Shown: piece after piece, positions 1-64,000 of the stretch
Position numbering within the stretch: the stretch's first letter is position 1
Layout: every line of letters starts with the position of its first letter
DNA from: Gracilibacillus sp. YIM 98692
Lineage (GTDB): Bacteria > Bacillota > Bacilli > Bacillales > Amphibacillaceae
NCBI RefSeq assembly: GCF_010993965.1
Contig: NZ_WIXM01000001.1
Coordinates: 310,001 to 374,000, forward strand
Length of the DNA: 64,000 bases
Direction of reading: 5' to 3'
The notes under the pieces: model-generated
What the model saw: the letters and a program-made list of their open reading frames with translations, nothing else
What the model was told of the DNA's origin: nothing
Databases searched by the model: none
Program-made: the position numbers and the translations under genes

Positions 1-38
1 TCGCTATTAAAATCTATTTTTTCTGCTGGTTTTGCCAT
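1..38 (-). CDS. Start of a gene running off the left edge (partial)
   Basis: Only the first 12 codons are inside the window; they read MAKPAEKIDFNS. An AAAAGGAG ribosome site lies 9 bases before the ATG at 38, so this is a convincing translation start. It reads in the same direction as the operon upstream of it (DUF1593 protein and partners) and may be its next gene, although a 380-base gap and a hairpin separate them. The product cannot be identified from 12 residues. Confidence 0.5.
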   Translation of the reverse strand, partial: MAKPAEKIDFNS

Positions 39-417
39 TTGTTAATACTCCTTTTTATTTCTGTTTATAAATGCTTTCATTACCTTTAAGTTAACGCTTT
101 CCTTTTTTTGAAATTAAACCAGATAATACTCCTGTTTTGGTAGTACTTTTTTAAATTCGCTTACTTATCGCTATGATATTAGTTTACTTCATAATAGCCA
201 TTCGTTTTTGGTATTTTTAATAATACTAGTAATCTTGTAATCAATCTTTTGTTTTATTAAATTATGACAAATTTTGCATCATAAAGCTAGAGAGTGATCT
301 CCATTATGCGTTAGCGAAAATCTAACATTTCGCTAACGCATTGAATTAACAAGCATGAAGTAGCTTAAAGATGTTAGAGTTGTTTTGAAACATAAAATGC
401 AAGAAGTTTTTCCCTCA
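39..417. other. Gene-free gap with one perfect hairpin
   Basis: About 380 A+T-rich bases between the DUF1593 gene and the partial gene at the edge. Apart from the hairpin at 306-341 I see no gene or RNA. It may hold the promoter of the edge gene. Confidence 0.5.
306..341. repeat. Perfect 14-bp stem hairpin without a U tract
   Basis: ATGCGTTAGCGAAA and TTTCGCTAACGCAT flank an 8-base loop. It lies about 75 bases after the DUF1593 stop codon on the minus strand. No run of T follows on either strand, so it is not a standard intrinsic terminator; it could protect the 3' end of the operon mRNA or be a protein-binding palindrome. Confidence 0.6.
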
Positions 418-1938
418 CTATTTAACTGTCAAAATCACACGTTGGTAATGCTTTAGTTGATGTACTCCATCATCTTGTACTTCTGCTATGATATGAATCG
501 TATCTCCAGATTTGGCATCCTTAGGAATTGTGAAGCTTACAGTATCTGTATCACTACCTGCGAGAGTAATACTATTAGTTACTTCCCCCTTATTTAATTC
601 TCGATGAAGACCAAATTGCATACCACCTCTAGCATCTTGTTCTACTTTTAATGGTGATACTACTGAGTCCTCATATGTATCCGCCTCAAAATACCTCCAC
701 CAACTGTACGTTAAGTTATCCTCATCTGGGTCTGTACCTATAGCATGGAGAGTAACTTCTTCTCCCTTCTCAACCTCTAAGTCCAATCCTTCTTTAATTT
801 CAAGAGTAGGATTGTGGTTTGCTTCCTCATAATTGGAAGCTATGACCCAATCTGCCCGTGCAGCGAAGTCATTCTGAATGTCATCAAACCATCTCATCAA
901 AGTATACTCCGATTCATAACGATTTGTATAAACATCGTAATCTAATACAATATTTCTATAAAGCTTGTCATTAACAGCTCCAAATCGGCCACCCCATCCA
1001 CCGTAAGATGGATCTTCCATACTTCGTAATCCGTTATTAATTAAATAGAAGAATGAAGGTGAATCTCCCTCTGAAATAAAATCATAACGGTTGTACTGAG
1101 GGTTATTTTTTAAGTATTCTTCACTTCCACGCTGCTCTTCTGGAAGTTCTCCCTCGATAAAATTCCCATCACCCATGAGAGCATATAATTCTAGTAACTT
1201 TCCATGCCCTTTTTTGATATGTTCATAATTCCAGTCACCTTGCAGCTTACTGTTTACTTCGTCTGCATGATACTTCCATGCATAAGCAAAATGCCAAAAG
1301 TTTGATTGGTCATTGATAATTCTTATATCAGGCCAATTTTTCGCGATATAAGCGTTATAACTTTCATCTTGGTCTAAGATAATATAGATAACTAATTTAT
1401 CACTTACCGCTTTCTTTATTTCCTCCCAATTATCCTTATCCTCATACTTTTCTTGAATTGACTTTAGTGCTCTAGCAGTAGTATTCGTCCCACCCCACGT
1501 TTGTACATATAAATCTCTTTCGTCATCATTCAAAAATAATTCTTTTAAAAATTCCGACCCTTCTGTTATTTCTTCCATTTCACCTGCATCAGAAATATTC
1601 CCAATCTTCGTAACTTTACGTAAGTAGTCAGGTTCTGGATAACCTTCCGCATGCTTCATTAAATTTGAGTACGCTTCCTCATAGGCATCAATCATCTCAT
1701 ATAACCAATCTGTTCCTGTCCATCTAAACGGTTCAACGCCCCGTTTTTCATCACCAGCATAGTGATACATTGAGCTAGTAAGCACTATCCCTTCCACATT
1801 TACTTCATTCGAATACAGAAAGAAACGGATGAGGGAGTTCATATCATCTACTTCTCCATCAGTTGTTACTACAGTACGAGGTCTTGACTCAAGTTTTGAA
1901 TCTCTCTTTTCATCCTTTAATACCATTTCAAAAATCAC
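418..1938 (-). CDS. DUF1593 / Sde182-type nucleoside-hydrolase-like protein
   Basis: A 506-residue protein of the DUF1593 (Sde182) family, which has a nucleoside-hydrolase-like fold. The N-terminal half (about residues 20-370) begins with TTDGEVDDMNS, the acidic metal-binding loop related to the DxDxxxDD motif of nucleoside hydrolases. The last 130 residues form the Ig-like beta domain usual for the family (motif DPDEDNLTYSWW). There is no signal peptide, so it is probably cytoplasmic. It is the last gene of the isomerase-transketolase-kinase operon, after two further nucleoside-hydrolase-fold proteins. A role in releasing sugar from a glycoside is inferred from context only. The start is GTG at 1938, with AAAAGG 5 bases upstream; an ATG four codons later is possible. 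Confidence 0.8.
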   Translation of the reverse strand: MIFEMVLKDEKRDSKLESRPRTVVTTDGEVDDMNSLIRFFLYSNEVNVEGIVLTSSMYHYAGDEKRGVEPFRWTGTDWLYEMIDAYEEAYSNLMKHAEGYPEPDYLRKVTKIGNISDAGEMEEITEGSEFLKELFLNDDERDLYVQTWGGTNTTARALKSIQEKYEDKDNWEEIKKAVSDKLVIYIILDQDESYNAYIAKNWPDIRIINDQSNFWHFAYAWKYHADEVNSKLQGDWNYEHIKKGHGKLLELYALMGDGNFIEGELPEEQRGSEEYLKNNPQYNRYDFISEGDSPSFFYLINNGLRSMEDPSYGGWGGRFGAVNDKLYRNIVLDYDVYTNRYESEYTLMRWFDDIQNDFAARADWVIASNYEEANHNPTLEIKEGLDLEVEKGEEVTLHAIGTDPDEDNLTYSWWRYFEADTYEDSVVSPLKVEQDARGGMQFGLHRELNKGEVTNSITLAGSDTDTVSFTIPKDAKSGDTIHIIAEVQDDGVHQLKHYQRVILTVK

Positions 1939-2031
1939 CCTAACCTTTTATAATCTATTTAATTAGTATTCATTTTAACTGCTAAACACTTTTTGACTTA
2001 GTCTAATAAATTAGTTCATACAAGAAATATA

Positions 2032-2065
2032 ACCTAAACCAATACAAACCTGTATTGGTTTAGGT
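2032..2065. repeat. Perfect 15-bp stem hairpin between operon genes
   Basis: ACCTAAACCAATACA and its exact reverse complement flank the loop AACC, between the nucleoside-hydrolase gene and the DUF1593 gene. No U tract follows on the minus strand, so it is unlikely to stop transcription fully. It may stabilise the upstream mRNA or lower expression of the last gene. Confidence 0.7.
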
Positions 2066-2078
2066 AACCACTTAAGAT

Positions 2079-3002
2079 TTATTGAACTTTTTCTAAGGGG
2101 AAATTCACGGAAATCTTGGAAAACATATCATCCAAGGTAAAACGTGGATCTACATAGTCATAAACCCTAATCTTTCTTTCCTTTTGGTAGTGTACATACT
2201 TCATATCACTAGTAATCCGAGGTGCTGATAATTCTCGATATGCACTTTTGTGATCATCAATCATCAAAGAAACTGCAGGCGAATCCCCTAAGCACCAGCT
2301 CTCACCAAATGGAAGAGGCCAGGACGGATCATTATTTAATTCTGCTAATTGTTCAAATAAATAATTCCCAATTTCCCCATGTGGTTTAACTTTATGTTCC
2401 AACTCTGCAAGACTAGTTCTGATTAGGCGATAAGCATTTACTGGAATTTGCCACAGTTCAATATTTGATTTTAAAACTACATTTGCCGCATTGATATCAT
2501 TGCTCAGGTTAAATTCAAAACCACCATCTGGATACTGTCCACCGCCAATCCAGATTGCAGTAACCTTATCTTGAATCTCCGGTTCCATTAAGTAGGCAGA
2601 TGCTAAATCTGTTATTGGTCCTAGAAAGATTACAAAAAGAGGATTCTGTTCATCTTTTTTTAGTGCCTCTTCAACTATTAATCTAGCTCCATCTGATATT
2701 TGTGGAGTAGCTTCATCTTTCAATCCTTGTTCTGCACCTTTATTTACTGGAACTTTTTCCTTTAAATCCATTAAATCTAATACTTTGTTAATTTCATTGA
2801 AGCTATCTTCCATAGAATTCTCCACAGGAACTGTCCCAAAGCGAAGTTTTCCAAAATGAGCTGCAATAATTCCTCTTATATCAAATTTAGGAGTTAACAG
2901 AGCATGCACGATGGCATATTGATCATCCGCTTCATTCTTAGCATCTGTATTTATGATAACTCTAAGTTTTTTATGTTCAGGTACCCCGTAGTTAATTCTC
3001 AT
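2079..3002 (-). CDS. Nucleoside-hydrolase family protein (copy 2 of a tandem pair)
   Basis: About 307 residues with the IU-type nucleoside hydrolase fold. The metal loop reads NTDAKNEADDQ: the usual first Asp is Asn and two residues are inserted before the DD pair compared with the standard DTDPGxDD. The sugar-binding segment FNLSNDINAAN and a C-terminal GDSPAV Asp are retained, so hydrolase activity is plausible. The family cleaves N-ribosidic bonds; in this operon a furanoside other than a nucleoside may be the substrate (inference). I chose ATG at 3002 because GAGGTGG lies 6 bases upstream; the reading frame stays open up to 3017. It overlaps the stop of the preceding gene by 11 bases, which suggests translational coupling. 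It is clearly a tandem duplicate of its neighbour. Confidence 0.85.
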   Translation of the reverse strand: MRINYGVPEHKKLRVIINTDAKNEADDQYAIVHALLTPKFDIRGIIAAHFGKLRFGTVPVENSMEDSFNEINKVLDLMDLKEKVPVNKGAEQGLKDEATPQISDGARLIVEEALKKDEQNPLFVIFLGPITDLASAYLMEPEIQDKVTAIWIGGGQYPDGGFEFNLSNDINAANVVLKSNIELWQIPVNAYRLIRTSLAELEHKVKPHGEIGNYLFEQLAELNNDPSWPLPFGESWCLGDSPAVSLMIDDHKSAYRELSAPRITSDMKYVHYQKERKIRVYDYVDPRFTLDDMFSKISVNFPLEKVQ

Positions 3003-3930
3003 TTTTAACCACCTCATTACCTTTTAATGTTGCACTTTTTTCAGGATAGTTTAAAGCAAGCTTTGCATACATATCTTCTAATGTAAATCGTGAGTCAATG
3101 TAGTTATACACTCTTATTTTTCTATTACTTGCACCACTTACATAATACATATCATCTGTTACTAAAGGGGCATCTTTTTCTTCGTAATGGAAATCATGTG
3201 AATCAATAAGAAGAGATACAGCAGGCGAGTCTCCTAAACACCAACTATCCGCCCACGGGTTTGTCCAGTATGGACTAAGGTTATATTCGGCTAGTTGTTC
3301 AAATAAATACTTCCCTACTTCCCCATGTGGTCTAACTTTATGTTCCAATTCAGAAATACCTACTTTTACCATTTGATAAACATTTTTCGGTACTTGCCAT
3401 AACGGAATATTAGATTTAAATATAACATTTGCAGCTGATATATCATTAGATAAGTTGAACTCTTTACCACCTTCAGGATATACACCGCCACCGATCCATA
3501 TGGCAGTTAATCGATTAGCAATTTCAGGTTGTTGTAAGTAAGCAGAAGCTAAATCAGTTATCGGACCTAAGAAAATAACAAAAAGAGGAAGAGAATCATC
3601 TTTCATTGCTTCATCTATGATTAATTGTGCTCCATCTGACAGTATGGAGGTTTTCTCGTCAGGTATTGACTTTGGAGCTCCTTTCACTACATTAACCGTT
3701 GACGGAAGATCCATTAAATCTAGTAATTTTTCTATTTCTTCATAGCTATCTTCCATAGACTGATTACTTTTTCTTTCACCAAAGTGAGCAGCAATTATCC
3801 CTTTAATATCAAATTTAGGTGTAAGCAACGCGTGAGCAATGGCAAATTGATCATCTGCCTCATTTTTTGCATCCGTATTAATAATCAGTCTCAATTTCTT
3901 ACGTTTTGGAACTTGATAGTTATAATTCAT
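2992..3930 (-). CDS. Nucleoside-hydrolase family protein (copy 1 of a tandem pair)
   Basis: 312 residues, paralogous over its whole length to the next gene (shared blocks LTPKFDIKGIIAAHFG, VIFLGPITDLASAYL and WCLGDSPAVSL). It has the same non-standard metal loop, NTDAKNEADDQ. No signal peptide. The ribosome site AAAGGAG precedes the ATG. It sits 118 bases after the FGGY kinase gene and is probably cotranscribed. Family knowledge predicts hydrolysis of a glycosidic bond to a furanose. The sugar-operon setting argues against simple nucleoside salvage, but the substrate is unproven. Confidence 0.85.
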   Translation of the reverse strand: MNYNYQVPKRKKLRLIINTDAKNEADDQFAIAHALLTPKFDIKGIIAAHFGERKSNQSMEDSYEEIEKLLDLMDLPSTVNVVKGAPKSIPDEKTSILSDGAQLIIDEAMKDDSLPLFVIFLGPITDLASAYLQQPEIANRLTAIWIGGGVYPEGGKEFNLSNDISAANVIFKSNIPLWQVPKNVYQMVKVGISELEHKVRPHGEVGKYLFEQLAEYNLSPYWTNPWADSWCLGDSPAVSLLIDSHDFHYEEKDAPLVTDDMYYVSGASNRKIRVYNYIDSRFTLEDMYAKLALNYPEKSATLKGNEVVKNEN

Positions 3931-4048
3931 TTTTATTAGCTCCTTTCAATAAGCTTGATAATAAGATTTTAGATCTAGCGATACTTGCATCCAACATTCC
4001 TCATAAAATATAAGCGATTACATTCCTAGTCTGAAAACCAAAAAGAAA

Positions 4049-5554
4049 TTAATGACTCATAACTGTATTATCTTCCACTAATACACTATTTACTGCTTCT
4101 TTCCATTGTTGATAAAACTTCAATCTTACTTCTTCTGACATCTCTGCTAGATAACTTTTGTTACTTTGGCTTAATTCAGAGATATCATCAATAGAATCCC
4201 AAATTCCCACACCTAAACCACCAAGATAAACGGAACCCATGGATGATAATTCAGCAGTATTGGAGGCAGTAACATTAATACCTAAGATGTCTGCTATAAA
4301 CTGGACTAAAAATTGATTACTAGTAGCTCCCCCATCTACTTGCAGTGTTTTTATTTTCAACCCTCCTTTCTCTTCCATTAATTGAATAATATCTTTCACT
4401 TGATAAGCAATACTTTCTAACCCAGCTCGAATAATATGTGCTTTACCTGTTGCCCTGCTCATACCTATAATAGCTGCCTTGGTATTCGGACTCCAATATG
4501 GTGCACCTAACCCTACAAATGCAGGAACTAAATACACCCCTTGATTGTTAGGTAAGGTCTTTGCAAGTTCTTCTGCTTCATCAAAATCTTTGAATAACTC
4601 AAGGTCTTTATATAGCCAATTAATGACATCACCAGTAGCACGTATAATCCCCTCTAAAGCATAATTCACCTTACCTTGGCATCCCCAGGCAACCGAAGTA
4701 ACTAAACCATTATTTGCCTCTACCAAATGATCTGTATGAACTAAAAGGGATGTCCCTGTACCAAAAGTTGCTTTCGCCATTCCTTTCTCAAAACAACGTT
4801 GGCCAAACAGTGCTCCTTGCGAATCTCCAATGACACCAGAAATAGGTACATTTAATGATAGGTTATGATCCTTCGTTTCACCATAAATGTCATCACAATT
4901 TTTCACTTTTGGTAACATTGCGTATGGAATGTCAAAAACCTCAAGCAATTCTTCGTCCCATTTCAAATTGTGGATATTATATAAAAGTGTTCTACTAGCG
5001 TTTGTTACATCTGTTGCATGAACTTCCCCGTTAGTTAGCTGCCAAATAATCCAACTATCTATAGTACCTAACAATAACTTTCCTTGAATGGCTTTTTCTT
5101 TTGCCCCTTCAACATTATCCAAAATCCACTTAGCTTTTGATGCAGAAAAATAAGGGTCTATCGTTAATCCAGTTTTTGATTTCACTAGATCCTCATAACC
5201 TTCATTTTTAAATTGTTCACACATTTTAGTTGTTCGCCTGCATTGCCACACTATCGCGTTATATACAGGCTCTCCAGTATCTTTATCCCATATCACCACT
5301 GTTTCTCTTTGGTTGGTAATAGATAAAGCCTTTATTTCTCCAATTTTGACAGGTGCTGTATCTATTGCCTCATTAATTAACTGCTTAATATTTTCATAGA
5401 TTTCAATTGGGTCATGCTCCACCCAGTCATTAGAAGGATAATATTGTTTATGTTCCTTAGAATTTTTATAAATAATTTGTCCTTCTGAGTTAACTATCAA
5501 TGCCTTTGATCCAGAGGTACTTTGATCTATTCCAAGAATATAACCTTTATTCAT
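4049..5554 (-). CDS. FGGY carbohydrate kinase, glycerol-kinase-like (candidate apulose kinase)
   Basis: 501 residues with the two-domain FGGY fold and strong GlpK resemblance: DQSTSGSK near the N-terminus, TNQRE, VWQCRRT, DPYFSASK, and GTGTSLLV in the ATP domain. GlpK active-site equivalents are present (Arg-Glu in QRE, Trp, Tyr in DPYFS, Asp in GDSQGALFG), but GlpK's GDQQAALFG is changed to GDSQGALFG, hinting at a different polyol or ketose. It follows the split transketolase by 14 bases. That neighbourhood, with a sugar isomerase, matches the known D-apulose kinase context rather than a glp operon. A close paralogue lies at 48-49.7 kb. Alternatives are glycerol or erythritol kinase. Confidence 0.85.
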   Translation of the reverse strand: MNKGYILGIDQSTSGSKALIVNSEGQIIYKNSKEHKQYYPSNDWVEHDPIEIYENIKQLINEAIDTAPVKIGEIKALSITNQRETVVIWDKDTGEPVYNAIVWQCRRTTKMCEQFKNEGYEDLVKSKTGLTIDPYFSASKAKWILDNVEGAKEKAIQGKLLLGTIDSWIIWQLTNGEVHATDVTNASRTLLYNIHNLKWDEELLEVFDIPYAMLPKVKNCDDIYGETKDHNLSLNVPISGVIGDSQGALFGQRCFEKGMAKATFGTGTSLLVHTDHLVEANNGLVTSVAWGCQGKVNYALEGIIRATGDVINWLYKDLELFKDFDEAEELAKTLPNNQGVYLVPAFVGLGAPYWSPNTKAAIIGMSRATGKAHIIRAGLESIAYQVKDIIQLMEEKGGLKIKTLQVDGGATSNQFLVQFIADILGINVTASNTAELSSMGSVYLGGLGVGIWDSIDDISELSQSNKSYLAEMSEEVRLKFYQQWKEAVNSVLVEDNTVMSH

Positions 5555-5568
5555 ATCAACACCTCGGC

Positions 5569-6534
5569 TTAATAACCAATCATTTGTTTTGCGATTTTGG
5601 AAACATTATCAGCACTTATTCCATAATGATTAAACACTTCTGGTGTTTTACCAGTAATAGCTGGTTCATCAGGAATACCTATTATTTCCATTGGCACAGG
5701 GTGATTTTGTGATACTACTTCTGATACAGCTGCTCCTAAACCACCATAAACACTGTGCTCTTCCAGTGTTATTATTCTACCTGTTTCTTGAGCCACCTTA
5801 ATAATCGCTGCTTCATCTAATGGTTTAATCGTATGCATATTGAGCACTCGAGTATGAATTCCATCGTTTTGTAACGCTTCTGCTGTATCTAATGCAACTC
5901 TTACTGTTTCTCCTGCTGCAATGATTGTCACATCATTTCCTTCATTCATCGTAACGGCTTTCCCAATCTCAAAATCATAGTCATGATTTAAATAGCAATC
6001 CTCTACTGGGTTACGGCCAATTCGAAGATAAACTGGTGTGTCATAGTCTACTAATGCCTCTATCATTTTTTTCGTTTCATGACGATCAGCTGGCATCATG
6101 ACATGTAATCCAGGAATGGCACGTGTTACAGCTAAATCTTGCACAGAGTGGTGGGACATACCTAGTGCACCATAGCTCACACCACCACTAATACCAATTA
6201 ACCTTACATTTGTTCTTGAGTAGGCTACATCCACTTTAATTTGTTCAATACTCCTCATACTTAAGAAACAAGCAGGTGAGGCAACAAATGGTTTCTTTCC
6301 CGAGGCAGCTAACCCTGCAGAAATTCCAACTAAGTTTTGTTCTGCAATTCCTACTTCTATTAATTGGTCAGGTAGAGCTTCTGCAAATGGAACCATCGAA
6401 GCAGAGCCTCTGGAATCACTAGTTAAAACAAAAATATCTTTATTTACTTTTGCTAATTCTAACAACGTATCGCTAATTACTTTCCTATTTGCTATTTTAT
6501 TTCCGGTACTTGCTTTAAGCGCTACATTATTCAT
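5569..6534 (-). CDS. Transketolase, C-terminal (pyrimidine-binding) subunit
   Basis: 321 residues covering the PP and C-terminal domains of a split transketolase. The catalytic Glu lies in EVGIAEQNLVG, and SYGALGMSHHSVQD and MPADRHE are typical. It pairs with the N-terminal subunit just upstream, overlapping it by 4 bases (ATGA-type overlap, 6531-6534), so the two are translationally coupled. Split transketolases of this size include the apulose-4-phosphate transketolase AptA/AptB, which passes a glycolaldehyde unit to glyceraldehyde-3-phosphate. With the kinase and isomerase alongside, that is the best guess; DXS- or general-transketolase-like activity cannot be excluded. Confidence 0.87.
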   Translation of the reverse strand: MNNVALKASTGNKIANRKVISDTLLELAKVNKDIFVLTSDSRGSASMVPFAEALPDQLIEVGIAEQNLVGISAGLAASGKKPFVASPACFLSMRSIEQIKVDVAYSRTNVRLIGISGGVSYGALGMSHHSVQDLAVTRAIPGLHVMMPADRHETKKMIEALVDYDTPVYLRIGRNPVEDCYLNHDYDFEIGKAVTMNEGNDVTIIAAGETVRVALDTAEALQNDGIHTRVLNMHTIKPLDEAAIIKVAQETGRIITLEEHSVYGGLGAAVSEVVSQNHPVPMEIIGIPDEPAITGKTPEVFNHYGISADNVSKIAKQMIGY

Positions 6535-7361
6535 TGCAATACCTCCAATTGCTTAGTTAGTTCATCCATCGCCTGCTCATACTCTTCTTTTTTGGGCACT
6601 CGATGATGCCAACCAGCTTCATTCTCTGCTAGGGAAATCCCTTTTCCCTTCACTGTATTAGCTAATACCATCGTCGGCTTACCTGACACATAAGGCGCTT
6701 TCTTAAAAGTGTTTACTAATTCAACCACATCGTTACCATCCACTTCTACTACTTCCCAACCAAAGCTTCGCCACTTTTCATCTAACGGCTCATTACTCAT
6801 AACATCCGCGGTACTTCCAGTAATCTGTAGTCGATTATGGTCAATAATTCCAACTAAATTATCTAATTTATATTGGGATGCAGCCATTGCAGCTTCCCAT
6901 ACAGACCCTTCCGCTTGTTCTCCGTCCCCCATTAAGGTATATACTTTATAAGATTTATTATCCTTTTTACCAGCTAGTGCCATGCCAACCGAAATGGAAA
7001 GACCATGTCCTAATGCTCCTGTATTCATTTCAACACCTGGCACTTTATTATTTGGATGACCAATTAATCTTGATCCAAATTGAGAGAAAGTGCTTAGTTC
7101 ATCTTTGGGGAAGAACCCTTTATCTGCCAACACTGCCCAATAAGATTCCACCGCATGCCCTTTACTCTGTACATATCGATCTCGATCTTCCCAATCCGGA
7201 TTTTCAGGATCAATCCTCATCACTCCATAATATAATGCTGTTAAAATATCCGTATTGGATAAAGATGAGCCTGTGTGTCCTGTACCTGCTTCATAAATCA
7301 TTTTAAGTAAGTCTTTCCTAATTTCCGTAGCTTTTCGCTTTAAAAACAAGGCATCTACCAT
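6531..7361 (-). CDS. Transketolase, N-terminal (thiamine-diphosphate-binding) subunit
   Basis: About 276 residues forming the TPP-binding half of a split transketolase. Visible motifs are GHTGSSLS, the GDGEQAEGS...N metal/diphosphate-binding motif near residue 150, and GHAVESYWA. The ATG at 7361 is preferred: AAGGAGG sits 9 bases upstream, whereas the GTG at 7370 directly abuts it. It follows the isomerase gene by about 24 bases. The paralogous half at 50.6-51.5 kb is highly similar, which indicates duplication of the whole two-subunit unit. Confidence 0.87.
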   Translation of the reverse strand: MVDALFLKRKATEIRKDLLKMIYEAGTGHTGSSLSNTDILTALYYGVMRIDPENPDWEDRDRYVQSKGHAVESYWAVLADKGFFPKDELSTFSQFGSRLIGHPNNKVPGVEMNTGALGHGLSISVGMALAGKKDNKSYKVYTLMGDGEQAEGSVWEAAMAASQYKLDNLVGIIDHNRLQITGSTADVMSNEPLDEKWRSFGWEVVEVDGNDVVELVNTFKKAPYVSGKPTMVLANTVKGKGISLAENEAGWHHRVPKKEEYEQAMDELTKQLEVLQ

Positions 7362-7385
7362 TGCCCTCACCCTCCTTAAATTCTA

Positions 7386-8822
7386 TTATTTATTAATGTC
7401 ACTTCCGCGTAACCACGTTCTAATTTCCTGTTCTGTTGGATCCACTGGATCAGGCTTTAATCCCGGAATATATTGACAGGCTTCATAAATAACTGGAATA
7501 ACGTTAGCGTGAATTCCTGTAGAATGGTGAATATAAGGACCTTTTACTAATGTTTCTTCCCAAAGCGGCCAATCGTTCACTTCTACCCAAACGTACGACC
7601 CTCTTGAATATGGTCCTTCGATTCCTTTTGCTTTTCCTAATAGAATCGAATATTCCCCGTGGTCACCGTCAAAGCGAGCAATGGTCATATCTCCACCTTT
7701 AATTTTTCCTTCGTGCGTCCCTGGTGAGTGATCTTCAAATAGAAAATGTCTTTTAAGCTTCGGTTTATCTTCTTCAGTTAGTGAAACTGGGAAGTTACCA
7801 CAATGGAACAGTAATTCTCCATTTGGATTTTCTGGATGTCGAACTGTAATATCTGCAAAGAATGTCGGAGATGTATTTAATGTAGCTGCTTGGACCATAA
7901 TAGATGTAATAGCACCATGAATATCTGTTTCACAAGTTACAGGTATTTGTTCATCTGTTAAGATGGCGTTTGCCAGACAAGGCATAATCCCAATAATATC
8001 TTGTAGTGTAGACCAACACTGAATGGCAATCGCTGAGCTACCAGTTTGATCAGCCAGTTGTTTCATCGCAACTTTTAATGAGGCAATACGACGAACGTGG
8101 TCATCCCCCACTTCACTCCAATCAAGGGTATCTTTAATATATTTAATAGCCTCATCCAATTCAGGACTATCTGTTTTTTCCACCTGTAAAGTTTTCTGCT
8201 TAATTTCATCTAAGGTTACAGGGTGAATCTGAATACCGAACTTTTCTAGTAATTCTCCTTCATTACAAATAACAGACCAGAAATCAGACGGACGAGTTGA
8301 GATCTGTAATATTCTTAGTTCCTTAAAACGTTTGACAACATTTGCTGCACCGATAAAGTTTTTGAATCCCCTTTCAAAAACTTCTGAATCAACAGCACTA
8401 TTCGTAATATAGGTAAACGGAACATTGAAACGACGCAGTACTTTCCCTGTTGCAAACATGCCACATTGTGAATCTCGAAGTCGCATTCCATTTTCTAGTG
8501 GCGCTTCATCTCTTGGCCCCCATAATAAAACTGGTTTATTAATTGCTTGTGCTACTCGAGCGACAATATCTTCTGTTCCAAAATTACAATGAGGGAAAAA
8601 CAAAGCGTCTACACCAGCATCCCTAAACCGTTTAATAACTTGAGGCTCTTCTGCTCTGTTGTAAAGTAAACCTTCATCGTTGATTCCTTCCAAATCGATT
8701 ATTTCAATATCCAATCCAAAGCTTTCCATTTGATCTCGTATTAAACCTTTATATTTGTAAGCATCCTCTTTACTAAAAACAAATCTTCTTGTTGGCGCAA
8801 ATCCTAATTTAATTTTATCCAT
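7386..8822 (-). CDS. L-fucose/L-arabinose-isomerase family protein (candidate apiose isomerase)
   Basis: 478 residues of the FucI/AraA superfamily. Recognisable segments are LGFAPTRR at the N-terminus, LLWGPRDE, RDSQCGMFA, AIQCWSTLQ, and a late GIHANV block with the metal-binding His typical of the family. It is the promoter-proximal gene of the operon, so it probably performs the first step, aldose to ketose, before phosphorylation by the FGGY kinase and cleavage by the transketolase. That order fits D-apiose to D-apulose to apulose-4-phosphate. I cannot confirm from sequence that it is apiose-specific; fucose, arabinose or another aldose is possible. A GGGGGGA ribosome site precedes the ATG and a cre-like site lies about 30 bases upstream. 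Confidence 0.82.
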   Translation of the reverse strand: MDKIKLGFAPTRRFVFSKEDAYKYKGLIRDQMESFGLDIEIIDLEGINDEGLLYNRAEEPQVIKRFRDAGVDALFFPHCNFGTEDIVARVAQAINKPVLLWGPRDEAPLENGMRLRDSQCGMFATGKVLRRFNVPFTYITNSAVDSEVFERGFKNFIGAANVVKRFKELRILQISTRPSDFWSVICNEGELLEKFGIQIHPVTLDEIKQKTLQVEKTDSPELDEAIKYIKDTLDWSEVGDDHVRRIASLKVAMKQLADQTGSSAIAIQCWSTLQDIIGIMPCLANAILTDEQIPVTCETDIHGAITSIMVQAATLNTSPTFFADITVRHPENPNGELLFHCGNFPVSLTEEDKPKLKRHFLFEDHSPGTHEGKIKGGDMTIARFDGDHGEYSILLGKAKGIEGPYSRGSYVWVEVNDWPLWEETLVKGPYIHHSTGIHANVIPVIYEACQYIPGLKPDPVDPTEQEIRTWLRGSDINK

Positions 8823-8852
8823 GATTTAATTCCCCCCATTTATGCAATATAT

Positions 8853-8868
8853 TATAAGCGCTTACTTA
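8853..8868. promoter_or_regulatory. cre-like site (CcpA) before the isomerase gene
   Basis: TATAAGCGCTTACTTA; on the minus strand it includes GTAAGCGCTTATA, close to the CcpA cre consensus. It lies in the leader between the promoter and the ribosome site, where CcpA would block elongation. The adjacent LacI protein could also bind this CG-centred palindrome. Confidence 0.55.
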
Positions 8869-9107
8869 CTACGCTTTTGTCATTCTCAAATTTCGATCAT
8901 ACGATCCATTTACTTCAACCTCTCTATTCGCATGATAAATTGTTATCATCCGAATGATTACGGTTTTAAATTGTTCTCACTGTTCCATAGAAACTAGATA
9001 CTAAACAATCACCTGCTTCTTTTTAGTTTTTACACTTAAATTATTTAGTTTGTTTATCTAAATATTATCATGTTTATAAAAAAAGTCAACAATATAACTG
9101 AAATATT

Positions 9108-9120
9108 TTAGTTATAAACT
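9108..9120. promoter_or_regulatory. Candidate LacI operator, copy 1
   Basis: TAGTTATAAACTA is a perfect 13-base palindrome. A near-identical copy lies at the regulator's own promoter (9225-9237), and a one-mismatch relative of that copy is in the same place before the paralogous regulator at 51.7 kb. Confidence 0.55.
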
Positions 9121-9224
9121 ATATACAGTTATCCGTTTTTATATCAAAAAACCTTTATAAATAGACAAATTAATCATTTTTATTTGAACTAAAAATATTT
9201 ACTTTAATGTTTTTTTTGATATAA

Positions 9225-9237
9225 TAGTGATAAACTA
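9225..9237. promoter_or_regulatory. Candidate LacI operator, copy 2 (autoregulation)
   Basis: TAGTGATAAACTA begins at the last base of the regulator's -10 box, where a bound repressor would block transcription start. It differs from the palindrome at 9108 by one base. Confidence 0.55.
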
Positions 9238-9273
9238 TTTACAATAAAAATTTATGGAAAGGTGTCATTATAA

Positions 9274-10308
9274 ATGAAAATTGATGATATTGCTAAATTA
9301 GCTAATGTTTCTAGATCTGCTGTTTCATTAGCTTTAAATGGTAAAAGCGGCGTAAGTAACGCTACTCGTGAGAAAATCATAAATATAGCAAAAGAGCACG
9401 GTTACTTTCCGCGATCTATCATAAATCCTAATCAATATTTCCAAAGCAATTCTAAAATTCTGCGTTTTGTTGCATGTACGAATGAAGGAATCGTAACAGA
9501 ACATTATGACACCCTTCCTTTTTTCGTAGAATTAATGAACAATCTTAAAGAACAGACAGGAGTAAATGATTATTCTTTAATGGTATCTTCATTAAATATC
9601 GAGGAATTAGAAGAAGGGTTACTAAAATTGGAAAATGAGCAACAATCAGCAGGTATCTTGTTACTGGGAACTAATTTATCAGCCAAACAAATTGAGTTAG
9701 TATCGAAAATACAACCTAATCTAGTTGTATTAGATACTTATGTTGAAATGATGGATATTAATTTTGTTGTAATGAACAATTTCTATGGTGCTTATCAAGC
9801 TGCTAAACACTTGATCGATTTAGGTCATAAAGATATTGGCTATGTCGAATCAAACGCAAGAATGTATAATTTTGATACAAGAAAAAAAGGAGTGTTACAA
9901 GCTTTTGATGATCATGGAATCGAATTGTTAAACAAAAATATTTTCTCTGTTTCTCCGACTATTATTTCATCTCAAGATACTTTTAAAGAAAAAATAAAGA
10001 ACCGTTTAAAAAGTCTTCCTACAGCATTTGTTTGTGAGTGCGATTACAATGCTATCAGTATCATTAAGTCTTTAACTGAATTAGGCGTGAAAGTACCTGA
10101 AGATGTTTCTGTTATCGGATTTGATAACATTTTTGAGTCACAAGTTATTACACCAGAACTAACAACTATTAACGTTAAGAAACAAGAAATAGCAGCAATT
10201 GCTGTTAATAAATTGATTTCGCAAATAGAGGAAAATAATGATACCAAATATAGCACGATCGTTAATACAAACTTTATTAAACGAAATTCAACTAAAAAGC
10301 TAAAATAA
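9274..10308 (+). CDS. LacI-family transcriptional regulator
   Basis: 344 residues. A LacI helix-turn-helix occupies residues 1-48 (DDIAKLANVSRSAVSLALNG, hinge ATREKIINIAKEHGY), followed by a periplasmic-binding-like effector domain to the C-terminus (PEDVSVIGFDN near residue 275). It is divergent from the isomerase-transketolase-kinase operon and is its probable repressor, with induction by a sugar or sugar phosphate. A paralogue with the same effector-domain start (FVACTN.GIV, LPFF.EL) sits divergent from the second transketolase module at 51.8 kb, so the regulator was duplicated with its targets. Confidence 0.92.
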   Translation: MKIDDIAKLANVSRSAVSLALNGKSGVSNATREKIINIAKEHGYFPRSIINPNQYFQSNSKILRFVACTNEGIVTEHYDTLPFFVELMNNLKEQTGVNDYSLMVSSLNIEELEEGLLKLENEQQSAGILLLGTNLSAKQIELVSKIQPNLVVLDTYVEMMDINFVVMNNFYGAYQAAKHLIDLGHKDIGYVESNARMYNFDTRKKGVLQAFDDHGIELLNKNIFSVSPTIISSQDTFKEKIKNRLKSLPTAFVCECDYNAISIIKSLTELGVKVPEDVSVIGFDNIFESQVITPELTTINVKKQEIAAIAVNKLISQIEENNDTKYSTIVNTNFIKRNSTKKLK

Positions 10309-10349
10309 ATTGAGTGCGCTTAAGGACAGTTATTATCACTGTTATGAAT

Positions 10350-10392
10350 TATAAAAATCCCTCTTATCCTACTTCGGATAAGAGGGATTTTT
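10350..10392. terminator. Bidirectional intrinsic terminator
   Basis: ATCCCTCTTATCC, loop, GGATAAGAGGGAT, flanked by A-runs and T-runs. It lies between the converging lacI-type gene and the ABC permease gene and can serve both. Confidence 0.9.
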
Positions 10393-11220
10393 TTATTTTA
10401 CTGCTCCAGATGCTACACCTTGAGTAATTTGTTTAGAGAAAATCAAATAAATAATGAGCATTGGAATCGTTACTATACTTAGACCTGCAAATAAAATACC
10501 GAGATCTAAACCTTGCTCACCACTTTGAAGAATTGCAATAGCTACTGGAAGTGTTCTGACTGTGGAATCAACTAATAATACAGACGCAAACAGATATTCA
10601 CTCCAAATATTAATAATATTGATAATTGCGATGGTGGCAATCGGAACTTTAGCCATCGGAATGGCCACATGCCAAAAAACTTGCCAAATATTACAGCCGT
10701 CAATCTCAGCCGCTTCCTCTATCGCTCTTGGCATTTGTTCAAAGAATGTGCGCATAATAATTAAGCTGAATGGCAAGTTAATTGCTGTATACAACAATAT
10801 TACGCCTATTAAGCTATTCCGTAATCCCAATGTTTCCATAAAATAATAGATAGGAACTAATAATGAATGGACAGGAATAGCAATCAAAGCGATCAATCCG
10901 ATAAAAACAATTTTATTCCCCGGAAATGGATACCGTGAAAGAGCATAACCTCCCATTAATACCACCATAATTAAAAATAGTAATGTCCCGACTGAAACAA
11001 TAATACTATTAAGAAAATTCAAGCCTAAATTCGTATCTGTCCATGCTATAAAATAGTTTTCAAATTGCAGTTCCGAAGGTAAAGTGAACGGACTTAAAAT
11101 GATATTTTGATGCGTCTTTAACGATGTCATAAACATATAAATAAGTGGAAATGCTACTGCTGCTGATGCAAGTATCAGTAGAAAAACAACTATTGATTTA
11201 GAAATTTTGCCATTTGTCAT
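10393..11220 (-). CDS. Carbohydrate ABC transporter permease (MalG type)
   Basis: About 275 residues with six predicted membrane helices and the EAA loop typical of CUT1 permeases (AAEIDGCNIWQVFWHVAIPMA). It forms a channel with the permease gene directly upstream; the energising ATPase is not encoded here and is probably a shared MsmX-type protein (family knowledge). ATG at 11220 is chosen because AGGTGA sits 5 bases before it. It is the last gene of the three-gene transporter operon and ends at the terminator. Confidence 0.9.
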   Translation of the reverse strand: MTNGKISKSIVVFLLILASAAVAFPLIYMFMTSLKTHQNIILSPFTLPSELQFENYFIAWTDTNLGLNFLNSIIVSVGTLLFLIMVVLMGGYALSRYPFPGNKIVFIGLIALIAIPVHSLLVPIYYFMETLGLRNSLIGVILLYTAINLPFSLIIMRTFFEQMPRAIEEAAEIDGCNIWQVFWHVAIPMAKVPIATIAIINIINIWSEYLFASVLLVDSTVRTLPVAIAILQSGEQGLDLGILFAGLSIVTIPMLIIYLIFSKQITQGVASGAVK

Positions 11221-11229
11221 AAATTTCAC

Positions 11230-12165
11230 CTACTTTTCTTGTTCAGAAACTTGAGTAAATTTTAGGTAACTGATAGTGATAATAGCAATGATGATTGTCA
11301 TAACAACAGAAATGGACGAAGCATAACCAAACCTTTGATTTTCAAACGCTTCCCGGTAAAGGATGGTCCCTAAAACTTCCGAGGCATAAAACGGTCCTCC
11401 ACCTGTCATTACATAAATAAGATCAAATGTTTTTACAGATGCAATTATTTGGAGCATGACTAAAATAAACCCCATTCTTTTAACCATTGGCATAATAATT
11501 AAAATGATTCTTTGAAAAGGCGAAACACCATCTATAGTTGCTGCATCATGCACCTCATTCGGAATTCCTTCTATTGCCGCCAAAAACAATAGCATACACC
11601 AGCCGCTTACTTGCCATATCGCCACACAAATAATCGAGTACAATGTGATGTCCGGATTACCTAGCCATAATTGTTGAAGTGACTCTAAACCGATCAGATC
11701 TAAAAAAGAATTTAGAAGTCCATAAGATGGTTCATATATTTTACCCCATAACACGGCAATAACTGCAGTTACGAGCATAACCGGAATAAAGAAAACAAAC
11801 TTATAAATTCTCCACCCAGGTACTTTTCTGGATATTGCAACCGCAAACAAAAAACCGAGTACAACCGTTCCAGTTGTGAAAAGAACCATAAAAATAGCAT
11901 TATTCTTTAATGCCAACAAAAAATTATCATGATTTAACAGCCTGATATAATTATCTATCCCTAAAAAATTAGGTGTCGAAAATCCATCCCATCTATAAAA
12001 GCTCATAATTATTGAATATATCAATGGAAATACCATAAATACAGTCAATAATATGATGGATGGCAGTATAAATAAATAAGCTGCTCTGTTTTTCTTCATT
12101 CTTTTTAACAAATTTGATTCTTTTCTATCTAAATTCATTGTTTGCGTTTCTGTACTTTGACTCAT
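11230..12165 (-). CDS. Carbohydrate ABC transporter permease (MalF type)
   Basis: 311 residues with a cytoplasmic N-terminal tail and about six membrane helices. The CUT1 EAA loop is visible (DAATIDGVSPFQRIILIIMPM). It follows the binding-protein gene after an intercistronic hairpin and precedes its partner permease without a gap. It imports di- or oligosaccharides into the cytoplasm. The neighbouring LacI gene and isomerase operon suggest it feeds that pathway. Confidence 0.9.
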   Translation of the reverse strand: MSQSTETQTMNLDRKESNLLKRMKKNRAAYLFILPSIILLTVFMVFPLIYSIIMSFYRWDGFSTPNFLGIDNYIRLLNHDNFLLALKNNAIFMVLFTTGTVVLGFLFAVAISRKVPGWRIYKFVFFIPVMLVTAVIAVLWGKIYEPSYGLLNSFLDLIGLESLQQLWLGNPDITLYSIICVAIWQVSGWCMLLFLAAIEGIPNEVHDAATIDGVSPFQRIILIIMPMVKRMGFILVMLQIIASVKTFDLIYVMTGGGPFYASEVLGTILYREAFENQRFGYASSISVVMTIIIAIITISYLKFTQVSEQEK

Positions 12166-12204
12166 GGAATAGTAGTACCTCCCTCAAGGTTCTTTTTTAT
12201 AGAC

Positions 12205-12239
12205 AACCCGTTAAACTTGAAAAATAAGTTTAACGGGTT
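12205..12239. repeat. Hairpin between binding-protein and permease genes
   Basis: A perfect 14-bp stem (AACCCGTTAAACTT and its complement) with a 7-base loop and no U tract. Such hairpins usually stabilise the binding-protein message so that it is made in excess over the permeases. Confidence 0.75.
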
Positions 12240-12260
12240 ATCGAATTAGCTCCTTCTAGA

Positions 12261-13631
12261 TCATTCTTCTCTAAAAGACTGAACTTCTTCTAACATTTTC
12301 GTGAATTCTTCACCCATTTCTTCTGGGGTTAAACCACCTGTAACTAATCCTTGTATTAATTGTGTAGCATTTGAACGATACTCACCATACCAGGTTGCAT
12401 TATACAACGAGTGAGTTCCTGCTTCTTGCACCAATTCATAGATTTCTAATACTGCCGGTGAATACAGTTCAGCCATTTCTTCCACGTTAATATCTGAACG
12501 AATTGGGAATGCTGATGTGGATTCACCTAAACGAGATTGAACATCATAACTTAATAAAAATGCAATAAATTCTTTTGCCAATTCTTCATTACCTGATCCT
12601 TCAACAGCCATAATTCCTGTCCGATCATAATAACCAGCCGTTTCTTGAACATCTTCTCTGTACTCAGGATATAAGAATACACCTAATTCAAAGTCATCTG
12701 GAATCTCTCCACCTAGAGCATTAGGACCAGCTTGCCAAGAACCATCACTATACATAGCAGCTCTTCCTTGAGCAAAGATTTGCCTTGCTTCATTAGCACC
12801 TACACCAGCAGCACCAGGTTCCATTAAATTTTCAGACATTTGGACAATGGTTTCAAACATCGCAACTGTATCTGATTGTGTAAAATCAATTGTTTCATGA
12901 TTCATGTATTTATCGTAATTTTCTTCACTCACATGACGTCTTAAATTAATATCAAAAAGTTGTGTGGCTTGACTAGCCTCTGCTAATCCAGAAGTCCAAG
13001 GAATATATCCGGCATCTCTTAATGCAGGTCCCATAGCCAGCATTTCTTCATATGTCGTTGGAACTTCAACACCTGCTTCTTCAAATGCTTTTTTATTGTA
13101 ATAAATAATTGGACTGCTGATTGCTTCTATTGGTACTGCATACTGATTACCATCAGGGGAAGTTACTCCATCAATGGATGATTGATGAAGTGCTTCATTC
13201 CAACCTTCAGATTCATATAGATCATTAAGCGGAATTAATGCACCCGACTCTACAATATCTGGATAAAAACCGGTAGTCCAATACCAGGCTACATCTGGTC
13301 GATCATCTTCGGAGTTTAACAGTCTTACGATATTTTGTGTGTAAAATTCTGTATCGTATTCTTCAATATCTACTGTTACATCTGGGTTCGCCTTCTCAAA
13401 TTCATCAGCTACCCAAGGTAATAATGTGTTACCGCCAGGCATAGATAGTTTTAGGGTTTTGTCTCCTCCATTTTCATTATTAGCTTCATTATTGGATTCA
13501 CCTTCAGAATTTTCCTGATTTCCATTTTCCGAATCAACATTTGTTTCGTCGTTTGATTCATTAGAACATGCTACTAACGAAAACACTAAACAAATGAGCA
13601 CAACAAAATAAACCGCTTTCAATTTTTTCAT
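12261..13631 (-). CDS. Extracellular sugar-binding lipoprotein (CUT1 ABC transporter)
   Basis: About 456 residues. A lipoprotein signal peptide ends in LVAC, followed by a Ser/Asn/Glu-rich linker (about residues 25-60) and an extracellular solute-binding family 1 domain. It would be anchored outside the membrane and deliver an oligosaccharide to the two downstream permeases. Its promoter at 13809-13837 is strong. The start is uncertain: ATG at 13631 is chosen, but a TTG at 13643 and one at 13634 are in frame and the GGGGAG ribosome site would suit the latter. Confidence 0.9.
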   Translation of the reverse strand: MKKLKAVYFVVLICLVFSLVACSNESNDETNVDSENGNQENSEGESNNEANNENGGDKTLKLSMPGGNTLLPWVADEFEKANPDVTVDIEEYDTEFYTQNIVRLLNSEDDRPDVAWYWTTGFYPDIVESGALIPLNDLYESEGWNEALHQSSIDGVTSPDGNQYAVPIEAISSPIIYYNKKAFEEAGVEVPTTYEEMLAMGPALRDAGYIPWTSGLAEASQATQLFDINLRRHVSEENYDKYMNHETIDFTQSDTVAMFETIVQMSENLMEPGAAGVGANEARQIFAQGRAAMYSDGSWQAGPNALGGEIPDDFELGVFLYPEYREDVQETAGYYDRTGIMAVEGSGNEELAKEFIAFLLSYDVQSRLGESTSAFPIRSDINVEEMAELYSPAVLEIYELVQEAGTHSLYNATWYGEYRSNATQLIQGLVTGGLTPEEMGEEFTKMLEEVQSFREE

Positions 13632-13808
13632 CAAATTGATCAACTCCCCTTAATATTTAAAGATTTAAGTATAAAACAAGCCTTATTATTAAAAGCCCCT
13701 CCTTTTCTTCGTAATTTTTAAGAAAACATTATAGATTAGAGAAATAACTCTCTCTAAAAGCTAAACCTGTAACTAAAAAAGTTTATTAAAACCAACTTTA
13801 TGTTTAAT

Positions 13809-13837
13809 ATTCTAAAGCTATAATTAACAGTTGTCAA
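13809..13837 (-). promoter_or_regulatory. Sigma-A promoter of the sugar-binding protein operon
   Basis: On the minus strand TTGACA, 17 bases, TAGAAT; five to six matches to consensus in each box. It lies about 180 bases before the lipoprotein start. Confidence 0.7.
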
Positions 13838-14280
13838 TAATTTATTTTAGTTTTTTATATAAAAAAATTTATTATTAAACTTAAATCAACAATCAGTAAA
13901 ACCCTGTATGAGCAATGTTTTGAATAGCAATAAACCGTTATTTTTCCTGTTACAAAAATCGCTAAAAACCGCTAAGTTTTTCATTGATAGTACTTTATGT
14001 TTTGACTATTTTAACAACACACCCACTAAAAAAGTTTATCTATTTTATTTATAGAAGATCTGTTTGACATTCTCAAAAGAGAAAAAAGGATAAATCCCCA
14101 TATTTAGAGATGCTGAAAAAGCAATTTTCTAATAATATATTTCAATTCAATAATGGGTTTTGATGCATAGATAGGAAGTAATTGAAGGATTGCTGAAATG
14201 ATGAGTTCTACTTTAAAAGCTTGCGTTACAGGTGTGAATTCCTCGCTACAAATCTTAGTGCCTAGCGGATTTTGTCGGAT

Positions 14281-14318
14281 AAAAAAAGCCGTTTCCCTTT
14301 TTCGAGGAAACGGCTTTC
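14281..14318 (-). terminator. Terminator after hsdS
   Basis: On the minus strand AAAGCCGTTTCC, loop, GGAAACGGCTTT followed by a T run. It is the end of the hsdRMS transcript. Confidence 0.88.
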
Positions 14319-14373
14319 TCGAATGTAATTCACTATCAAGGCCAATGAGCAAATCAGCCTTGCTTTCTTAAAA

Positions 14374-15750
14374 TTACTGTTTTTGAAGTGTCTTTATTAA
14401 TAATTCTATTGAGCTTTCATCTTTCTTGTCATTAGTACCAAGTTCACCTTTAAAGGCTTTTGATAAGATGGAATTTTTAAGTGTTTCTAATGCTTGCAAA
14501 ACAATCTCTGAATATTCATATTCAGATTCTAATTTTCTCAACATACTTTTTACTTTTTGGGTTATTCTTTTTTGTTCTTCAAGAGGTGGTAGAGGAAATG
14601 GAAAATCTTTTATTATAGTTTGAGAAATGTTTGGTTGTGCTCCTCCCTTACCTCTTTCAATCAGTCTTTGCTTTTGCGACTGAAAATAATAAAACATATA
14701 CTCCGGGTCAACAGATTCTTCAGGTATACCAACTGCACATGCTTGGTTGGTAGATGCATCAATACCAAAAATCCCAGTTCTTCCTATAGTAGCCCCATAC
14801 ATAGCTACAGCAACAGACCCCTTTGGAAATAACTTTGCACTAGAATTTTTTATTGCATCCTCTGTAATTTTTTCTTTTGAATCTACAATGAAATTATCTC
14901 TTAATTCTCCTGTCTTCAACCAAGGAATTTCGCCATTATAATATTCTGATTTCTTTCTACTAGGTGTACCTCCTGATCCCCATTTTGCAATAGACTTTGT
15001 TTTAACCCACAACCAATTGTCTGGAATATCGTAAGGGGTATTATCATTTAAACTAATATCACTGTTCTTACTTAGAGTGTCACTTACCATTTCGTGTCCT
15101 TTATTCGTCCCAAGTTTTCCACAAAAAGCCTTGTCCAAAATAGCAGCCCGACGAAGTTCAAACGTCTCTTTTGCTTCTTTAATCAATTGTTCGGCTCTAT
15201 CAATTTTATTAATCAGTTTTTCAATCCTATTATTAATTTTGTCTTGTTCTTCTAGTGGCGGTAATGGTATAGGTAATCTATTCATCTTTTTAGGTGAGAT
15301 TCTTGGCAAATTAATACCACTACTGTTTTCATTTGCATATTTCACCACTAACGGAAGACCTAAATATTTATCTAATAGTTTATTTGATTCAATAAATCTA
15401 GACCGATAAATTAAAATGTCTGTGGAAGCAATACCTTCAAAATTGGCAATAGCATGCTTATTTAAATATGGACGAAGTTTCCCATATAATACATCACCAG
15501 CTTTAAAAACTACTTTTTTACTTTTTAACCCTTCTGGTGTTCCGACATCTATAATACCGCCATTTTTACCCAGGTGTTCTAAACCTAAATATTTTTCATC
15601 ACCTTCAGGCATTACTTGATTATTAACATGTTCAAAATAGGAGCCTAACCTAATCCATACCCAGTTCTCCGGCACCTCATAAGGCTGCTCCTCTTCTGGC
15701 ACCATGGCCTCTTCCATCAATTTCTCAACATTCTTTTTCCTCTTACTCAT
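14374..15750 (-). CDS. hsdS: Type I restriction-modification specificity subunit HsdS
   Basis: About 458 residues with two target-recognition domains (roughly residues 20-190 and 245-420), each ending in the conserved PLPPLEEQ segment followed by a helical spacer. This is the standard two-half layout that reads a bipartite DNA target. It directs both methylation and cleavage by the HsdM and HsdR partners. ATG at 15750 is chosen because it overlaps the hsdM stop by 8 bases (ATGAGTAA) with GGTAAGG upstream; an earlier in-frame start at 15792 would run 50 bases into hsdM. The target sequence cannot be read from the protein. Confidence 0.93.
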   Translation of the reverse strand: MSKRKKNVEKLMEEAMVPEEEQPYEVPENWVWIRLGSYFEHVNNQVMPEGDEKYLGLEHLGKNGGIIDVGTPEGLKSKKVVFKAGDVLYGKLRPYLNKHAIANFEGIASTDILIYRSRFIESNKLLDKYLGLPLVVKYANENSSGINLPRISPKKMNRLPIPLPPLEEQDKINNRIEKLINKIDRAEQLIKEAKETFELRRAAILDKAFCGKLGTNKGHEMVSDTLSKNSDISLNDNTPYDIPDNWLWVKTKSIAKWGSGGTPSRKKSEYYNGEIPWLKTGELRDNFIVDSKEKITEDAIKNSSAKLFPKGSVAVAMYGATIGRTGIFGIDASTNQACAVGIPEESVDPEYMFYYFQSQKQRLIERGKGGAQPNISQTIIKDFPFPLPPLEEQKRITQKVKSMLRKLESEYEYSEIVLQALETLKNSILSKAFKGELGTNDKKDESSIELLIKTLQKQ

Positions 15751-17167
15751 CCTTACCACTCTCCACTGCTCGCAGTTCTTCGATGACTTCATTCAATAAT
15801 CCAACTGCTTCCTCTAACTTACCAACTGCTTCCTCAGCAGATTCAATAGGCTCTGGCAAGTTTTCATACATCGATAAGGACTCGTCCGCAATTAAACCGA
15901 TATCCAAACTGTCATCTTTTTTCTTAATCTCTTCACGAGTGAATAGATTAAACCTCTCGTCATTAACCTTTGTACGATCTCCTGCTCGATATGCCTTAAT
16001 AAAATCATCAAAGTGCTTTACAGTTAAAGGAGTGCGTTTTCCGAAGCTTGGCATATTTGTCCGCATATCATATACCCAAACATCTTTCGTATTGTCCTTA
16101 TCTTTTGTTCCTCGAGTAAAGAACAACACATTCGTTTTTACGCCTTGGGCATAAAAGATTCCAGTTGGCAGACGCAAAATAGTATGCAGATTACATTTGT
16201 CCATTAAGTCTGCACGAATTTTAGCACCAGCTCCCCCTTCAAACAGAACATTATCTGGAAGAACAACCGCTGATCTTGCTTGTCCATCAGCTTTTAATGA
16301 ACGATAAATATGTTGCAGGAAATTCAACTGTTTATTTGTTGTAGTAAAAGTTAAATCATCACGAGTTGGGCGCTCTCCGCCTTTTTTTGTACCAAATGGC
16401 GGATTGGTTAATACCACGTCATAATTCTTCATATCCGAACCCATTTCAGAAAGCGTATCCCCTAACTTAATTTCTCCGTGCATATCATGAAGTAAGGCGT
16501 TCATTAAAGCAAGGCGATGCGTATCTTTTACAAGTTCTGCTCCTGTGAATGCTTCGTTCCGCTGAAATTCTGCTTCTTTTTCACCAAGGTCAAAATAATC
16601 ATCGGTATTAGAACGGACATGGGTATCTGCTGCAATCATGAATCCAAATGTACCTGCTGCAGGGTCATTACAACGTTCACCAGGTTGTGGATCTACTAAT
16701 TTTACGATCACATCAATTAACGGCCTAGGTGTAAAATACTGCCCGGCACCAGATTTGGTTTCACTAGCGTTTTTTTCAAGAAGACCTTCATATAAATCCC
16801 CAAGACCTTCTTCTTTGGCACTGTACCAGTCCAGCTCATCGATGGAGCGAATAATTTTTTCCAGGTTCTTTGGTTCTTCAATATTCGTTGTAGCATTATT
16901 ATAAATCTGTTGAATAATTTCACTTTCTACTTTACCAAGGTCCAGTAATAGCTGACGATAATGGTCATGAAGTTCAATACCGTGTTTTTCCGTCAAAGAA
17001 TCCCAACGATATTCTTCAGGGATATGTTTTTCATTATCTTTTTCTTTCATCATTTTTAAGAAAAGAATATACGTTAACTCGGTAACGTACTGATGATACG
17101 TAATTCCATCATCTCGTAATACATTACATAAACTCCATAATTTCTGTACGATTTCCTGATTTCCCAT
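15743..17167 (-). CDS. hsdM: Type I restriction-modification DNA methyltransferase HsdM
   Basis: 474 residues. An N-terminal helical HsdM domain precedes an N6-adenine methyltransferase domain, with the SAM motif DPAAGTFGF (about residue 168) and catalytic motif NPPFG (about residue 252). It methylates adenine in the HsdS target to protect host DNA. It starts 3 bases after the hsdR stop and overlaps hsdS, giving a tightly packed R-M-S operon. All key motifs are intact, so the methylase should work. Confidence 0.96.
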   Translation of the reverse strand: MGNQEIVQKLWSLCNVLRDDGITYHQYVTELTYILFLKMMKEKDNEKHIPEEYRWDSLTEKHGIELHDHYRQLLLDLGKVESEIIQQIYNNATTNIEEPKNLEKIIRSIDELDWYSAKEEGLGDLYEGLLEKNASETKSGAGQYFTPRPLIDVIVKLVDPQPGERCNDPAAGTFGFMIAADTHVRSNTDDYFDLGEKEAEFQRNEAFTGAELVKDTHRLALMNALLHDMHGEIKLGDTLSEMGSDMKNYDVVLTNPPFGTKKGGERPTRDDLTFTTTNKQLNFLQHIYRSLKADGQARSAVVLPDNVLFEGGAGAKIRADLMDKCNLHTILRLPTGIFYAQGVKTNVLFFTRGTKDKDNTKDVWVYDMRTNMPSFGKRTPLTVKHFDDFIKAYRAGDRTKVNDERFNLFTREEIKKKDDSLDIGLIADESLSMYENLPEPIESAEEAVGKLEEAVGLLNEVIEELRAVESGKDE

Positions 17168-17170
17168 TTT

Positions 17171-20100
17171 CTATGCTTGCTCCCTTTCGTCATACAATGC
17201 TGTATTAATTGTATCAACAATATCTTCTAATTGGCCATCAAATATCTTATCCAATCGCTTATAACCACCACGACTTTTGAATGGTTCCACATTAAATGCT
17301 TTTTCTGGATTAGGATCTAAAATACTTTCCTTTAACAACTGTTTCTCTATTCTAGCTAGCCAATCTTTTTGTGCTTTTGGCCACACTTTCATACTATATA
17401 CTTTTTTCATGGCGTTTTTAATTCGTTCTTCATGACTAATTAATGGGTCTCCAAGTGCTTGCTGACGGATAAAACTAATTATATCTGCAGCAATGTCCTC
17501 ATTTTTGGCATCGCGCCAGGCAGCTTGTAAGTTTGTTTCGTTATACCCCTTTTGATCCAATGCGATTCTAAGCTGTCGCAAGTCCTCTCTAGTTAGATCC
17601 TTAGGGCGAGTTACAACTAAGTTTAACGCAGGTATTTGATTTATATTTTCATTAATAAACTGCTCAAAACCTTCTAAATAGTCTTCTGGTTTATCCGCTT
17701 CACCATAACCTCTAGTCACAGAAACTAACTTATCCTCATGTTCTGAAATTAATTGCCTTGCCGGCTTAGAGCGATTTTCATCTATATATGGAATGATGGA
17801 CGGATTCTTATTAATCTCATGGACAACTTGCTCATGGTTAGAGTTTTTAAGCGTATCAATAAATTCATTGATTGACTTTCCACCTGTTAATGATTTGAAA
17901 TCTTCATGTTCCTTATCATCCCACTTTTGCTTTTGGCGTTGCATTTTCGCAATCAATTCTTCCTTGTGCTGCTTTTGGTGCTTCTCATTATCTAGCTGTT
18001 CATATTCTTCAAACAATTGGTTTAATGTTACTTTAGGGTTTTTTACTACAGGTTTCATAGTTGTGTAAGGTTCTAAAGATTCATAAAGACCCACTGCATC
18101 ATATATATCAAAGTGATCCTTTCCTATTTCATCACATCTTCTTGTTGCCCTTCCCAACATTTGTTCATACAAAATTCTTGAACGTACCCTGCGTAAGAAA
18201 ACTAAATTTGAAATGCTTGGTACATCAATACCAGTTGTCAGTAAATCAACCGTTACAGCAATTTTAGGAAGTCTTTCATTTTTATAATATTTTATTGCTC
18301 CTAATGGATCTTTGATAGAACCAGTTATTTTCCTAACAAGATTATCTTCAATCTCACCATACTTTTCTTCCAATTCTTTTTTAAATAAACGGACAACCAT
18401 GTCAGCATGTTCATCAGTAGCTGCAAAGATTAAAGTCTTCCCATCTTCTTCAGGATGAATATGATTGGCTAGTTCTTTTAAGATAACCTTGTTAAAATTT
18501 TCGGTGATGACCAACTTATTAAACTGGGTGACTTCAATATTCACTTCATCTTCTAGTACTTCTTTTTCCACACTACTAGTGCTACTATCATAAACTGTTA
18601 CTTCTTCTCCTACTTGCCATTTTATCCCCTCTTTTTTCAACTCAGTTTCAAACTGATATGGAGGTTCATGGTCAATTAAATAACCATCAATTACGGCTTC
18701 ACGATAAGAGTAATTGAATACAGGATTACCAAAAATCTCAACCGTATGAAGTGCAGGAGTAGCAGTTAATCCAATGCGAACAGCATCAAAATAATCTAAT
18801 ACCTTTCTATACTTACTTACATAATCACTATGATCACGGAACATTATTTCTACTTCTGTCATTTCTTTATCTAAAGTATAACCACGGTGAGCTTCATCGA
18901 CTACGATACAGTCATACTTATCCACAGTCGGAACTTCCTCATCTGTTTCATTATAGAAAAGCCGCTTAACCATTCCTTGTACCGTCGCTATTTGAACTTT
19001 TGTTTCAGGATTGGGGTTTCGATCATCCAGCGATTGTAATTCAAATATCTCTGTAAAGGAGTGATAATTCTCCAACTTAGAATCCTTAAAAGCAGCCTCT
19101 GCTTGTTTACCAAGTGCACTCCTATCCACGAGGAATAAGATTCTTTTAAAACGGTTTGTTTTAATCAAACGATAAATTAAACCAATAGCCATTCTTGTTT
19201 TTCCAGTACCAGTTGCCATCGCAAGGAGAATTTCACGTTGGCCAACTTTAAGTGCATTTTCAACGGCAGTGATAGCATCCTGCTGATAATCACGCAACCC
19301 TAGGTAATCCATCGTTTCATCTTCTAAAGCTTTATTGGATTCATCTTCATCTCTTTTTAAAAGCTCCTTCAGCCCTTCAGGGGAATACCATGCTTTTAAT
19401 GGCCGCGGGTGATTCGTAGATTTTCGTGCATCTAAAAACCATATCCCTGACTTTTGTTCCAATTGTTGTAGATACTCCCTGCCATTTGTAGCAAATAAAA
19501 ATGGAACTTGATAATCTCCCCATGGACCTAGAATTTTTTCATCCTCTTGTTTAACTACTTGCTTTGCATAAAGTTTAGCTTGTTGAATATCAGCGGGGAT
19601 ATCCTTACTGGCTCTTTTCGCCTCGATTATGCCAACAAATTCTAAGCCAATAAATAAAGCATAGTCAGCATAGCCCTTTTTTAAAGGCCATTCAGCAATT
19701 GCTATATTCTTACCTTTCTCTGGTCTTGTCCCATTACTAAAGCGCAGGTTCTTCGTATCTACTTCCCAACCTGCTTTCATTAATTTTTCATCTATAATTA
19801 ATCTAGTTTCTGCTTCCGTTAACTCAGCATTGAAACTGAAACGCTTGGCTTTTTCTTTACGCTCATTCTTCTCTTGATCTGTTTTATAAAGTTGTTGCTT
19901 CCGAAGTTCATCTAATTCTTCTTGCAATTTTTCCGCTCTTTCTTCAGATGCTTTTGCAAGTTCTTTTAATTCTTGCTGATTTTCCTGTACTTTCGCAGGC
20001 TCTATATATTGTGGCTCTGTAAACGTATAATCTCCGTATACTTCCATAAACCAAACACCTAAACGAAAGGACATGTGTAAAAGGGTTTTTGCTTCTTCTG

Positions 20101-20407
20101 TTGTACCATATCCTGCTTCATGAACGGCCTTATTCCCTTTACGACGAATAACATCCAACATATCATACAGTTCACTATTTATTAAATCTAAACTTCTTAA
20201 TGTGCTTAACCTTACCTTTTGATTGATATCATACGATTCATTCATTTCCTCAACCGCAACAATATATTTAGATAATGCTTCACCAAACATTCGTATTTTG
20301 ATTAGTGAGGTATTTGGATCTATGTAAACATTCTTTTCTGCTGTCTCGCCGAGGTTGGCTAAGATAGGCCAATGACTATTCAAAAAAGCGAAATTACTTT
20401 GTTGCAC
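17171..20407 (-). CDS. hsdR: Type I restriction enzyme subunit HsdR
   Basis: About 1,078 residues. In order: a DUF4145-like N-terminal domain (1-130), a coiled coil (140-190), a PD-(D/E)xK nuclease with EAKRA near residue 265, and an SF2 translocase with Walker A ATGTGKT (about 400), DEAHRG (about 510), TATP and helicase C motifs. An EcoEI-R-like C-terminal domain ends it. It translocates and cuts unmodified DNA with HsdM/HsdS. Start GTG at 20407 is chosen from GAGGTG six bases upstream; the frame stays open to a GTG at 20416. No damage is seen. Confidence 0.95.
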   Translation of the reverse strand: MQQSNFAFLNSHWPILANLGETAEKNVYIDPNTSLIKIRMFGEALSKYIVAVEEMNESYDINQKVRLSTLRSLDLINSELYDMLDVIRRKGNKAVHEAGYGTTEEAKTLLHMSFRLGVWFMEVYGDYTFTEPQYIEPAKVQENQQELKELAKASEERAEKLQEELDELRKQQLYKTDQEKNERKEKAKRFSFNAELTEAETRLIIDEKLMKAGWEVDTKNLRFSNGTRPEKGKNIAIAEWPLKKGYADYALFIGLEFVGIIEAKRASKDIPADIQQAKLYAKQVVKQEDEKILGPWGDYQVPFLFATNGREYLQQLEQKSGIWFLDARKSTNHPRPLKAWYSPEGLKELLKRDEDESNKALEDETMDYLGLRDYQQDAITAVENALKVGQREILLAMATGTGKTRMAIGLIYRLIKTNRFKRILFLVDRSALGKQAEAAFKDSKLENYHSFTEIFELQSLDDRNPNPETKVQIATVQGMVKRLFYNETDEEVPTVDKYDCIVVDEAHRGYTLDKEMTEVEIMFRDHSDYVSKYRKVLDYFDAVRIGLTATPALHTVEIFGNPVFNYSYREAVIDGYLIDHEPPYQFETELKKEGIKWQVGEEVTVYDSSTSSVEKEVLEDEVNIEVTQFNKLVITENFNKVILKELANHIHPEEDGKTLIFAATDEHADMVVRLFKKELEEKYGEIEDNLVRKITGSIKDPLGAIKYYKNERLPKIAVTVDLLTTGIDVPSISNLVFLRRVRSRILYEQMLGRATRRCDEIGKDHFDIYDAVGLYESLEPYTTMKPVVKNPKVTLNQLFEEYEQLDNEKHQKQHKEELIAKMQRQKQKWDDKEHEDFKSLTGGKSINEFIDTLKNSNHEQVVHEINKNPSIIPYIDENRSKPARQLISEHEDKLVSVTRGYGEADKPEDYLEGFEQFINENINQIPALNLVVTRPKDLTREDLRQLRIALDQKGYNETNLQAAWRDAKNEDIAADIISFIRQQALGDPLISHEERIKNAMKKVYSMKVWPKAQKDWLARIEKQLLKESILDPNPEKAFNVEPFKSRGGYKRLDKIFDGQLEDIVDTINTALYDEREQA

Positions 20408-20439
20408 TATTATCACCTCAGTACGGTACTTTACCTACA

Positions 20440-20469
20440 ATTATAAGGTTTTCCCCTTTTTATTACCAA
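20440..20469 (-). promoter_or_regulatory. Likely promoter of the hsd operon
   Basis: On the minus strand TTGGTA, 18 bases, TATAAT, about 35 bases before the hsdR start. Confidence 0.6.
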
Positions 20470-20550
20470 TTGAAAAATCAGCCAGAATCAACAATGTACA
20501 AAAAATAAAACACCTTTCTTTTTTAGACATTTCTAAGAGTTTGTAAAAAC

Positions 20551-20720
20551 TTCCAAAACTGAAATGTACATGTTATAATAAACGTGAGTAATGCATATAA
20601 TAAATAACCCACAGCGGTCACTGTGGGTTATGGATAAGCGGTTCCCCAGGATTAGGCTATCCGTTTGTCGGATAGACCTCACCTACTCACTTTGTCGGTT
20701 AATAGGGAGGTCTATTTTCG
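20551..20720 (+). ncRNA. Antisense (antitoxin-type) RNA of a holin-like toxin locus, copy A
   Basis: A promoter (TTCCAA at 20551, 17 bases, TATAAT at 20574) is followed by about 130 transcribed bases ending in the hairpin ATAGACCTC/GAGGTCTAT with a TTTTCGTTT tail. On the other strand the AACCCACAG/CTGTGGGTT hairpin (about 20609-20630) with TTTATT can end the toxin mRNA. The two RNAs would overlap at their 3' ends, as in txpA/RatA-type systems. The same promoter and spacing recur in copies C and D. Confidence 0.6.
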
Positions 20721-20801
20721 TTTGATCAACGGCATGATCTAAGCGAGTAATGCAATCAAGAAGGTGCCGAACGTACGAAAGGGAAAGCAGGCTGAATTCA
20801 C
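20712..20801 (-). pseudogene. Holin-like type I toxin gene, nonsense-mutated (copy A)
   Basis: From GTG at 20801 with AGGAGG upstream the frame reads MNSACFPFRTFGTFLIALLA and then meets TAG at 20739-20741. Reading through gives the expected end PLIKRK and the natural stop at 20712. The FGTFLIALLA core is the signature of the putative holin-like toxin family (Hol_Tox). Copy B has TTG at the stop position, so one base change silenced this copy. Confidence 0.6.
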
Positions 20802-20844
20802 CACCTCCTGTGGCGATGCCTGCATGACCTTTATCCTGAAGGCC

Positions 20845-21729
20845 TTAAAACTTAATTTGTTTAAGTTCCTCCTTTAATGCAGCTGACTCTTCATTTGTTA
20901 TATCTAATTGCGGCCGCCTCATATACCCCACATCTACTCCACGTAATCTTAACGCTTCTTTAAAATGGGGGATACTTCCATTTTTAAGTATTTCGCAATA
21001 ATGCGTTATGATTTTTTGAAAATGACGAGCTTTTTCCAAATCATTTTCTTGACAGGCATTATATAGTGCAACAAATGGTTCAGGAAATACACCTGATACA
21101 CCGGAAACTGTGCCATCACACCCTAAAGCAAATGCCGGAAGAAGCAATTGCTCCGCCCCAAAAACAACTTTAAAATTCTCGTTATTAATATTTAAATACT
21201 TACTAGTCTTAAGAATATCTGGATAACTATATTTAATTCCTACTACATTTTTACATCTATCAGCGATTCTTTGTGCAACTTGTGATGATAAGTCATTTGA
21301 AGCGCATTGTGGTATATTATATAAATAAACTGGAAAGTCATCTGGAAGACTGCTAGCAATTTCAACATAAAAATTTTCCATTTCCTGATCATTCACACTA
21401 AAGTAAATCGGAGTTACTATACCAATTCCATCAGCACCAATTTTTAGTGCATGGTGAGCTAATTCGATGACATTTTTTTGAACAGTATCACCAACGTGTA
21501 TATTAACAGTTACTCTTCCATTCGCTGTTTTGACAACCGTTTCTGCAACAGCTTTTCGTTCTTCAACGGTTAATTTCAACATTTCTCCTGTCGTACCAAG
21601 CGGATACAAACAATGAACCCCTTTGGATATAAGAAATTCTGTCAGGTCAACTAATTTCTTTAGATTCACACTACCATCTTTATCAAAAGGTGTAACCATT
21701 GCTGGTGTAACCCCTTGTAAATATTTCAT
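20845..21729 (-). CDS. Dihydrodipicolinate synthase / N-acetylneuraminate lyase family aldolase
   Basis: 294 residues, the usual length for the DapA/NanA TIM-barrel family. It has GTTGE (about residue 45), the Tyr of YLYNIPQ (about 138) and the Schiff-base Lys in GIKYS (about 166). These enzymes make or split 2-keto acids. DapA's YNVPGRT arginine motif is absent, so a catabolic 2-keto-3-deoxy-sugar-acid aldolase is more likely than lysine synthesis. It stands alone between decayed elements, with no matching dehydratase or kinase beside it. The substrate is unknown. Confidence 0.85.
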   Translation of the reverse strand: MKYLQGVTPAMVTPFDKDGSVNLKKLVDLTEFLISKGVHCLYPLGTTGEMLKLTVEERKAVAETVVKTANGRVTVNIHVGDTVQKNVIELAHHALKIGADGIGIVTPIYFSVNDQEMENFYVEIASSLPDDFPVYLYNIPQCASNDLSSQVAQRIADRCKNVVGIKYSYPDILKTSKYLNINNENFKVVFGAEQLLLPAFALGCDGTVSGVSGVFPEPFVALYNACQENDLEKARHFQKIITHYCEILKNGSIPHFKEALRLRGVDVGYMRRPQLDITNEESAALKEELKQIKF

Positions 21730-22170
21730 CCTTTTTCAACTCCTATATTTTGGAATATCCATTTTCCGGATCATTTACTCTGTCTGAAATCATACTTGGG
21801 AAATCCTTTTTAAAGAGTCGGCTGTCAAATCTCCTAAATCACTTCTCAAAAAAACAACCCAAGACGCTCGTGAGAATTCCTAATGCAAATGAAGGTCATA
21901 AAAATTGGTTTCTATACTATAATTACCAGATAATATATAATCATACAGAAGGTCTAAACATTGAAGGAAGAAACACTATTTGCGCGTGCCTGTTATCGAA
22001 TTTTTGCAATACTTTTGTAAATACGGTGTAATTACTTTTCCACAGTTTTGATACAAGTCTTTGTTATGCTTTAGGAGAAGTCAAAATTAAAAGGAGATCG
22101 AGCATCAACACAAGATATTAGACAAACCTCGGATTCGGCTTATTCTTTTAAAGTTAGGAGTTGAGCCATA

Positions 22171-22341
22171 ATGTACTTAATTGTAAGGGTTGTAAAAGGG
22201 AAAACAGAAATCCTAAAAAACTCAAACAGCACTTCTAACAAAATATTCCATACTTATTACAGTGCTGATATTTTCGCAAAAAAACTAAACTTTCATACCC
22301 ATTCAGATAAAAAATGGCGGGTAAAGGAAATGAAGAAATAA
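22171..22341 (+). CDS. Possible small basic protein (56 residues)
   Basis: The frame starts MYLIVRVVKGKTEILKNS and ends WRVKEMKK. AGGAG lies 10 bases before the ATG. It is rich in Lys/Asn with no membrane segment. No family is recognised. Surroundings are decayed, so this could be a gene remnant or a real small gene. Confidence 0.4.
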   Translation: MYLIVRVVKGKTEILKNSNSTSNKIFHTYYSADIFAKKLNFHTHSDKKWRVKEMKK

Positions 22342-22494
22342 TTATTTTCCCGTGCCTGTCACTTCCCGAGGTTTCAGTTTTTTGTCTAATATTATATTAG
22401 ATAGTATTTTTGTAATGAATGAAACCAAGTAATTAATTGGCAATTAAAAAATGACCCTAAAGCAAAAATCGCTGTTTTTCCCTCAGAGGGATTG

Positions 22495-22562
22495 GCTATC
22501 GGTTTGCGATAGACCTCACCTACTTACTTTTGCGGGTTAATAGGGAGGTCTATTTTCGTTTC
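22495..22562 (+). terminator. Holin-like toxin/antisense terminator hairpin, copy B
   Basis: ATAGACCTCACCTA pairs with TAATAGGGAGGTCTAT and is followed by TTTTCGTTT. It matches the antisense terminator of copies A, C and D, but no upstream antisense promoter like theirs is seen here. Confidence 0.6.
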
Positions 22563-22642
22563 ACCAAGGAAATGATCAACGCAAATAATGTAATCAAGAA
22601 AGTACCGAATGTACGAAAGAGAACGCAGGCTAAATTCGCCAC
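22550..22642 (-). CDS. Putative holin-like type I toxin, 30 residues (copy B)
   Basis: From GTG at 22642 the frame is open for 30 codons, with core FRTFGTFLITLFALII and tail SLVKRK before TAG. A short hydrophobic helix followed by a basic tail is the layout of the Hol_Tox family, whose members are toxic membrane peptides paired with antisense RNA. It is the only copy in the window with an uninterrupted frame. The ribosome site has decayed from AGGAGG to AGGACG and the antitoxin promoter is missing, so it may be poorly expressed. Confidence 0.55.
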   Translation of the reverse strand: MANLACVLFRTFGTFLITLFALIISLVKRK

Positions 22643-22665
22643 GTCCTGTGGCAACAAATTTAAGC

Positions 22666-22695
22666 AAAAAAATAGCAAGCCATCAACCTATTGCT
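22666..22695 (-). terminator. Probable terminator of the HPr-like gene
   Basis: On the minus strand AGCAA...TTGCT is followed by a run of seven T. The stem is short, so the call is moderate. Confidence 0.45.
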
Positions 22696-22704
22696 GAAAA
22701 TAGA

Positions 22705-22959
22705 TCATTTCTTTGTATCTTCTAAAAACTCACTAATGGCAATCAATGCCTCTTTATCATCATCACCTTTGGTCGTAATCTTAACTTCCGAGCCTTTTTG
22801 AAGGTTAAGTGAAAGTAATCCCAAAATACTTTTCACATCAATATTATAATGTTTGGATTGCAATTTGATATCGCTCTCAAAATTTTTCGCTAAATTTGTA
22901 AGATCTCCAATAACTTTTGAACTCAACAATCTATTTACCGTTAGTTCTTTAACGTACAT
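22705..22959 (-). CDS. HPr/Crh-like protein lacking the catalytic histidine
   Basis: 84 residues with HPr-fold spacing. The regulatory phosphorylation site is clear (DVKSILGLLSL, equal to the Ser46 region KSIMGVMSL). The active-site segment GIHARP is replaced by LLSSKV, so His15 is Ser and the following Arg is Lys. It therefore cannot pass PTS phosphate, but could be phosphorylated on Ser by HPr kinase and act as a CcpA co-regulator, as Crh does (Gln at position 15). It is monocistronic with AAGGAG before the ATG, and lies among sugar genes that carry cre sites. Confidence 0.8.
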   Translation of the reverse strand: MYVKELTVNRLLSSKVIGDLTNLAKNFESDIKLQSKHYNIDVKSILGLLSLNLQKGSEVKITTKGDDDKEALIAISEFLEDTKK

Positions 22960-23393
22960 ATCATCATCTCCTTATTTTCTATTTTATTACAAATAATCAC
23001 GCTTTCCAAATGTTATTACGCTCTGAACGACGCTTCCATTTTCACTTGCTTCTATTTTTTATCATATTCTCCCACCTTTTGGCCTAGCTTCTCTACCCAG
23101 CGACAGAAGATGCACTTTTTGGTTAACTTAACATTAAAGTAAAAAAATAAGCGTGGTACCTTTACCAGCTCATTACTGGTGGGTACCGCGCTTATTATTT
23201 TGATTTACTGGATTTTGTCACAGCCTCTTTTTATAAATACTGGTTCATTCACTATTCTGTATAAAGTGAGACTTCCATCATTAGGGCTTCATCCCCCAAT
23301 GATGGTTAGCGAAACTTATCAGGGTGCTAGAATCCGTTATCCCCACACTTATCCTTTTTCATTATTCTAAGTATTGAAGTGGGGGCTTACGGA
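22960..23393. other. Intergenic stretch with structured elements
   Basis: About 430 bases between the HPr-like and lyase genes. It holds the lyase terminator (23145-23200) and a two-hairpin element (23275-23396). No convincing gene. Confidence 0.5.
23145..23200 (-). terminator. Long terminator hairpin after the lyase gene
   Basis: AATAAGCG, GGTACC and ACCAG arms pair with CTGGT, GGTACC and CGCTTATT. On the minus strand seven T follow. On the plus strand GGTGGGTACCGCG resembles the T-box sequence GGGTGGTACCGCG with one base shifted, but no T-box leader or downstream gene is present. Confidence 0.75.
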
Positions 23394-23396
23394 TTA
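23275..23396. repeat. Two-hairpin structured element at the lyase 3' end
   Basis: Hairpin 1 is CCATCATT/AATGATGG with a GGG...CCC inner stem (23275-23305). Hairpin 2 pairs AATCCGT (23331) with ACGGATT (23390) and CCCCAC with GTGGGG, and overlaps the lyase stop codon. It could be a scar of an IS200/IS605-type right end; no transposase or TnpB coding remains. Confidence 0.4.
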
Positions 23397-26300
23397 TTGT
23401 TCACCGTGATAAAATTCTAGTTCAGCTATATTTCCATAACCACCATCTGGACTGATATATCGAAGATAACGATATGATTCCTCAGTTGTTATTTCGGCTA
23501 CATTCCATCCAGATTCTGGTTCTGAAGATATCGTGTATAAATCGACAAACCCTTCTGTTTCAGAAACATTTGACCCTTGTATCTTACCTCCAGTCATTCT
23601 ACCTGTAAAACCTTCTCGTGGATAGAACCTAACTTCACTAAGCACCTCTTGATTATCTTCACCTACATCAATTCCTGTATATCCACCATTTGCCTCACTA
23701 TAATCATAAAATGTAGTAATATCTCCATCCAATGCTTTATCAAATTCTGCACCTGGTGCCCATGGCGGACCTGCTCCAAAAGGAGTTCCTGTTATTAATT
23801 GTAACTGGTTTGAAATGTCAACTACGATTTCTCCTACAACACCAGATTCATCCATCGCCTCTGCAATAACTTTCACTTCTCCATTGAGGCCTTCATCATT
23901 TGCTGATAACAACCCATCCGAAGTGATAGAAGCTAGCTCTGTATCTGATCCGTCTACATCGGTAACAGACCATTCCACTGATTGATTAGCATTAGCAGGT
24001 GATACCTGTGCTAGCAACTGCAATGATCCACGGTTCGTATCAATAGACTCATCTCCATCTTCTCCACTGACAATAATCTCGGAAACATCATCATATAAAT
24101 CGATAGACTGAATGACATCATCCACTGGAATGACTTCCTTACCGGTAGTTGTATATGCAATATCAGTAAGAGCAACATCCGTTGTGAACGCTTCTGTATC
24201 CTTCGCTTTCATATTGACTTTCAACAAGTCAGGATTATTAAAGAAGCGATTTGGAGTACCTTTTACAGTAAGATGGACCTCACCTGCTTGTTTGGAATCA
24301 TGGGAGATTTTTAATTTTTCAACTAAAGAATCCACGGAAACAAATTCCAAAAGTTCTGAATCATACGTAAGATTCATTTCCATAGAGCGTACATTATCTC
24401 CCTCACCGCTTGCTGTATAAGTAAGGCTAAATGAATCACCTACTTTTACATCATCTGCCTCTTGTACAGATAAAGCAGGTTCCAAAGTTTGAACATTCAC
24501 CGTATCCGTTCCAACAAAGATCTCACCAGTTTCTGAAGTGATACTTACGCTTACTTCAACGTCACCAGTTTGTCTATCAAGTGCGCGAACAAACTCTCTA
24601 CGATCCATTTTCACTTGATAACCTTTATTAACGGTTGATACGTTGCCGCTAACCGTTTGTCCGTTTATTTTAAATTCAGTCGAAGCCTCTGTTAACACAG
24701 CAGCATTAGCTGGAACCTGAACATTAATGGTAAGATCACCTTTCAATTTCCCATCCAACGTATCAGGATTCACATCGACAGTTGACGGGACAATATAGTC
24801 AGCGTTCGGTTTAGGTGCTTCCTCCATATCATTCCCTAAAAAGTAACTTGTGTGCGGAGGTTGATTATACGCGACATTTTGCCAAGCAACACTTAAGCGA
24901 TAAACCGGATCATGCATAAGCGTGTGGAATCGATGTTCTGTGATATCTGTTGTGGTGTATAGACGAAGTTCCGTACTATCGATATCTCTCACCATTACTT
25001 CTTCGCGCCAGTCGCCAATGATATCCGCTTGTAGACTAGGATTTCCTTTCGTTCCATTGTTAGAACTTGTTCCTTCTATGGTGAGAAGATTGTTAAGCTC
25101 CTCATTTTCATAATCCCATTTATCGATTCTAGGTGTGCCGATTCCGATTTCATAATTCGTCCAATCATGGTCTAATAATTCACGTGATAAATCGCCGTCC
25201 CACCAGATCGCAAAGTTCATCGATTGTGGTGATATTTCAGAAATAACTTCACCTTCTACCGAATGAAGTGGACTTCGCCCTGAACTTCCATCCCAACTAT
25301 CAGAAGCCCAAAACTCTGCTCCATCATACCTTGGATCAATATCTGCAGCCATACCTCTTCCTACATCTGATCCTGTTTCAATTCCAAACAGTAATTCACC
25401 CGTTTCTGCATCTCGAATACCATAGCCAACCGGAGAATTACTACTTTCATGAACTTGGAATATTTCCATACCATCTCTATTAGGATTTAAATCCGATACA
25501 TGGTTCGCATCCCCATGGCCCCATCCAGTCGTGTAAAGGCCTTTTCCATCATGATCAACAACCATGGCTCCAAATACAATCTCATCTTTTCCATCATCAT
25601 CAACATCCGCAATAGCTAAGCTGTGATTACCTTGGCCAGTATATGCTTGATTACCTTCATCATCACTGTCAAACGTCCATTGCTTTGTTAACTCACCATC
25701 TCGGAAATTATACGCAGTAAGCATTGTCTTTTCATAATAACCACGTGTCATAACAAGGCTAGGCTTTTGACCATCAAGGTAGGCAATACCTGCAAGGAAG
25801 CGGTCCCCTCGATTACCATACGAGTCGCCCCAGTCTGCCATGTTGCCTCTAGCTGGAGAAAAATCAGTTGTAACAAGTTCTTCGCCTGTTTCGCCGTTAA
25901 AGACTGTTAAATATTCAGGACCTTCTAGTATACGGCCAGACTCGTTACGGTAGTCAGCCTCTGGATCACCAATCACTTTGCCAGTGGCATCCGTTGTACC
26001 GTCTGCTGTTTTAAGGGCAACTTCTGCTTTCCCGTCACTGTCTAAGTCATAGACCATAAATTGAGTATAGTGCGCACCTGCACGGATGTTCTTACCTAGA
26101 CCAATTCTCCAAAGTTTCGTACCATCTAATTCATACGCATCCATGAAAACTTCACCGGTATAGCCGCTATGTGAATTATCTTTTGAATTGGATGGATCCC
26201 ACTTTAAAATGATTTCGTATTCTCCATCACCATCAAGGTCGCCAACACTTGCGTCATTGGCATGATAAGTATAAGATACGCCATCCGGTGTTGTTCCACC

Positions 26301-26723
26301 TTCTGGTCTATCCAGCGGAATAGAGTGATATTGATCTCCCCATACAGCCACTTCTTTTGATTCATCTACCTCTTCACCGTTTAAGACAGCGTTCACACTA
26401 TAAACCGAATCCATTGTTCCTTCTTCATCTAAATAATTTGTGCTTGATGTTATCGGTGCATCATTTATTTTTGTACCATCACGGTAAAGGTTAAATCCAG
26501 TGTCTTTCGATTCTGTTCCTAATAAACGCCAGCTTACAAAGATACCGTCATCTGTGTTAACAGCAACAACTCCACGCTCCAAATATTCCATTTGATAAGG
26601 GGTTGTTGATGCTTCTTCTGCAGCAGTAACTGTTGGCATTGAGCTAGCAAATGATGTAGCCATGATGGCTGCGCTAACAACAACAGCACTTTTCTGCAAT
26701 CGTTTCTTGAAACGTTTTAACAT
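23394..26723 (-). CDS. Secreted rhamnogalacturonan lyase (PL11) with accessory domains
   Basis: 1,109 residues. A signal peptide (residues 1-35) is followed by an N-terminal Fn3-like domain (40-125) and the PL11 beta-propeller (about 130-640) with many Asp-rich calcium loops (DLDGDGEYEI, DVDDDGKDEI, DLDSDGKAEV). About 470 further residues hold a cohesin-like domain (770-890), a Big_2-like domain (900-985) and a discoidin-like C-terminal domain probably binding carbohydrate. It cleaves the rhamnose-galacturonate backbone of rhamnogalacturonan I by elimination. B. subtilis YesW is about 620 residues, so this one is much enlarged. AGGAGG precedes the ATG. It is strongly acidic, which fits a salty habitat. 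Confidence 0.9.
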   Translation of the reverse strand: MLKRFKKRLQKSAVVVSAAIMATSFASSMPTVTAAEEASTTPYQMEYLERGVVAVNTDDGIFVSWRLLGTESKDTGFNLYRDGTKINDAPITSSTNYLDEEGTMDSVYSVNAVLNGEEVDESKEVAVWGDQYHSIPLDRPEGGTTPDGVSYTYHANDASVGDLDGDGEYEIILKWDPSNSKDNSHSGYTGEVFMDAYELDGTKLWRIGLGKNIRAGAHYTQFMVYDLDSDGKAEVALKTADGTTDATGKVIGDPEADYRNESGRILEGPEYLTVFNGETGEELVTTDFSPARGNMADWGDSYGNRGDRFLAGIAYLDGQKPSLVMTRGYYEKTMLTAYNFRDGELTKQWTFDSDDEGNQAYTGQGNHSLAIADVDDDGKDEIVFGAMVVDHDGKGLYTTGWGHGDANHVSDLNPNRDGMEIFQVHESSNSPVGYGIRDAETGELLFGIETGSDVGRGMAADIDPRYDGAEFWASDSWDGSSGRSPLHSVEGEVISEISPQSMNFAIWWDGDLSRELLDHDWTNYEIGIGTPRIDKWDYENEELNNLLTIEGTSSNNGTKGNPSLQADIIGDWREEVMVRDIDSTELRLYTTTDITEHRFHTLMHDPVYRLSVAWQNVAYNQPPHTSYFLGNDMEEAPKPNADYIVPSTVDVNPDTLDGKLKGDLTINVQVPANAAVLTEASTEFKINGQTVSGNVSTVNKGYQVKMDRREFVRALDRQTGDVEVSVSITSETGEIFVGTDTVNVQTLEPALSVQEADDVKVGDSFSLTYTASGEGDNVRSMEMNLTYDSELLEFVSVDSLVEKLKISHDSKQAGEVHLTVKGTPNRFFNNPDLLKVNMKAKDTEAFTTDVALTDIAYTTTGKEVIPVDDVIQSIDLYDDVSEIIVSGEDGDESIDTNRGSLQLLAQVSPANANQSVEWSVTDVDGSDTELASITSDGLLSANDEGLNGEVKVIAEAMDESGVVGEIVVDISNQLQLITGTPFGAGPPWAPGAEFDKALDGDITTFYDYSEANGGYTGIDVGEDNQEVLSEVRFYPREGFTGRMTGGKIQGSNVSETEGFVDLYTISSEPESGWNVAEITTEESYRYLRYISPDGGYGNIAELEFYHGEQ

Positions 26724-27245
26724 AGATAAATCCTCCTAAATAGATTAATAATCAAGTGCTAGTTTCATTAGATGAGAAAAAATGTATAAAGACTGTGTGA
26801 AGGTAAGGTAGGGTAGGGTAATTTATATGACAGGAATTCTTTTGTTGTACTCATTTTTTTAATAGAAAAAAGCATTTCACCTCCATTACAAATAATAAAA
26901 TCCCTTTCGTATCCCACATTATAACAAGGAATGAAAAACAAGGAACCCAAAAATCAGTGGTAAACATTTAAAAATCAGTGTTTTTAAGTCCTTCTGATAC
27001 TTTCTTACCAGGACCATTTCGATCTTTTTTAAAACCACATAGCACTGTGGTTATTAATAGAATGTCTATTATGAGATTTCAAATTAAAGAAATTTAACTA
27101 CGCATATCCATCTTGAATGTTCTTGGGCCATCCTATTAAAAAATTTTAAAATTCCTATCATAATAATTAAAAATTTGAGTATTTTAATAATAACAAACCT
27201 ACTAACAATGGCTGTAAAGAAGTTCTATTAAAAGGAGAGATAGAC
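26724..27245. other. Gene-free gap upstream of the lyase
   Basis: About 520 A+T-rich bases. It must hold the lyase promoter and that of the small plus-strand gene. A 60-codon minus-strand frame (26768-26950) has no usable ribosome site or recognisable family and is not called. Confidence 0.4.
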
Positions 27246-27506
27246 ATGGCAAAAAAATTAATAATGATATTGATAATGTTATTTAAGGAAATAAAAAATT
27301 TATTCTTCCCAACGATGGTTATGGCATGTGAGATTATGAATGGAGATGACATGATAAAAGCACATTCCGAGCTAAAGAAAGCCGGTATTTCAAGATATAA
27401 AGTGGAAATGGCGTTTTCCAAGACTCCTATTAAAGGCCTTACCCCACCTGTGATGCAAGTTTTAGTTCCTTCCAAACACCTTGATACGGTAAAAAGTATA
27501 TTTTAG
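27246..27506 (+). CDS. Small hypothetical protein (86 residues)
   Basis: A good ribosome site (AAAGGAGA, 7 bases before ATG) supports this frame. Residues 1-30 are hydrophobic enough for one membrane segment. The rest reads like a small alpha/beta domain ending VLVPSKHLDTVKSIF. I recognise no family. It is the only plus-strand gene between the lyase and the DUF5107-TPR gene and is followed by a hairpin with a short T run, so it is likely monocistronic. Its presence inside a pectin locus is unexplained. Confidence 0.6.
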   Translation: MAKKLIMILIMLFKEIKNLFFPTMVMACEIMNGDDMIKAHSELKKAGISRYKVEMAFSKTPIKGLTPPVMQVLVPSKHLDTVKSIF

Positions 27507-27833
27507 AAACTTGCTCGCAAACACCTATGTCTCATTAACAACAATTACTTTTAGAAAAAAACTTCGTTATAAGATATTTAAACCTTTGTTAAATGTGGTG
27601 TTACAATTTAAGTATTGCTTGTTTGAAAAATTTTTCTCGTTTCATTCATCTTAGTAGAAGTAATATATATCAAAGAAATTGAAACATCTTTATGTCATAT
27701 AAGTTATATAATTCATTAGCATAATTAAAATTCCATTAACAGCATTAATCTCGGACAATATAACAAGCAGATAACACCACGTTCATTTTGAGAACATGGT
27801 GTTTTGTCAGTATCATTTTAGAACTTCAGATTG
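27507..27833. other. Gap between converging genes
   Basis: About 330 bases with nothing recognisable except the terminator hairpin at 27773-27806. Confidence 0.5.
27773..27806. terminator. Terminator hairpin between converging genes
   Basis: AACACCA.GTTC pairs with GAAC.TGGTGTT around the loop ATTTTGA. TTTTG follows on the plus strand. It can end the small plus-strand gene and perhaps the DUF5107-TPR transcript. Confidence 0.65.
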
Positions 27834-30800
27834 TCAACCTAAAACTAGCTTTTCCCGCTTCAAGAATTCCTTATGGACCCTTGCCTGTTGGTGAGCTGGT
27901 TCCATATCTAGTACAAGGTTGAAATCTTTTCTTGATTGGTCTTCCTTTCCTAATCCTAGGTAACCAAGCCCCATCATAAAGTGACAATGAACCTTGTTTT
28001 TTCGCTCCATATCTTCATCAAACACTAAGAAATCTGGTAAAGAAACGGCAAAGTAGTCAATCGTCAGCTCCTCAAATAAATGGGACTCGCCATAATCAAT
28101 TAACTTATTAAAACGACTTCGCGCCTCTTTTTCTCTACCCAACTTTTTTAATGCCATTCCTTGATAGAAAATCATCTCAGGCGGTTGGTCATTATAATAC
28201 ATGGCACTCGCAGGTTCACTTAATCCAGTTGATGCACGTAACCAGTAATTATTTGCCGCTTTATCATCCCCTAATTTATGATAAGCCACTCCTAAGAAAT
28301 AATGAATATTATTCTCTTGTGCTCCGTATAATTTTCCTTCACCTAAATTTTCAGGATATTCTTTCGCTTCTTTTAGATGGTAAATGGCATCATCAAATTG
28401 ACCAGTCTCGATTAGACCTAAAGCAATTCCAACTTTGCTTTGTACGTATTGAGAGGTAATTTTCCCTTCTCCACCTTCCCAAGGATGGAAATTTCGCTTG
28501 TTAATTAGCTGAAGGGCCTCCTTATGACGCTTGAACGTATTTAACAGCGTCACATACTCAACGTATAGATCATCTCGTTGTTCAACCAGATCAAAATGAC
28601 TATCCAATTTATTAAATCTATCTTCCGGAGAAACTCCTACCTTCTTGTATAGCTGATCCAGCTCATAAAATACTCGTGCATCCTTCTTATTTAATTCAAA
28701 AGCGATTTCCAATGATTTTCCAGCTCTTCTCGAGTCAGCCATTTTGTTAAAGTAAGAAAAAGCTAAATTTCTGTGAGCTGTTGGAAAGGATTCATCAATA
28801 GCAATTGATTCTTCCCAATGCTTCGTTGCATCACTATACCGCTTCTTATCATATAGTAGATTTCCTACATAATAATGGGCACGCGCATCAGTCGGATTCC
28901 TTTTAAGCGAATCATCAAGAACGATATAATCCAAAAGCTGATTTGGAAAACAGTAATCAGATGGCATGACACTAGCTTTACCCAACATAAATTCAGCTTT
29001 GTCATTTCGATCTAATTGCTGGTATAAATAGGCTAAATAATAATACGCCATCGGATATGACTTTTTGTTTTTACTTGTATATCTTTTCAACACCTTAATT
29101 GCTTCCTCAAATTGTCCTGAAGCTAGGTAATCTTGGCATAAAGAAATATAATTATGAGGGCAATCACGCATAATCCGCTCTAATTCTTCCATTACTTCTT
29201 TGGCCTCAGTCTCAAGCCCTTTCTCTAGGTACGTGAGATACAATTCATTTCTTGCTCCAAAATCAAGGACATCCAATTCAATGGACTCAAGCGCAACCTT
29301 TACAGCCTTGTCAAGCAGACCTAATTTTCTTAAAACCGCAGCTTTAAGGTTCCATGCCAAGATATTTTTCCGATTACTATCTAATGAAGCATCTACTAGC
29401 TCGAGCGCTTCCTTATACTCTTTTTTATAGCAAGAAATTTGTGCTAAAGCGAAATACGCTTTGTCCTGCCAATTCCCAGCCCAAATTGCCTTATAGAAAT
29501 AAGCAAATGCCTCTTCTAGTCTTCCTTGCAATTTTAGACAGACACCTAAATGATAATATGGCTCTGTATCATAAGGATTAGGATTGTGTCTCGTGATTGT
29601 TTCAATCGCTTTTCTAAAATAACCTTCACTTTCTTTGAAAAGCCCGCGACGTAACAATAACAACCCGTAAGCATTATTGATCCGCGAATCTTCTGGGTCA
29701 CGTTTTAACCCTTCTAAATAATAGCCGTCCGGTTCAAAGGTAGCATGACGATATTGTTCAAGATGCTGTCCTGCCAGAAATAGTGCTTCATTATTCTTCA
29801 ATTCCTCTGGTTCATCAATAGCCTTTGCTGCTTCAGGAATTTTTTCAATAGATTCCGGTTCTGGTTGGTAAGAAATCAGTTCCTCCCCATTTTTAGAAAG
29901 CACTGACACACTATACTTATAATCTTCCATCTCCGCATCGACATTTACTATAGTGGTAAAAGGCTTCTCTGGTGAAAGACTAACAGTAAACTCCTGATCA
30001 ACAGTTCCTTCTCGTCTTAGCACAACCTTAGCCTGTTCAAAAACTGCCGTTGTATAAACGGTAATTTCAGCTTTGCTATCTTTAAACTCTAAGTTGACCG
30101 CTGCATCAATAGAAGCATTTTTAATTTCTCCAACTTTTTTATAAGGCATGAAATATTGTCTAAATCTTTTCTCTTCATATGGTTGGAGCCACGTAAAATC
30201 AGGCTGATTATCCGTATATACACCAGTCATTAATTCCACATATGGTCCATCTTCATCTGTTAGGTTTCGATCCCATGCCTTGCCAAAGTCACCACTTCCC
30301 CAAGTCCACTGTTTTTTTCCTGGAGATATATGACGATTGGCAACGTGTAAAATCCCAGCTCCTACGGAATAATCATACCCGCCAACAAAATTGTAATCTG
30401 ATTTATATACCATATACGAAGTAGGTACTGGAATATTTTTATAACGAGAAATGTCTACTCCAGATGAATAATCCATCTTATAGTACGTACCTGTTGCAAT
30501 CGGAAACTTAGAAACATCTCTCTTCCCATGGTCAAAAACCGCATTGACATCCGGTGGAAAGATGGATTGTGTATGATTATTTACCGGAATCGCGGGATTA
30601 GCCCACCATAAAAAGGTTTGTGGATGAGGTGTCCGATTATACAGTTGACCGGTAATCTCTAAATAAGCCTTACCACTATATAAAGTAAATCCAGCCATCC
30701 CTTTTGTTCCATACATCCGGTCAATTTCACTCATCCATACCGTCTTACTACCATCATCGTTTTCTTCTATTGTATATTCTACAGGTCCAAACGTATTCGG

Positions 30801-31178
30801 CCGATGATGCTGTGGCCAATTGAACTCGATACCACCTGAGATCCATGGACCTGCCAATCCCACAAGTGCAGGTTTAATGACTTTATTGTAATAAACAAAG
30901 TCATATTTATTTGTTTTATCTAATGCACGATAAACTCTTCCACCAATCTCAGGCATTAATTCAATATATAAATACTCATTTTCTAATATAATCATTCGAT
31001 AAGTTTTATCAGTCTTTTCATCCGCTATGCTTTCTATAATAGGGTGAGGATATACTCTCCCCGAGCTTCCCTGATAGACTCTTTTTTCAAGAAACATCGG
31101 GTTTTTCTCTGCTTCTCCCACTTCATAGGTAGGAAGTTTAACATCCCTTTCAAAAACACGCACTAGGTCTTTTGTCAA
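27834..31178 (-). CDS. DUF5107 domain protein with tetratricopeptide repeats
   Basis: About 1,114 residues. Residues 25-350 match the DUF5107 type of beta-sandwich found in polysaccharide-utilisation loci (GGRVYRALDK, GGIEFNWPQHH, FLWWANPA). A linker leads to a long TPR array (about 480-1100; for example AYGLLLLRRGLFKESEGYFRKA). No signal peptide, so it is cytoplasmic. Its activity is not known to me; the conserved His/Trp/Asn segment and the neighbours (GH2, YesL, transporter) make an intracellular carbohydrate-active role on rhamnogalacturonan fragments likely. TTG at 31178 is preferred, with GAGGGG 8 bases upstream; a GTG at 31187 is in frame. Confidence 0.82.
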   Translation of the reverse strand: MTKDLVRVFERDVKLPTYEVGEAEKNPMFLEKRVYQGSSGRVYPHPIIESIADEKTDKTYRMIILENEYLYIELMPEIGGRVYRALDKTNKYDFVYYNKVIKPALVGLAGPWISGGIEFNWPQHHRPNTFGPVEYTIEENDDGSKTVWMSEIDRMYGTKGMAGFTLYSGKAYLEITGQLYNRTPHPQTFLWWANPAIPVNNHTQSIFPPDVNAVFDHGKRDVSKFPIATGTYYKMDYSSGVDISRYKNIPVPTSYMVYKSDYNFVGGYDYSVGAGILHVANRHISPGKKQWTWGSGDFGKAWDRNLTDEDGPYVELMTGVYTDNQPDFTWLQPYEEKRFRQYFMPYKKVGEIKNASIDAAVNLEFKDSKAEITVYTTAVFEQAKVVLRREGTVDQEFTVSLSPEKPFTTIVNVDAEMEDYKYSVSVLSKNGEELISYQPEPESIEKIPEAAKAIDEPEELKNNEALFLAGQHLEQYRHATFEPDGYYLEGLKRDPEDSRINNAYGLLLLRRGLFKESEGYFRKAIETITRHNPNPYDTEPYYHLGVCLKLQGRLEEAFAYFYKAIWAGNWQDKAYFALAQISCYKKEYKEALELVDASLDSNRKNILAWNLKAAVLRKLGLLDKAVKVALESIELDVLDFGARNELYLTYLEKGLETEAKEVMEELERIMRDCPHNYISLCQDYLASGQFEEAIKVLKRYTSKNKKSYPMAYYYLAYLYQQLDRNDKAEFMLGKASVMPSDYCFPNQLLDYIVLDDSLKRNPTDARAHYYVGNLLYDKKRYSDATKHWEESIAIDESFPTAHRNLAFSYFNKMADSRRAGKSLEIAFELNKKDARVFYELDQLYKKVGVSPEDRFNKLDSHFDLVEQRDDLYVEYVTLLNTFKRHKEALQLINKRNFHPWEGGEGKITSQYVQSKVGIALGLIETGQFDDAIYHLKEAKEYPENLGEGKLYGAQENNIHYFLGVAYHKLGDDKAANNYWLRASTGLSEPASAMYYNDQPPEMIFYQGMALKKLGREKEARSRFNKLIDYGESHLFEELTIDYFAVSLPDFLVFDEDMERKNKVHCHFMMGLGYLGLGKEDQSRKDFNLVLDMEPAHQQARVHKEFLKREKLVLG

Positions 31179-31236
31179 AATAAACACCCCTCATTCAAAC
31201 AAATCTATCTGTTACTTTGCGTATGGAGCAAACCAC

Positions 31237-31843
31237 TCATCTAGTCACTAATTGATCCACTTTTTCAAAAGATAAATAGGACATATATGTTGTAAAATAC
31301 GCTAAGATGCTTCCACCAAAGAACAAAGCCAGGATAGGAATTGTCATCAACATGTAGTATATAAAAACAACTCCGACAATAGAGATAAGTGTGTTTCTTG
31401 GGTTTAATATCATGATGAAAAAAGCACGTTTTATTACATGGAACACGGTAAGATCATAGTGAACAAAGACTGGAAATAGGTAACATGACAATAAAATAGC
31501 TACTAGATTCAAAGTGAAAATTGGGTAATAAAAATAGTTGCTCAAATCATGGTTTATCCATTCAATTGCGACATATTCGATGTAAAAAAGATAAGCCAAA
31601 ATACCCAAGCTTGTTCCCTTTGATAAATTCCCTACGGTAAGTACTCCAGAATAACCGGAAAACTTTTATACTTTCGTCTCCCATAACTCTTTTACGGAAA
31701 ACAGCATACATCGCAGTGGTTGCTGGAAAAAATCCAAAAACAATCAATCCAGCTAGTGTAAAGAGTATCCATAAAGCATTGATGTAAGCTAAAAATATGA
31801 AGCTATCCATCATACTATTTAATCTATCAAAAGATCTGTTCAC
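31237..31843 (-). pseudogene. yesL: yesL-like (DUF624) membrane protein, frameshifted
   Basis: Two overlapping frames together make one DUF624/YesL protein of about 200 residues with several membrane helices. The first (31843-31562) runs from the GTG start through FLAYINALWILFTLAG to KGNK, then meets a stop. The second resumes with SLGILAYLFYIEYV and runs to 31237. Removing one base from AAAGGGAA near 31610 would restore a continuous KGTSLGILAY. YesL accompanies yes-type rhamnogalacturonan transporters. It is either a real loss of function or a sequencing error. Confidence 0.85.
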
Positions 31844-31907
31844 TATGATTACCTCCTATCCATCTACCTCTACTGTCCTAAAAATCCGTTATTTATTAAT
31901 ATCGCAT

Positions 31908-31934
31908 TTTAAAGAAAACTCGGCGATTGCCGAG
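31908..31934 (-). terminator. Terminator after the GH2 gene
   Basis: On the minus strand CTCGGC, AATC, GCCGAG is followed by TTTTCTTT. It separates the transporter-GH2 operon from yesL and the TPR gene, at least in part. Confidence 0.8.
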
Positions 31935-32029
31935 CCTTTAGGCGACAGCAGAGCCGTAGTTGCACTTATACTTCGCACTTAAAAATTTTTACTACGTCGA
32001 GTAACTTCGTGCTAAAATTTTATGCTTTC

Positions 32030-34861
32030 CTAACGTGTAAACAAAGACTTTACTTTAAATGTTCCAAGCAAATCCCCTAATGTAATCGAAGCTTCCGGTT
32101 GGAATTGGTTGCTGTTCAAATAATGAATGAACTCCAAAAATAAATGATTTACTTCAGGAAGCTTCAGCGAGGCTTTGTCCGAGAAGTTCAGCGTAGTGAC
32201 AAATAACTTCCCTCTTCCTACTCTAGCTTCAAAAGCATATGCAAGACGTTTTGCACGATTAAAGTTGTCAACTACTTCAATAATTGGCTCCACTTCTGGA
32301 ATATGGTCTAGATTAATGGCTGGCGTTCGGTCTACTAAATGGTACCAATGCCAGTCAGAGAAACCATCGGTCGGATAATTGTGTAAGGCAGGATGTTCAT
32401 GAATTCTCATCCCCATTGTCGTACCCTTTTGCTCTGGGAACCACATATAATTCCAAAACGTTGGCAAGTATCTAGTAAACACTTCATCGTATTGATTGTT
32501 CTCTTTGGCCATCATCCATACCGAACCACCATCTACGATATGTTGGATAATATCCCGTGACAGTTGATCAGTAATAACTAAATCCACTTGATTGTCCGGG
32601 TGGAAGCTGTGTTGTTTCATTCCTATCGTATCTTCAAATCTTGCCCCATAAAGAACAGCTCTCAGTTCACGCATATTGGTCCAAATTCTACTTTTATTTT
32701 CAGGCAATGCATTATGAGGAAAAGCCCAAAAATCCCATTCATTTGTGATAACCTTTCCATCTGCCTCCAGTTCAGCTCGCAGTACCAACTTGCGGGCAGC
32801 ACCTTTTGGAATTGGTACAGCTATTTTCTTAAGGGCTGTTAATCCTTCACCTGAAATGTGATCGACATCCACTTGTTCTTCTTGAATAACGGCGTCATGA
32901 TCACTTAACGTCCATTTAAGTGTTCCTTTTTTCAGTGCTTCTCCAAAGTGAGAAGCTTCTAAATCTGCGGATAGCATTTCACCATTGTAGACAGTTCGGC
33001 TTCTAGAACGCATTAAAAGGACAGTTTGCTCATTAAATTGACAAAAAGCGTTAGGCTCCACAATGTTTTTGGAATCCCAGAACACATCTAATATTCCTAC
33101 AGTTGCATGACCTTGACCCGGGAAATCTCGAATGTCCAAAAGTTGGATTCCAGAAAGTGCTGGGGTTCTTCTAGCCTTTTCCATCGTTTCTTTTAAAGAG
33201 CGAACAAGATGGATACCAGTTGCTTCTTGAAATTCACCAAGGCGCTGATCTAAACCCTTTTTAGCGAGCGTATCGTTAGTAGTTTCCAACCAATTTGGCT
33301 GTAGCACACCTTCATATTTGGAAGCTTCCTCCGGACGAACATACATCGTAAACTGACCGTGTTCATGAGCAATTAACGGCTTATCATCCAATCTAGTAAC
33401 CTCTCGATAGTCGAAGGTAGTATCAGGGCCAGCCGCATGATCTATATTATATGGTGGATGCCAATTTAGTGTTGGGATATAAAAATCACCTTCACGGTCA
33501 TTAGCTGGTAGTTCCCCAAAACCAGTGTTATCCGTATATAGGCGTGTAAAATCTAGCTCTCTCGCATAACGTACCAATTCATTTAGTTGATTATGCCCTT
33601 CTTCACTTGTTAATTCATTACCCAAGGACAACATGACAAACGATGGATGCGTATGAAGGATATTTAATAGATTCTCCAATTCCCTCTTAAAAAATTGTTG
33701 TACTTCCTCTGGTGCATCTTTTTCTCTCGCTCGATAAAACTGACTCCAGTGGGGTAGTTCTGTTTGTACGAGCATTCCCGTCTCATCCGCAGCTTCCCAA
33801 AACGGCTCAGGCGGATTCCAGCCGTGCAAACGAACATGATTGAAACCATAACTTTTCACGGTTTTAAATTGCTTCAAATAATGTTCTTTATCCCAAATAG
33901 GATATCCGGTTTGCGGGAATATACAGCAGTCAACATACCCTGTTAAAAAGATTGGTTGTTCGTTTAATAGAAACTGATTTTTAGATGTTTCAAAAGAGCG
34001 GAATCCGAATGAATATTCTTTTTGGTCATATTCTGTCTCTTCGTGTTTCAATTTCAGTTCAAGCTTATATAAATAAGGATTAGTTGGTGACCAAAGTTCT
34101 GGGTTTTCTTTAAAATCTAAACTTAATAATTCTTCAAGGAATGCTACACTATTATCTTGATTAAGTTTTTTTGCTGCTTTCGCTACAACGTTCCCATTCT
34201 TATCTAACACGTTAGCATCTAAACTCCAGTCATTCTGATTCTGACAATTCTTTCTATTAATACTAACTTTAAGGTCTACACGCTTCTTATTGATATGTGA
34301 TTCAATGTTTACCTTTTCAATAGAATAGGGTAATTGTGCCTCTAACTCAATACCGCCAGTAATCCCACCCCAGTAAGTGGACGTATGGTACGAGTGTATA
34401 TGACTTTCTTGTAAGTCCATTCGCATACGGTTATCTACTTTAATAACAAATCGATGTTTTTTCCCAACTTGAACATACGGAGTAACGCTATATCGATGCG
34501 GACTAATGATACTATCCTGTTTACCCGCGTACTGGTCGTCTATCCAAACTTCTGTTAGCCAACGTACTCCTTTTAAGACAAGGAATAAGTCTCGCCCGGC
34601 ACAGGAATCAGGAATTTCTATTTCCTTTACGTACCAAGCCACACCTTCATATTCATGTTTCTTTTTCCAAGTTCCAATTGGGTGGTGACCTGAAGGATTG
34701 CCAAACCCTTGCTCCTCCCAAGATCCTGGTATTTGGATCGTTTGTTCTGGTAATAAGCCGTTAGCTCCCGACCAACTTTGATTATTTTCTGAATCAAGAT
34801 TAAAGTTCCATTCTCCATTTAGATTAATAGAAATTTTTTGTTGAACATTTGTTACCGACAC
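32030..34861 (-). CDS. Glycoside hydrolase family 2 protein
   Basis: About 943 residues with the GH2 order: sugar-binding jelly roll (1-180), Ig-like domain (190-290), TIM barrel (300-590), then C-terminal beta domains. The acid/base Glu is in SLGNELTS (about residue 416) and the nucleophile Glu in LIAHEHGQF (about 500). No signal peptide, so it acts on imported oligosaccharides. Beta-galactosidase activity on pectin side chains is a reasonable guess; beta-glucuronidase or another GH2 activity is possible. GTG at 34861 is chosen because AGGAGG lies 7 bases upstream; the ATG at 34879 would place that site inside the gene. It follows the YesQ-like permease by about 35 bases. Confidence 0.9.
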   Translation of the reverse strand: MSVTNVQQKISINLNGEWNFNLDSENNQSWSGANGLLPEQTIQIPGSWEEQGFGNPSGHHPIGTWKKKHEYEGVAWYVKEIEIPDSCAGRDLFLVLKGVRWLTEVWIDDQYAGKQDSIISPHRYSVTPYVQVGKKHRFVIKVDNRMRMDLQESHIHSYHTSTYWGGITGGIELEAQLPYSIEKVNIESHINKKRVDLKVSINRKNCQNQNDWSLDANVLDKNGNVVAKAAKKLNQDNSVAFLEELLSLDFKENPELWSPTNPYLYKLELKLKHEETEYDQKEYSFGFRSFETSKNQFLLNEQPIFLTGYVDCCIFPQTGYPIWDKEHYLKQFKTVKSYGFNHVRLHGWNPPEPFWEAADETGMLVQTELPHWSQFYRAREKDAPEEVQQFFKRELENLLNILHTHPSFVMLSLGNELTSEEGHNQLNELVRYARELDFTRLYTDNTGFGELPANDREGDFYIPTLNWHPPYNIDHAAGPDTTFDYREVTRLDDKPLIAHEHGQFTMYVRPEEASKYEGVLQPNWLETTNDTLAKKGLDQRLGEFQEATGIHLVRSLKETMEKARRTPALSGIQLLDIRDFPGQGHATVGILDVFWDSKNIVEPNAFCQFNEQTVLLMRSRSRTVYNGEMLSADLEASHFGEALKKGTLKWTLSDHDAVIQEEQVDVDHISGEGLTALKKIAVPIPKGAARKLVLRAELEADGKVITNEWDFWAFPHNALPENKSRIWTNMRELRAVLYGARFEDTIGMKQHSFHPDNQVDLVITDQLSRDIIQHIVDGGSVWMMAKENNQYDEVFTRYLPTFWNYMWFPEQKGTTMGMRIHEHPALHNYPTDGFSDWHWYHLVDRTPAINLDHIPEVEPIIEVVDNFNRAKRLAYAFEARVGRGKLFVTTLNFSDKASLKLPEVNHLFLEFIHYLNSNQFQPEASITLGDLLGTFKVKSLFTR

Positions 34862-34897
34862 ATTAACTCCTCCTATCATTTCATAATCTTATGAGCA

Positions 34898-35734
34898 CTA
34901 TGATTTGACTGAACCACTTGTTAAACCTTCAATAAAGTGATTACTTGCCAAGACAAAGGCAATAAATATTGGAAGTACACTAATAGAAGTTCCCAACATA
35001 ATGCCTGCTACATCGGTCCCGAACATAGTTGTAAGGTTGGCCAATGCTAAAGGAATTGTGAATTTCTCCGTACTATTCAGAACGATTAAAGGAAGTTGAA
35101 AATTCTGCCATGAGTTTAGAAATGCTAGAATAGCCAAGGCCCCTAAACCAGGACGAATGAGCGGAATAACCACCTGCAAATAAATTCTCATTTCTGATGC
35201 CCCATCCAAAATGGATGCCTCATATAACTCTTCCGGCACTGCCTGCTTAATATATTGGTGCATCCAAAACACACCAAAAGGATAAGCTGCTGTCGGGATA
35301 ATAAGTGGCCAATGCGTGTCTATCCATCCTAACCATTTCATTTCCATAAACCACGGAATGATTCCAGCGAGAGGAGGAACCATGATCGAGCCGACCACAA
35401 CATAGAAAAGCCATTTATTCCCTGGAGCGTTTACAAATCTCGCAAATCCAAAAGCAGCAAATGAGCTGACAAACAAAATTAATACGGTATTTAGAACTCC
35501 CACATAAACACTGTTCCATAAATTCATCCAAAATGGGATGGTGTCAAATAATCGTTGAAAATTAGAAACCAACTCTGTTCCAGGTAGTAAGGGTGGAGGA
35601 AAAGTATAAATATCTGCTTTAGAATTAGTTGCTAAAATAAACATCCATGCAAGCGGAAATACAAATAAAAGCATTACAACGATAACAAATAGATAAGAAA
35701 AGTACCTATTCGCTCCTTTTTTAATATTTTTCAT
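34898..35734 (-). CDS. Sugar ABC transporter permease (YesQ-like, MalG type)
   Basis: 278 residues with six membrane helices and the CUT1 EAA loop (EASILDGASEMRIYLQVVIPLI). GGAGG precedes the ATG. It partners the permease 17 bases upstream and the lipoprotein further upstream. Position beside GH2 and YesL matches the B. subtilis yesOPQ rhamnogalacturonan-oligosaccharide importer. No ATPase gene is present. Confidence 0.9.
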   Translation of the reverse strand: MKNIKKGANRYFSYLFVIVVMLLFVFPLAWMFILATNSKADIYTFPPPLLPGTELVSNFQRLFDTIPFWMNLWNSVYVGVLNTVLILFVSSFAAFGFARFVNAPGNKWLFYVVVGSIMVPPLAGIIPWFMEMKWLGWIDTHWPLIIPTAAYPFGVFWMHQYIKQAVPEELYEASILDGASEMRIYLQVVIPLIRPGLGALAILAFLNSWQNFQLPLIVLNSTEKFTIPLALANLTTMFGTDVAGIMLGTSISVLPIFIAFVLASNHFIEGLTSGSVKS

Positions 35735-35751
35735 ACGATAGAACCTCCAAG

Positions 35752-36702
35752 TTATGTTCGTCTCCGCAATACCTTCGCATTAATTAACGTAACTACTAAG
35801 ATAATTGCAAATAGAACATAGGATTGAGCAGCCGCTAAACCAAATTGGAAATATTGAAAGGCAGTTTGATACAGATACATCCCCATGCTTACCGCCGAGT
35901 TATTTACCCCTCCAGTTCCTTGCGTTAGGACATATGGTTCATCAAATATCTGAATGCCACCTACAGTAGCTGTAATGGCACTTACTAATATAATCGGCAC
36001 CATTAAAGGTAAGGTTACATTTTTAATGATTTGCAAACCATTGGCTCCATCAATTTTAGCTGCATCGTAAAGCTCTGTTGGGATTGTTTGAAGACCTGCA
36101 ATGTACAAAATAAAGTGATATCCTGTCCACCTCCACATGATGATCAGAACGATCAATGGCTTTATCCAAAATTGAGAACGTATCCAATCATAATTAAAAG
36201 TTCCTTCTATAAATAAACTGATTACAGCGTTAACTAATCCAGAATTTGTTGAGAAAACAACACTAATCATAATAGCTGTTAGTGCTGGAGCTACCAACAA
36301 AGGGAATAGGAAAACTACTCGAAAGAATCCTTTTGCCCTATGGACGTAGTGGTTAACCATATAAGCCAATACGAAAGCAAGTCCCATTGTGAATATAGTT
36401 GAAAAAAACCAAATATGAACGGTATTATAGATAGACTTAATGAAGACCGGATCTTTGAATAGTTTGATATAGTTATTAACACCTACAAATTCCGGCATCC
36501 CCACTCCATTCCATTTCGTAAACCCTAGAAAAAATGAAGCAATAATTGGAAATGCACTAAACATCAAAAACAAAATCAAGAATGGAGCAATACTAATATA
36601 AAACATCTTATTTTTCTTCATTCTCTTTAATAAAGAATTTCTTTCGATATTTATTAGTCTATCACTATCTAATGAAGCTTCTTTTTTTGTTTCCATTTGC
36701 AT
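35752..36702 (-). CDS. Sugar ABC transporter permease (YesP-like, MalF type)
   Basis: 316 residues with a charged N-terminal tail, about six membrane helices and the EAA loop (DAAKIDGANGLQIIKNVTLPLM). GGAGGTAAATCT precedes the ATG. It is preceded by a stabilising hairpin after the lipoprotein gene. It forms the second half of the channel with the next gene. Confidence 0.9.
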   Translation of the reverse strand: MQMETKKEASLDSDRLINIERNSLLKRMKKNKMFYISIAPFLILFLMFSAFPIIASFFLGFTKWNGVGMPEFVGVNNYIKLFKDPVFIKSIYNTVHIWFFSTIFTMGLAFVLAYMVNHYVHRAKGFFRVVFLFPLLVAPALTAIMISVVFSTNSGLVNAVISLFIEGTFNYDWIRSQFWIKPLIVLIIMWRWTGYHFILYIAGLQTIPTELYDAAKIDGANGLQIIKNVTLPLMVPIILVSAITATVGGIQIFDEPYVLTQGTGGVNNSAVSMGMYLYQTAFQYFQFGLAAAQSYVLFAIILVVTLINAKVLRRRT

Positions 36703-36727
36703 AGATTTACCTCCCTAAAAGGGTAGC

Positions 36728-36751
36728 GAGTCGGAAAGTTAGTTCCGACTC
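36728..36751. repeat. Hairpin between binding-protein and permease genes
   Basis: GAGTCGGAA and TTCCGACTC around a 6-base loop, with no U tract. Probably raises the lipoprotein:permease ratio by protecting the upstream mRNA. Confidence 0.7.
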
Positions 36752-36763
36752 TACATTAAGCTA

Positions 36764-38047
36764 TTACTCAATTCGCGCATTAATTTCTTGTTTTGCTTGT
36801 TCTAACGCTTCCTCAATACTCATGCCACCCTCGGTAATGTTAGTTAATAGAGCACTTACACCATCACTAGCAATCGGGTCGTCTTTCGTTACATAAGGAG
36901 CGGACATATCTTCCGCAACATTTTTAAATACGTCGTTTGTTACCTGACCACCAAAGAATGGATTCTCATTGTTCATCCAATCTTTAGTTAACGCTTCTAA
37001 ATATGTTGGATAAAGTTCATCTTTTTCGTACATACCTTTCAGATTATCCATATCCTGTGTGACAAATTTTACAAATTCCCAAGCTGCTTCTTTCTTCTTA
37101 CTGTCCTTTACAATACCTATAAAGTCTCCACCTTGGTCATAAGCAGATTTCCCTTGATAGGCAGGCGCATAAGTAACCCCCCATTCACCATCTGCTCCAT
37201 CTGTATTGTTTTTTAAATACTTACCGAACCAGTTTCCAAATAAGAATGTAGCAATATTACCTTGTTGTATTGCAGCATTCCATTCTGGTGAGTACTGTTC
37301 ATATGGAGCAAACGCTTCCATTTCACCTAGATTTTGAACCGTATCATACACATACATAAAGTGCTCATCTTCTATTTGCAATTCACCACTTTCATTAAAA
37401 TAAGATGTTCCCGCCTGTTGAACTACAGCATTTAAAACCTCACTAGGTACCCCCAACATCCATTGCTCACCAGGCACGGATAATTGCTCGGCTACCTTCA
37501 TGTAATCATCCCACGTTTTTAATAACTCATGAACTTCTTCTGGCTCCGTTGGCAAACCAGCCTCTTCAAATATTGGCTTATTGTAGAACATTGCAGCAGG
37601 TCCTGAGTTTTTCGGAAGTGCAAAAATATAACCTTCATCACCTTTTACATAGTCCCAAAAATAATCGAGGTATTGATCAGCAAATTCATTGGCGTTATAT
37701 GGTTCTTGACTTAAATCCTCAAATAATCCCATTTCCTTAAAATTGATCACATCATTAATTTCAACCATCGCAACATCTGGTCCTTCACCAGCAATTAAAG
37801 ATGAGGATAACTTATCGGCATATTGACCAGTACCGAAGCCCTGAACCTTAACTTTGATATTAGGGTGTTCCTCTTCAAACAAAGGAATCGTTATGTCTTC
37901 AAATGTTTGGTCATTGTTCGGCCAAGTCCATACAGTAATTTCCTGAGTTTCTCCGTCACCACTTGATTTTTCTCCCTCACCTGAACAAGCTGATAAGACA
38001 AGGATGTTAAGAACTAGAATAAAAAAAATAAAAAAATGCCTTCTCAT
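36764..38047 (-). CDS. Extracellular sugar-binding lipoprotein (YesO-like)
   Basis: About 427 residues. A lipoprotein signal ends in VLSAC, followed by an extracellular solute-binding family 1 domain (ITVWTWPNND). It captures an oligosaccharide, probably unsaturated rhamnogalacturonan fragments from the PL11 lyase (inference from locus). ATG at 38047 is chosen because GAGGAGG lies 7 bases upstream; the longer frame from 38095 would put a charged stretch before the signal peptide. First gene of the operon, with promoter, operator-like palindrome and cre site upstream. Confidence 0.9.
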   Translation of the reverse strand: MRRHFFIFFILVLNILVLSACSGEGEKSSGDGETQEITVWTWPNNDQTFEDITIPLFEEEHPNIKVKVQGFGTGQYADKLSSSLIAGEGPDVAMVEINDVINFKEMGLFEDLSQEPYNANEFADQYLDYFWDYVKGDEGYIFALPKNSGPAAMFYNKPIFEEAGLPTEPEEVHELLKTWDDYMKVAEQLSVPGEQWMLGVPSEVLNAVVQQAGTSYFNESGELQIEDEHFMYVYDTVQNLGEMEAFAPYEQYSPEWNAAIQQGNIATFLFGNWFGKYLKNNTDGADGEWGVTYAPAYQGKSAYDQGGDFIGIVKDSKKKEAAWEFVKFVTQDMDNLKGMYEKDELYPTYLEALTKDWMNNENPFFGGQVTNDVFKNVAEDMSAPYVTKDDPIASDGVSALLTNITEGGMSIEEALEQAKQEINARIE

Positions 38048-38148
38048 AAAATACCTCCTCTTTTTCTGCAATCCATTTTTATAACTCGAACCCACTATAC
38101 TAATCCCACCTTCATAAAGTTACCGTTTTAATTATACCTCCTTTTATT

Positions 38149-38165
38149 TGTAATCGCTTTCTTTA
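38149..38165. promoter_or_regulatory. cre-like site before the YesO-like operon
   Basis: TGTAATCGCTTTCTT, whose other strand reads AAGAAAGCGATTACA, matches the cre consensus at nearly every fixed position. It lies just downstream of the promoter. Confidence 0.6.
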
Positions 38166-38175
38166 ACTATTAAGT

Positions 38176-38205
38176 ATTATACTAAGTTTACTTTAATAAA
38201 GTCAA
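38176..38205 (-). promoter_or_regulatory. Promoter of the YesO-like operon with overlapping palindrome
   Basis: On the minus strand TTGACT, 18 bases, TATAAT. The palindrome ACTTTAATAAAGT (38190-38202) covers the end of the -35 box and most of the spacer. ACTTTATTAAAT recurs at 38369-38380 just after the ROK gene's -10, so this is a candidate ROK operator. Confidence 0.65.
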
Positions 38206-38432
38206 CAAATTAATTATTATTTTCTGAATTTTTAAAATTTATCCCCATTAAACATTAACCCCTAAAAAACTTCCACTCTTTTGCTTCATAGTGTCGATAA
38301 AGTGCAGTTTTTTCTAATCTTAATAGACATTTGTTACTTGAAAGCATTCACATTATATATTAAACTAACTTTATTAAATGAATGAAGTGAAACTTAGAAT
38401 ATGATTACTGAATACCTAAGGAGTGAGCATCT

Positions 38433-39689
38433 GTGTACAAAGCTACTAAAAAGATTAGTAAAGATATAATGAAGCAATACAATCAAAAATTAGTATTAAG
38501 AATTCTTAAAGAGAATGGTGCAACTTCAAAGTCTGAACTCTCTAAATATACCGGTCTAACACTACCAGCAATTGCCGATATTATGGATGCTCTAGAAAAA
38601 CTTAATCTTATTAAAAATTTAGGAGAATCTCGAACTCAAAGAGGAAGGTTCCCAACTCTATATGAGTTAGAAAGAAGTTCATTTAAAGTAATTGGTATCA
38701 TCATAAGCTCTAGATCTATCAGAGTTGGCCTTTACAATATGTTAGGGGAAGTTCTCAGTTATGTAGAAAAAGAATTACCTTCTGATACATGTCCGGAAAA
38801 CATTTTGGATCAAGTATCTAATTTAATTGACAACTTACTGCATGATTCCAAAACTAGTAAAAGCGATATTAACGGAATTGGTCTTGGTATGCATGGAATT
38901 GTGGATTATATTAATGGCATTTCCGTTTACCCACCACACCTTAATTGGGATAATGTTCCTGTCAAAGAATTACTTGAAAAGAAAATTGGACTTCCGGTGT
39001 TGATTGACAACGACTGTAATACATTAGCATTAGCAGAATATTGGTTTGGAACAGGAAGAAATTTAGATTCTTTTATAACCGTAAACGTAGACTATGGAAT
39101 TGGCGCAGGCATCATGATTGATGGAAAATTATTTCACGGGAGAGACTTTGGCGCTGGACAAATCGGGCATACAATCGTTCATGATAATGGCCCTCAGTGT
39201 TCTTGCGGAAATTATGGTTGTTTAGAAGTAATGTCTAGTGAAGTTGCCATTGTTGAAAATGTAGTCCGTAAAATAAAGAAGGGTTTTCCAAGCTCTATCA
39301 CTAATACAGTAACCAATCCTGATGAAATTTCTACTAAACATATTTACAACGGAGCAAAAGATAAGGATGATTTAGCGTTAGAAACATTAGAATCTGCCGC
39401 TAGATATTTAGGCATAGGTATTTCCACACTAGTAAATGTGATTAACCCTGATAAAGTTATTATTACTGGCGGCTTCATCACCGCTAAAAATGATGTGATG
39501 AATCCACTGCATGATTCTTTTAAAAGACATGCGCTTAAGACCAATGTAAACAACTTTGAAATTGTTCCGTCTGAATTAGGGGATAAAGCTGGTGTACTCG
39601 GGGCAGCTACACTTTGGATTAACGAGCTATTCATGGGAGAACTGTCTCTAGATAATTTACGTAACAAAGATAATAAGGCTACAGTATAA
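38433..39689 (+). CDS. ROK-family transcriptional repressor (XylR/NagC type)
   Basis: 418 residues. A winged helix-turn-helix (about 15-75: ILKENGATSKSELSKYTGLTLPAI) precedes the ROK domain with ATP-like fold (GIGAGIMIDG) and the zinc-binding CSCGNYGCLE motif near residue 265. Divergent from the YesO-like operon, so probably its sugar-responsive repressor. It starts with GTG at 38433, with AAGGAG upstream. The inducer is not predictable. Confidence 0.9.
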   Translation: MYKATKKISKDIMKQYNQKLVLRILKENGATSKSELSKYTGLTLPAIADIMDALEKLNLIKNLGESRTQRGRFPTLYELERSSFKVIGIIISSRSIRVGLYNMLGEVLSYVEKELPSDTCPENILDQVSNLIDNLLHDSKTSKSDINGIGLGMHGIVDYINGISVYPPHLNWDNVPVKELLEKKIGLPVLIDNDCNTLALAEYWFGTGRNLDSFITVNVDYGIGAGIMIDGKLFHGRDFGAGQIGHTIVHDNGPQCSCGNYGCLEVMSSEVAIVENVVRKIKKGFPSSITNTVTNPDEISTKHIYNGAKDKDDLALETLESAARYLGIGISTLVNVINPDKVIITGGFITAKNDVMNPLHDSFKRHALKTNVNNFEIVPSELGDKAGVLGAATLWINELFMGELSLDNLRNKDNKATV

Positions 39690-39805
39690 CTTTTTTGAAG
39701 TTTTTGAGAATAGAACCGTATCATAATGGTACTGTATAATCAAAGAAGCTTTATCTTACTATCTCAACGGTTTAAAAAAGTGACAGTGTCCGTTATTACC
39801 ATCAC

Positions 39806-39985
39806 TTCCAAAACTTATATCTACATGTTATAATAAACATGAGTAATGCATATAATAAATAACCCACAGTGATAACTGTGGGTTATGGATAAGCGGTTCC
39901 CCCAGAGGGTTCGGCTATCAGTTTGCCAATAGACCTCACCTACTCACTTTGGACGGTTAATAGGGAGGTCTATTTTCGTTTGATC
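39806..39985 (+). ncRNA. Antisense-RNA half of a holin-like toxin locus, copy D
   Basis: TTCCAA (39806), 17 bases, TATAAT (39829), then the AACCCACAG/CTGTGGGTT hairpin and the ATAGACCTC/GAGGTCTAT terminator. After TTTGATCATC the toxin reading frame is gone, cut off at unrelated sequence. An orphan antitoxin-type RNA could still be made. Confidence 0.5.
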
Positions 39986-40000
39986 ATCTAGACTTTTCAA

Positions 40001-40090
40001 TAGAATGATATGGATCTCCCCATACCATCACTTCTTTTGATACATTTACCTCTTCACCGTTTAAGACAACGCTTACACTATAAGCCGAAT
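40001..40090 (-). pseudogene. Fragment of a second rhamnogalacturonan-lyase gene
   Basis: About 90 bases align without gaps to 26321-26410 inside the PL11 lyase gene, with roughly 11 mismatches (near 88% identity by eye). The match covers the segment encoding about SVNAVLNGEEVDESKEV and lies on the same strand. Nothing of the lyase gene is seen on either side. It is the last trace of a paralogous lyase gene or a small duplication. Confidence 0.75.
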
Positions 40091-40107
40091 GAATTATCTC
40101 TTTCCAC

Positions 40108-40839
40108 CTACAATATTTTACTTAGAAATGATTGTGTTCTTGGATTTTGAGGATTATCGAATAGCTGTATTGGGTTGCCTTCTTCCATAATGACGCCTTC
40201 ATCCATGAAAATGACTCTGTCACCCACTTCCTTTGCAAAACCCATTTCGTGTGTGACAACCACCATCGTCATGCCCTCTTTTGCCAAGCTTTTCATAACT
40301 TCCAGAACATCTCCGACCAGTTCCGGGTCAAGTGCTGAAGTCGGCTCATCAAACAGCATGACTGCCGGATTCATCGCAAGTGCTCTAGCTATGGCTACAC
40401 GCTGCTTTTGTCCACCAGATAAACTTTCAGGGTATACATCTGCTTTATCAGATAGGCCAACCTTGTCTAATAACGGTAGTGCTTCTTTTTCTGCTTCTTC
40501 TTTTGTTAGTTCTTTTACTTTAATTGGACCTAATGTAATATTGTCCAACACCGTCATATGCGGAAACAGATTAAAATGCTGAAACACCATTCCTACTTTT
40601 GTTCGAAGCTTGTTTATATCTGTGGACGGGTCTGTAAGCTGCTCCCCGTCAATTTCAACGCTTCCTGAAGTAATCTCCTCTAACAAATTCAAACAGCGTA
40701 AAAAGGTACTTTTCCCTGATCCCGAAGGACCAATGACACACACCACTTCACTTTCTTTAACTTCTGCGTCAATTCCTTTCAACACCTCTAAACTGCCAAA
40801 TGATTTACGCAAATCGTGTACGGTTATCATATTAGACAT
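40108..40839 (-). CDS. Polar amino-acid ABC transporter ATP-binding protein
   Basis: About 243 residues with all ABC motifs: Walker [11 protein letters not shown]-loop, signature [15 protein letters not shown], Walker [13 protein letters not shown] and the switch His in VVTHEM. Close to the GlnQ/ArtM group. ATG at 40839 overlaps the permease stop by 8 bases, with AAGGA upstream. It energises the permease for import of a polar or basic amino acid. Unrelated to the sugar genes around it. Confidence 0.93.
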
Positions 40840-41494
40840 CAAGCTTCCTTTCTATTCTTCGTAAAATTAATGAAGTCGGAATCGTAATAGCAAGATAGAG
40901 CAAACAGACCATTAATAGAGTCTCAAAATAGGCAAAGGTCACATTATAGTATTGACGGCCCATATAGAGTAGCTCTCCGACTGCAATAACCGAAAATAGT
41001 GACGTATCTTTCAAACTGATAATAAACTGGTTACCGAGTGGTGGAATCATTCGTTTGATCGCTTGCGGCCAAATAATATATCGCATCGTTTGGTTTTGAG
41101 TCAGACCAATTGTCCGGCCCGCCTCATGTTGCCCCTTATCAATTGAATGAACCGCTCCCCTAACAATCTCAGCAATGTAAGCACCAGCATTAATTGTAAT
41201 CGCAAGTATAGCCGCGATCACCTTATCAATATTAAAACCTAAGTATTGCTCCGATACGACCATATAGATAAATAATACTTGTGCAAGTATTGGTGTTCCA
41301 CGTACAACCTCGACATAAACGGAACAAATACCATTAATCCATTTGTTTTTAGACAAACGTCCAAGACCGGCAAATGCCCCTAATACAAAACCTAAAATCA
41401 GCCCAATGATTGTAATAAAAAGTGTCATACCTAACCCCACCATTAGAGAAGGCAAACTTTGAATATAATGTGACTGCAAAATCGCATCCAGCAT
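40832..41494 (-). CDS. Polar amino-acid ABC transporter permease
   Basis: 220 residues, HisM/GlnP family, with about five membrane helices and the conserved cytoplasmic loop ([23 protein letters not shown]). A single permease gene suggests a homodimeric channel. It lies between the binding-protein and ATPase genes. Confidence 0.92.
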
Positions 41495-41523
41495 CTATTA
41501 AATCTCTCCTTTGTTCTATAAAA

Positions 41524-41553
41524 AAGCGCAACAAGCTATCACTTGTTACGCTT
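41524..41553 (-). terminator. Hairpin with T run between binding-protein and permease genes
   Basis: On the minus strand AAGCG.AACAAG pairs with CTTGTT.CGCTT, then TTTTTT. A partial terminator here would keep binding protein in excess of permease. Confidence 0.65.
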
Positions 41554-41584
41554 GGAATTTTTATTAATTCTTGGTTGCATGTTT

Positions 41585-42331
41585 TTATTCAGGTGCTTCA
41601 CCAAACCACTTTTTATAAATTTCATCATACGTGCCATTATCTTTTATCGTTTGCAATGCTTCGTTCACATCATCGACGAGATCAGAATCTTTTGGGAAAG
41701 CAATACCATATGGTTGTCCTTCAAGTAATTTACCAACGGTTTTCAGTTTCCCTTCACCTTCTTGTTGGATAAAGTACTTCACATTCGGCAAATCATAGAG
41801 AACGGCATCTAATCGACCAGACTTTAACGCCATATATGCATCTACAATAGCCGGGAATGCCTCGATTTCAGCATCCGTATTATTTTGTAAGTATTCCTGA
41901 CTCGTAGAACCTTGACGTGTACCAACTTTTTTACCAGCTAAATCATCAACCGATTGAATATCTGATTCTGTTGGTACCATAACGATCAAACCAGAGTTAT
42001 AGTACTTGTCCGAGAAGTTAATCGTTTTTTTACGTTCTTCGGTAATAGAAATACCGGCAACAGCCATTGGATAACGAGCAGATTTAATACCAGCAAGTAA
42101 TCCATCAAATTGCATCGTTTCAAATTCCACATTAAATCCTGCTTCTTCCGCAATCGCTTTAATGAGTTCGATGTCGAATCCTTCCATTTTCCCTGTCTCA
42201 GGATTCTTATATTCAAACGGCTGGAAGTTGGCGTCTGTTGCTACAGTATATGTTTCTCCGCCTGCACCACAGGCTGCCAATAAAAATACTGTTAGCATTA
42301 CTGCTACAATATTATAGAATTTCTTTTTCAT
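41585..42331 (-). CDS. Amino-acid-binding lipoprotein of an ABC transporter
   Basis: 248 residues. Lipoprotein signal ending LAAC, then a family 3 solute-binding domain (TVATDANFQPFEY, GFDIELIKAIAEEAG, GTRQGSTSQEYL). Glutamine, arginine or a related polar amino acid is the likely ligand. GGAGGG precedes the ATG. First gene of its operon. Confidence 0.92.
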   Translation of the reverse strand: MKKKFYNIVAVMLTVFLLAACGAGGETYTVATDANFQPFEYKNPETGKMEGFDIELIKAIAEEAGFNVEFETMQFDGLLAGIKSARYPMAVAGISITEERKKTINFSDKYYNSGLIVMVPTESDIQSVDDLAGKKVGTRQGSTSQEYLQNNTDAEIEAFPAIVDAYMALKSGRLDAVLYDLPNVKYFIQQEGEGKLKTVGKLLEGQPYGIAFPKDSDLVDDVNEALQTIKDNGTYDEIYKKWFGEAPE

Positions 42332-42854
42332 AATTTCCCTCCCTCAATATCATGTTATTCAATCCAATCCACAATATGCTGTTATAATTTGTAAAAACAA
42401 ACAAGCTTTCTTGATGCGCCCCATCATTGAAAAATATTTGAAAATGGAGAGAGAAACATCTGTTGCCAAAATTGAATTGCCAAGCATTGAAGCAATCAAA
42501 AAATGTGTATGATCGGATTATGTAAATCAATGCTTCCTCATTCTTTAATAAAAGATGAAATTGATAAAGAAGAACTTAGGGAAATGAAAACTGATTTGGA
42601 GGAAAAGCCTATTGCTTTACACAGCTTTTCATAGGGACAAATGGGTTTCCGTTAACTTAGAAGCATTTTTAAATGTACTAAATAACCATAAAGGAGATTA
42701 ACTAATATGTCGCAGCGTGCAGTGGGAATATTGGAATTCGATGAAGTATCTCCCAGTTGTTGGTTTTCCACCGATAATTCAAAGTAAGATTGGTTGGATA
42801 TAATTGTTAAAGTGAGCTGCTACACAATTATCTGATTACCTGCATTACCACTAC

Positions 42855-43025
42855 TTCCAAAACTAATATCTACATGTTATAATAAATATGAGTAATGCAT
42901 ATAATAATAAGCCACAGTGGTAGCTGTGGTTTATGGATAAGCGGTTCCCCCAGAGGGTTCGGCTAACCATTCAGGATAGACCTCACCTACTCACTTTGTC
43001 GGTTAATAGGGAGGTCTATTTTCTA
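42855..43025 (+). ncRNA. Antisense-RNA half of a holin-like toxin locus, copy C
   Basis: TTCCAA (42855), 17 bases, TATAAT (42878), a degraded first hairpin (AGCCACAG/CTGTGGTT) and the ATAGACCTC/GAGGTCTAT terminator with TTTTC tail. Confidence 0.5.
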
Positions 43026-43112
43026 TTGATCAACGAAACGATCAAAGCGAGTAATGCAATCAAGAAGGTACTAAGAGAACGCAGGTTAAATTGGCAACGT
43101 CCTGTGGAAACG
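43015..43112 (-). pseudogene. Holin-like toxin gene, frameshifted (copy C)
   Basis: The C-terminal coding part is well kept (STFLIALLALIVSLINRK) but about 10 bases of the FRTFGT region are missing compared with copy B, which shifts the frame. The ribosome site is also changed (AGGACGTT). Confidence 0.5.
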
Positions 43113-43300
43113 CCTGCATAACCTTAATCCTGAAATCCTCCATAAAACTTTCATTTTCCCCCTTTTAAAAAAGTATAAAGCTCCCTAGGAAAAGGTGTTT
43201 ACTGTTACAAAAATTCCATAGTTACGGATGTTATTGAACTTTTCAGAGAGATTACTAATAAAAGATCGGTAAGAAGAATAATAGCTATAAATTAATTAAA

Positions 43301-43327
43301 ATTCACCTCTCTAATAGAGAGGTGAAT
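43301..43327 (-). terminator. Terminator of the dehydrogenase/RbsABC/transketolase operon
   Basis: ATTCACCTCTC, loop, GAGAGGTGAAT, then TTTTAATTAATTT on the minus strand, about 35 bases after the dehydrogenase stop. Confidence 0.85.
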
Positions 43328-43361
43328 AAAAACTTTCACAACCAAAGTCTATCCATAAAGG

Positions 43362-44459
43362 TTATGGAACCAATATTGTTTTAATAGAATCATCCCCCTT
43401 TTCAGCTAATCTAAATGCCTCCATAAAATCTTCTAAACGGAATTCATGCGTTATGATTTCATCTACTTTTACCAAACCCTTTTCCAGCATTTTAATTGCT
43501 ACTGGATATCCATCTTGACCGCTAATATGAGAACCAACAACGTTTAATTCTTTTCTATCTCCAATTATACTCCAATCTACACTCGTTTCATCTGAGAACA
43601 CACTAAATTCAACAAACGTACCCCGTTTTCGAATCATTTTCAACCCTTGAATAACACCTGACGGATGTCCAGAATTATGAATATATACATCACATCCATA
43701 TCCATCTGTTAATTTTTTAACTTCTGCTTCAACATCTTGTTCAGCTGGATTTAGTACAATATCAGCACCTAATTTCTTAGCTAGGTCTAATCTTTTTGGT
43801 TTAAGATCAATTCCAATTAATAATTTCGGACTTTTTAATTTTGCTAACTGCAGTTTCATCAACCCAATAGGGCCTAAACCTGCAACAACGACAACATCAT
43901 CAAATTCAATATTTGCTCTTTCTATAGTGTGAACCGAACAGGACAAGGGTTCTATAGTAGCAGCGTGTTTTTCAGGAATTGTTTTAGGAACTTTATGGAC
44001 AATTGAATTTGAATGATATTTCATATATTCTGCCATTCCACCATCGGCAACAATTCTTTGGTGACCGTAAATATTTTGATTTTCACACATCCAATACGTA
44101 CCATCAATACAATATCGACATTCCCTACAAGGAACAATTTGCTCAGCTATTGCTAAATCACCAATTTCCAAATTGTGTCTTATCTTAGCCTTATCACCAA
44201 TGGCTACTACTTCACCGATAAATTCATGTCCAGCATTTACTGGGGCATCATTCCAAGGAGGCAGTACTCCTCCTCCCCAAAACATCGCTGCTCCTTGATA
44301 GGATTTTATATCACTCGCACAGATACCACATGCCTTAATCCTCACAAGAACTTCATCCTCGTTAATCTCGGGTACATCAACTTGCTCATACCTATAATCC
44401 TCAGGTCCATGACAAACTACTGCATGCATTGTTTTAGGTAAATCTTTCAACTTTTCCAT
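43362..44459 (-). CDS. Zinc-dependent polyol dehydrogenase (erythritol/threitol-dehydrogenase-like)
   Basis: 365 residues of the medium-chain dehydrogenase family. It has the catalytic zinc motif GICASD and GHEFIGEVV, the four-Cys structural zinc loop (CRECRYCIDGTYWMC), and the NAD-binding GLGPIGL near residue 195. The opening HAVVCHGPEDYRYEQVDVP and ACGICASDIKSYQGA resemble characterised erythritol/L-threitol dehydrogenases. It would oxidise a polyol to a ketose that the FGGY kinase and transketolase of the same operon then use. It replaces the isomerase of the paralogous module. Substrate is inferred. Confidence 0.85.
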   Translation of the reverse strand: MEKLKDLPKTMHAVVCHGPEDYRYEQVDVPEINEDEVLVRIKACGICASDIKSYQGAAMFWGGGVLPPWNDAPVNAGHEFIGEVVAIGDKAKIRHNLEIGDLAIAEQIVPCRECRYCIDGTYWMCENQNIYGHQRIVADGGMAEYMKYHSNSIVHKVPKTIPEKHAATIEPLSCSVHTIERANIEFDDVVVVAGLGPIGLMKLQLAKLKSPKLLIGIDLKPKRLDLAKKLGADIVLNPAEQDVEAEVKKLTDGYGCDVYIHNSGHPSGVIQGLKMIRKRGTFVEFSVFSDETSVDWSIIGDRKELNVVGSHISGQDGYPVAIKMLEKGLVKVDEIITHEFRLEDFMEAFRLAEKGDDSIKTILVP

Positions 44460-44479
44460 TTATAACTTTTCTCCTCTCA

Positions 44480-45463
44480 TCACGATAATTTTTTTCTATA
44501 TTTATCTATTCCAACTGCAATTAAAACAACTATCCCCATTAATAATTGCTGCCAAAACGACGAAACATTTAAAATAACTAAACCATTTTGCAGTGTAGCA
44601 ATAAATACTGCACCAATTAATGTCCCAACAATACTTCCAACTCCACCTTTTGTCAGACTAGTTCCACCAATTACCGCTGCAGCAATAGCTGTTAATTCAA
44701 ATGTCATTCCTGCTACAGGTTGTGCTGAATTTAAACGTGCCATCAATATCAAAGCACTAACAGCTGTCAAACATCCAGATATTGAAAATACTATCATTTT
44801 AACCGCTCTAACATTAATGCCTGATAGTCTAGCTGATTCACTATTATCACCTGTGGCATAAATCTTTCTTCCCATCCGAAGTTTTGTTAGAACAAAATAA
44901 CACAATCCGTAAATAATGAGCATAATCCATACAATGTAAGGAATATAAAGAAATTTCCCATTGGCTAATACTCTAAAACCATCCGGCAATCCTACAACCG
45001 CTTGTCCTCCTGAATAAACATATGCACTTCCTCGATACAACCACATCGTTGCGAGGGTAACAATAAACGCAGGAAAACCTAAATAAGCAACAAAAACTCC
45101 GTTAAAAACTCCCATCAATATCCCCATTAATAACGCAACACCTACGCCTAACCAAACACTGCCAGTTGTAATCATAATTTCTCCACTGACTATAGAGGTT
45201 AATGCTAAAATGGAACCTACAGACAAGTCTATTTCACCTGAAATAATTACAAACGTCATTCCTGCAGCAATAATTGCGTTTGTTGCCGACTGTATAAGTA
45301 TATTTTCTAAATTTCCAAGACTAAGAAATACAGGTGATAGGATTGAAAAAACTGTCATTAAAGCGAATAATCCCAAAAATATACCTAACTTTCCGAATAA
45401 CAAATTCATTACTCGCTTATAATTTATCGATTTGTCTGCTGATACCACGTATTCTGTACTCAT
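44480..45463 (-). CDS. RbsC-type sugar ABC transporter permease
   Basis: 327 residues, eight or more membrane helices, CUT2 (ribose/xylose) family; motif GEIDLSVGSILAL and AIAAAVIGGTSLTKGGVG are diagnostic. It starts 3 bases after the ATPase stop. Imports a monosaccharide or polyol. Confidence 0.92.
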   Translation of the reverse strand: MSTEYVVSADKSINYKRVMNLLFGKLGIFLGLFALMTVFSILSPVFLSLGNLENILIQSATNAIIAAGMTFVIISGEIDLSVGSILALTSIVSGEIMITTGSVWLGVGVALLMGILMGVFNGVFVAYLGFPAFIVTLATMWLYRGSAYVYSGGQAVVGLPDGFRVLANGKFLYIPYIVWIMLIIYGLCYFVLTKLRMGRKIYATGDNSESARLSGINVRAVKMIVFSISGCLTAVSALILMARLNSAQPVAGMTFELTAIAAAVIGGTSLTKGGVGSIVGTLIGAVFIATLQNGLVILNVSSFWQQLLMGIVVLIAVGIDKYRKKLS

Positions 45464-45466
45464 GTT

Positions 45467-46981
45467 TTAATCACTCCCTTTCGTTGTAATACAATTAAAG
45501 ATCGTATCTTGATTCACATCCGAACCTTTTAATTCATGTGTAATCTCACCTTTGGCCATAATTAATACTCGATCGCTTACTGTAGCCAGTTCTTCTATTT
45601 CAGACGAAATGACTATTGCTGTATTTCCCTTTCTTGCAAAATCTCTGACTAATTGGTAAATTTCTGCTTTTGCACCTACATCAACACCTCTTGTAGGTTC
45701 ATCAAATATCAAAAGTTTTGCGCCAACATGGAGCCATTTAGCGATTGCCACTTTTTGTTGGTTTCCACCACTTAAATTTTTTACTGCTGTTGATCCCGCT
45801 CCTTTTATGTTCATTTTCTGCTTGTAACTTTTAAAAGTTTCAATTATTTTCTTATCGCTAACAACAAGACCTTTACTTACCTTGGGCAAATCAGTTTGAA
45901 TAATATTCTCTTGAACGGATAACCCTAAATTAAGTGCTTCCTCTTTCCTATTTTCACTTAAATAACCAATCCCATTACGAATCGCATCTTCTGGTGTTTT
46001 ATTTTGGATAATTTCTCCATTCAAAGAGATTTCGCCTTTTTCCAATTTATCTGCCCCAAAAATTAATCTTGCAAGCTCTGTTCTTTGTGCTCCTACTAGC
46101 CCGCCTATGCCTAATATTTCGTTTTTTCTCACTGAAAAAGATATATCCTTAAGAAATTTTCTATCACTAATTCCTCTTACACCAAACATTATTTCATTAG
46201 AATTACTTATTTCATCTTCTGTTTTTACTCTATTTAACTTTCTCCCCGTCATAGATGTAATAATCTCGTCTTTTGAAGTTTTATCTATATCTAATTTATT
46301 CACTAGTTCGCCATCCCGCATAATGACAGCATTATCTGCAATCTCAAAGATTTCATCTAGTCGATGTGAAATATATATAATTGAGATATTTTGCTTTTTT
46401 AAATGCTTTATTACATCGAAGAGTCTTTTTGTTTCATCCGTTGCTAGAGATGTAGTCGGTTCATCCATGATGATCACTTTACAATCTTGAGCTAATGCTT
46501 TTGCAATTTCTACCATTTGTTGATTGGGAAGTGATAAATTAGAGACTTTTTCATCTACATCTACATCATAAACTTGTAGTTTTTCTAATTGATGTTTTGC
46601 TTCCTTTTTCATCTTTTTATAATCAATGATTTTAGGAAATTGTGTAATTAGAGGTTCATTCGTTAAGTAAATATTCTCTGCAACTGTAAGTTCTGAAAGC
46701 AAACTAAGCTCTTGATAAATAATACCTATTCCCAATGACTTCGCTTCTAAAGTACTGTAATTTTTCGGCAAATAATTGTCTTGAATGATGATGTCTCCGC
46801 TATCTCTAGTTTCCGCTCCACTTAATATCTTCATTAGCGTCGATTTCCCTGCACCGTTTGCTCCGAGCAGAGCAGTGACTGCCCCTTTAGAAATACTAAA
46901 TGAAACACCATTTACAGCCTTTACTCCTGGATATTCTTTATATATGGAGTTGAATTCCAATAAAGTACCTGACAAGTTCAC
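45467..46981 (-). CDS. RbsA-type sugar ABC transporter ATP-binding protein
   Basis: 504 residues with two fused ATPase domains. The first has GANGAGKST and LSLPNQQMVEIAKAL; the second lacks a canonical Walker A (GLVGAQRTEL), as usual for RbsA, but keeps LSGGNQQKVAIAKWL and FDEPTRGVDVGAK. Energises the RbsC-type permease. The GTG at 46981 is close to its ribosome site; TTG two codons later has better spacing. Confidence 0.92.
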   Translation of the reverse strand: MNLSGTLLEFNSIYKEYPGVKAVNGVSFSISKGAVTALLGANGAGKSTLMKILSGAETRDSGDIIIQDNYLPKNYSTLEAKSLGIGIIYQELSLLSELTVAENIYLTNEPLITQFPKIIDYKKMKKEAKHQLEKLQVYDVDVDEKVSNLSLPNQQMVEIAKALAQDCKVIIMDEPTTSLATDETKRLFDVIKHLKKQNISIIYISHRLDEIFEIADNAVIMRDGELVNKLDIDKTSKDEIITSMTGRKLNRVKTEDEISNSNEIMFGVRGISDRKFLKDISFSVRKNEILGIGGLVGAQRTELARLIFGADKLEKGEISLNGEIIQNKTPEDAIRNGIGYLSENRKEEALNLGLSVQENIIQTDLPKVSKGLVVSDKKIIETFKSYKQKMNIKGAGSTAVKNLSGGNQQKVAIAKWLHVGAKLLIFDEPTRGVDVGAKAEIYQLVRDFARKGNTAIVISSEIEELATVSDRVLIMAKGEITHELKGSDVNQDTIFNCITTKGSD

Positions 46982-47040
46982 TCACTCCTTTCCACAATAT
47001 AGAATTTATACACTATTGATAGATTAAAAGAAGAGAAGTA

Positions 47041-47070
47041 GAGATATTGGCTTTTAAAAGCCAACATCTC
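47041..47070. repeat. Hairpin between binding-protein and ATPase genes
   Basis: GAGAT.TTGGCTTTT pairs with AAAAGCCAA.ATCTC, one mismatch, no U tract. Same position relative to the binding-protein gene as in the other sugar transporters of the window. Confidence 0.7.
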
Positions 47071-47085
47071 GTCATATAGCCACAT

Positions 47086-48126
47086 TTAGTATCCTTTATC
47101 AGTTATACCGAATAACGGAAATCTCTCAGCTATATATTCATAGATTGTCTGATCTGTAAGTCCTTCAATATTCTCTTTTGTTACTAATGAAGTTGGATAA
47201 ATAACTTCTCGATTAAATTCAAAATCAGGATTTGCCACTAAAGCTGCAGCCAATCTTACGCCCATTACCCCTTCATCAATGTTTGGTAATGCTACAAATG
47301 CGTCTAAATCATCTTCTAATACTAAATCCACAGCATCAATAATTCCGTCGTAACCAACTAAGATCAAATCTTCTGCCCTTTGCTCAGCTTCTGCAGCACT
47401 TGCCATTCCAACCGCCATTTGATCATTACTAGCAAATATAGCATCAATATCAGAATGCGCGGTTAACATGTTAGTAGTTGCATCAGCGGCTAAGTCTGAT
47501 CTCCAATCACCACTTGCTTCTGCCACAACTTCAATACCTGGATATTCCTCCATGGCTTTCATGAAACCCTCTTTGCGATCTATTCCAGTTGATTGTGCTA
47601 ATAAACCAGTGATTAAACCTACTTTCCCTTCACCATTCAACTGTTCTGCAATATATTTACCTGCTTTATATGCACCTTCTACGTCATCAGCTCCAACAAA
47701 AGCATCATACATGCTTGGATCACTAATTCTTGTGTCAAAGTTAACAATTTTAATTCCTTCATTTCTTGCCTTTTCTATCGCAGGAATAATACCATCTGAG
47801 CTTGTTGCAGATATAACAATGGCATCTGTTTGTTTTTCGATAGCTGATTCAACCATTGCTACTTGCTTGCCAAGGTCAACTTCCTCTTCTGGAAGAGATA
47901 TTGTTAAGTTAACTCCAAGATTTTCTGCTTCTTGTTCTGCAAAGTCAGCAACTGAAACCCACCAAGGATTATTAAGTGTTTTTCCTATCCAAGCAATATC
48001 CATTGTTTCACCATCAATTTCTGTCATGTCAACGTTTTTATCTACATTTTCATTATTATTACAACCAACAAGTGTAATTAAAATAACCACCAAAAATAAA
48101 TTGATGAAACTTTTTATTTTTAACAT
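47086..48126 (-). CDS. RbsB-type sugar-binding lipoprotein
   Basis: 346 residues. Lipoprotein signal ending LVGC, then a periplasmic-binding family 4 domain (IAWIGKTLNNPWWVS, IFASNDQMAVGMASA). Binds a monosaccharide or polyol outside the membrane for the RbsAC pair. It lies 39 bases after the kinase gene. Confidence 0.92.
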   Translation of the reverse strand: MLKIKSFINLFLVVILITLVGCNNNENVDKNVDMTEIDGETMDIAWIGKTLNNPWWVSVADFAEQEAENLGVNLTISLPEEEVDLGKQVAMVESAIEKQTDAIVISATSSDGIIPAIEKARNEGIKIVNFDTRISDPSMYDAFVGADDVEGAYKAGKYIAEQLNGEGKVGLITGLLAQSTGIDRKEGFMKAMEEYPGIEVVAEASGDWRSDLAADATTNMLTAHSDIDAIFASNDQMAVGMASAAEAEQRAEDLILVGYDGIIDAVDLVLEDDLDAFVALPNIDEGVMGVRLAAALVANPDFEFNREVIYPTSLVTKENIEGLTDQTIYEYIAERFPLFGITDKGY

Positions 48127-48164
48127 ATAACTCTCCCTTTCTATTATTATTTAATATCTAAAAA

Positions 48165-49667
48165 TTAGACCTCAGCTGTAGTTAACACTTTTTTTACATA
48201 TTTCTCCCATTTTTGATAAAGTGTATCTCTCGTTTCTATATTCATCTTTGGAGCATATACTTGTTCATTATTATGAATTGATTTGATTTCATCTAGAGAA
48301 TGCCAAAAACCAAAAGCTAATCCTGCTAAGTAAAAGGACCCCATTGCTGATAATTCCTTTATTTGCGGTACAACCACCTTACAGTTTAGGATATCTGCTT
48401 GAAACTGCATTAAAAACTTATTTTGAATGGCACCACCATCAACTTTTAGTTCCGAAAGAGCAACAGATGATTTATCCTCTATCACTTTAGATGCACTCTT
48501 CACTTGATAAGCAATACTTTCAAGTCCTGCGCGTATTATATGTGCTTTTTTTGTCGACCTAGTGACACCAAATATGGCTGCACGTGCGTTCGGATCCCAG
48601 TAAGGAATTCCTAGACCCACAAATGCAGGCACTAAATAAACCCCCTCATTGTCTGAAATTTCATTCAGTATTGCGTCACATTCACTGAAATTATGAAAAA
48701 GCTGAAGGTTATTCCTAATCCAATTCAACGTATCACCAGTGCTATGAATAATGCCTTCTACCCCGTAACAAACACTTTGGCCTCTCAACTTCCAAGCTAT
48801 TGTATTGACTAAACCGCTTACATTTTCAGGTTTTTTTTCACCCGCATGCATCATAAGTGATGTCCCTGTACCAAATGTCGCTTTTACCTCTCCTTTTTCA
48901 AAACATTTTTGTCCAAATAATGCGCCTTGTGAATCACCGATTACTCCAGAAAGAGGTAACCTTTCTAGTTCTTGTATATCTGAGATATTCCCAAAAAATT
49001 CATCAGAAGCTCTCACATTGGGCAGCATATTGCGATCTAATCCGAAGATTTCCAATAACTCACTATCCCAATCTAAATTATTGATATTAAAAAGCAACGT
49101 CCTAGAGGCATTGGTATAATCAGTTGCATGAATGTGACCATTCGTTAACTTCCACATTAGCCAACTGTCCATTGTACCTATTAATATTCTATCTTCTTTC
49201 ATTTTTTCGTTTATTCCTTGTGTTTCATTTTCCAATATCCACTTTATTTTAGTAGCTGAAAAATATGGATCAATTGTTAATCCTGTCTTCTCTCTTATAA
49301 CGCCTTCAAAGCCTTTCTTTTTTAGTTGCTCACACATAGATGCAGTTCTCCTACACTGCCAGACAATCGCGTTATACAAAGGCTCACCAGTATATTTATC
49401 CCACACAACTACTGTTTCTCTTTGATTTGTTATAGAAATGCCTGCCAGTTCCTGTTTACCATTTTCTAATTCTGCTACTATCTTTTTTAATAAACTCTTA
49501 ACATTTTCATAAATTTCATTCGGATCATGTTCTACCCATCCTGAATGAGGATATATTTGTCTATGTTCTTGACTTAATGTTTTTAGAATCTTACCATTTT
49601 TGTGAACTAGTAATACTTTTGTACCGGAAGTGCTTTGATCAATTGCTATAATTTTTTCAGCATTCAA
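48165..49667 (-). CDS. FGGY carbohydrate kinase, glycerol-kinase-like (paralogue)
   Basis: About 500 residues, paralogous over its full length to the kinase at 4.0-5.6 kb: same DQSTSG, TNQRE, VWQCRRT, DPYFSA, GDSQGALFGQ. The shared GDSQ change from GlpK's GDQQ suggests the same or a very similar substrate. TTG at 49667 is preferred: GAGGTG lies 6 bases upstream, exactly as at the ATG of its paralogue; a GTG at 49676 is in frame. It would phosphorylate the ketose made by the dehydrogenase. Confidence 0.87.
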   Translation of the reverse strand: MNAEKIIAIDQSTSGTKVLLVHKNGKILKTLSQEHRQIYPHSGWVEHDPNEIYENVKSLLKKIVAELENGKQELAGISITNQRETVVVWDKYTGEPLYNAIVWQCRRTASMCEQLKKKGFEGVIREKTGLTIDPYFSATKIKWILENETQGINEKMKEDRILIGTMDSWLMWKLTNGHIHATDYTNASRTLLFNINNLDWDSELLEIFGLDRNMLPNVRASDEFFGNISDIQELERLPLSGVIGDSQGALFGQKCFEKGEVKATFGTGTSLMMHAGEKKPENVSGLVNTIAWKLRGQSVCYGVEGIIHSTGDTLNWIRNNLQLFHNFSECDAILNEISDNEGVYLVPAFVGLGIPYWDPNARAAIFGVTRSTKKAHIIRAGLESIAYQVKSASKVIEDKSSVALSELKVDGGAIQNKFLMQFQADILNCKVVVPQIKELSAMGSFYLAGLAFGFWHSLDEIKSIHNNEQVYAPKMNIETRDTLYQKWEKYVKKVLTTAEV

Positions 49668-49677
49668 AATTAACACC

Positions 49678-50631
49678 TCAATCTGTCGCTAACATTTGTA
49701 ATGCTTCCTTAACAGCACTATCAGCATTTAATCCATAGTAATCAAATATTTCTTGTTTATTTCCAGTTATACATGGTTCATCTGGAAAACCTAAGATTTT
49801 AAGTTTAGTTGGGTAATGCTGTGATAGTAGCTCTGATACAGCCGACCCTAAACCTCCAAAAACACTATGCTCTTCCATTGTAATAATATTTTTTGTTTCT
49901 TCCGCTGCCATTAACACTTTTTCTTCATCTAAAGGCTTAATCGTATGGATATTAAGAACTCGACATTCAATACCTTGTTCCTTTAATTTATCAGAAGCTT
50001 CTATGGCATGGCTGACAGTTTCACCTGTTGCAATGATTGTAATATCATCTCCCTCTCTTAATGGAACAGCTTTGCCAAGTTCAAAGTTATAATTTGTATC
50101 TGTATATACATCAGGGACAGCATTCCTTCCAATTCTCATATATACAGGACGATCATAATCTACAAGTGCTTCTATCATTTTTTCAGATTCAATTCTGTCT
50201 GCTGGGATCATCACATCAAGGTTTGGAATTGCTCTTGTTACCGCAATATCTTGTAAAGAGTGATGAGACATGCCTAATGTGCTGTAGCTTACCCCACCAC
50301 TGACACCTATAATTTTTACATTAGAATTTGAGTAGGCTACATCCACCTTAATTTGTTCGATACTCCTCATTGTAATAAAACACGCATAAGATGATACAAA
50401 AGGTTTCTTACCACTTTTCGCTAATCCAGATGCAATCCCAATTAAGTTTTGTTCGGCAATTCCTACTTCAATTAGTTGGTCAGGCAAGACTTTCCCAAAT
50501 TCAGCCATAGCTGTAGAACCTCTGGAATCACTGGTTAAGACATAAATATCTTTATTTTCCTTTGCAATTTGAATTAATTTAGCGCCCACCGCTTTTCTAT
50601 TAGGAATTGTGTTTGTGTTAATACTATGCAT
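49678..50631 (-). CDS. Transketolase, C-terminal subunit (paralogue)
   Basis: 317 residues, strongly similar to the subunit at 5.6-6.5 kb (EVGIAEQNLIG, SYSTLGMSHHSLQD, MIPADRIE). Overlaps the N-terminal subunit by 8 bases (ATGCATAG) with GGAGG upstream. It acts with that subunit as one enzyme. Confidence 0.87.
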   Translation of the reverse strand: MHSINTNTIPNRKAVGAKLIQIAKENKDIYVLTSDSRGSTAMAEFGKVLPDQLIEVGIAEQNLIGIASGLAKSGKKPFVSSYACFITMRSIEQIKVDVAYSNSNVKIIGVSGGVSYSTLGMSHHSLQDIAVTRAIPNLDVMIPADRIESEKMIEALVDYDRPVYMRIGRNAVPDVYTDTNYNFELGKAVPLREGDDITIIATGETVSHAIEASDKLKEQGIECRVLNIHTIKPLDEEKVLMAAEETKNIITMEEHSVFGGLGSAVSELLSQHYPTKLKILGFPDEPCITGNKQEIFDYYGLNADSAVKEALQMLATD

Positions 50632-51460
50632 TGGACAACACCTCCAATTGTTCAGAAAGTTCTTTCATTGCCACTTCATATTCCTCGTCTGACGGAACTT
50701 TATGATGCCAGCCTGCTTGGTTTTCAGCTAAAGAGATTCCTTTTCCTTTGATAGTATTTGCAATGACAACAGTCGGCTTGTCTTTAATAGTTGGAATGAT
50801 ATCGAATACATTTTTTAACTCTTTAAAATCATGACCATCAACTTCCATCACTTCCCATCCAAAGGAATTCCATTTTTCTACTAGTGGTTCAACCGACATG
50901 ACATCTTCCGTTTTTCCTGTAATCTGTAACCTATTTCTATCGATGATTGCGATTAAGTTATCTAATTTATAGTGTGATGCTGCCATAGCTGCTTCCCATA
51001 CAGAGCCTTCAGCTAATTCTCCATCACCTAACAAAGTAAATACCCTGTAAGTATCTTTATCCTTTTTTGCTGCCAATGCCATTCCAACACTGCAGGATAA
51101 CCCATGTCCTAAAGCACCTGTATTCATTTCAACACCTGGAATTTTATTATTTGGATGTCCAATAAGATTTGATTTAAAAGCACTAAAATTTTTTAATTGA
51201 TTTTTTGAAAAAAAACCTTTATCCGCTAGTATTGCGTAATACGATTCTACAGCGTGTCCTTTACTTTGAATGTATCTGTCTCTTTTAGACCAATTAGGAT
51301 TTTGCGGATCTACATTCATTTGATCGTAATATAACAAAGTTAAAATATCTACATTAGAAAGTGATGAACCTGTATGACCAGATCCTGCATTATAAATCAT
51401 TTCTAATAAACTTTTACGTATTTCCAGCGATTTCGTCTTCAAATAAAGTTCTGAACCCAT
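50624..51460 (-). CDS. Transketolase, N-terminal subunit (paralogue)
   Basis: 278 residues with the TPP-binding GDGELAEGS...N motif and GHTGSSLS. First gene of the second module. AAGGAGG precedes the ATG. Close paralogue of the gene at 6.5-7.4 kb. Confidence 0.88.
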   Translation of the reverse strand: MGSELYLKTKSLEIRKSLLEMIYNAGSGHTGSSLSNVDILTLLYYDQMNVDPQNPNWSKRDRYIQSKGHAVESYYAILADKGFFSKNQLKNFSAFKSNLIGHPNNKIPGVEMNTGALGHGLSCSVGMALAAKKDKDTYRVFTLLGDGELAEGSVWEAAMAASHYKLDNLIAIIDRNRLQITGKTEDVMSVEPLVEKWNSFGWEVMEVDGHDFKELKNVFDIIPTIKDKPTVVIANTIKGKGISLAENQAGWHHKVPSDEEYEVAMKELSEQLEVLSNA

Positions 51461-51510
51461 TAAGATCCTCCTTTTTATTAAAAATTTTAATTATTTTAAC
51501 GCTTATAAGC

Positions 51511-51539
51511 AATATAACAACTAATTAAAGCGCTGTCAA
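51511..51539 (-). promoter_or_regulatory. Promoter of the second module, overlapped by a cre site
   Basis: On the minus strand TTGACA, 17 bases, TATATT: nearly consensus. TTAAAGCGCTGTCA (51525-51538) matches the CcpA cre consensus and covers the -35 box, so CcpA binding should block RNA polymerase. The perfect palindrome GCTTATAAGC follows the -10 (51501-51510) and may bind the local LacI protein. Confidence 0.75.
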
Positions 51540-51674
51540 TAAAAATTTTATTAAAATTTTTTAAAAAGAAAATCTAAATATTTCATTTTCACGATCAGTA
51601 TATTGTACTGCAACACCATATTTCCAATCATTCAATACTATTAATTTAAAAACTAAAAATTTTAATAAAAATAT

Positions 51675-51716
51675 TTGATTAACTAATTTTGTTAATATAC
51701 AATTAGTGATAAAGTA
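51675..51716 (+). promoter_or_regulatory. Promoter and candidate operator of the second lacI-type gene
   Basis: TTGATT (51675), 17 bases, TACAAT (51698), then TAGTGATAAAGTA at 51704-51716. The latter differs by one base from TAGTGATAAACTA in the same position at the first lacI-type gene. Confidence 0.6.
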
Positions 51717-51797
51717 TCGATATCACAATACGAATTCATATGAACCACTCATATTTGACTTAAAATCTTTTATTTAAAAGAAAGGTATGATTCTGGC

Positions 51798-52862
51798 ATG
51801 AAATTAACTATTACAGATATAGCAAGGCTCGCTAATGTTTCCATTTCATCAGTTTCTTTAGCTTTAAACAACAAACCAGGTCTAGCTCAAGAAACTAGAG
51901 AAAAAATCCTAAAAATTGCAGAAGCAAATGGGTATGTCGTCAAAAATAATTTTGCTCAAAATAAAAACGTTGTAAACCGTTCAGATAATATTATTAAATT
52001 TGTTGCATGTACCAATCCAGGTATCGTAATAGAAGAATACGAGTCATTGCCATTTTTCACTGAATTAATTAATAATATTGGGAAGTATCTTTTCTCAAAG
52101 GATTATTCTTTAATGCTATCTAATATAAATATGGATAATTTACATGAGGATATTAAACTTATTAGTAAAGAAGGAGGTTGTGATGGGATTATTTTGCTTG
52201 GTACAGATTTAAATGAGGAACAAATAGAATTTATTGCAAAACACCAGCCGAATATTGTTGTTCTTGATAATTGTTTTGACACTCTTAATGTTAGCTTTGT
52301 AAATATGAACAGCATGCAAGGGGCATATCAAGCAACAAAATATTTAATCGAAGCCGGACATAAAAGAATAGGATATGTAAAGTCGAAAGTTAGAATTAGA
52401 AACTTCGAATTACGTAAAGAAGGCTTTATGAAGGCGTTAAATCAGAATAACTTAAAACTTTTAGATAAAGATATTTTAACTATGATCCCTACAGTGTTAT
52501 CATCTCAAGAAGTATTCAAAAAAAAAATCGATCAAAGGCGTGATGATTTACCTACTGCGGTGTTTTGTGAATCAGATTATATGGCAATTAGTTTTATCAA
52601 AAGTTTAAGTGAAGTCGGTTTAAAAATTCCTAATGATGTATCAGTTGTTGGGTTTGATGATATTCAAGAAGCTAAAATTCTTACCCCTGAATTAAGCAGT
52701 ATATCCGTAGATAAAGAAAAGATGGCTACTTTAGCAGTGGACAAAATAATAGAATTAATGAATAACCCACAACAAACAAGAGTAAAATATATTGTTGATA
52801 CCGAATTAATAGTACGAAACTCAACTCAAACCATAGAGCAACATACTTCATCTACTGAATAA
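51798..52862 (+). CDS. LacI-family transcriptional regulator (paralogue)
   Basis: 354 residues. Helix-turn-helix at the N-terminus (ITDIARLANVSISSVSLALNN), effector domain with PNDVSVVGFDD near residue 285. It matches the regulator at 9.3 kb along its length and is likewise divergent from a transketolase-kinase operon, so it is the probable repressor of this module. Ribosome site AAAGG is rather far (12 bases). Confidence 0.92.
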   Translation: MKLTITDIARLANVSISSVSLALNNKPGLAQETREKILKIAEANGYVVKNNFAQNKNVVNRSDNIIKFVACTNPGIVIEEYESLPFFTELINNIGKYLFSKDYSLMLSNINMDNLHEDIKLISKEGGCDGIILLGTDLNEEQIEFIAKHQPNIVVLDNCFDTLNVSFVNMNSMQGAYQATKYLIEAGHKRIGYVKSKVRIRNFELRKEGFMKALNQNNLKLLDKDILTMIPTVLSSQEVFKKKIDQRRDDLPTAVFCESDYMAISFIKSLSEVGLKIPNDVSVVGFDDIQEAKILTPELSSISVDKEKMATLAVDKIIELMNNPQQTRVKYIVDTELIVRNSTQTIEQHTSSTE

Positions 52863-53000
52863 ATTAGCTGCATTGAATTCTATAAAGGGTTAAAACAGCT
52901 ACATTTCAAAGCAGTATAGTATTTTTCATTTTAAAAGTATGCCATTTGAGCACACATCGTTCAGGTATATAAGCAATAGAAGTAACATGCCATTAAATAC

Positions 53001-53130
53001 TATAATATCACTAAGCAATGCATATACTCATATTCCATACGGGAACTATGGGTTATGGCTTTCACTTTTTTGATAGACCCTCATCTAATCACTCGTAAAG
53101 GGAAATAGGGGTGTCTATTTTCGTTCAAAG
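53001..53130 (+). ncRNA. Relic of a holin-like toxin antisense RNA, copy E
   Basis: TATAAT (53001), then AGCAATGCATATA and GGGTTATGG as in copies A, C and D, and a diverged GATAGACCCTCATCTA/TAGGGGTGTCTATTTT terminator hairpin. The toxin frame is not recognisable. Confidence 0.4.
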
Positions 53131-53169
53131 TAATTTTGGGGATAAAACAACTATATAACGACAAAAAAG

Positions 53170-53283
53170 GGTCATTTGCTCGCGAATATGATAAGGGTAT
53201 CTTCTAGAGTGCCACCTGGTTCCGTACGAATGCCAACCATCTACAATTAGAAGAGTTAGGGTGCCAGCATCCGAGCAAATGAC
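53170..53283. repeat. Nested inverted repeat (possible structured RNA)
   Basis: Outer arms GGTCATTTGCTCG and CGAGCAAATGACC are perfect 13-mers about 88 bases apart. Inside are TCTTCTA/TAGAAGA and then TGGTT/AACCA, in the correct nested order. No coding capacity and no terminator tail. Confidence 0.5.
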
Positions 53284-53559
53284 CAATCCCTAAGTACGAT
53301 AACGGTCACATTATAATTGGAATAATTTAGACATTTAACAAAATGCAGTCATTTTTAACAAATTATTAATCTCGCAAGGCTCTCATTTTACAAACACAAT
53401 CCTGGGCAGTTAAAAAGCAAAGTAAGGTCAAAAACGATGGCGAATTTTGCTTACGAAGAACCTTATACTTGACGTTCGTTCAATCGAAGATCGTTATAAA
53501 AGTTGTTTCAAAGAAACCCCTTTCTCTATATTAATATCTTATTACTATAAATTATATCC

Positions 53560-54324
53560 TTATAAACAGGTATAAGCTCCATCCACTACTACATCGCTAC
53601 CTGAGGTATAACCTGCAGCATTACTAGCTAAATAAAGTACAGGTGGCAATAGCTCTTCGGGTTTTGCAAAACGGCGCATAGGAATAAGTGGTAACCAAGC
53701 ATCTTTAAGTTCCTGTGGTGTGTCGATAGACATTGGGGTAGTAACATATCCGGGACTAAGGCTGTTAACTCGAATTTGATGCTTTGCCCACTCAACAGCC
53801 AATGATTTTGTCATGTGGACAACAGCTGATTTAGATGCGTTGTAAGAAGCTTGCATTTGGGGCACATTAACAATAGACCCAGACATTGAAGCCATATTAA
53901 TAATACTTCCTTTGATACCTTGTTCAATCATAATCTTACCTATAGCACGAGCTACAATGAATTGCCCGGTGAGATTTACATCTATTACTTCTCTAAATTC
54001 GGCAACAGTTGCATCCAATGTAGATTGATGCATACAAATTCCTGCATTGTTAAATAAAATATCGATAGAACTTGAACGATTAAGGATTTCTGAAAGTGCG
54101 TTATCAACGCTTTCTTCTGTCGTTACATCTGTTGCAATCCAGTATGCTTTTCCACCTTGATCTTCTATCAGCTTCACTGTTTCATCAGCTCCACTTCGGC
54201 AAAGTATGGCTATCTCTGCCCCTGCCTTCGCAAGACCAATAGCAACTTTTTGACCAATGCCACGTCCTCCACCAGTTACAACAGCAACTTTGCCTTTTAG
54301 TCCAAACATATCTTCTAAAAACAT
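53560..54324 (-). CDS. Short-chain dehydrogenase/reductase (SDR)
   Basis: 254 residues, classical SDR. NAD(P)-binding TGGGRGIG (residues 17-24), NNAG near 90, catalytic Ser in NMASMSG and YNASKSA (Tyr-x-x-x-Lys), and SPGYVTTPM. Its closest look is to gluconate-5-/2-deoxygluconate-3-type or sugar-alcohol dehydrogenases; the substrate is unknown. A terminator lies between nagB and this gene, so it may have its own promoter. Confidence 0.88.
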   Translation of the reverse strand: MFLEDMFGLKGKVAVVTGGGRGIGQKVAIGLAKAGAEIAILCRSGADETVKLIEDQGGKAYWIATDVTTEESVDNALSEILNRSSSIDILFNNAGICMHQSTLDATVAEFREVIDVNLTGQFIVARAIGKIMIEQGIKGSIINMASMSGSIVNVPQMQASYNASKSAVVHMTKSLAVEWAKHQIRVNSLSPGYVTTPMSIDTPQELKDAWLPLIPMRRFAKPEELLPPVLYLASNAAGYTSGSDVVVDGAYTCL

Positions 54325-54397
54325 GTCAAATTCCCCCTGAGAATAAAAAAGATATCAATCCTTGTTAATTTTTTGATAGCAATTACTTAGAATTTCG

Positions 54398-54421
54398 GAA
54401 AAAGAGGCTAGCTAGCACCTC
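54398..54421 (-). terminator. Probable terminator after nagB
   Basis: On the minus strand GAGG, CTAGCTAG-containing loop, CCTC, then TTTTT. A short stem, but well placed. Confidence 0.5.
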
Positions 54422-54467
54422 GTGTCTGAATTATAAACATCAATAAATCTTCATTTTTATTCTTTGA

Positions 54468-55196
54468 CTATAAAAGAGATGCTGCTTCCTCATCTATGAT
54501 TATGGTTACATTATTATGTAACTGAAGTAATGAGGATGGATGTTGTAAGGTAATTTTTCCATTAAAGGTTGCTCTTATTGATTCTGCTTTTTCCTTGCCA
54601 CTAGCAATCAATATGATTTCTTTGGATTGCAAAATATCTCCGACACCCATAGCAACTGCCTGCTTTGGAACTTCATTGATATCTTGAAAAAAGCGAGCGT
54701 TTGCTTGGATTGTTTCTTCCGTTAAAGAAGCGATATGTGTCCCTGCTTTTAACTCTTCATTCGGTTCATTAAAACCAATATGACCATTTCCCCCAATTCC
54801 AAGTATCATGACATCAATACTACCAGCTTCCGCTAGTTTTTGATCATATTCTCGCAAGACTTGATTCTCATCTTCAAAAATCCCTGATGGAATATGGATA
54901 TTGTTTTTATCTATATTTACTTCAGAAAACAAATTGTTCCACATATAGTATGTATAGCTTTGAGGGTGGTCTTCAGAGAGGCCAACATATTCGTCTAAAT
55001 TAAAGGTTGTGACACGGCTAAAATCCAAATCACTTTCTTTATGCAATTCAATGAATGTTTGATATGTTCCTACAGGTGTTCCTCCAGTAGATAATCCTAA
55101 TACAAGATTTGGTTGTTCTTTTATTTTATGAGACACTTCTTTCGCTGCCTTTTGGCTCATTTCATGGTAATCTTTCGTAACAATCCACTTTCTCAA
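54468..55196 (-). CDS. nagB: Glucosamine-6-phosphate deaminase
   Basis: 242 residues, normal NagB length. Motifs LGLSTGGTPVGTY, FNLDEYVGL and GIGGNGHIGFNEP are all present. It converts glucosamine-6-phosphate to fructose-6-phosphate and ammonia. TTG start at 55196, supported by AGGGGTGA. There is no nagA beside it, so the cluster may yield an amino-sugar phosphate directly, or the gene belongs to general amino-sugar metabolism. Confidence 0.93.
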   Translation of the reverse strand: MRKWIVTKDYHEMSQKAAKEVSHKIKEQPNLVLGLSTGGTPVGTYQTFIELHKESDLDFSRVTTFNLDEYVGLSEDHPQSYTYYMWNNLFSEVNIDKNNIHIPSGIFEDENQVLREYDQKLAEAGSIDVMILGIGGNGHIGFNEPNEELKAGTHIASLTEETIQANARFFQDINEVPKQAVAMGVGDILQSKEIILIASGKEKAESIRATFNGKITLQHPSSLLQLHNNVTIIIDEEAASLL

Positions 55197-55246
55197 CTAT
55201 CTCACCCCTATAAATTGAATCATTGTTTCAAACAAGTTGTTAAAAT

Positions 55247-55281
55247 GATGAGATGCGTGTTTTCTACACACCCATCTCATC
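55247..55281 (-). terminator. Terminator between the aldolase and nagB
   Basis: GATGAGATG.GTGT pairs with ACAC...CATCTCATC, then ATTTTAA on the minus strand. It ends the transcript coming from the cupin gene. Confidence 0.7.
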
Positions 55282-55296
55282 ACACATTACGGTGTT

Positions 55297-55950
55297 TTAG
55301 GACATGTCTGTTCTGGTTTCTTTAATAACTTCTACAAATTGCTTGGCTCTTCTTGTAATTTCCTTATAGTCCCCTTGTTTTGCACTACCTACTAAAGAAC
55401 CACCTGCTCCGACTGCTGAGGCGCCTGCTTTTATCCATTCGTGAACATTATTAATATCTACACCACCAGTAGGCATTAACTTCGCTTGAGGAACTGGGCC
55501 TTTAATCGCCTTTATCATTTGCGGACCATTTACTTCACCTGGGAATAGCTTAATAATATCTACTCCAGCCTCCATAGCCTCCACAACTTCTTTTATTGTC
55601 ATAGCACCAGGCATGCAAGGGACACGATAGCGATTACTTAAACGTACCGTTTCCTCATCAAAATAAGGAGATACAATATATTGTGCCCCTGAAAGAATTG
55701 CGATACGCGCAGTTTCTGAGTCCATGACAGTACCAGCACCTAACACAATTTCTCCCTCATTGTAGGAATCCGATAATTTTTCAATCACGCGATGCGCTCC
55801 AGGTACAGTGAAAGTAATTTCTAAGGCATTAATCCCTCCTTCTAAACACGCTTCAGCGATTCTTAATGCTTGGTCTGTATTATCCGCTCTAACAACAGCA
55901 ACAATTCCCACATCTGTAATATTTTTAATAATCGTTTCTTTATCTAACAT
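55297..55950 (-). CDS. KDPG/KHG-type 2-keto-3-deoxy aldolase (Eda family)
   Basis: 217 residues. The Schiff-base Lys lies in IIKLFPGE; LEITFTVPGA and PTGGVD are typical. It splits a 2-keto-3-deoxy acid, often phosphorylated, to pyruvate and an aldehyde. It overlaps neither neighbour but follows the hydroxyacid dehydrogenase by 12 bases. A 2-keto-3-deoxy intermediate is therefore expected in this pathway. Confidence 0.9.
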   Translation of the reverse strand: MLDKETIIKNITDVGIVAVVRADNTDQALRIAEACLEGGINALEITFTVPGAHRVIEKLSDSYNEGEIVLGAGTVMDSETARIAILSGAQYIVSPYFDEETVRLSNRYRVPCMPGAMTIKEVVEAMEAGVDIIKLFPGEVNGPQMIKAIKGPVPQAKLMPTGGVDINNVHEWIKAGASAVGAGGSLVGSAKQGDYKEITRRAKQFVEVIKETRTDMS

Positions 55951-55962
55951 TTATTTCATCTC

Positions 55963-56895
55963 CTATTTCGATAACGCATTGATCAGATTTTGACTAGCCA
56001 TTATTCCCATATTATCCACAGCTTGAACAGTAGAGGCCGCACAATGGGAACCAATTACTAAGTTGTTTAAAGATAGCAATTCTGTATTAGATGGCGGCTC
56101 TTGTTCGAATACATCAATCCCTGCTCCCCAGATTTGTTTTTCATTTAATGCATGGAATAGTGCTTTCTCATCAATAAGTCCACCACGTGCAGTATTGATA
56201 ATGACTGCGGTTGACTTCATCATTTCAAATTGCTTCGCTCCGACCAAATGCTGTGTATGCTCATTTAATGGTAAATGTAGACTGATAAAATCAGCTTGTG
56301 AGAATATTTTATCCACCGTATCTACATACTCCACACCACTTTCCTCAGCATATGCTTTATCATGAAAAAGATCATATGCTAATACCTTCATATCAAATCC
56401 TTGAGCACGACGTGCTACTTTCTTACCGATGTTTCCAAGTCCGACTAGACCTAGTGTCTTCTTATGCATATCTACCGTCGTAATTTTGTTCCAATTTAGA
56501 TGCCGGCACTCTTGATCGATATGAACTACTTTTCTTGCTGAGGAAAGCATCAATGCTAATGCATAGTCTGCAACAGCATCCGCATTTGCATTTTGCGTAA
56601 CAGTAACAGGTATATTGTTCTGTTTGGCAAAATCCACATCAATATTATCTGTTCCGACACCATATTTTGATATTACTTTTAATTTTTGTGCATGCTTTAA
56701 CACATCTGCATCTAGAGGGTCCACCCCAACAATGACCCCGTCTATATCTTTGACTTGTTCGATCATTTCATCTTTTGTCATAATACGGCCATAAGGATTA
56801 TGGATGATGTCCAACCCTTTTTCTTTTAATAAGTCTATAGGCTCTTGACTATGCTTACCAAAAGAACGTGGAGTTACTAGTACTTTATAGCTCAC
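55963..56895 (-). CDS. D-isomer-specific 2-hydroxyacid dehydrogenase (SerA-like)
   Basis: 310 residues. NAD-binding GLGNIGKKVA near residue 152; catalytic Arg in NTARGGLIDE, Glu in DVFEQEPP and His in GSHCAAST. It starts with GTG at 56895. It has no ACT or other regulatory domain, and lies in a catabolic operon, so it is more likely to act on a sugar acid than in serine synthesis. Confidence 0.88.
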   Translation of the reverse strand: MSYKVLVTPRSFGKHSQEPIDLLKEKGLDIIHNPYGRIMTKDEMIEQVKDIDGVIVGVDPLDADVLKHAQKLKVISKYGVGTDNIDVDFAKQNNIPVTVTQNANADAVADYALALMLSSARKVVHIDQECRHLNWNKITTVDMHKKTLGLVGLGNIGKKVARRAQGFDMKVLAYDLFHDKAYAEESGVEYVDTVDKIFSQADFISLHLPLNEHTQHLVGAKQFEMMKSTAVIINTARGGLIDEKALFHALNEKQIWGAGIDVFEQEPPSNTELLSLNNLVIGSHCAASTVQAVDNMGIMASQNLINALSK

Positions 56896-56940
56896 CTTGG
56901 TTCACTATCCTTCCTACAAGTTTGATTAGATGAAACTTGT

Positions 56941-57885
56941 TTATTTTGACATTCTTAGATCATGTGCTATTTTTTCTAATTGATCAAAGTGTTTGTCGAT
57001 ATCCACTTGGAATACCTCTGCAATCACTTGTGTCCAGCCATGTATAAAGTAAATCCAGCCATCTTCCACATGTAAATTTTTATTTTCTTTGTGTGCTAAT
57101 CCTTGATGCATAAAGTCAAGTTCGCCACGGTAATTTAGTTCCCATACAAGGCTACCTTCAGGAAATTGCCCGTTATCTGTAAGTGGAGAACCTGGACGAT
57201 CTTTTCCTAAACCTGTTGCATTAACTACCATCGAATTCGTGCTAAGTTTGTTTAAGATTGCATCATTATCTTCAGGCTCTGGACAAACATGATACTCAAA
57301 TTTTGTTGGCGTATCTATTTTACTTAGTAATTTCTCTGCAGATTTCAGACGGGCTTCGCTTCTGTTGCTTAGAATTATCTTCTTCGGAACGTTATCCCCA
57401 TGTTTTTTCTCTGTTAAATAGGAGCTTATAGCTAATGCGCTACCTCCAGCCCCCATAATAAAAACTTCCCCATCTTTATGCCAGAAATTTTCTGGAATAA
57501 ATGCTTCCATTGCTAATCCACTAGTGATTGGATCCTTAGCGTGTCCTTCTAACTTACCGTTTTTCTTTGAAATAGAAGAAATTTCATCTAACATTTCAGC
57601 ATGAGGATCCATGAAATCAAACATAGATTTTGTAGCATTATATAAATCAATTTTATGCGTCGTAACTAGAGCACCCTTTGATAATGGATCGTTTTTAATA
57701 AAATCTACACAATCTTGATAATCCTTTTCGTCTGCATGAATGTCAATATCGATTCCTTCTAGTACTGCATCTTTTAAACCAAGCTCCTTAGCCCACAGCG
57801 GAAATAGTTTCATGATGGACGATTGTTTTGTCGTTACCCCAATAAAATACATGGTTGGTTGGGTTGCTTTTCTTGGTAAATCCAT
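56941..57885 (-). CDS. Shikimate-dehydrogenase-like oxidoreductase without shikimate motifs
   Basis: 314 residues with the AroE two-domain layout: substrate domain (1-120), NAD(P) domain with GAGGSALAI (about 143) and NATGLG. The Lys of the VTxPxK motif is kept (VTTHKIDLY), but the shikimate-binding SxSxxxHN near the N-terminus reads TTKQSSIMK, and NTDxxG reads AKDPITSG. It therefore probably reduces or oxidises another polyol or keto acid. Neighbours are the phosphotriesterase-like and hydroxyacid dehydrogenase genes. Confidence 0.8.
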   Translation of the reverse strand: MDLPRKATQPTMYFIGVTTKQSSIMKLFPLWAKELGLKDAVLEGIDIDIHADEKDYQDCVDFIKNDPLSKGALVTTHKIDLYNATKSMFDFMDPHAEMLDEISSISKKNGKLEGHAKDPITSGLAMEAFIPENFWHKDGEVFIMGAGGSALAISSYLTEKKHGDNVPKKIILSNRSEARLKSAEKLLSKIDTPTKFEYHVCPEPEDNDAILNKLSTNSMVVNATGLGKDRPGSPLTDNGQFPEGSLVWELNYRGELDFMHQGLAHKENKNLHVEDGWIYFIHGWTQVIAEVFQVDIDKHFDQLEKIAHDLRMSK

Positions 57886-57905
57886 TTTTATACACGCCTT
57901 TCCTT

Positions 57906-58856
57906 TTATTTTTTATAGGAAAATGCTGTTGCTGGGTTATGCACCATCATTTTCTCTATTGACTTTTCTTCTATCCCATAGTTCTTTAATAATGGAATAA
58001 ATGATTCTTTAATATGATCTAAACCAATAACACCGCCATAGCTTTTTAATCGCTGTCTAGTCGTATCAAGGCCGAGTAAAATAGAGTCCTCTAGGCCCCA
58101 TTCAATCATTTGCACAATCATTTCTGCTTCAGATTCATCACTATGGTATTTAAATCTTCCAATCGTATCATATTCGAGATAAATACCTCGCTCAGCTATT
58201 TCCTTATGCACTTCAAGGCCATCTAACGTCCGATCTAAATGACACATAATTAGCTGCTCTGGCGGAACACCATTTTCTGTATAAAAGTCTGCTAAAATAA
58301 CAGCCTGTTGCTTACTCTCGGTATGACACATAATTGGAGCACCTGTCTCCAATGCTACTTTTGCTGCTGCATGGAACCATTTCTTCTCTGGGTCTTTCAC
58401 ACGTTCTTCATCAATAGCCGTTTTGATAATTCCCGCTCGGTTTTCTATTTTTTGTTGAGGGGGTTGGGTATCTGTTTGAATATACATTCCCTCTGTTAGC
58501 TCATTAGTAAAAACCTCTGTCAACTGTCCCTCCGTAAAGCTAAAAATCCAGTGATCGTTCGGATAAAAAGCTAATTTATGGAATCCTGTTGAAGCTACGA
58601 TATGAATACCAGTATCCTGTGAAGCTTGAACTAATGATGAAGCAATTCTACCAGATCCAAGCGGTTGAGCATCCACAATGGTCGAACCACCAATTCGTTT
58701 AAAGGTTTCTAGCTCTTCAACGGTTAGCTTATAATCGTCAATTCTTAATGCAGAATTCACTTTAGCTGGCTGACCATCAGCAAGAAATAAATGTTCATGA
58801 CTATGACAGAACCCCATTTGATCTTTTTCAATTGAACCGAGAACCGTTTGAATCAT
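57906..58856 (-). CDS. Phosphotriesterase-family hydrolase (possible sugar lactonase)
   Basis: About 316 residues of the PTE/PHP TIM-barrel family. Metal ligands are visible: HSHEH near the N-terminus, the bridging Lys in AGIIK, His in MCHTE and CHLD, Asp in GLDTTR. Family members in sugar operons hydrolyse sugar or sugar-phosphate lactones. ATG at 58856 is chosen because AGAAGGG lies 6 bases upstream; an ATG at 58877 lacks a site. It is probably cytoplasmic. A lactone intermediate would fit two dehydrogenases upstream. Confidence 0.87.
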   Translation of the reverse strand: MIQTVLGSIEKDQMGFCHSHEHLFLADGQPAKVNSALRIDDYKLTVEELETFKRIGGSTIVDAQPLGSGRIASSLVQASQDTGIHIVASTGFHKLAFYPNDHWIFSFTEGQLTEVFTNELTEGMYIQTDTQPPQQKIENRAGIIKTAIDEERVKDPEKKWFHAAAKVALETGAPIMCHTESKQQAVILADFYTENGVPPEQLIMCHLDRTLDGLEVHKEIAERGIYLEYDTIGRFKYHSDESEAEMIVQMIEWGLEDSILLGLDTTRQRLKSYGGVIGLDHIKESFIPLLKNYGIEEKSIEKMMVHNPATAFSYKK

Positions 58857-58934
58857 TTTAAACCCTTCTTTCGTCATAGATTCACATATTTTGCGACTCT
58901 ACTAAATATGCAAGGCTTCTTTCTAGTAGTCTCT

Positions 58935-59516
58935 CTATTCTTTCCACTTAGGATTTTCAATGATTTCTGGCTTTCCATCTTTCTCTACAATTAGATGTCT
59001 AAAGCCTTTTGTCTCAATTGTGCCATAATCGTGACCTGCATCTGCACGGAAAACAAAGAAAGTAACCAATGGTTCGTTACCAGTATTAATACTTCTATGT
59101 GCATAACGCCCCGGGACATATACAGCATTACCCGGCTTAAATTCTTCTGCTGCCCAATCTCCTTCTGGATTTTCCATTAATAAATAGCCACTGCCACTTA
59201 AGCAATAGTATACCTCTGCCGTATCTAATATCGTGTGGAAATGTCCTTTAGTCATATGATATTCATTTCCTACCGTTCCTGGATAGACAATGCTTGTTCC
59301 GAACAACAAGTTACTATCTTTTTGCGGTAAATCTAATTGATAAAACTCGTATGCAAGTTCATCTTGTTTTTCTAACATCTTTTCTAAGGATTCGTCATCA
59401 GAAAACATCCCTTTCATGTTGGAAAGGTATCGCTTTGACGTTTCTTTGTCTTTTGACATACCGTTTGCTAAATCAAAATACATGGTAAATGGACTTACGT
59501 TAAATTCTTCACTCAT
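58935..59516 (-). CDS. Cupin-type glucose-6-phosphate isomerase family protein
   Basis: 193 residues with the archaeal-type (cupin) phosphoglucose isomerase fold. Metal ligands are in KGHFH, AEVYY and YAHRS. This enzyme type interconverts glucose-6- and fructose-6-phosphate; relatives isomerise other sugars. It is the first gene after the GntR regulator and starts the downstream transcript. AAGGAG precedes the ATG. Confidence 0.88.
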   Translation of the reverse strand: MSEEFNVSPFTMYFDLANGMSKDKETSKRYLSNMKGMFSDDESLEKMLEKQDELAYEFYQLDLPQKDSNLLFGTSIVYPGTVGNEYHMTKGHFHTILDTAEVYYCLSGSGYLLMENPEGDWAAEEFKPGNAVYVPGRYAHRSINTGNEPLVTFFVFRADAGHDYGTIETKGFRHLIVEKDGKPEIIENPKWKE

Positions 59517-59560
59517 TGAAAAACACTCCTTGATGTTAATTATTTTTTAATATATTAAAG

Positions 59561-59580
59561 ATGACAGTAAATATTGTCAT
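59561..59580. promoter_or_regulatory. Candidate GntR operator
   Basis: ATGACAGTAAATATTGTCAT, with ATGACA/TGTCAT arms, lies between the regulator and cupin genes. On the minus strand ATGACA, 17 bases, TAATAT could be the promoter, overlapped by the palindrome. Confidence 0.6.
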
Positions 59581-59611
59581 AATGTTGTCATTACCAGTTC
59601 CATCAGAATAA

Positions 59612-60361
59612 TCACTTTTTTAGAGGTACTCGAACACTAAACTTATTTAAGTCTCCTCGATAGCGCCCAATCGAATATTCAAATGGTTTATCATCGCTTA
59701 AATAAGCTACAGTTTTTGTTAAATGAATAGCTGAAGCTGGGTGAACACCAATTTTTTCAGCATCTTCTTCGTTCACATTAATCGCTTCAATATCTCTTAA
59801 GGCATAGCTTATGTGAAGCTCATAATTTGTTTCTAACGTTTTATACAGTGATTGATTTTCTAAATCTTCTTCTAGTAAATTTGGGGCGAGATCATAAGGA
59901 ACGTACGTAGTTACTAAGACGTATGGTTCCTCCTTGACATATCGAAGCCGTTCTAAGTGATAAAACCTTGTATACTTCGACCCAAATATCTCTTCTAATA
60001 TAGAGTTAGTCTCTACTATTTGTTTGCTTAATAAAATTGTTCGATACTCAAGACCTTTTTCATTCATTTCATCGCCAAAGCTCCTTAAGTTCTCTAAAAA
60101 CCATTGGCTAATTTTCTTTCCAGTTACGAAAGTACCTTTACCATGCTCTCTCCGAAGTAACCCTTCAGAGACAAGTTCGTCTAATGCTTGCCTGACTGGC
60201 GTTCTGCTAATATCATACATCTCTATTAACTCACGTTCTGAAAGTATGGGCTCCCCAGGCTTTAAAACTCCATTCTCTATATCTTTTTTTATTATCTCCT
60301 TTAATTGGAAATACAAAGGTAATGGATTATTCTTATCAATCCCAGCCTTTACTTTTTTCAA
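59612..60361 (-). CDS. GntR-family regulator with UTRA domain (HutC subfamily)
   Basis: 249 residues. Winged helix at 10-75 (LREHGKGTFVTGKK ends it, as LRREHGKGTFV), then a UTRA ligand domain (90-245; RLRYVKEEPYVLVTTYVP). It begins with TTG at 60361 behind a run of eight G. It likely represses the cluster and responds to a sugar phosphate. It lies between the two transcription blocks it may control. Confidence 0.92.
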   Translation of the reverse strand: MKKVKAGIDKNNPLPLYFQLKEIIKKDIENGVLKPGEPILSERELIEMYDISRTPVRQALDELVSEGLLRREHGKGTFVTGKKISQWFLENLRSFGDEMNEKGLEYRTILLSKQIVETNSILEEIFGSKYTRFYHLERLRYVKEEPYVLVTTYVPYDLAPNLLEEDLENQSLYKTLETNYELHISYALRDIEAINVNEEDAEKIGVHPASAIHLTKTVAYLSDDKPFEYSIGRYRGDLNKFSVRVPLKK

Positions 60362-60447
60362 TGAATCCCCCCCCTAATGTAAGGTATTTTCAACCTTTAT
60401 TTATCTTCATACTTAAATGTCATGTTGTAATTACCACTCACATTTTA

Positions 60448-60477
60448 ATTAGATCATAATTTAGAAAATATTGTCAA
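60448..60477 (-). promoter_or_regulatory. Promoter of the GntR gene
   Basis: On the minus strand TTGACA, 18 bases, TCTAAT, about 90 bases before the TTG start. Confidence 0.6.
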
Positions 60478-60561
60478 TTAAGGGAGCGTTTAATACATAT
60501 ATTCGGAACCTAAAATTAAAATGTATAATTCAAAAATCTCCTTAAATTCATTAACGGATAC

Positions 60562-61581
60562 TTATTCCATCTCAATCATTGCTTTCATTGCTTTATCTTT
60601 TTGCTCATCAATAATTTCATATGCTTTCATATAGTCTTTAAATTTGAGTCTATGTGTAATAAGGGAATCAAACTCTATGAAACCATCATTCACTAATTCA
60701 ATAGCTTTAATATAATCTTCCTCTATATACATAGCACTTCCTTTTAAAGTCAATTCATGGTCTTGTACATATCCCATGTTAATATTGCCGAAGTCTGCAA
60801 ACACCCCTACAACAACAATCGTACTACCTTTTCGAGCATAGTCAATCGCTTGTCCTGTTGTTGCATTAATTCCTACACATTCGAAAATATAATCCGCTCT
60901 ATCTGGACCGAAATTGTCTAATATAGCATCTAGTAAATCCTCATTTTTTGCATCAACAGTTTGAATACCGCAATTTTTTGCCACTTCTAAGCGGTATTCA
61001 CTTAGTTCAGAAATTAAAACCGCTTCAGCCCCCATTGCATTTGCTGTCTGTGCCACAAGGTTACCAATAGGTCCGCCGCCTAATACTAAAATTTTCTTCC
61101 CATTGATGTCTCCTGCTCTTCTAATAGCGTGAACTGCCACGGCAAGTGGTTCAATTAATGCACCATGCTCGTAAGTCATGTCAGTTGGTAGCGCGATTAC
61201 TTTATTGGCATCCACTACAAAGTATTCACTAGCCATTCCAGTAGTTTGGAAGCCCATTACCTCTAACTCTTCGCAATCATTATACATTCCATGCGCACAT
61301 GGATAGCACTTCCCGCAAACAACTTGAGGTTGAACCGTAACCTTATCGCCTACTTCAACATTCGATACTTCCGATCCGATTTCTACAACTTCTCCAGATA
61401 CCTCGTGTCCTTGTACAACTGGGTAGCTTGTATAAGGATGTTTACCGTGATTTACATGAATATCTGAACCACAAACCCCAATACTTTTCATTTTAATTTT
61501 GATCTGATCAGATTTCATCTCTGGTACAGGCACATCATTAAATTCAATCTTGCCTGGTTCCACCATTATTGCTTGTAACAT
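60562..61581 (-). CDS. Zinc-dependent medium-chain dehydrogenase A
   Basis: About 339 residues. Catalytic zinc GVCGSD and GHEVSGEVV, structural zinc loop CGKCYPCAHGMYNDC, NAD motif GGGPIGN. It resembles sorbitol/threonine dehydrogenases and would oxidise a sugar or polyol hydroxyl. ATG at 61581 is preferred: GAGGAG lies 7 bases upstream. The next upstream gene is a second dehydrogenase of the same family. Confidence 0.9.
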   Translation of the reverse strand: MLQAIMVEPGKIEFNDVPVPEMKSDQIKIKMKSIGVCGSDIHVNHGKHPYTSYPVVQGHEVSGEVVEIGSEVSNVEVGDKVTVQPQVVCGKCYPCAHGMYNDCEELEVMGFQTTGMASEYFVVDANKVIALPTDMTYEHGALIEPLAVAVHAIRRAGDINGKKILVLGGGPIGNLVAQTANAMGAEAVLISELSEYRLEVAKNCGIQTVDAKNEDLLDAILDNFGPDRADYIFECVGINATTGQAIDYARKGSTIVVVGVFADFGNINMGYVQDHELTLKGSAMYIEEDYIKAIELVNDGFIEFDSLITHRLKFKDYMKAYEIIDEQKDKAMKAMIEME

Positions 61582-61611
61582 CTTCAAACTCCTCTCCTCC
61601 ATTATAAGCAA

Positions 61612-62646
61612 TTACTCATAGGTAATGATTGCTTTTTTTAGTATTTCATTATTGGAAAATTTCTCGAAAGCTTCGAGAATATTTTCAAAACGGAAATAAT
61701 CTGAAATATAATCTTTCAATTGAAGATCTCCAGACCTTATCCATTTCAGTATTTGTTCATAAGCTTCGCCTTCTTCTTGTTTGTACGGCATTTGTTGAAA
61801 ACTCAGCTTCCAATTATACGGTGCTTTGCTCCAATCAAGGAGCATCTGATTACCGTTTGGAACTCCGTAGCAAAGGATTTCTCCCCTATCTCTAATAAGC
61901 TCCATCGCCTGGTTGATCACTTTTGTTGAACCAACTGCATCCAGAACACTGTTCACACCTTCTGGATATAAATGAAGAACTTCATCATTTATATTACATT
62001 CTCTACTATTAATAGCGTGTGTAGCACCATTCTCTAGCAAAATCTTGCGTTTCTCCTCGCTTCTAGCAATACCAATGATGGAATGTACACCTTTTAAACT
62101 CATTAATTTTATAAAAGTAACAGCAACTGGGCCACTACCAAAAACGACAATACTGTCGCTAAGTTTAATATTAAAATATTCAATCGTACTATAAACCTCT
62201 CTAAAGGTCACCAACATTGCTGCATCCACAGGATTGATGTCTGTTGGTACAACTTGCTGAGCATAAGCGGGTTCAGGAATATCTTTCTCATCATATGCAT
62301 TTTTATCATGAATGACTCCATATTCACTAAAAGCTCCCCAAGCAGACCCTAATGATCCATAAAGCTCTTTATTCGGATCATTGAATGGAAGCATAACAAT
62401 ATCTCCAATTTGATAACTAGTCACTTCAGAACCGACTTCCACTACTTTTCCAACTGCTTCGTGTCCTAACATGACTGGGTAACTATCTTTTGGAAAGTTT
62501 TTAAAACTTCCTTCTATTAATGTTGCATCTGTACCGCATAAACCACAGCTGATAGTTTTAACTAAAGCTTGTTTTGAGTTAAATGATGGCTTTGGAATTT
62601 CCGTTACTTCTAATTGGCCTTCTCGATCAACAGTTAAGGTTTTCAT
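61612..62646 (-). CDS. Zinc-dependent medium-chain dehydrogenase B
   Basis: 344 residues. Catalytic zinc GLCGTD and GHEAVGKVV, NAD-binding GSGPVAV. The structural four-Cys zinc loop is absent: where it should be, the sequence runs LPFNDPNKELYGSLGSAWG. Some members of the family lack it. It differs clearly from dehydrogenase A, so the two probably act on different substrates or positions. Confidence 0.87.
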   Translation of the reverse strand: MKTLTVDREGQLEVTEIPKPSFNSKQALVKTISCGLCGTDATLIEGSFKNFPKDSYPVMLGHEAVGKVVEVGSEVTSYQIGDIVMLPFNDPNKELYGSLGSAWGAFSEYGVIHDKNAYDEKDIPEPAYAQQVVPTDINPVDAAMLVTFREVYSTIEYFNIKLSDSIVVFGSGPVAVTFIKLMSLKGVHSIIGIARSEEKRKILLENGATHAINSRECNINDEVLHLYPEGVNSVLDAVGSTKVINQAMELIRDRGEILCYGVPNGNQMLLDWSKAPYNWKLSFQQMPYKQEEGEAYEQILKWIRSGDLQLKDYISDYFRFENILEAFEKFSNNEILKKAIITYE

Positions 62647-62706
62647 TTATATGCCTCCCTTCTAGATGAAACGCTGAGACTAGCATTTTACTAGTTATTA
62701 CTAGGA

Positions 62707-63666
62707 CTAAACTGTTTTTTCCTTTTTACTAGTTACAATTTGTAATAGAACTGCTGCAATTATAATGAAACCTTTTATAATATCTTGAGGGTAAGATGGA
62801 ACAGACATGAGGTTCATTACGTTACCAATTAAACCTAATACTAATGCCCCAATTACTGCTCTAGCCACAAAACCTTTTCCTCCTGCAAGACTTGCACCAC
62901 CAATAACACAGGCTGCAATAGCATCTAGCTCTTGCATTTGACCGACTGTTGCACTACCTGTTGATGTTCTTGCTGCGACAAAAACCCCAGCTAATGCAGC
63001 TAAAGATCCAGACAGTGCATACGTAGACATTACGAATCTTTTAGTTTTAATCCCTGCTAGTTGAACTGCTGTTGCATTACTACCTACTGCAATAACCGTT
63101 CTACCCCAACCTGTGTACCTTTGTACTAGTATAAATAACACAATTAAAGCTGCTGTAGCCAAAATTATTGGAAAAAAGTTATCTCTATCCACAATATTAT
63201 CAAGTGTTCCTTGCTCCATTTTTACAGGAGTACCCATGGTTAAAACAAATGCAAAACCTCGCGCAATCGTCATCGTTGCGAGTGATGCAACGAATCCCTG
63301 AATACCTGCATACGCTACCAATATGCCGGTAAACATACCAAATAATAGACCTACAATTACTGCTAAGATCATTGCTGGTATGTAATTAATACCTAAATCT
63401 GTAATCAACATAGCAGATACGGTTGCCCCAACAGCCATTACCGAACCTACTGACAAGTCAATACCACCGGTTAAAATAACGAACAACATACCAATTGCTA
63501 CAAGGATTGGTGCTGCTTGTTGTAAAGCAATGTTCGTTAAGTTCATTGTTGTAAAAAAGTAGTCTGAAAGCATCCCACTAATTATAATCAATAAAACAAA
63601 AATAAAATAAGTATTATAATTAATTAAAAAATGTTTTAGATCAAATCCCTTTTGTTCACTAGTCAT
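62707..63666 (-). CDS. RbsC-type sugar ABC transporter permease
   Basis: 319 residues with about nine membrane helices; GGIDLSVGSVMAV and AIAACVIGGASLAGGKG mark the CUT2 family. It follows the ATPase gene by 6 bases. Together with that gene and, presumably, a binding protein beyond the edge, it imports the substrate of this cluster. Confidence 0.92.
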   Translation of the reverse strand: MTSEQKGFDLKHFLINYNTYFIFVLLIIISGMLSDYFFTTMNLTNIALQQAAPILVAIGMLFVILTGGIDLSVGSVMAVGATVSAMLITDLGINYIPAMILAVIVGLLFGMFTGILVAYAGIQGFVASLATMTIARGFAFVLTMGTPVKMEQGTLDNIVDRDNFFPIILATAALIVLFILVQRYTGWGRTVIAVGSNATAVQLAGIKTKRFVMSTYALSGSLAALAGVFVAARTSTGSATVGQMQELDAIAACVIGGASLAGGKGFVARAVIGALVLGLIGNVMNLMSVPSYPQDIIKGFIIIAAVLLQIVTSKKEKTV

Positions 63667-63672
63667 TGTTCA

Positions 63673-64000
63673 TTAAACCCCCATCGCCAACTTGATTAAA
63701 TTATCTTCATTTAAGTCTTCTTTTGGAACTTCTCCTACCACTGAGCCATGACGCATAACAATCGCTCTATCACATAGCCCAATTATTTCTGGCATTTCTG
63801 ACGCTATAACAATCACGCCTACACCTTCTTCTGCTAATCGATTAATAACTTTATAGATTTCCGTTTTTGCACCAACGTCCACACCACGAGTTGGTTCATC
63901 GAAAACAATGAAGTCACAATCCGCTGCTAACCATTTTGCTAAAGCTATCTTCTGTTGGTTACCACCACTTAAACTATTTGCGTTATCTTCAAGCGATCCA
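63673..64000 (-). CDS. RbsA-type ABC transporter ATPase, C-terminal part (cut by window edge)
   Basis: The frame is open to the right edge. Visible are LSGGNQQKIALAKWL, FDEPTRGVDVGAK and the end of the second ATPase domain (IVIASEMPEIIGLCDRAIVM). The N-terminal three quarters lie outside. Confidence 0.9.
   Translation of the reverse strand, partial: GSLEDNANSLSGGNQQKIALAKWLAADCDFIVFDEPTRGVDVGAKTEIYKVINRLAEEGVGVIVIASEMPEIIGLCDRAIVMRHGSVVGEVPKEDLNEDNLIKLAMGV

Follow-up and report, generated by a model that had tools for sequence, protein, structure and literature searches.

Nucleoside-Hydrolase-Fold Proteins as Candidate Cytoplasmic Apiosidases in a Putative D-Apiose Operon of Gracilibacillus

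Results

In Gracilibacillus sp. YIM 98692, two tandem proteins with the nucleoside hydrolase fold (NH_A and NH_B) are encoded beside a set of sugar genes, and there is an even chance that this operon is a D-apiose catabolic module in which the NH-fold proteins hydrolyze an apioside in the cytoplasm and an isomerase of the arabinose/fucose isomerase (AraA/FucI) fold takes the next step. Apiose is a rare branched plant sugar, and the bacterium probably consumes it. The relevant features of the window (i.e., the whole 64,000-nucleotide stretch of DNA that was analyzed; contig NZ_WIXM01000001.1, positions 310,001–374,000) are as follows.

418–1938, minus strand: DUF1593/Sde182-type protein, with an NH-like domain (PF07632, 248.9 bits; cut-off 26.8) and an Sde0182_C domain (PF21027, 73.1 bits; cut-off 27); solved relative 2yhg (E = 7.2e-48)
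2032–2065, minus strand: terminator-like hairpin with a 15-pair stem, between NH_B and the DUF1593 gene
2079–3017, minus strand: NH_B, nucleoside-hydrolase-family protein, second tandem copy (PF01156, 78 bits)
2992–3930, minus strand: NH_A, nucleoside-hydrolase-fold protein, candidate cytoplasmic furanosidase (apiosidase) (PF01156, 81.8 bits; pLDDT 93; Z = 30.4 to 1mas)
4009–4022, plus strand: LacI-type palindrome TATAAGCGATTACA upstream of NH_A, a near-copy of the 8853–8866 site
4049–5554, minus strand: FGGY kinase, candidate apulose kinase (37% identity to E. coli AplK)
5569–6534, minus strand: transketolase C-terminal subunit (36% identity to E. coli AptB)
6531–7370, minus strand: transketolase N-terminal subunit (49% identity to E. 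coli AptA)
7386–8822, minus strand: sugar isomerase of the AraA/FucI fold, candidate D-apiose isomerase (Foldseek match to 7ch3, E = 1.5e-20)
8853–8866, plus strand: LacI-type palindrome TATAAGCGCTTACT upstream of the isomerase (pattern match)
9274–10308, plus strand: divergent LacI-family regulator (open reading frame and family scan)
10393–11229 and 11230–12165, minus strand: two sugar-type ABC permeases, the first assigned by eye and only the second by family scan (PF00528)
12261–13643, minus strand: extracellular solute-binding protein (open reading frame and family scan)

A preliminary description of this DNA had placed the tandem NH pair and the DUF1593 protein downstream of genes for an isomerase, a kinase and a transketolase, and the three minus-strand reading frames are indeed found there; NH_B probably starts at an inner ATG at position 3002, as judged by eye. 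It had also treated the three proteins as cytoplasmic products of one operon. Inspection by eye reveals no hydrophobic N-terminus in any of them (nor an obvious signal peptide in the DUF1593 protein), and NH_A and NH_B thus look cytoplasmic, but the hairpin (minus strand, 2065–2032) separates NH_B from the DUF1593 gene, which may for that reason belong to a separate transcript. Over positions 1–14400, 10 terminator-like hairpins were found, compared with 6.0 ± 2.4 in shuffled sequences. The two palindromes are nearly identical; because the search pattern was derived from these same two sites, the chance estimate is circular and the evidence weak. The shared palindrome was not found in the related loci L008, L009, L011, L037, L042, L032 and L098, and in L028 it lies near no labeled gene.

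In the pathway that we infer, the ABC transporter would import an apiose-containing glycoside, whose furanosyl O-glycosidic bond would be cleaved in the cytoplasm by the tandem NH-fold proteins (perhaps by the DUF1593 protein too), the cis-2,3-diol of apiofuranose being bound at the fold's Ca2+ site and water being activated by an aspartate, D20 if the favored alignment is correct. The AraA/FucI-fold isomerase would then convert apiose to apulose and the FGGY kinase apulose to apulose 4-phosphate, from which the split transketolase would pass a two-carbon unit on and leave dihydroxyacetone phosphate. The transketolase chemistry is that reported for the apiose pathway by Carter et al. in 2018.

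The NH pair and its active site

NH_A and NH_B are 64% identical, and both exceed the cut-off of the nucleoside hydrolase family PF01156 (34.2 bits) as well as that of PF07632 (36.9 and 38.2 bits, respectively; cut-off 26.8). The predicted structure of NH_A (pLDDT 93.1) has the nucleoside hydrolase fold, superimposes on 1mas with an rmsd of 2.5 over 267 aligned residues, and matches RihA with E = 2.6e-16. With the IU-type nucleoside hydrolases (PF01156; RihA/B/C, 1mas) they share the fold and, according to a profile alignment, residues at the catalytic places, namely D20, D26, D27, T125, E157, N159 and D234, all of them kept in 86 of 86 relatives. Unlike those enzymes, the NH proteins have two extra loop residues, N, D or H at the place of Asp8 and Gly at that of His241, and the window-type proteins sit in sugar operons.

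The altered metal loop, noted earlier in the tandem pair, turns out to be a family trait: across 86 aligned sequences, residues D20, K22, E24, A25, D26, D27 and Q28 of the loop NTDAKNEADD(Q) are invariant, and the residue at position 18 is N (58 sequences), D (23) or H (5). The exact DxDxxxDD fingerprint is absent, NTDAKNEADD being two residues longer and the first Asp being substituted in 63 of the 86. A profile-profile alignment with E. coli RihA/B/C pairs N18-T19-D20 with the DTD motif, leaving an insert of two residues, which would make D20 the counterpart of Asp10; 21 of the 86 relatives themselves carry DTD there, and an alignment of the DTD-bearing rows also puts D20 on Asp10. Ungapped MAFFT alignments with RihA/B/C and a phmmer comparison with RihA instead pair D20 with Asp8 and K22 with the catalytic Asp10; on that reading, the proteins would lack the canonical base. 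The alignments thus disagree on the base, and we tentatively favor D20, as in the profile alignment. No general acid is evident in the aligned sequences, in which the position of His241, the usual general acid of nucleoside hydrolases, is Gly in 86 of 86. Both the missing acid and the lysine that some alignments put on the base position weaken our main interpretation. Apiofuranose, in addition, has no 5′-OH. The excerpted text of PMC12648331 ascribes an important role in nucleoside hydrolases to this group, and its absence further weakens the case for an apiosidase. Gene calls in the relatives' loci were made mechanically; those for L055 contain no NH frame.

Isomerase, kinase and transketolase

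The model of the isomerase (pLDDT 81.5) matches 4c20 (E = 1.9e-13) in addition to 7ch3, which places it in the AraA/FucI fold; only this fold comparison finds a solved relative, as searches by sequence and by profile found none, and the score against Pfam PF02952 (24.9 bits) lies under the cut-off of 29.3. Its only NCBIfam match is to the sulfoquinovose isomerase model, an identity rejected because the 116.6 bits fall far short of that model's cut-off, 700. The kinase lies above the glycerol kinase cut-offs in NCBIfam (617.5 and 668.7 bits), and the homology of the kinase and the transketolase subunits to their E. coli counterparts leaves the substrate unfixed. Compared with the D-apiose transketolase pathway (ApsI/AplK/AptAB), the window likewise has a kinase and a split transketolase, both with homologs in the E. 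coli apiose set, and differs in the AraA/FucI fold of its isomerase, in using another sugar ABC transporter and in having a putative intracellular hydrolase. For the E. coli apiose gene cluster, growth on apiose is reported in the excerpted text of PMC13001218.

Linkage of NH to the sugar core in relatives

The preliminary description had proposed a survey of whether this NH subfamily accompanies the isomerase-kinase-transketolase set elsewhere. It does so in other genera and in Spirochaetota: in 18 of 80 NH loci, spread over several clades, all three genes lie no more than 10 kb from NH, and at least one transketolase subunit lies beside NH in 25 of 80. The label "isomerase or transketolase nearby" changes 20 times on the NH tree (a figure inflated by short contigs), so the association recurs across clades, and a chance neighborhood was set aside. 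Our main interpretation is weakened by the 47 of 80 NH loci in which no isomerase, transketolase or PF13204 gene is seen in the stretch taken (19 of these stretches being under 20 kb long) and by two NH relatives from the window's own genus (L092, L093) with no sugar genes around them.

It is also weakened by samples drawn from the isomerase side, where NH is a minority partner, the seed genomes G000 and G326 being the only two whose core locus includes it. An unbiased class sample of 398 genomes, too thin to judge co-occurrence, has NH in 4, the isomerase in 6, and both only in the window's genome. In the Clostridia-class sample, 55 of 391 genomes have an isomerase match at 1e-50, and the 16 that reach 605 bits or more comprise seed G326 and the 15 loci that were taken; 8 of these 15 (L106, L108–L114), several of them short contigs, have no kinase-transketolase core within the score limits and were left out of the counts (in L106, L108 and L109 there are further FGGY-type frames, below the score limit). 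L100, L102 and L104 were admitted as core loci on the basis of isomerase and kinase alone. One of the eight, the 5.5-kb L111, comes from G330, which is also the genome of NH locus L041, so that NH and isomerase share one genome; G309, the genome of NH locus L018, is among the remaining 39 isomerase-matching genomes left out of the counts.

PF13204 genes and the identity of the sugar

Apiose is the best-supported sugar because GH140-type proteins are encoded in L054 and L081, an E. coli-type apiose gene set is found in L082, and a GH140-type gene is also present in the genome of the window; the apiose suggested in the preliminary description thus gains independent support. In L054 and L081, a PF13204 protein is encoded beside NH and transketolase (393.1 bits for the L054 copy; whole-genome matches of 380–397 bits in both), and the L054 protein matches the solved "Apiosidase" 8t9w with 412.8 bits, the GH140-type protein of L009 scoring a weaker 100.2 bits against a solved apiosidase. 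In L082, NH lies beside homologs of the E. coli permease (53% identity), ATPase (49%), binding protein (46%), AptA (51%), AptB (46%), AplK (35%) and DUF2291 protein (25%). The window's genome carries its GH140-type gene elsewhere (337–338 bits), and none of the ten window proteins that were scanned matches PF13204; this genome is one of 5 of the 299 genomes sampled from the order with PF13204 over the cut-off, NH (1e-30) being found in 4 and both only here. A linked PF13204 gene is found in the relatives L009, L054, L081, L095, L097 and L101. The NH proteins share with the GH140 apiosidases (PF13204; 8t9w, 3kzs/5msy) the operon setting and the job that we propose for them, but they have no PF13204 match up to E = 0.001.

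Beside the same core, NH and PF13204 genes tend to substitute for each other. Of the 12 NH-less core loci, 11 have PF13204 within ∼12 kb (9 inside the stretches taken, and two more at 9.6 and 11.3 kb), and of the 18 NH-bearing ones, 2 have it within 10 kb. Fisher's test gives p = 0.0012 for 9/12 against 2/18 and p = 1.5e-5 for 11/12 against 2/18, values that ignore shared ancestry and compare sets drawn differently, the second also looking ∼2 kb further out. The genomes of the 12 NH-less core loci, to which the NH search among isomerase-first genomes was confined, contain no NH match, and a PF13204 match is absent from 6 of the 17 NH-plus-core genomes searched (L037 being left out); at the genome level, the contrast is smaller (11/17 with NH, 11/12 without; Fisher p = 0.19). 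The PF13204 partners in NH-less loci are mostly of a distant type, c11, whose closest solved relative is a "putative glycoside hydrolase" (the G1046 copy reaches only 35 bits), and this, together with the glycerol kinase score of the window kinase, weakens our main interpretation.

Discussion

NH-fold proteins occupy the place of apiosidase-type enzymes in related operons, which suggests that the nucleoside hydrolase fold may have a second, undescribed role in releasing a plant sugar. We tentatively propose, as something nearly as likely to hold as to fail, a new family of Ca2+-dependent O-glycosidases derived from this fold, namely beta-apiofuranosidases with a KNEADDQ loop in Bacillota, Spirochaetota and Chloroflexota, that would stand in for enzymes of the GH140 type in an apiose pathway with an undescribed AraA/FucI-fold isomerase. 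If so, a fold known for N-ribosidic bonds would also cut the O-glycosidic bonds of a plant sugar, the way in which certain bacteria get at apiose despite lacking a conventional apiosidase would be explained, annotation would stop naming such proteins nucleoside hydrolases, and the apiose pathway would gain a new isomerase.

The sugar could be a different one, in which case the NH-fold proteins would be furanosidases of another pentose or branched sugar and their PF13204 neighbors glycosidases of that same sugar. PF13204 is broad and its c11 type far from characterized apiosidases, the kinase and transketolase are only 36–49% identical to the E. coli apiose enzymes, the single, far sub-threshold NCBIfam match of the isomerase names another sugar, and GH78 alpha-L-rhamnosidases are the commonest non-core family among immediate NH neighbors (88 of 93 scanned, the five others having been removed manually as probable shadow or overlong frames). 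We nevertheless regard this as unlikely, given the GH140-type proteins of L054 and, to a lesser degree, L009, the gene set of L082 and the GH140-type gene of the window's genome. That the proteins are ordinary nucleoside or riboside hydrolases placed in a sugar operon by happenstance would agree with their fold and family, ribosides being the substrates described for the fold in the excerpted text of PMC8910321. This explanation is very unlikely, because the tandem proteins score only 42–47 bits against the curated RihC model and 28–38 bits against that of RihA (cut-offs 382 and 433), and because the linkage is instead to sugar kinase, transketolase and glycosidases; no nucleoside-metabolism family is among the 25 commonest of the 104 families in the 88 neighbors, and nucleoside salvage was set aside on this count.

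It is also conceivable, if quite unlikely, that free apiose is imported and that the NH-fold proteins have no glycosidase role, binding a furanose for sensing, mutarotation or some other step. The leaving-group acid that could not be named and the lysine at the base position in some alignments would fit such a role, as would Sde_0182, which the excerpted text of PMC8910321 reports to be inactive on nucleosides and holds to be a furanose-interacting module; two observations speak against it, namely that the acidic residues presumed to form the metal site do not vary among the relatives and that loci tend to have NH in place of an apiosidase-like gene, not on top of one. An NH-like domain handling furanose sugars, put forward as a new idea in the preliminary description, is in that text already the current hypothesis for Sde_0182. 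The furanosidase role that the preliminary description proposed for all three window proteins gains some support from gene linkage for the tandem NH pair and much less for the DUF1593 protein, a relative of which is present in 4 of 80 NH loci and adjoins the core only in L008 and L009.

The 418–1938 protein is a clear member of the Sde182/DUF1593 NH-like proteins (PF07632, 2yhg), and the tandem pair, in addition to passing the PF07632 cut-off, shares with Sde_0182 a longer spacing to the DD, as judged by eye. Sde_0182 itself differs in being, according to the same excerpted text (PMC8910321), a multidomain carbohydrate-binding protein, whereas the window proteins look cytoplasmic. The motifs TTDGEVDD and GDSP can be read from the sequence of the DUF1593 protein.

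A Probable Apiose Operon with a Tandem Nucleoside-Hydrolase-Like Pair

The preliminary description had seen three proteins of the nucleoside hydrolase fold in a sugar operon and proposed that they might be furanosidases; the observation is right, and the genomic setting is stronger than the sequence alone showed. The most economical reading is that the pair NH_A and NH_B releases apiose, a putative activity to which we give roughly an even chance. The sugar genes of the window lie on the minus strand, and a LacI-type regulator gene is divergent from them:

12261-13643 and 10393-12165, minus: extracellular solute-binding and permease genes of an ABC transporter
7386-8822, minus: isomerase
6531-7370 and 5569-6534, minus: split transketolase
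4049-5554, minus: FGGY kinase
2992-3930, minus: NH_A, nucleoside-hydrolase-like, tandem
2079-3017, minus: NH_B, nucleoside-hydrolase-like, tandem
418-1938, minus: DUF1593/Sde182-type protein

NH Proteins Alternate with Apiosidase-Like Proteins

Sampled by isomerase first, the window's class yielded 6 genomes of 398 and the Clostridia class 55 of 391. Besides the seeds, 12 of the loci inspected have the isomerase with kinase and/or transketolase (the core) and lack a nucleoside-hydrolase-like (NH) gene. A protein of the apiosidase-like family PF13204 is encoded in the fetched stretch of nine of them and further out in two more (G1046, at 11.3 kb and with a match of only 35 bits, and G883, at 9.6 kb), the sole locus of the 12 without one being on a 7-kb contig (G532). 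A search of these 12 genomes for NH at 1e-50 found nothing, although its query had detected the window's genome in another search. Conversely, only 2 of 18 NH-bearing core loci have a local PF13204 gene (L009 and L028), and among the 17 NH-plus-core genomes searched in full, 6 lack any PF13204 match. This alternation beside the core favors a role for NH in place of the apiosidase; NH-bearing and NH-less loci were sampled differently, shared ancestry is uncorrected, and the inspection covered 16 of the 55 Clostridia-class genomes. Two kinds of PF13204 partner occur: c107 is close to GH140 (265–310 bits), and c11 is distant (55–71 bits in the copies scanned, as low as 48 in a further search), has a putative glycoside hydrolase as its best solved relative, and is only a candidate apiosidase. 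Three GH140-type core operons (L095, L097, and L101) have, by eye, PTS-like transporter genes nearby, not an ABC transporter.

The Sugar Is Probably Apiose

In L054 and L081, PF13204 proteins adjoin NH and transketolase, the L054 copy scoring 412.8 bits against the solved "Apiosidase" 8t9w. In a Spirochaeta MAG (L082), NH adjoins homologues of the apiose genes of E. coli (NC_013654, named as in PMC13001218, section 12): permease 53%, ATPase 49%, binding protein 46%, AptA 51%, AptB 46%, AplK 35%, and DUF2291 25%, with a transketolase nearer to the E. coli apiose transketolase than to the window's. PMC13001218 reports D-apiose growth of cluster-positive strains. The window's kinase is 37% identical to AplK, and its transketolase subunits 36% to AptB and 49% to AptA.

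The window's genome itself has a GH140-type gene (C69:39149-40186), at a locus also holding a transporter, a GH106-like protein, and a GH3-like protein (so labeled by cluster similarity). PF13204 exceeds its cut-off in only 5 of 299 genomes of the window's order and in 28/37 and 29/40 NH genomes, sets that share G331 and G335 and differ in taxonomic mix from the order sample. Taken together, we consider it quite likely that the sugar of the operon is apiose. By fold, the window's isomerase groups with arabinose/fucose isomerases (7ch3, E 1.5e-20); the apiose isomerase already described in the literature probably has another fold. The C69 locus (L090, G000:C69:30000-48000, 2809-10625) is a second plant-glycan locus, with sugar ABC transporter genes, a 896-aa GH106-like protein, a transporter-like protein (by eye), and the GH3-like and GH140-type apiosidase-like proteins.

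NH Neighborhoods across Genomes

A scan of GTDB genomes found 435 NH relatives, and the neighborhood counts use the 80 best loci among them. Among these 80, an isomerase is present in 18, a transketolase subunit in 25, a kinase in 22, a PF13204-type protein in 14, and a DUF1593 relative in 4; 33 have isomerase, transketolase, or PF13204, and 47 have none of the three in the stretch fetched (in 19 of these loci it is under 20 kb). All 18 isomerase-bearing loci also hold a kinase and a transketolase; the co-occurrence raised in the preliminary description is found at 18 of 80 loci. Core hosts include Bacillaceae, Paenibacillus, Lachnospiraceae, Oscillospiraceae, and Sphaerochaeta, and on the NH tree the presence of a nearby isomerase or transketolase takes 20 changes (a number inflated by short contigs), so the NH-core link is not a single inherited block.

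Among the immediate non-core neighbors (88 of 93 scanned), the commonest are GH78 rhamnosidases (8–9 members) and PF13204 apiosidases (6), and the 25 commonest of 104 families include none of nucleoside metabolism. A gene of the GH78 alpha-L-rhamnosidase cluster lies immediately 3' of NH in L010, L011, L012, L013, L015, and L032 (in L010, L013, and L015 without the isomerase core), an arrangement that points to glycosides carrying rhamnose as substrates for the wider family. Elsewhere in the window's genus, two genomes (L092 and L093) each encode one NH relative, whose loop reads KNEVDDQ and around which no sugar genes were seen.

A Conserved Variant of the Nucleoside Hydrolase Active Site

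NH_A and NH_B score 81.8 and 78 bits against PF01156 (cut-off 34.2), and only 42–47 bits against RihC (cut-off 382) and 28–38 bits against RihA (cut-off 433). The structure predicted for NH_A (pLDDT 93) aligns with nucleoside hydrolases (1mas: Z 30.4, rmsd 2.5, 267 residues). Across 86 aligned NH sequences, D20, D26, D27, T125, E157, N159, and D234 never vary; N, D, or H stands at position 18 and Gly at position 233. The "modified metal loop" noted earlier is real and a conserved variant.

In the profile-profile alignment with E. coli RihA/B/C, N18-T19-D20 falls on the DTD motif, two extra residues precede DD, and E157, N159, T125, and D234 fall on their counterparts; alignment of the relatives that read DTD and phmmer against 6ba1 agree. 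An ungapped loop, obtained with MAFFT (DTD rows not singled out) and with phmmer against RihA, instead puts D20 on Asp8 and K22 on Asp10. We favor the DTD placement because 21 of the 86 relatives carry that motif itself, and the variant loop probably keeps the metal ligands. Under either alignment the place of His241, usual in nucleoside hydrolases, is taken by Gly in NH proteins, where a leaving-group acid is not evident.

Like beta-D-ribofuranose, beta-D-apiofuranose has a 2,3-cis diol and is 1,2-trans; it has no hydroxyl at the C4 side corresponding to the 5'-OH, which counts against an apiose fit. PMC8910321 has the ribose diol held by the Ca2+ site of the fold and PMC12648331 describes the 5'-OH as important for nucleoside hydrolases. 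Because the diol and trans geometry matches, the Ca2+ site could hold apiose.

The DUF1593 Protein and Flanking Genes

We found no literature linking "nucleoside hydrolase" to "apiosidase" or "apiose," and no paper joining "nucleoside hydrolase," "glycoside hydrolase," and "polysaccharide utilization," in searches mostly outside subscription journals. That an NH-like domain might act on furanoses has been suggested before: PMC8910321 reports Sde_0182 to be inactive on nucleosides and proposes that it interacts with furanoses. Because a terminator-like hairpin lies between NH_B and the window's DUF1593 gene, the latter may be transcribed apart; L008 and L009, the two closest relatives, have the DUF1593 gene directly 3' of the kinase.

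Just left of the window (L091, G000:C1:298001-312000, 9009-12038) a further DUF1593/Sde182 paralogue, with 36% identity to the window's copy, adjoins a transporter-like gene (by eye), such that two DUF1593 genes flank one transporter. Directly past the transporter genes of the operon, at 14374-17167, the translations, judged by eye, resemble a type I restriction-modification specificity subunit and methylase.
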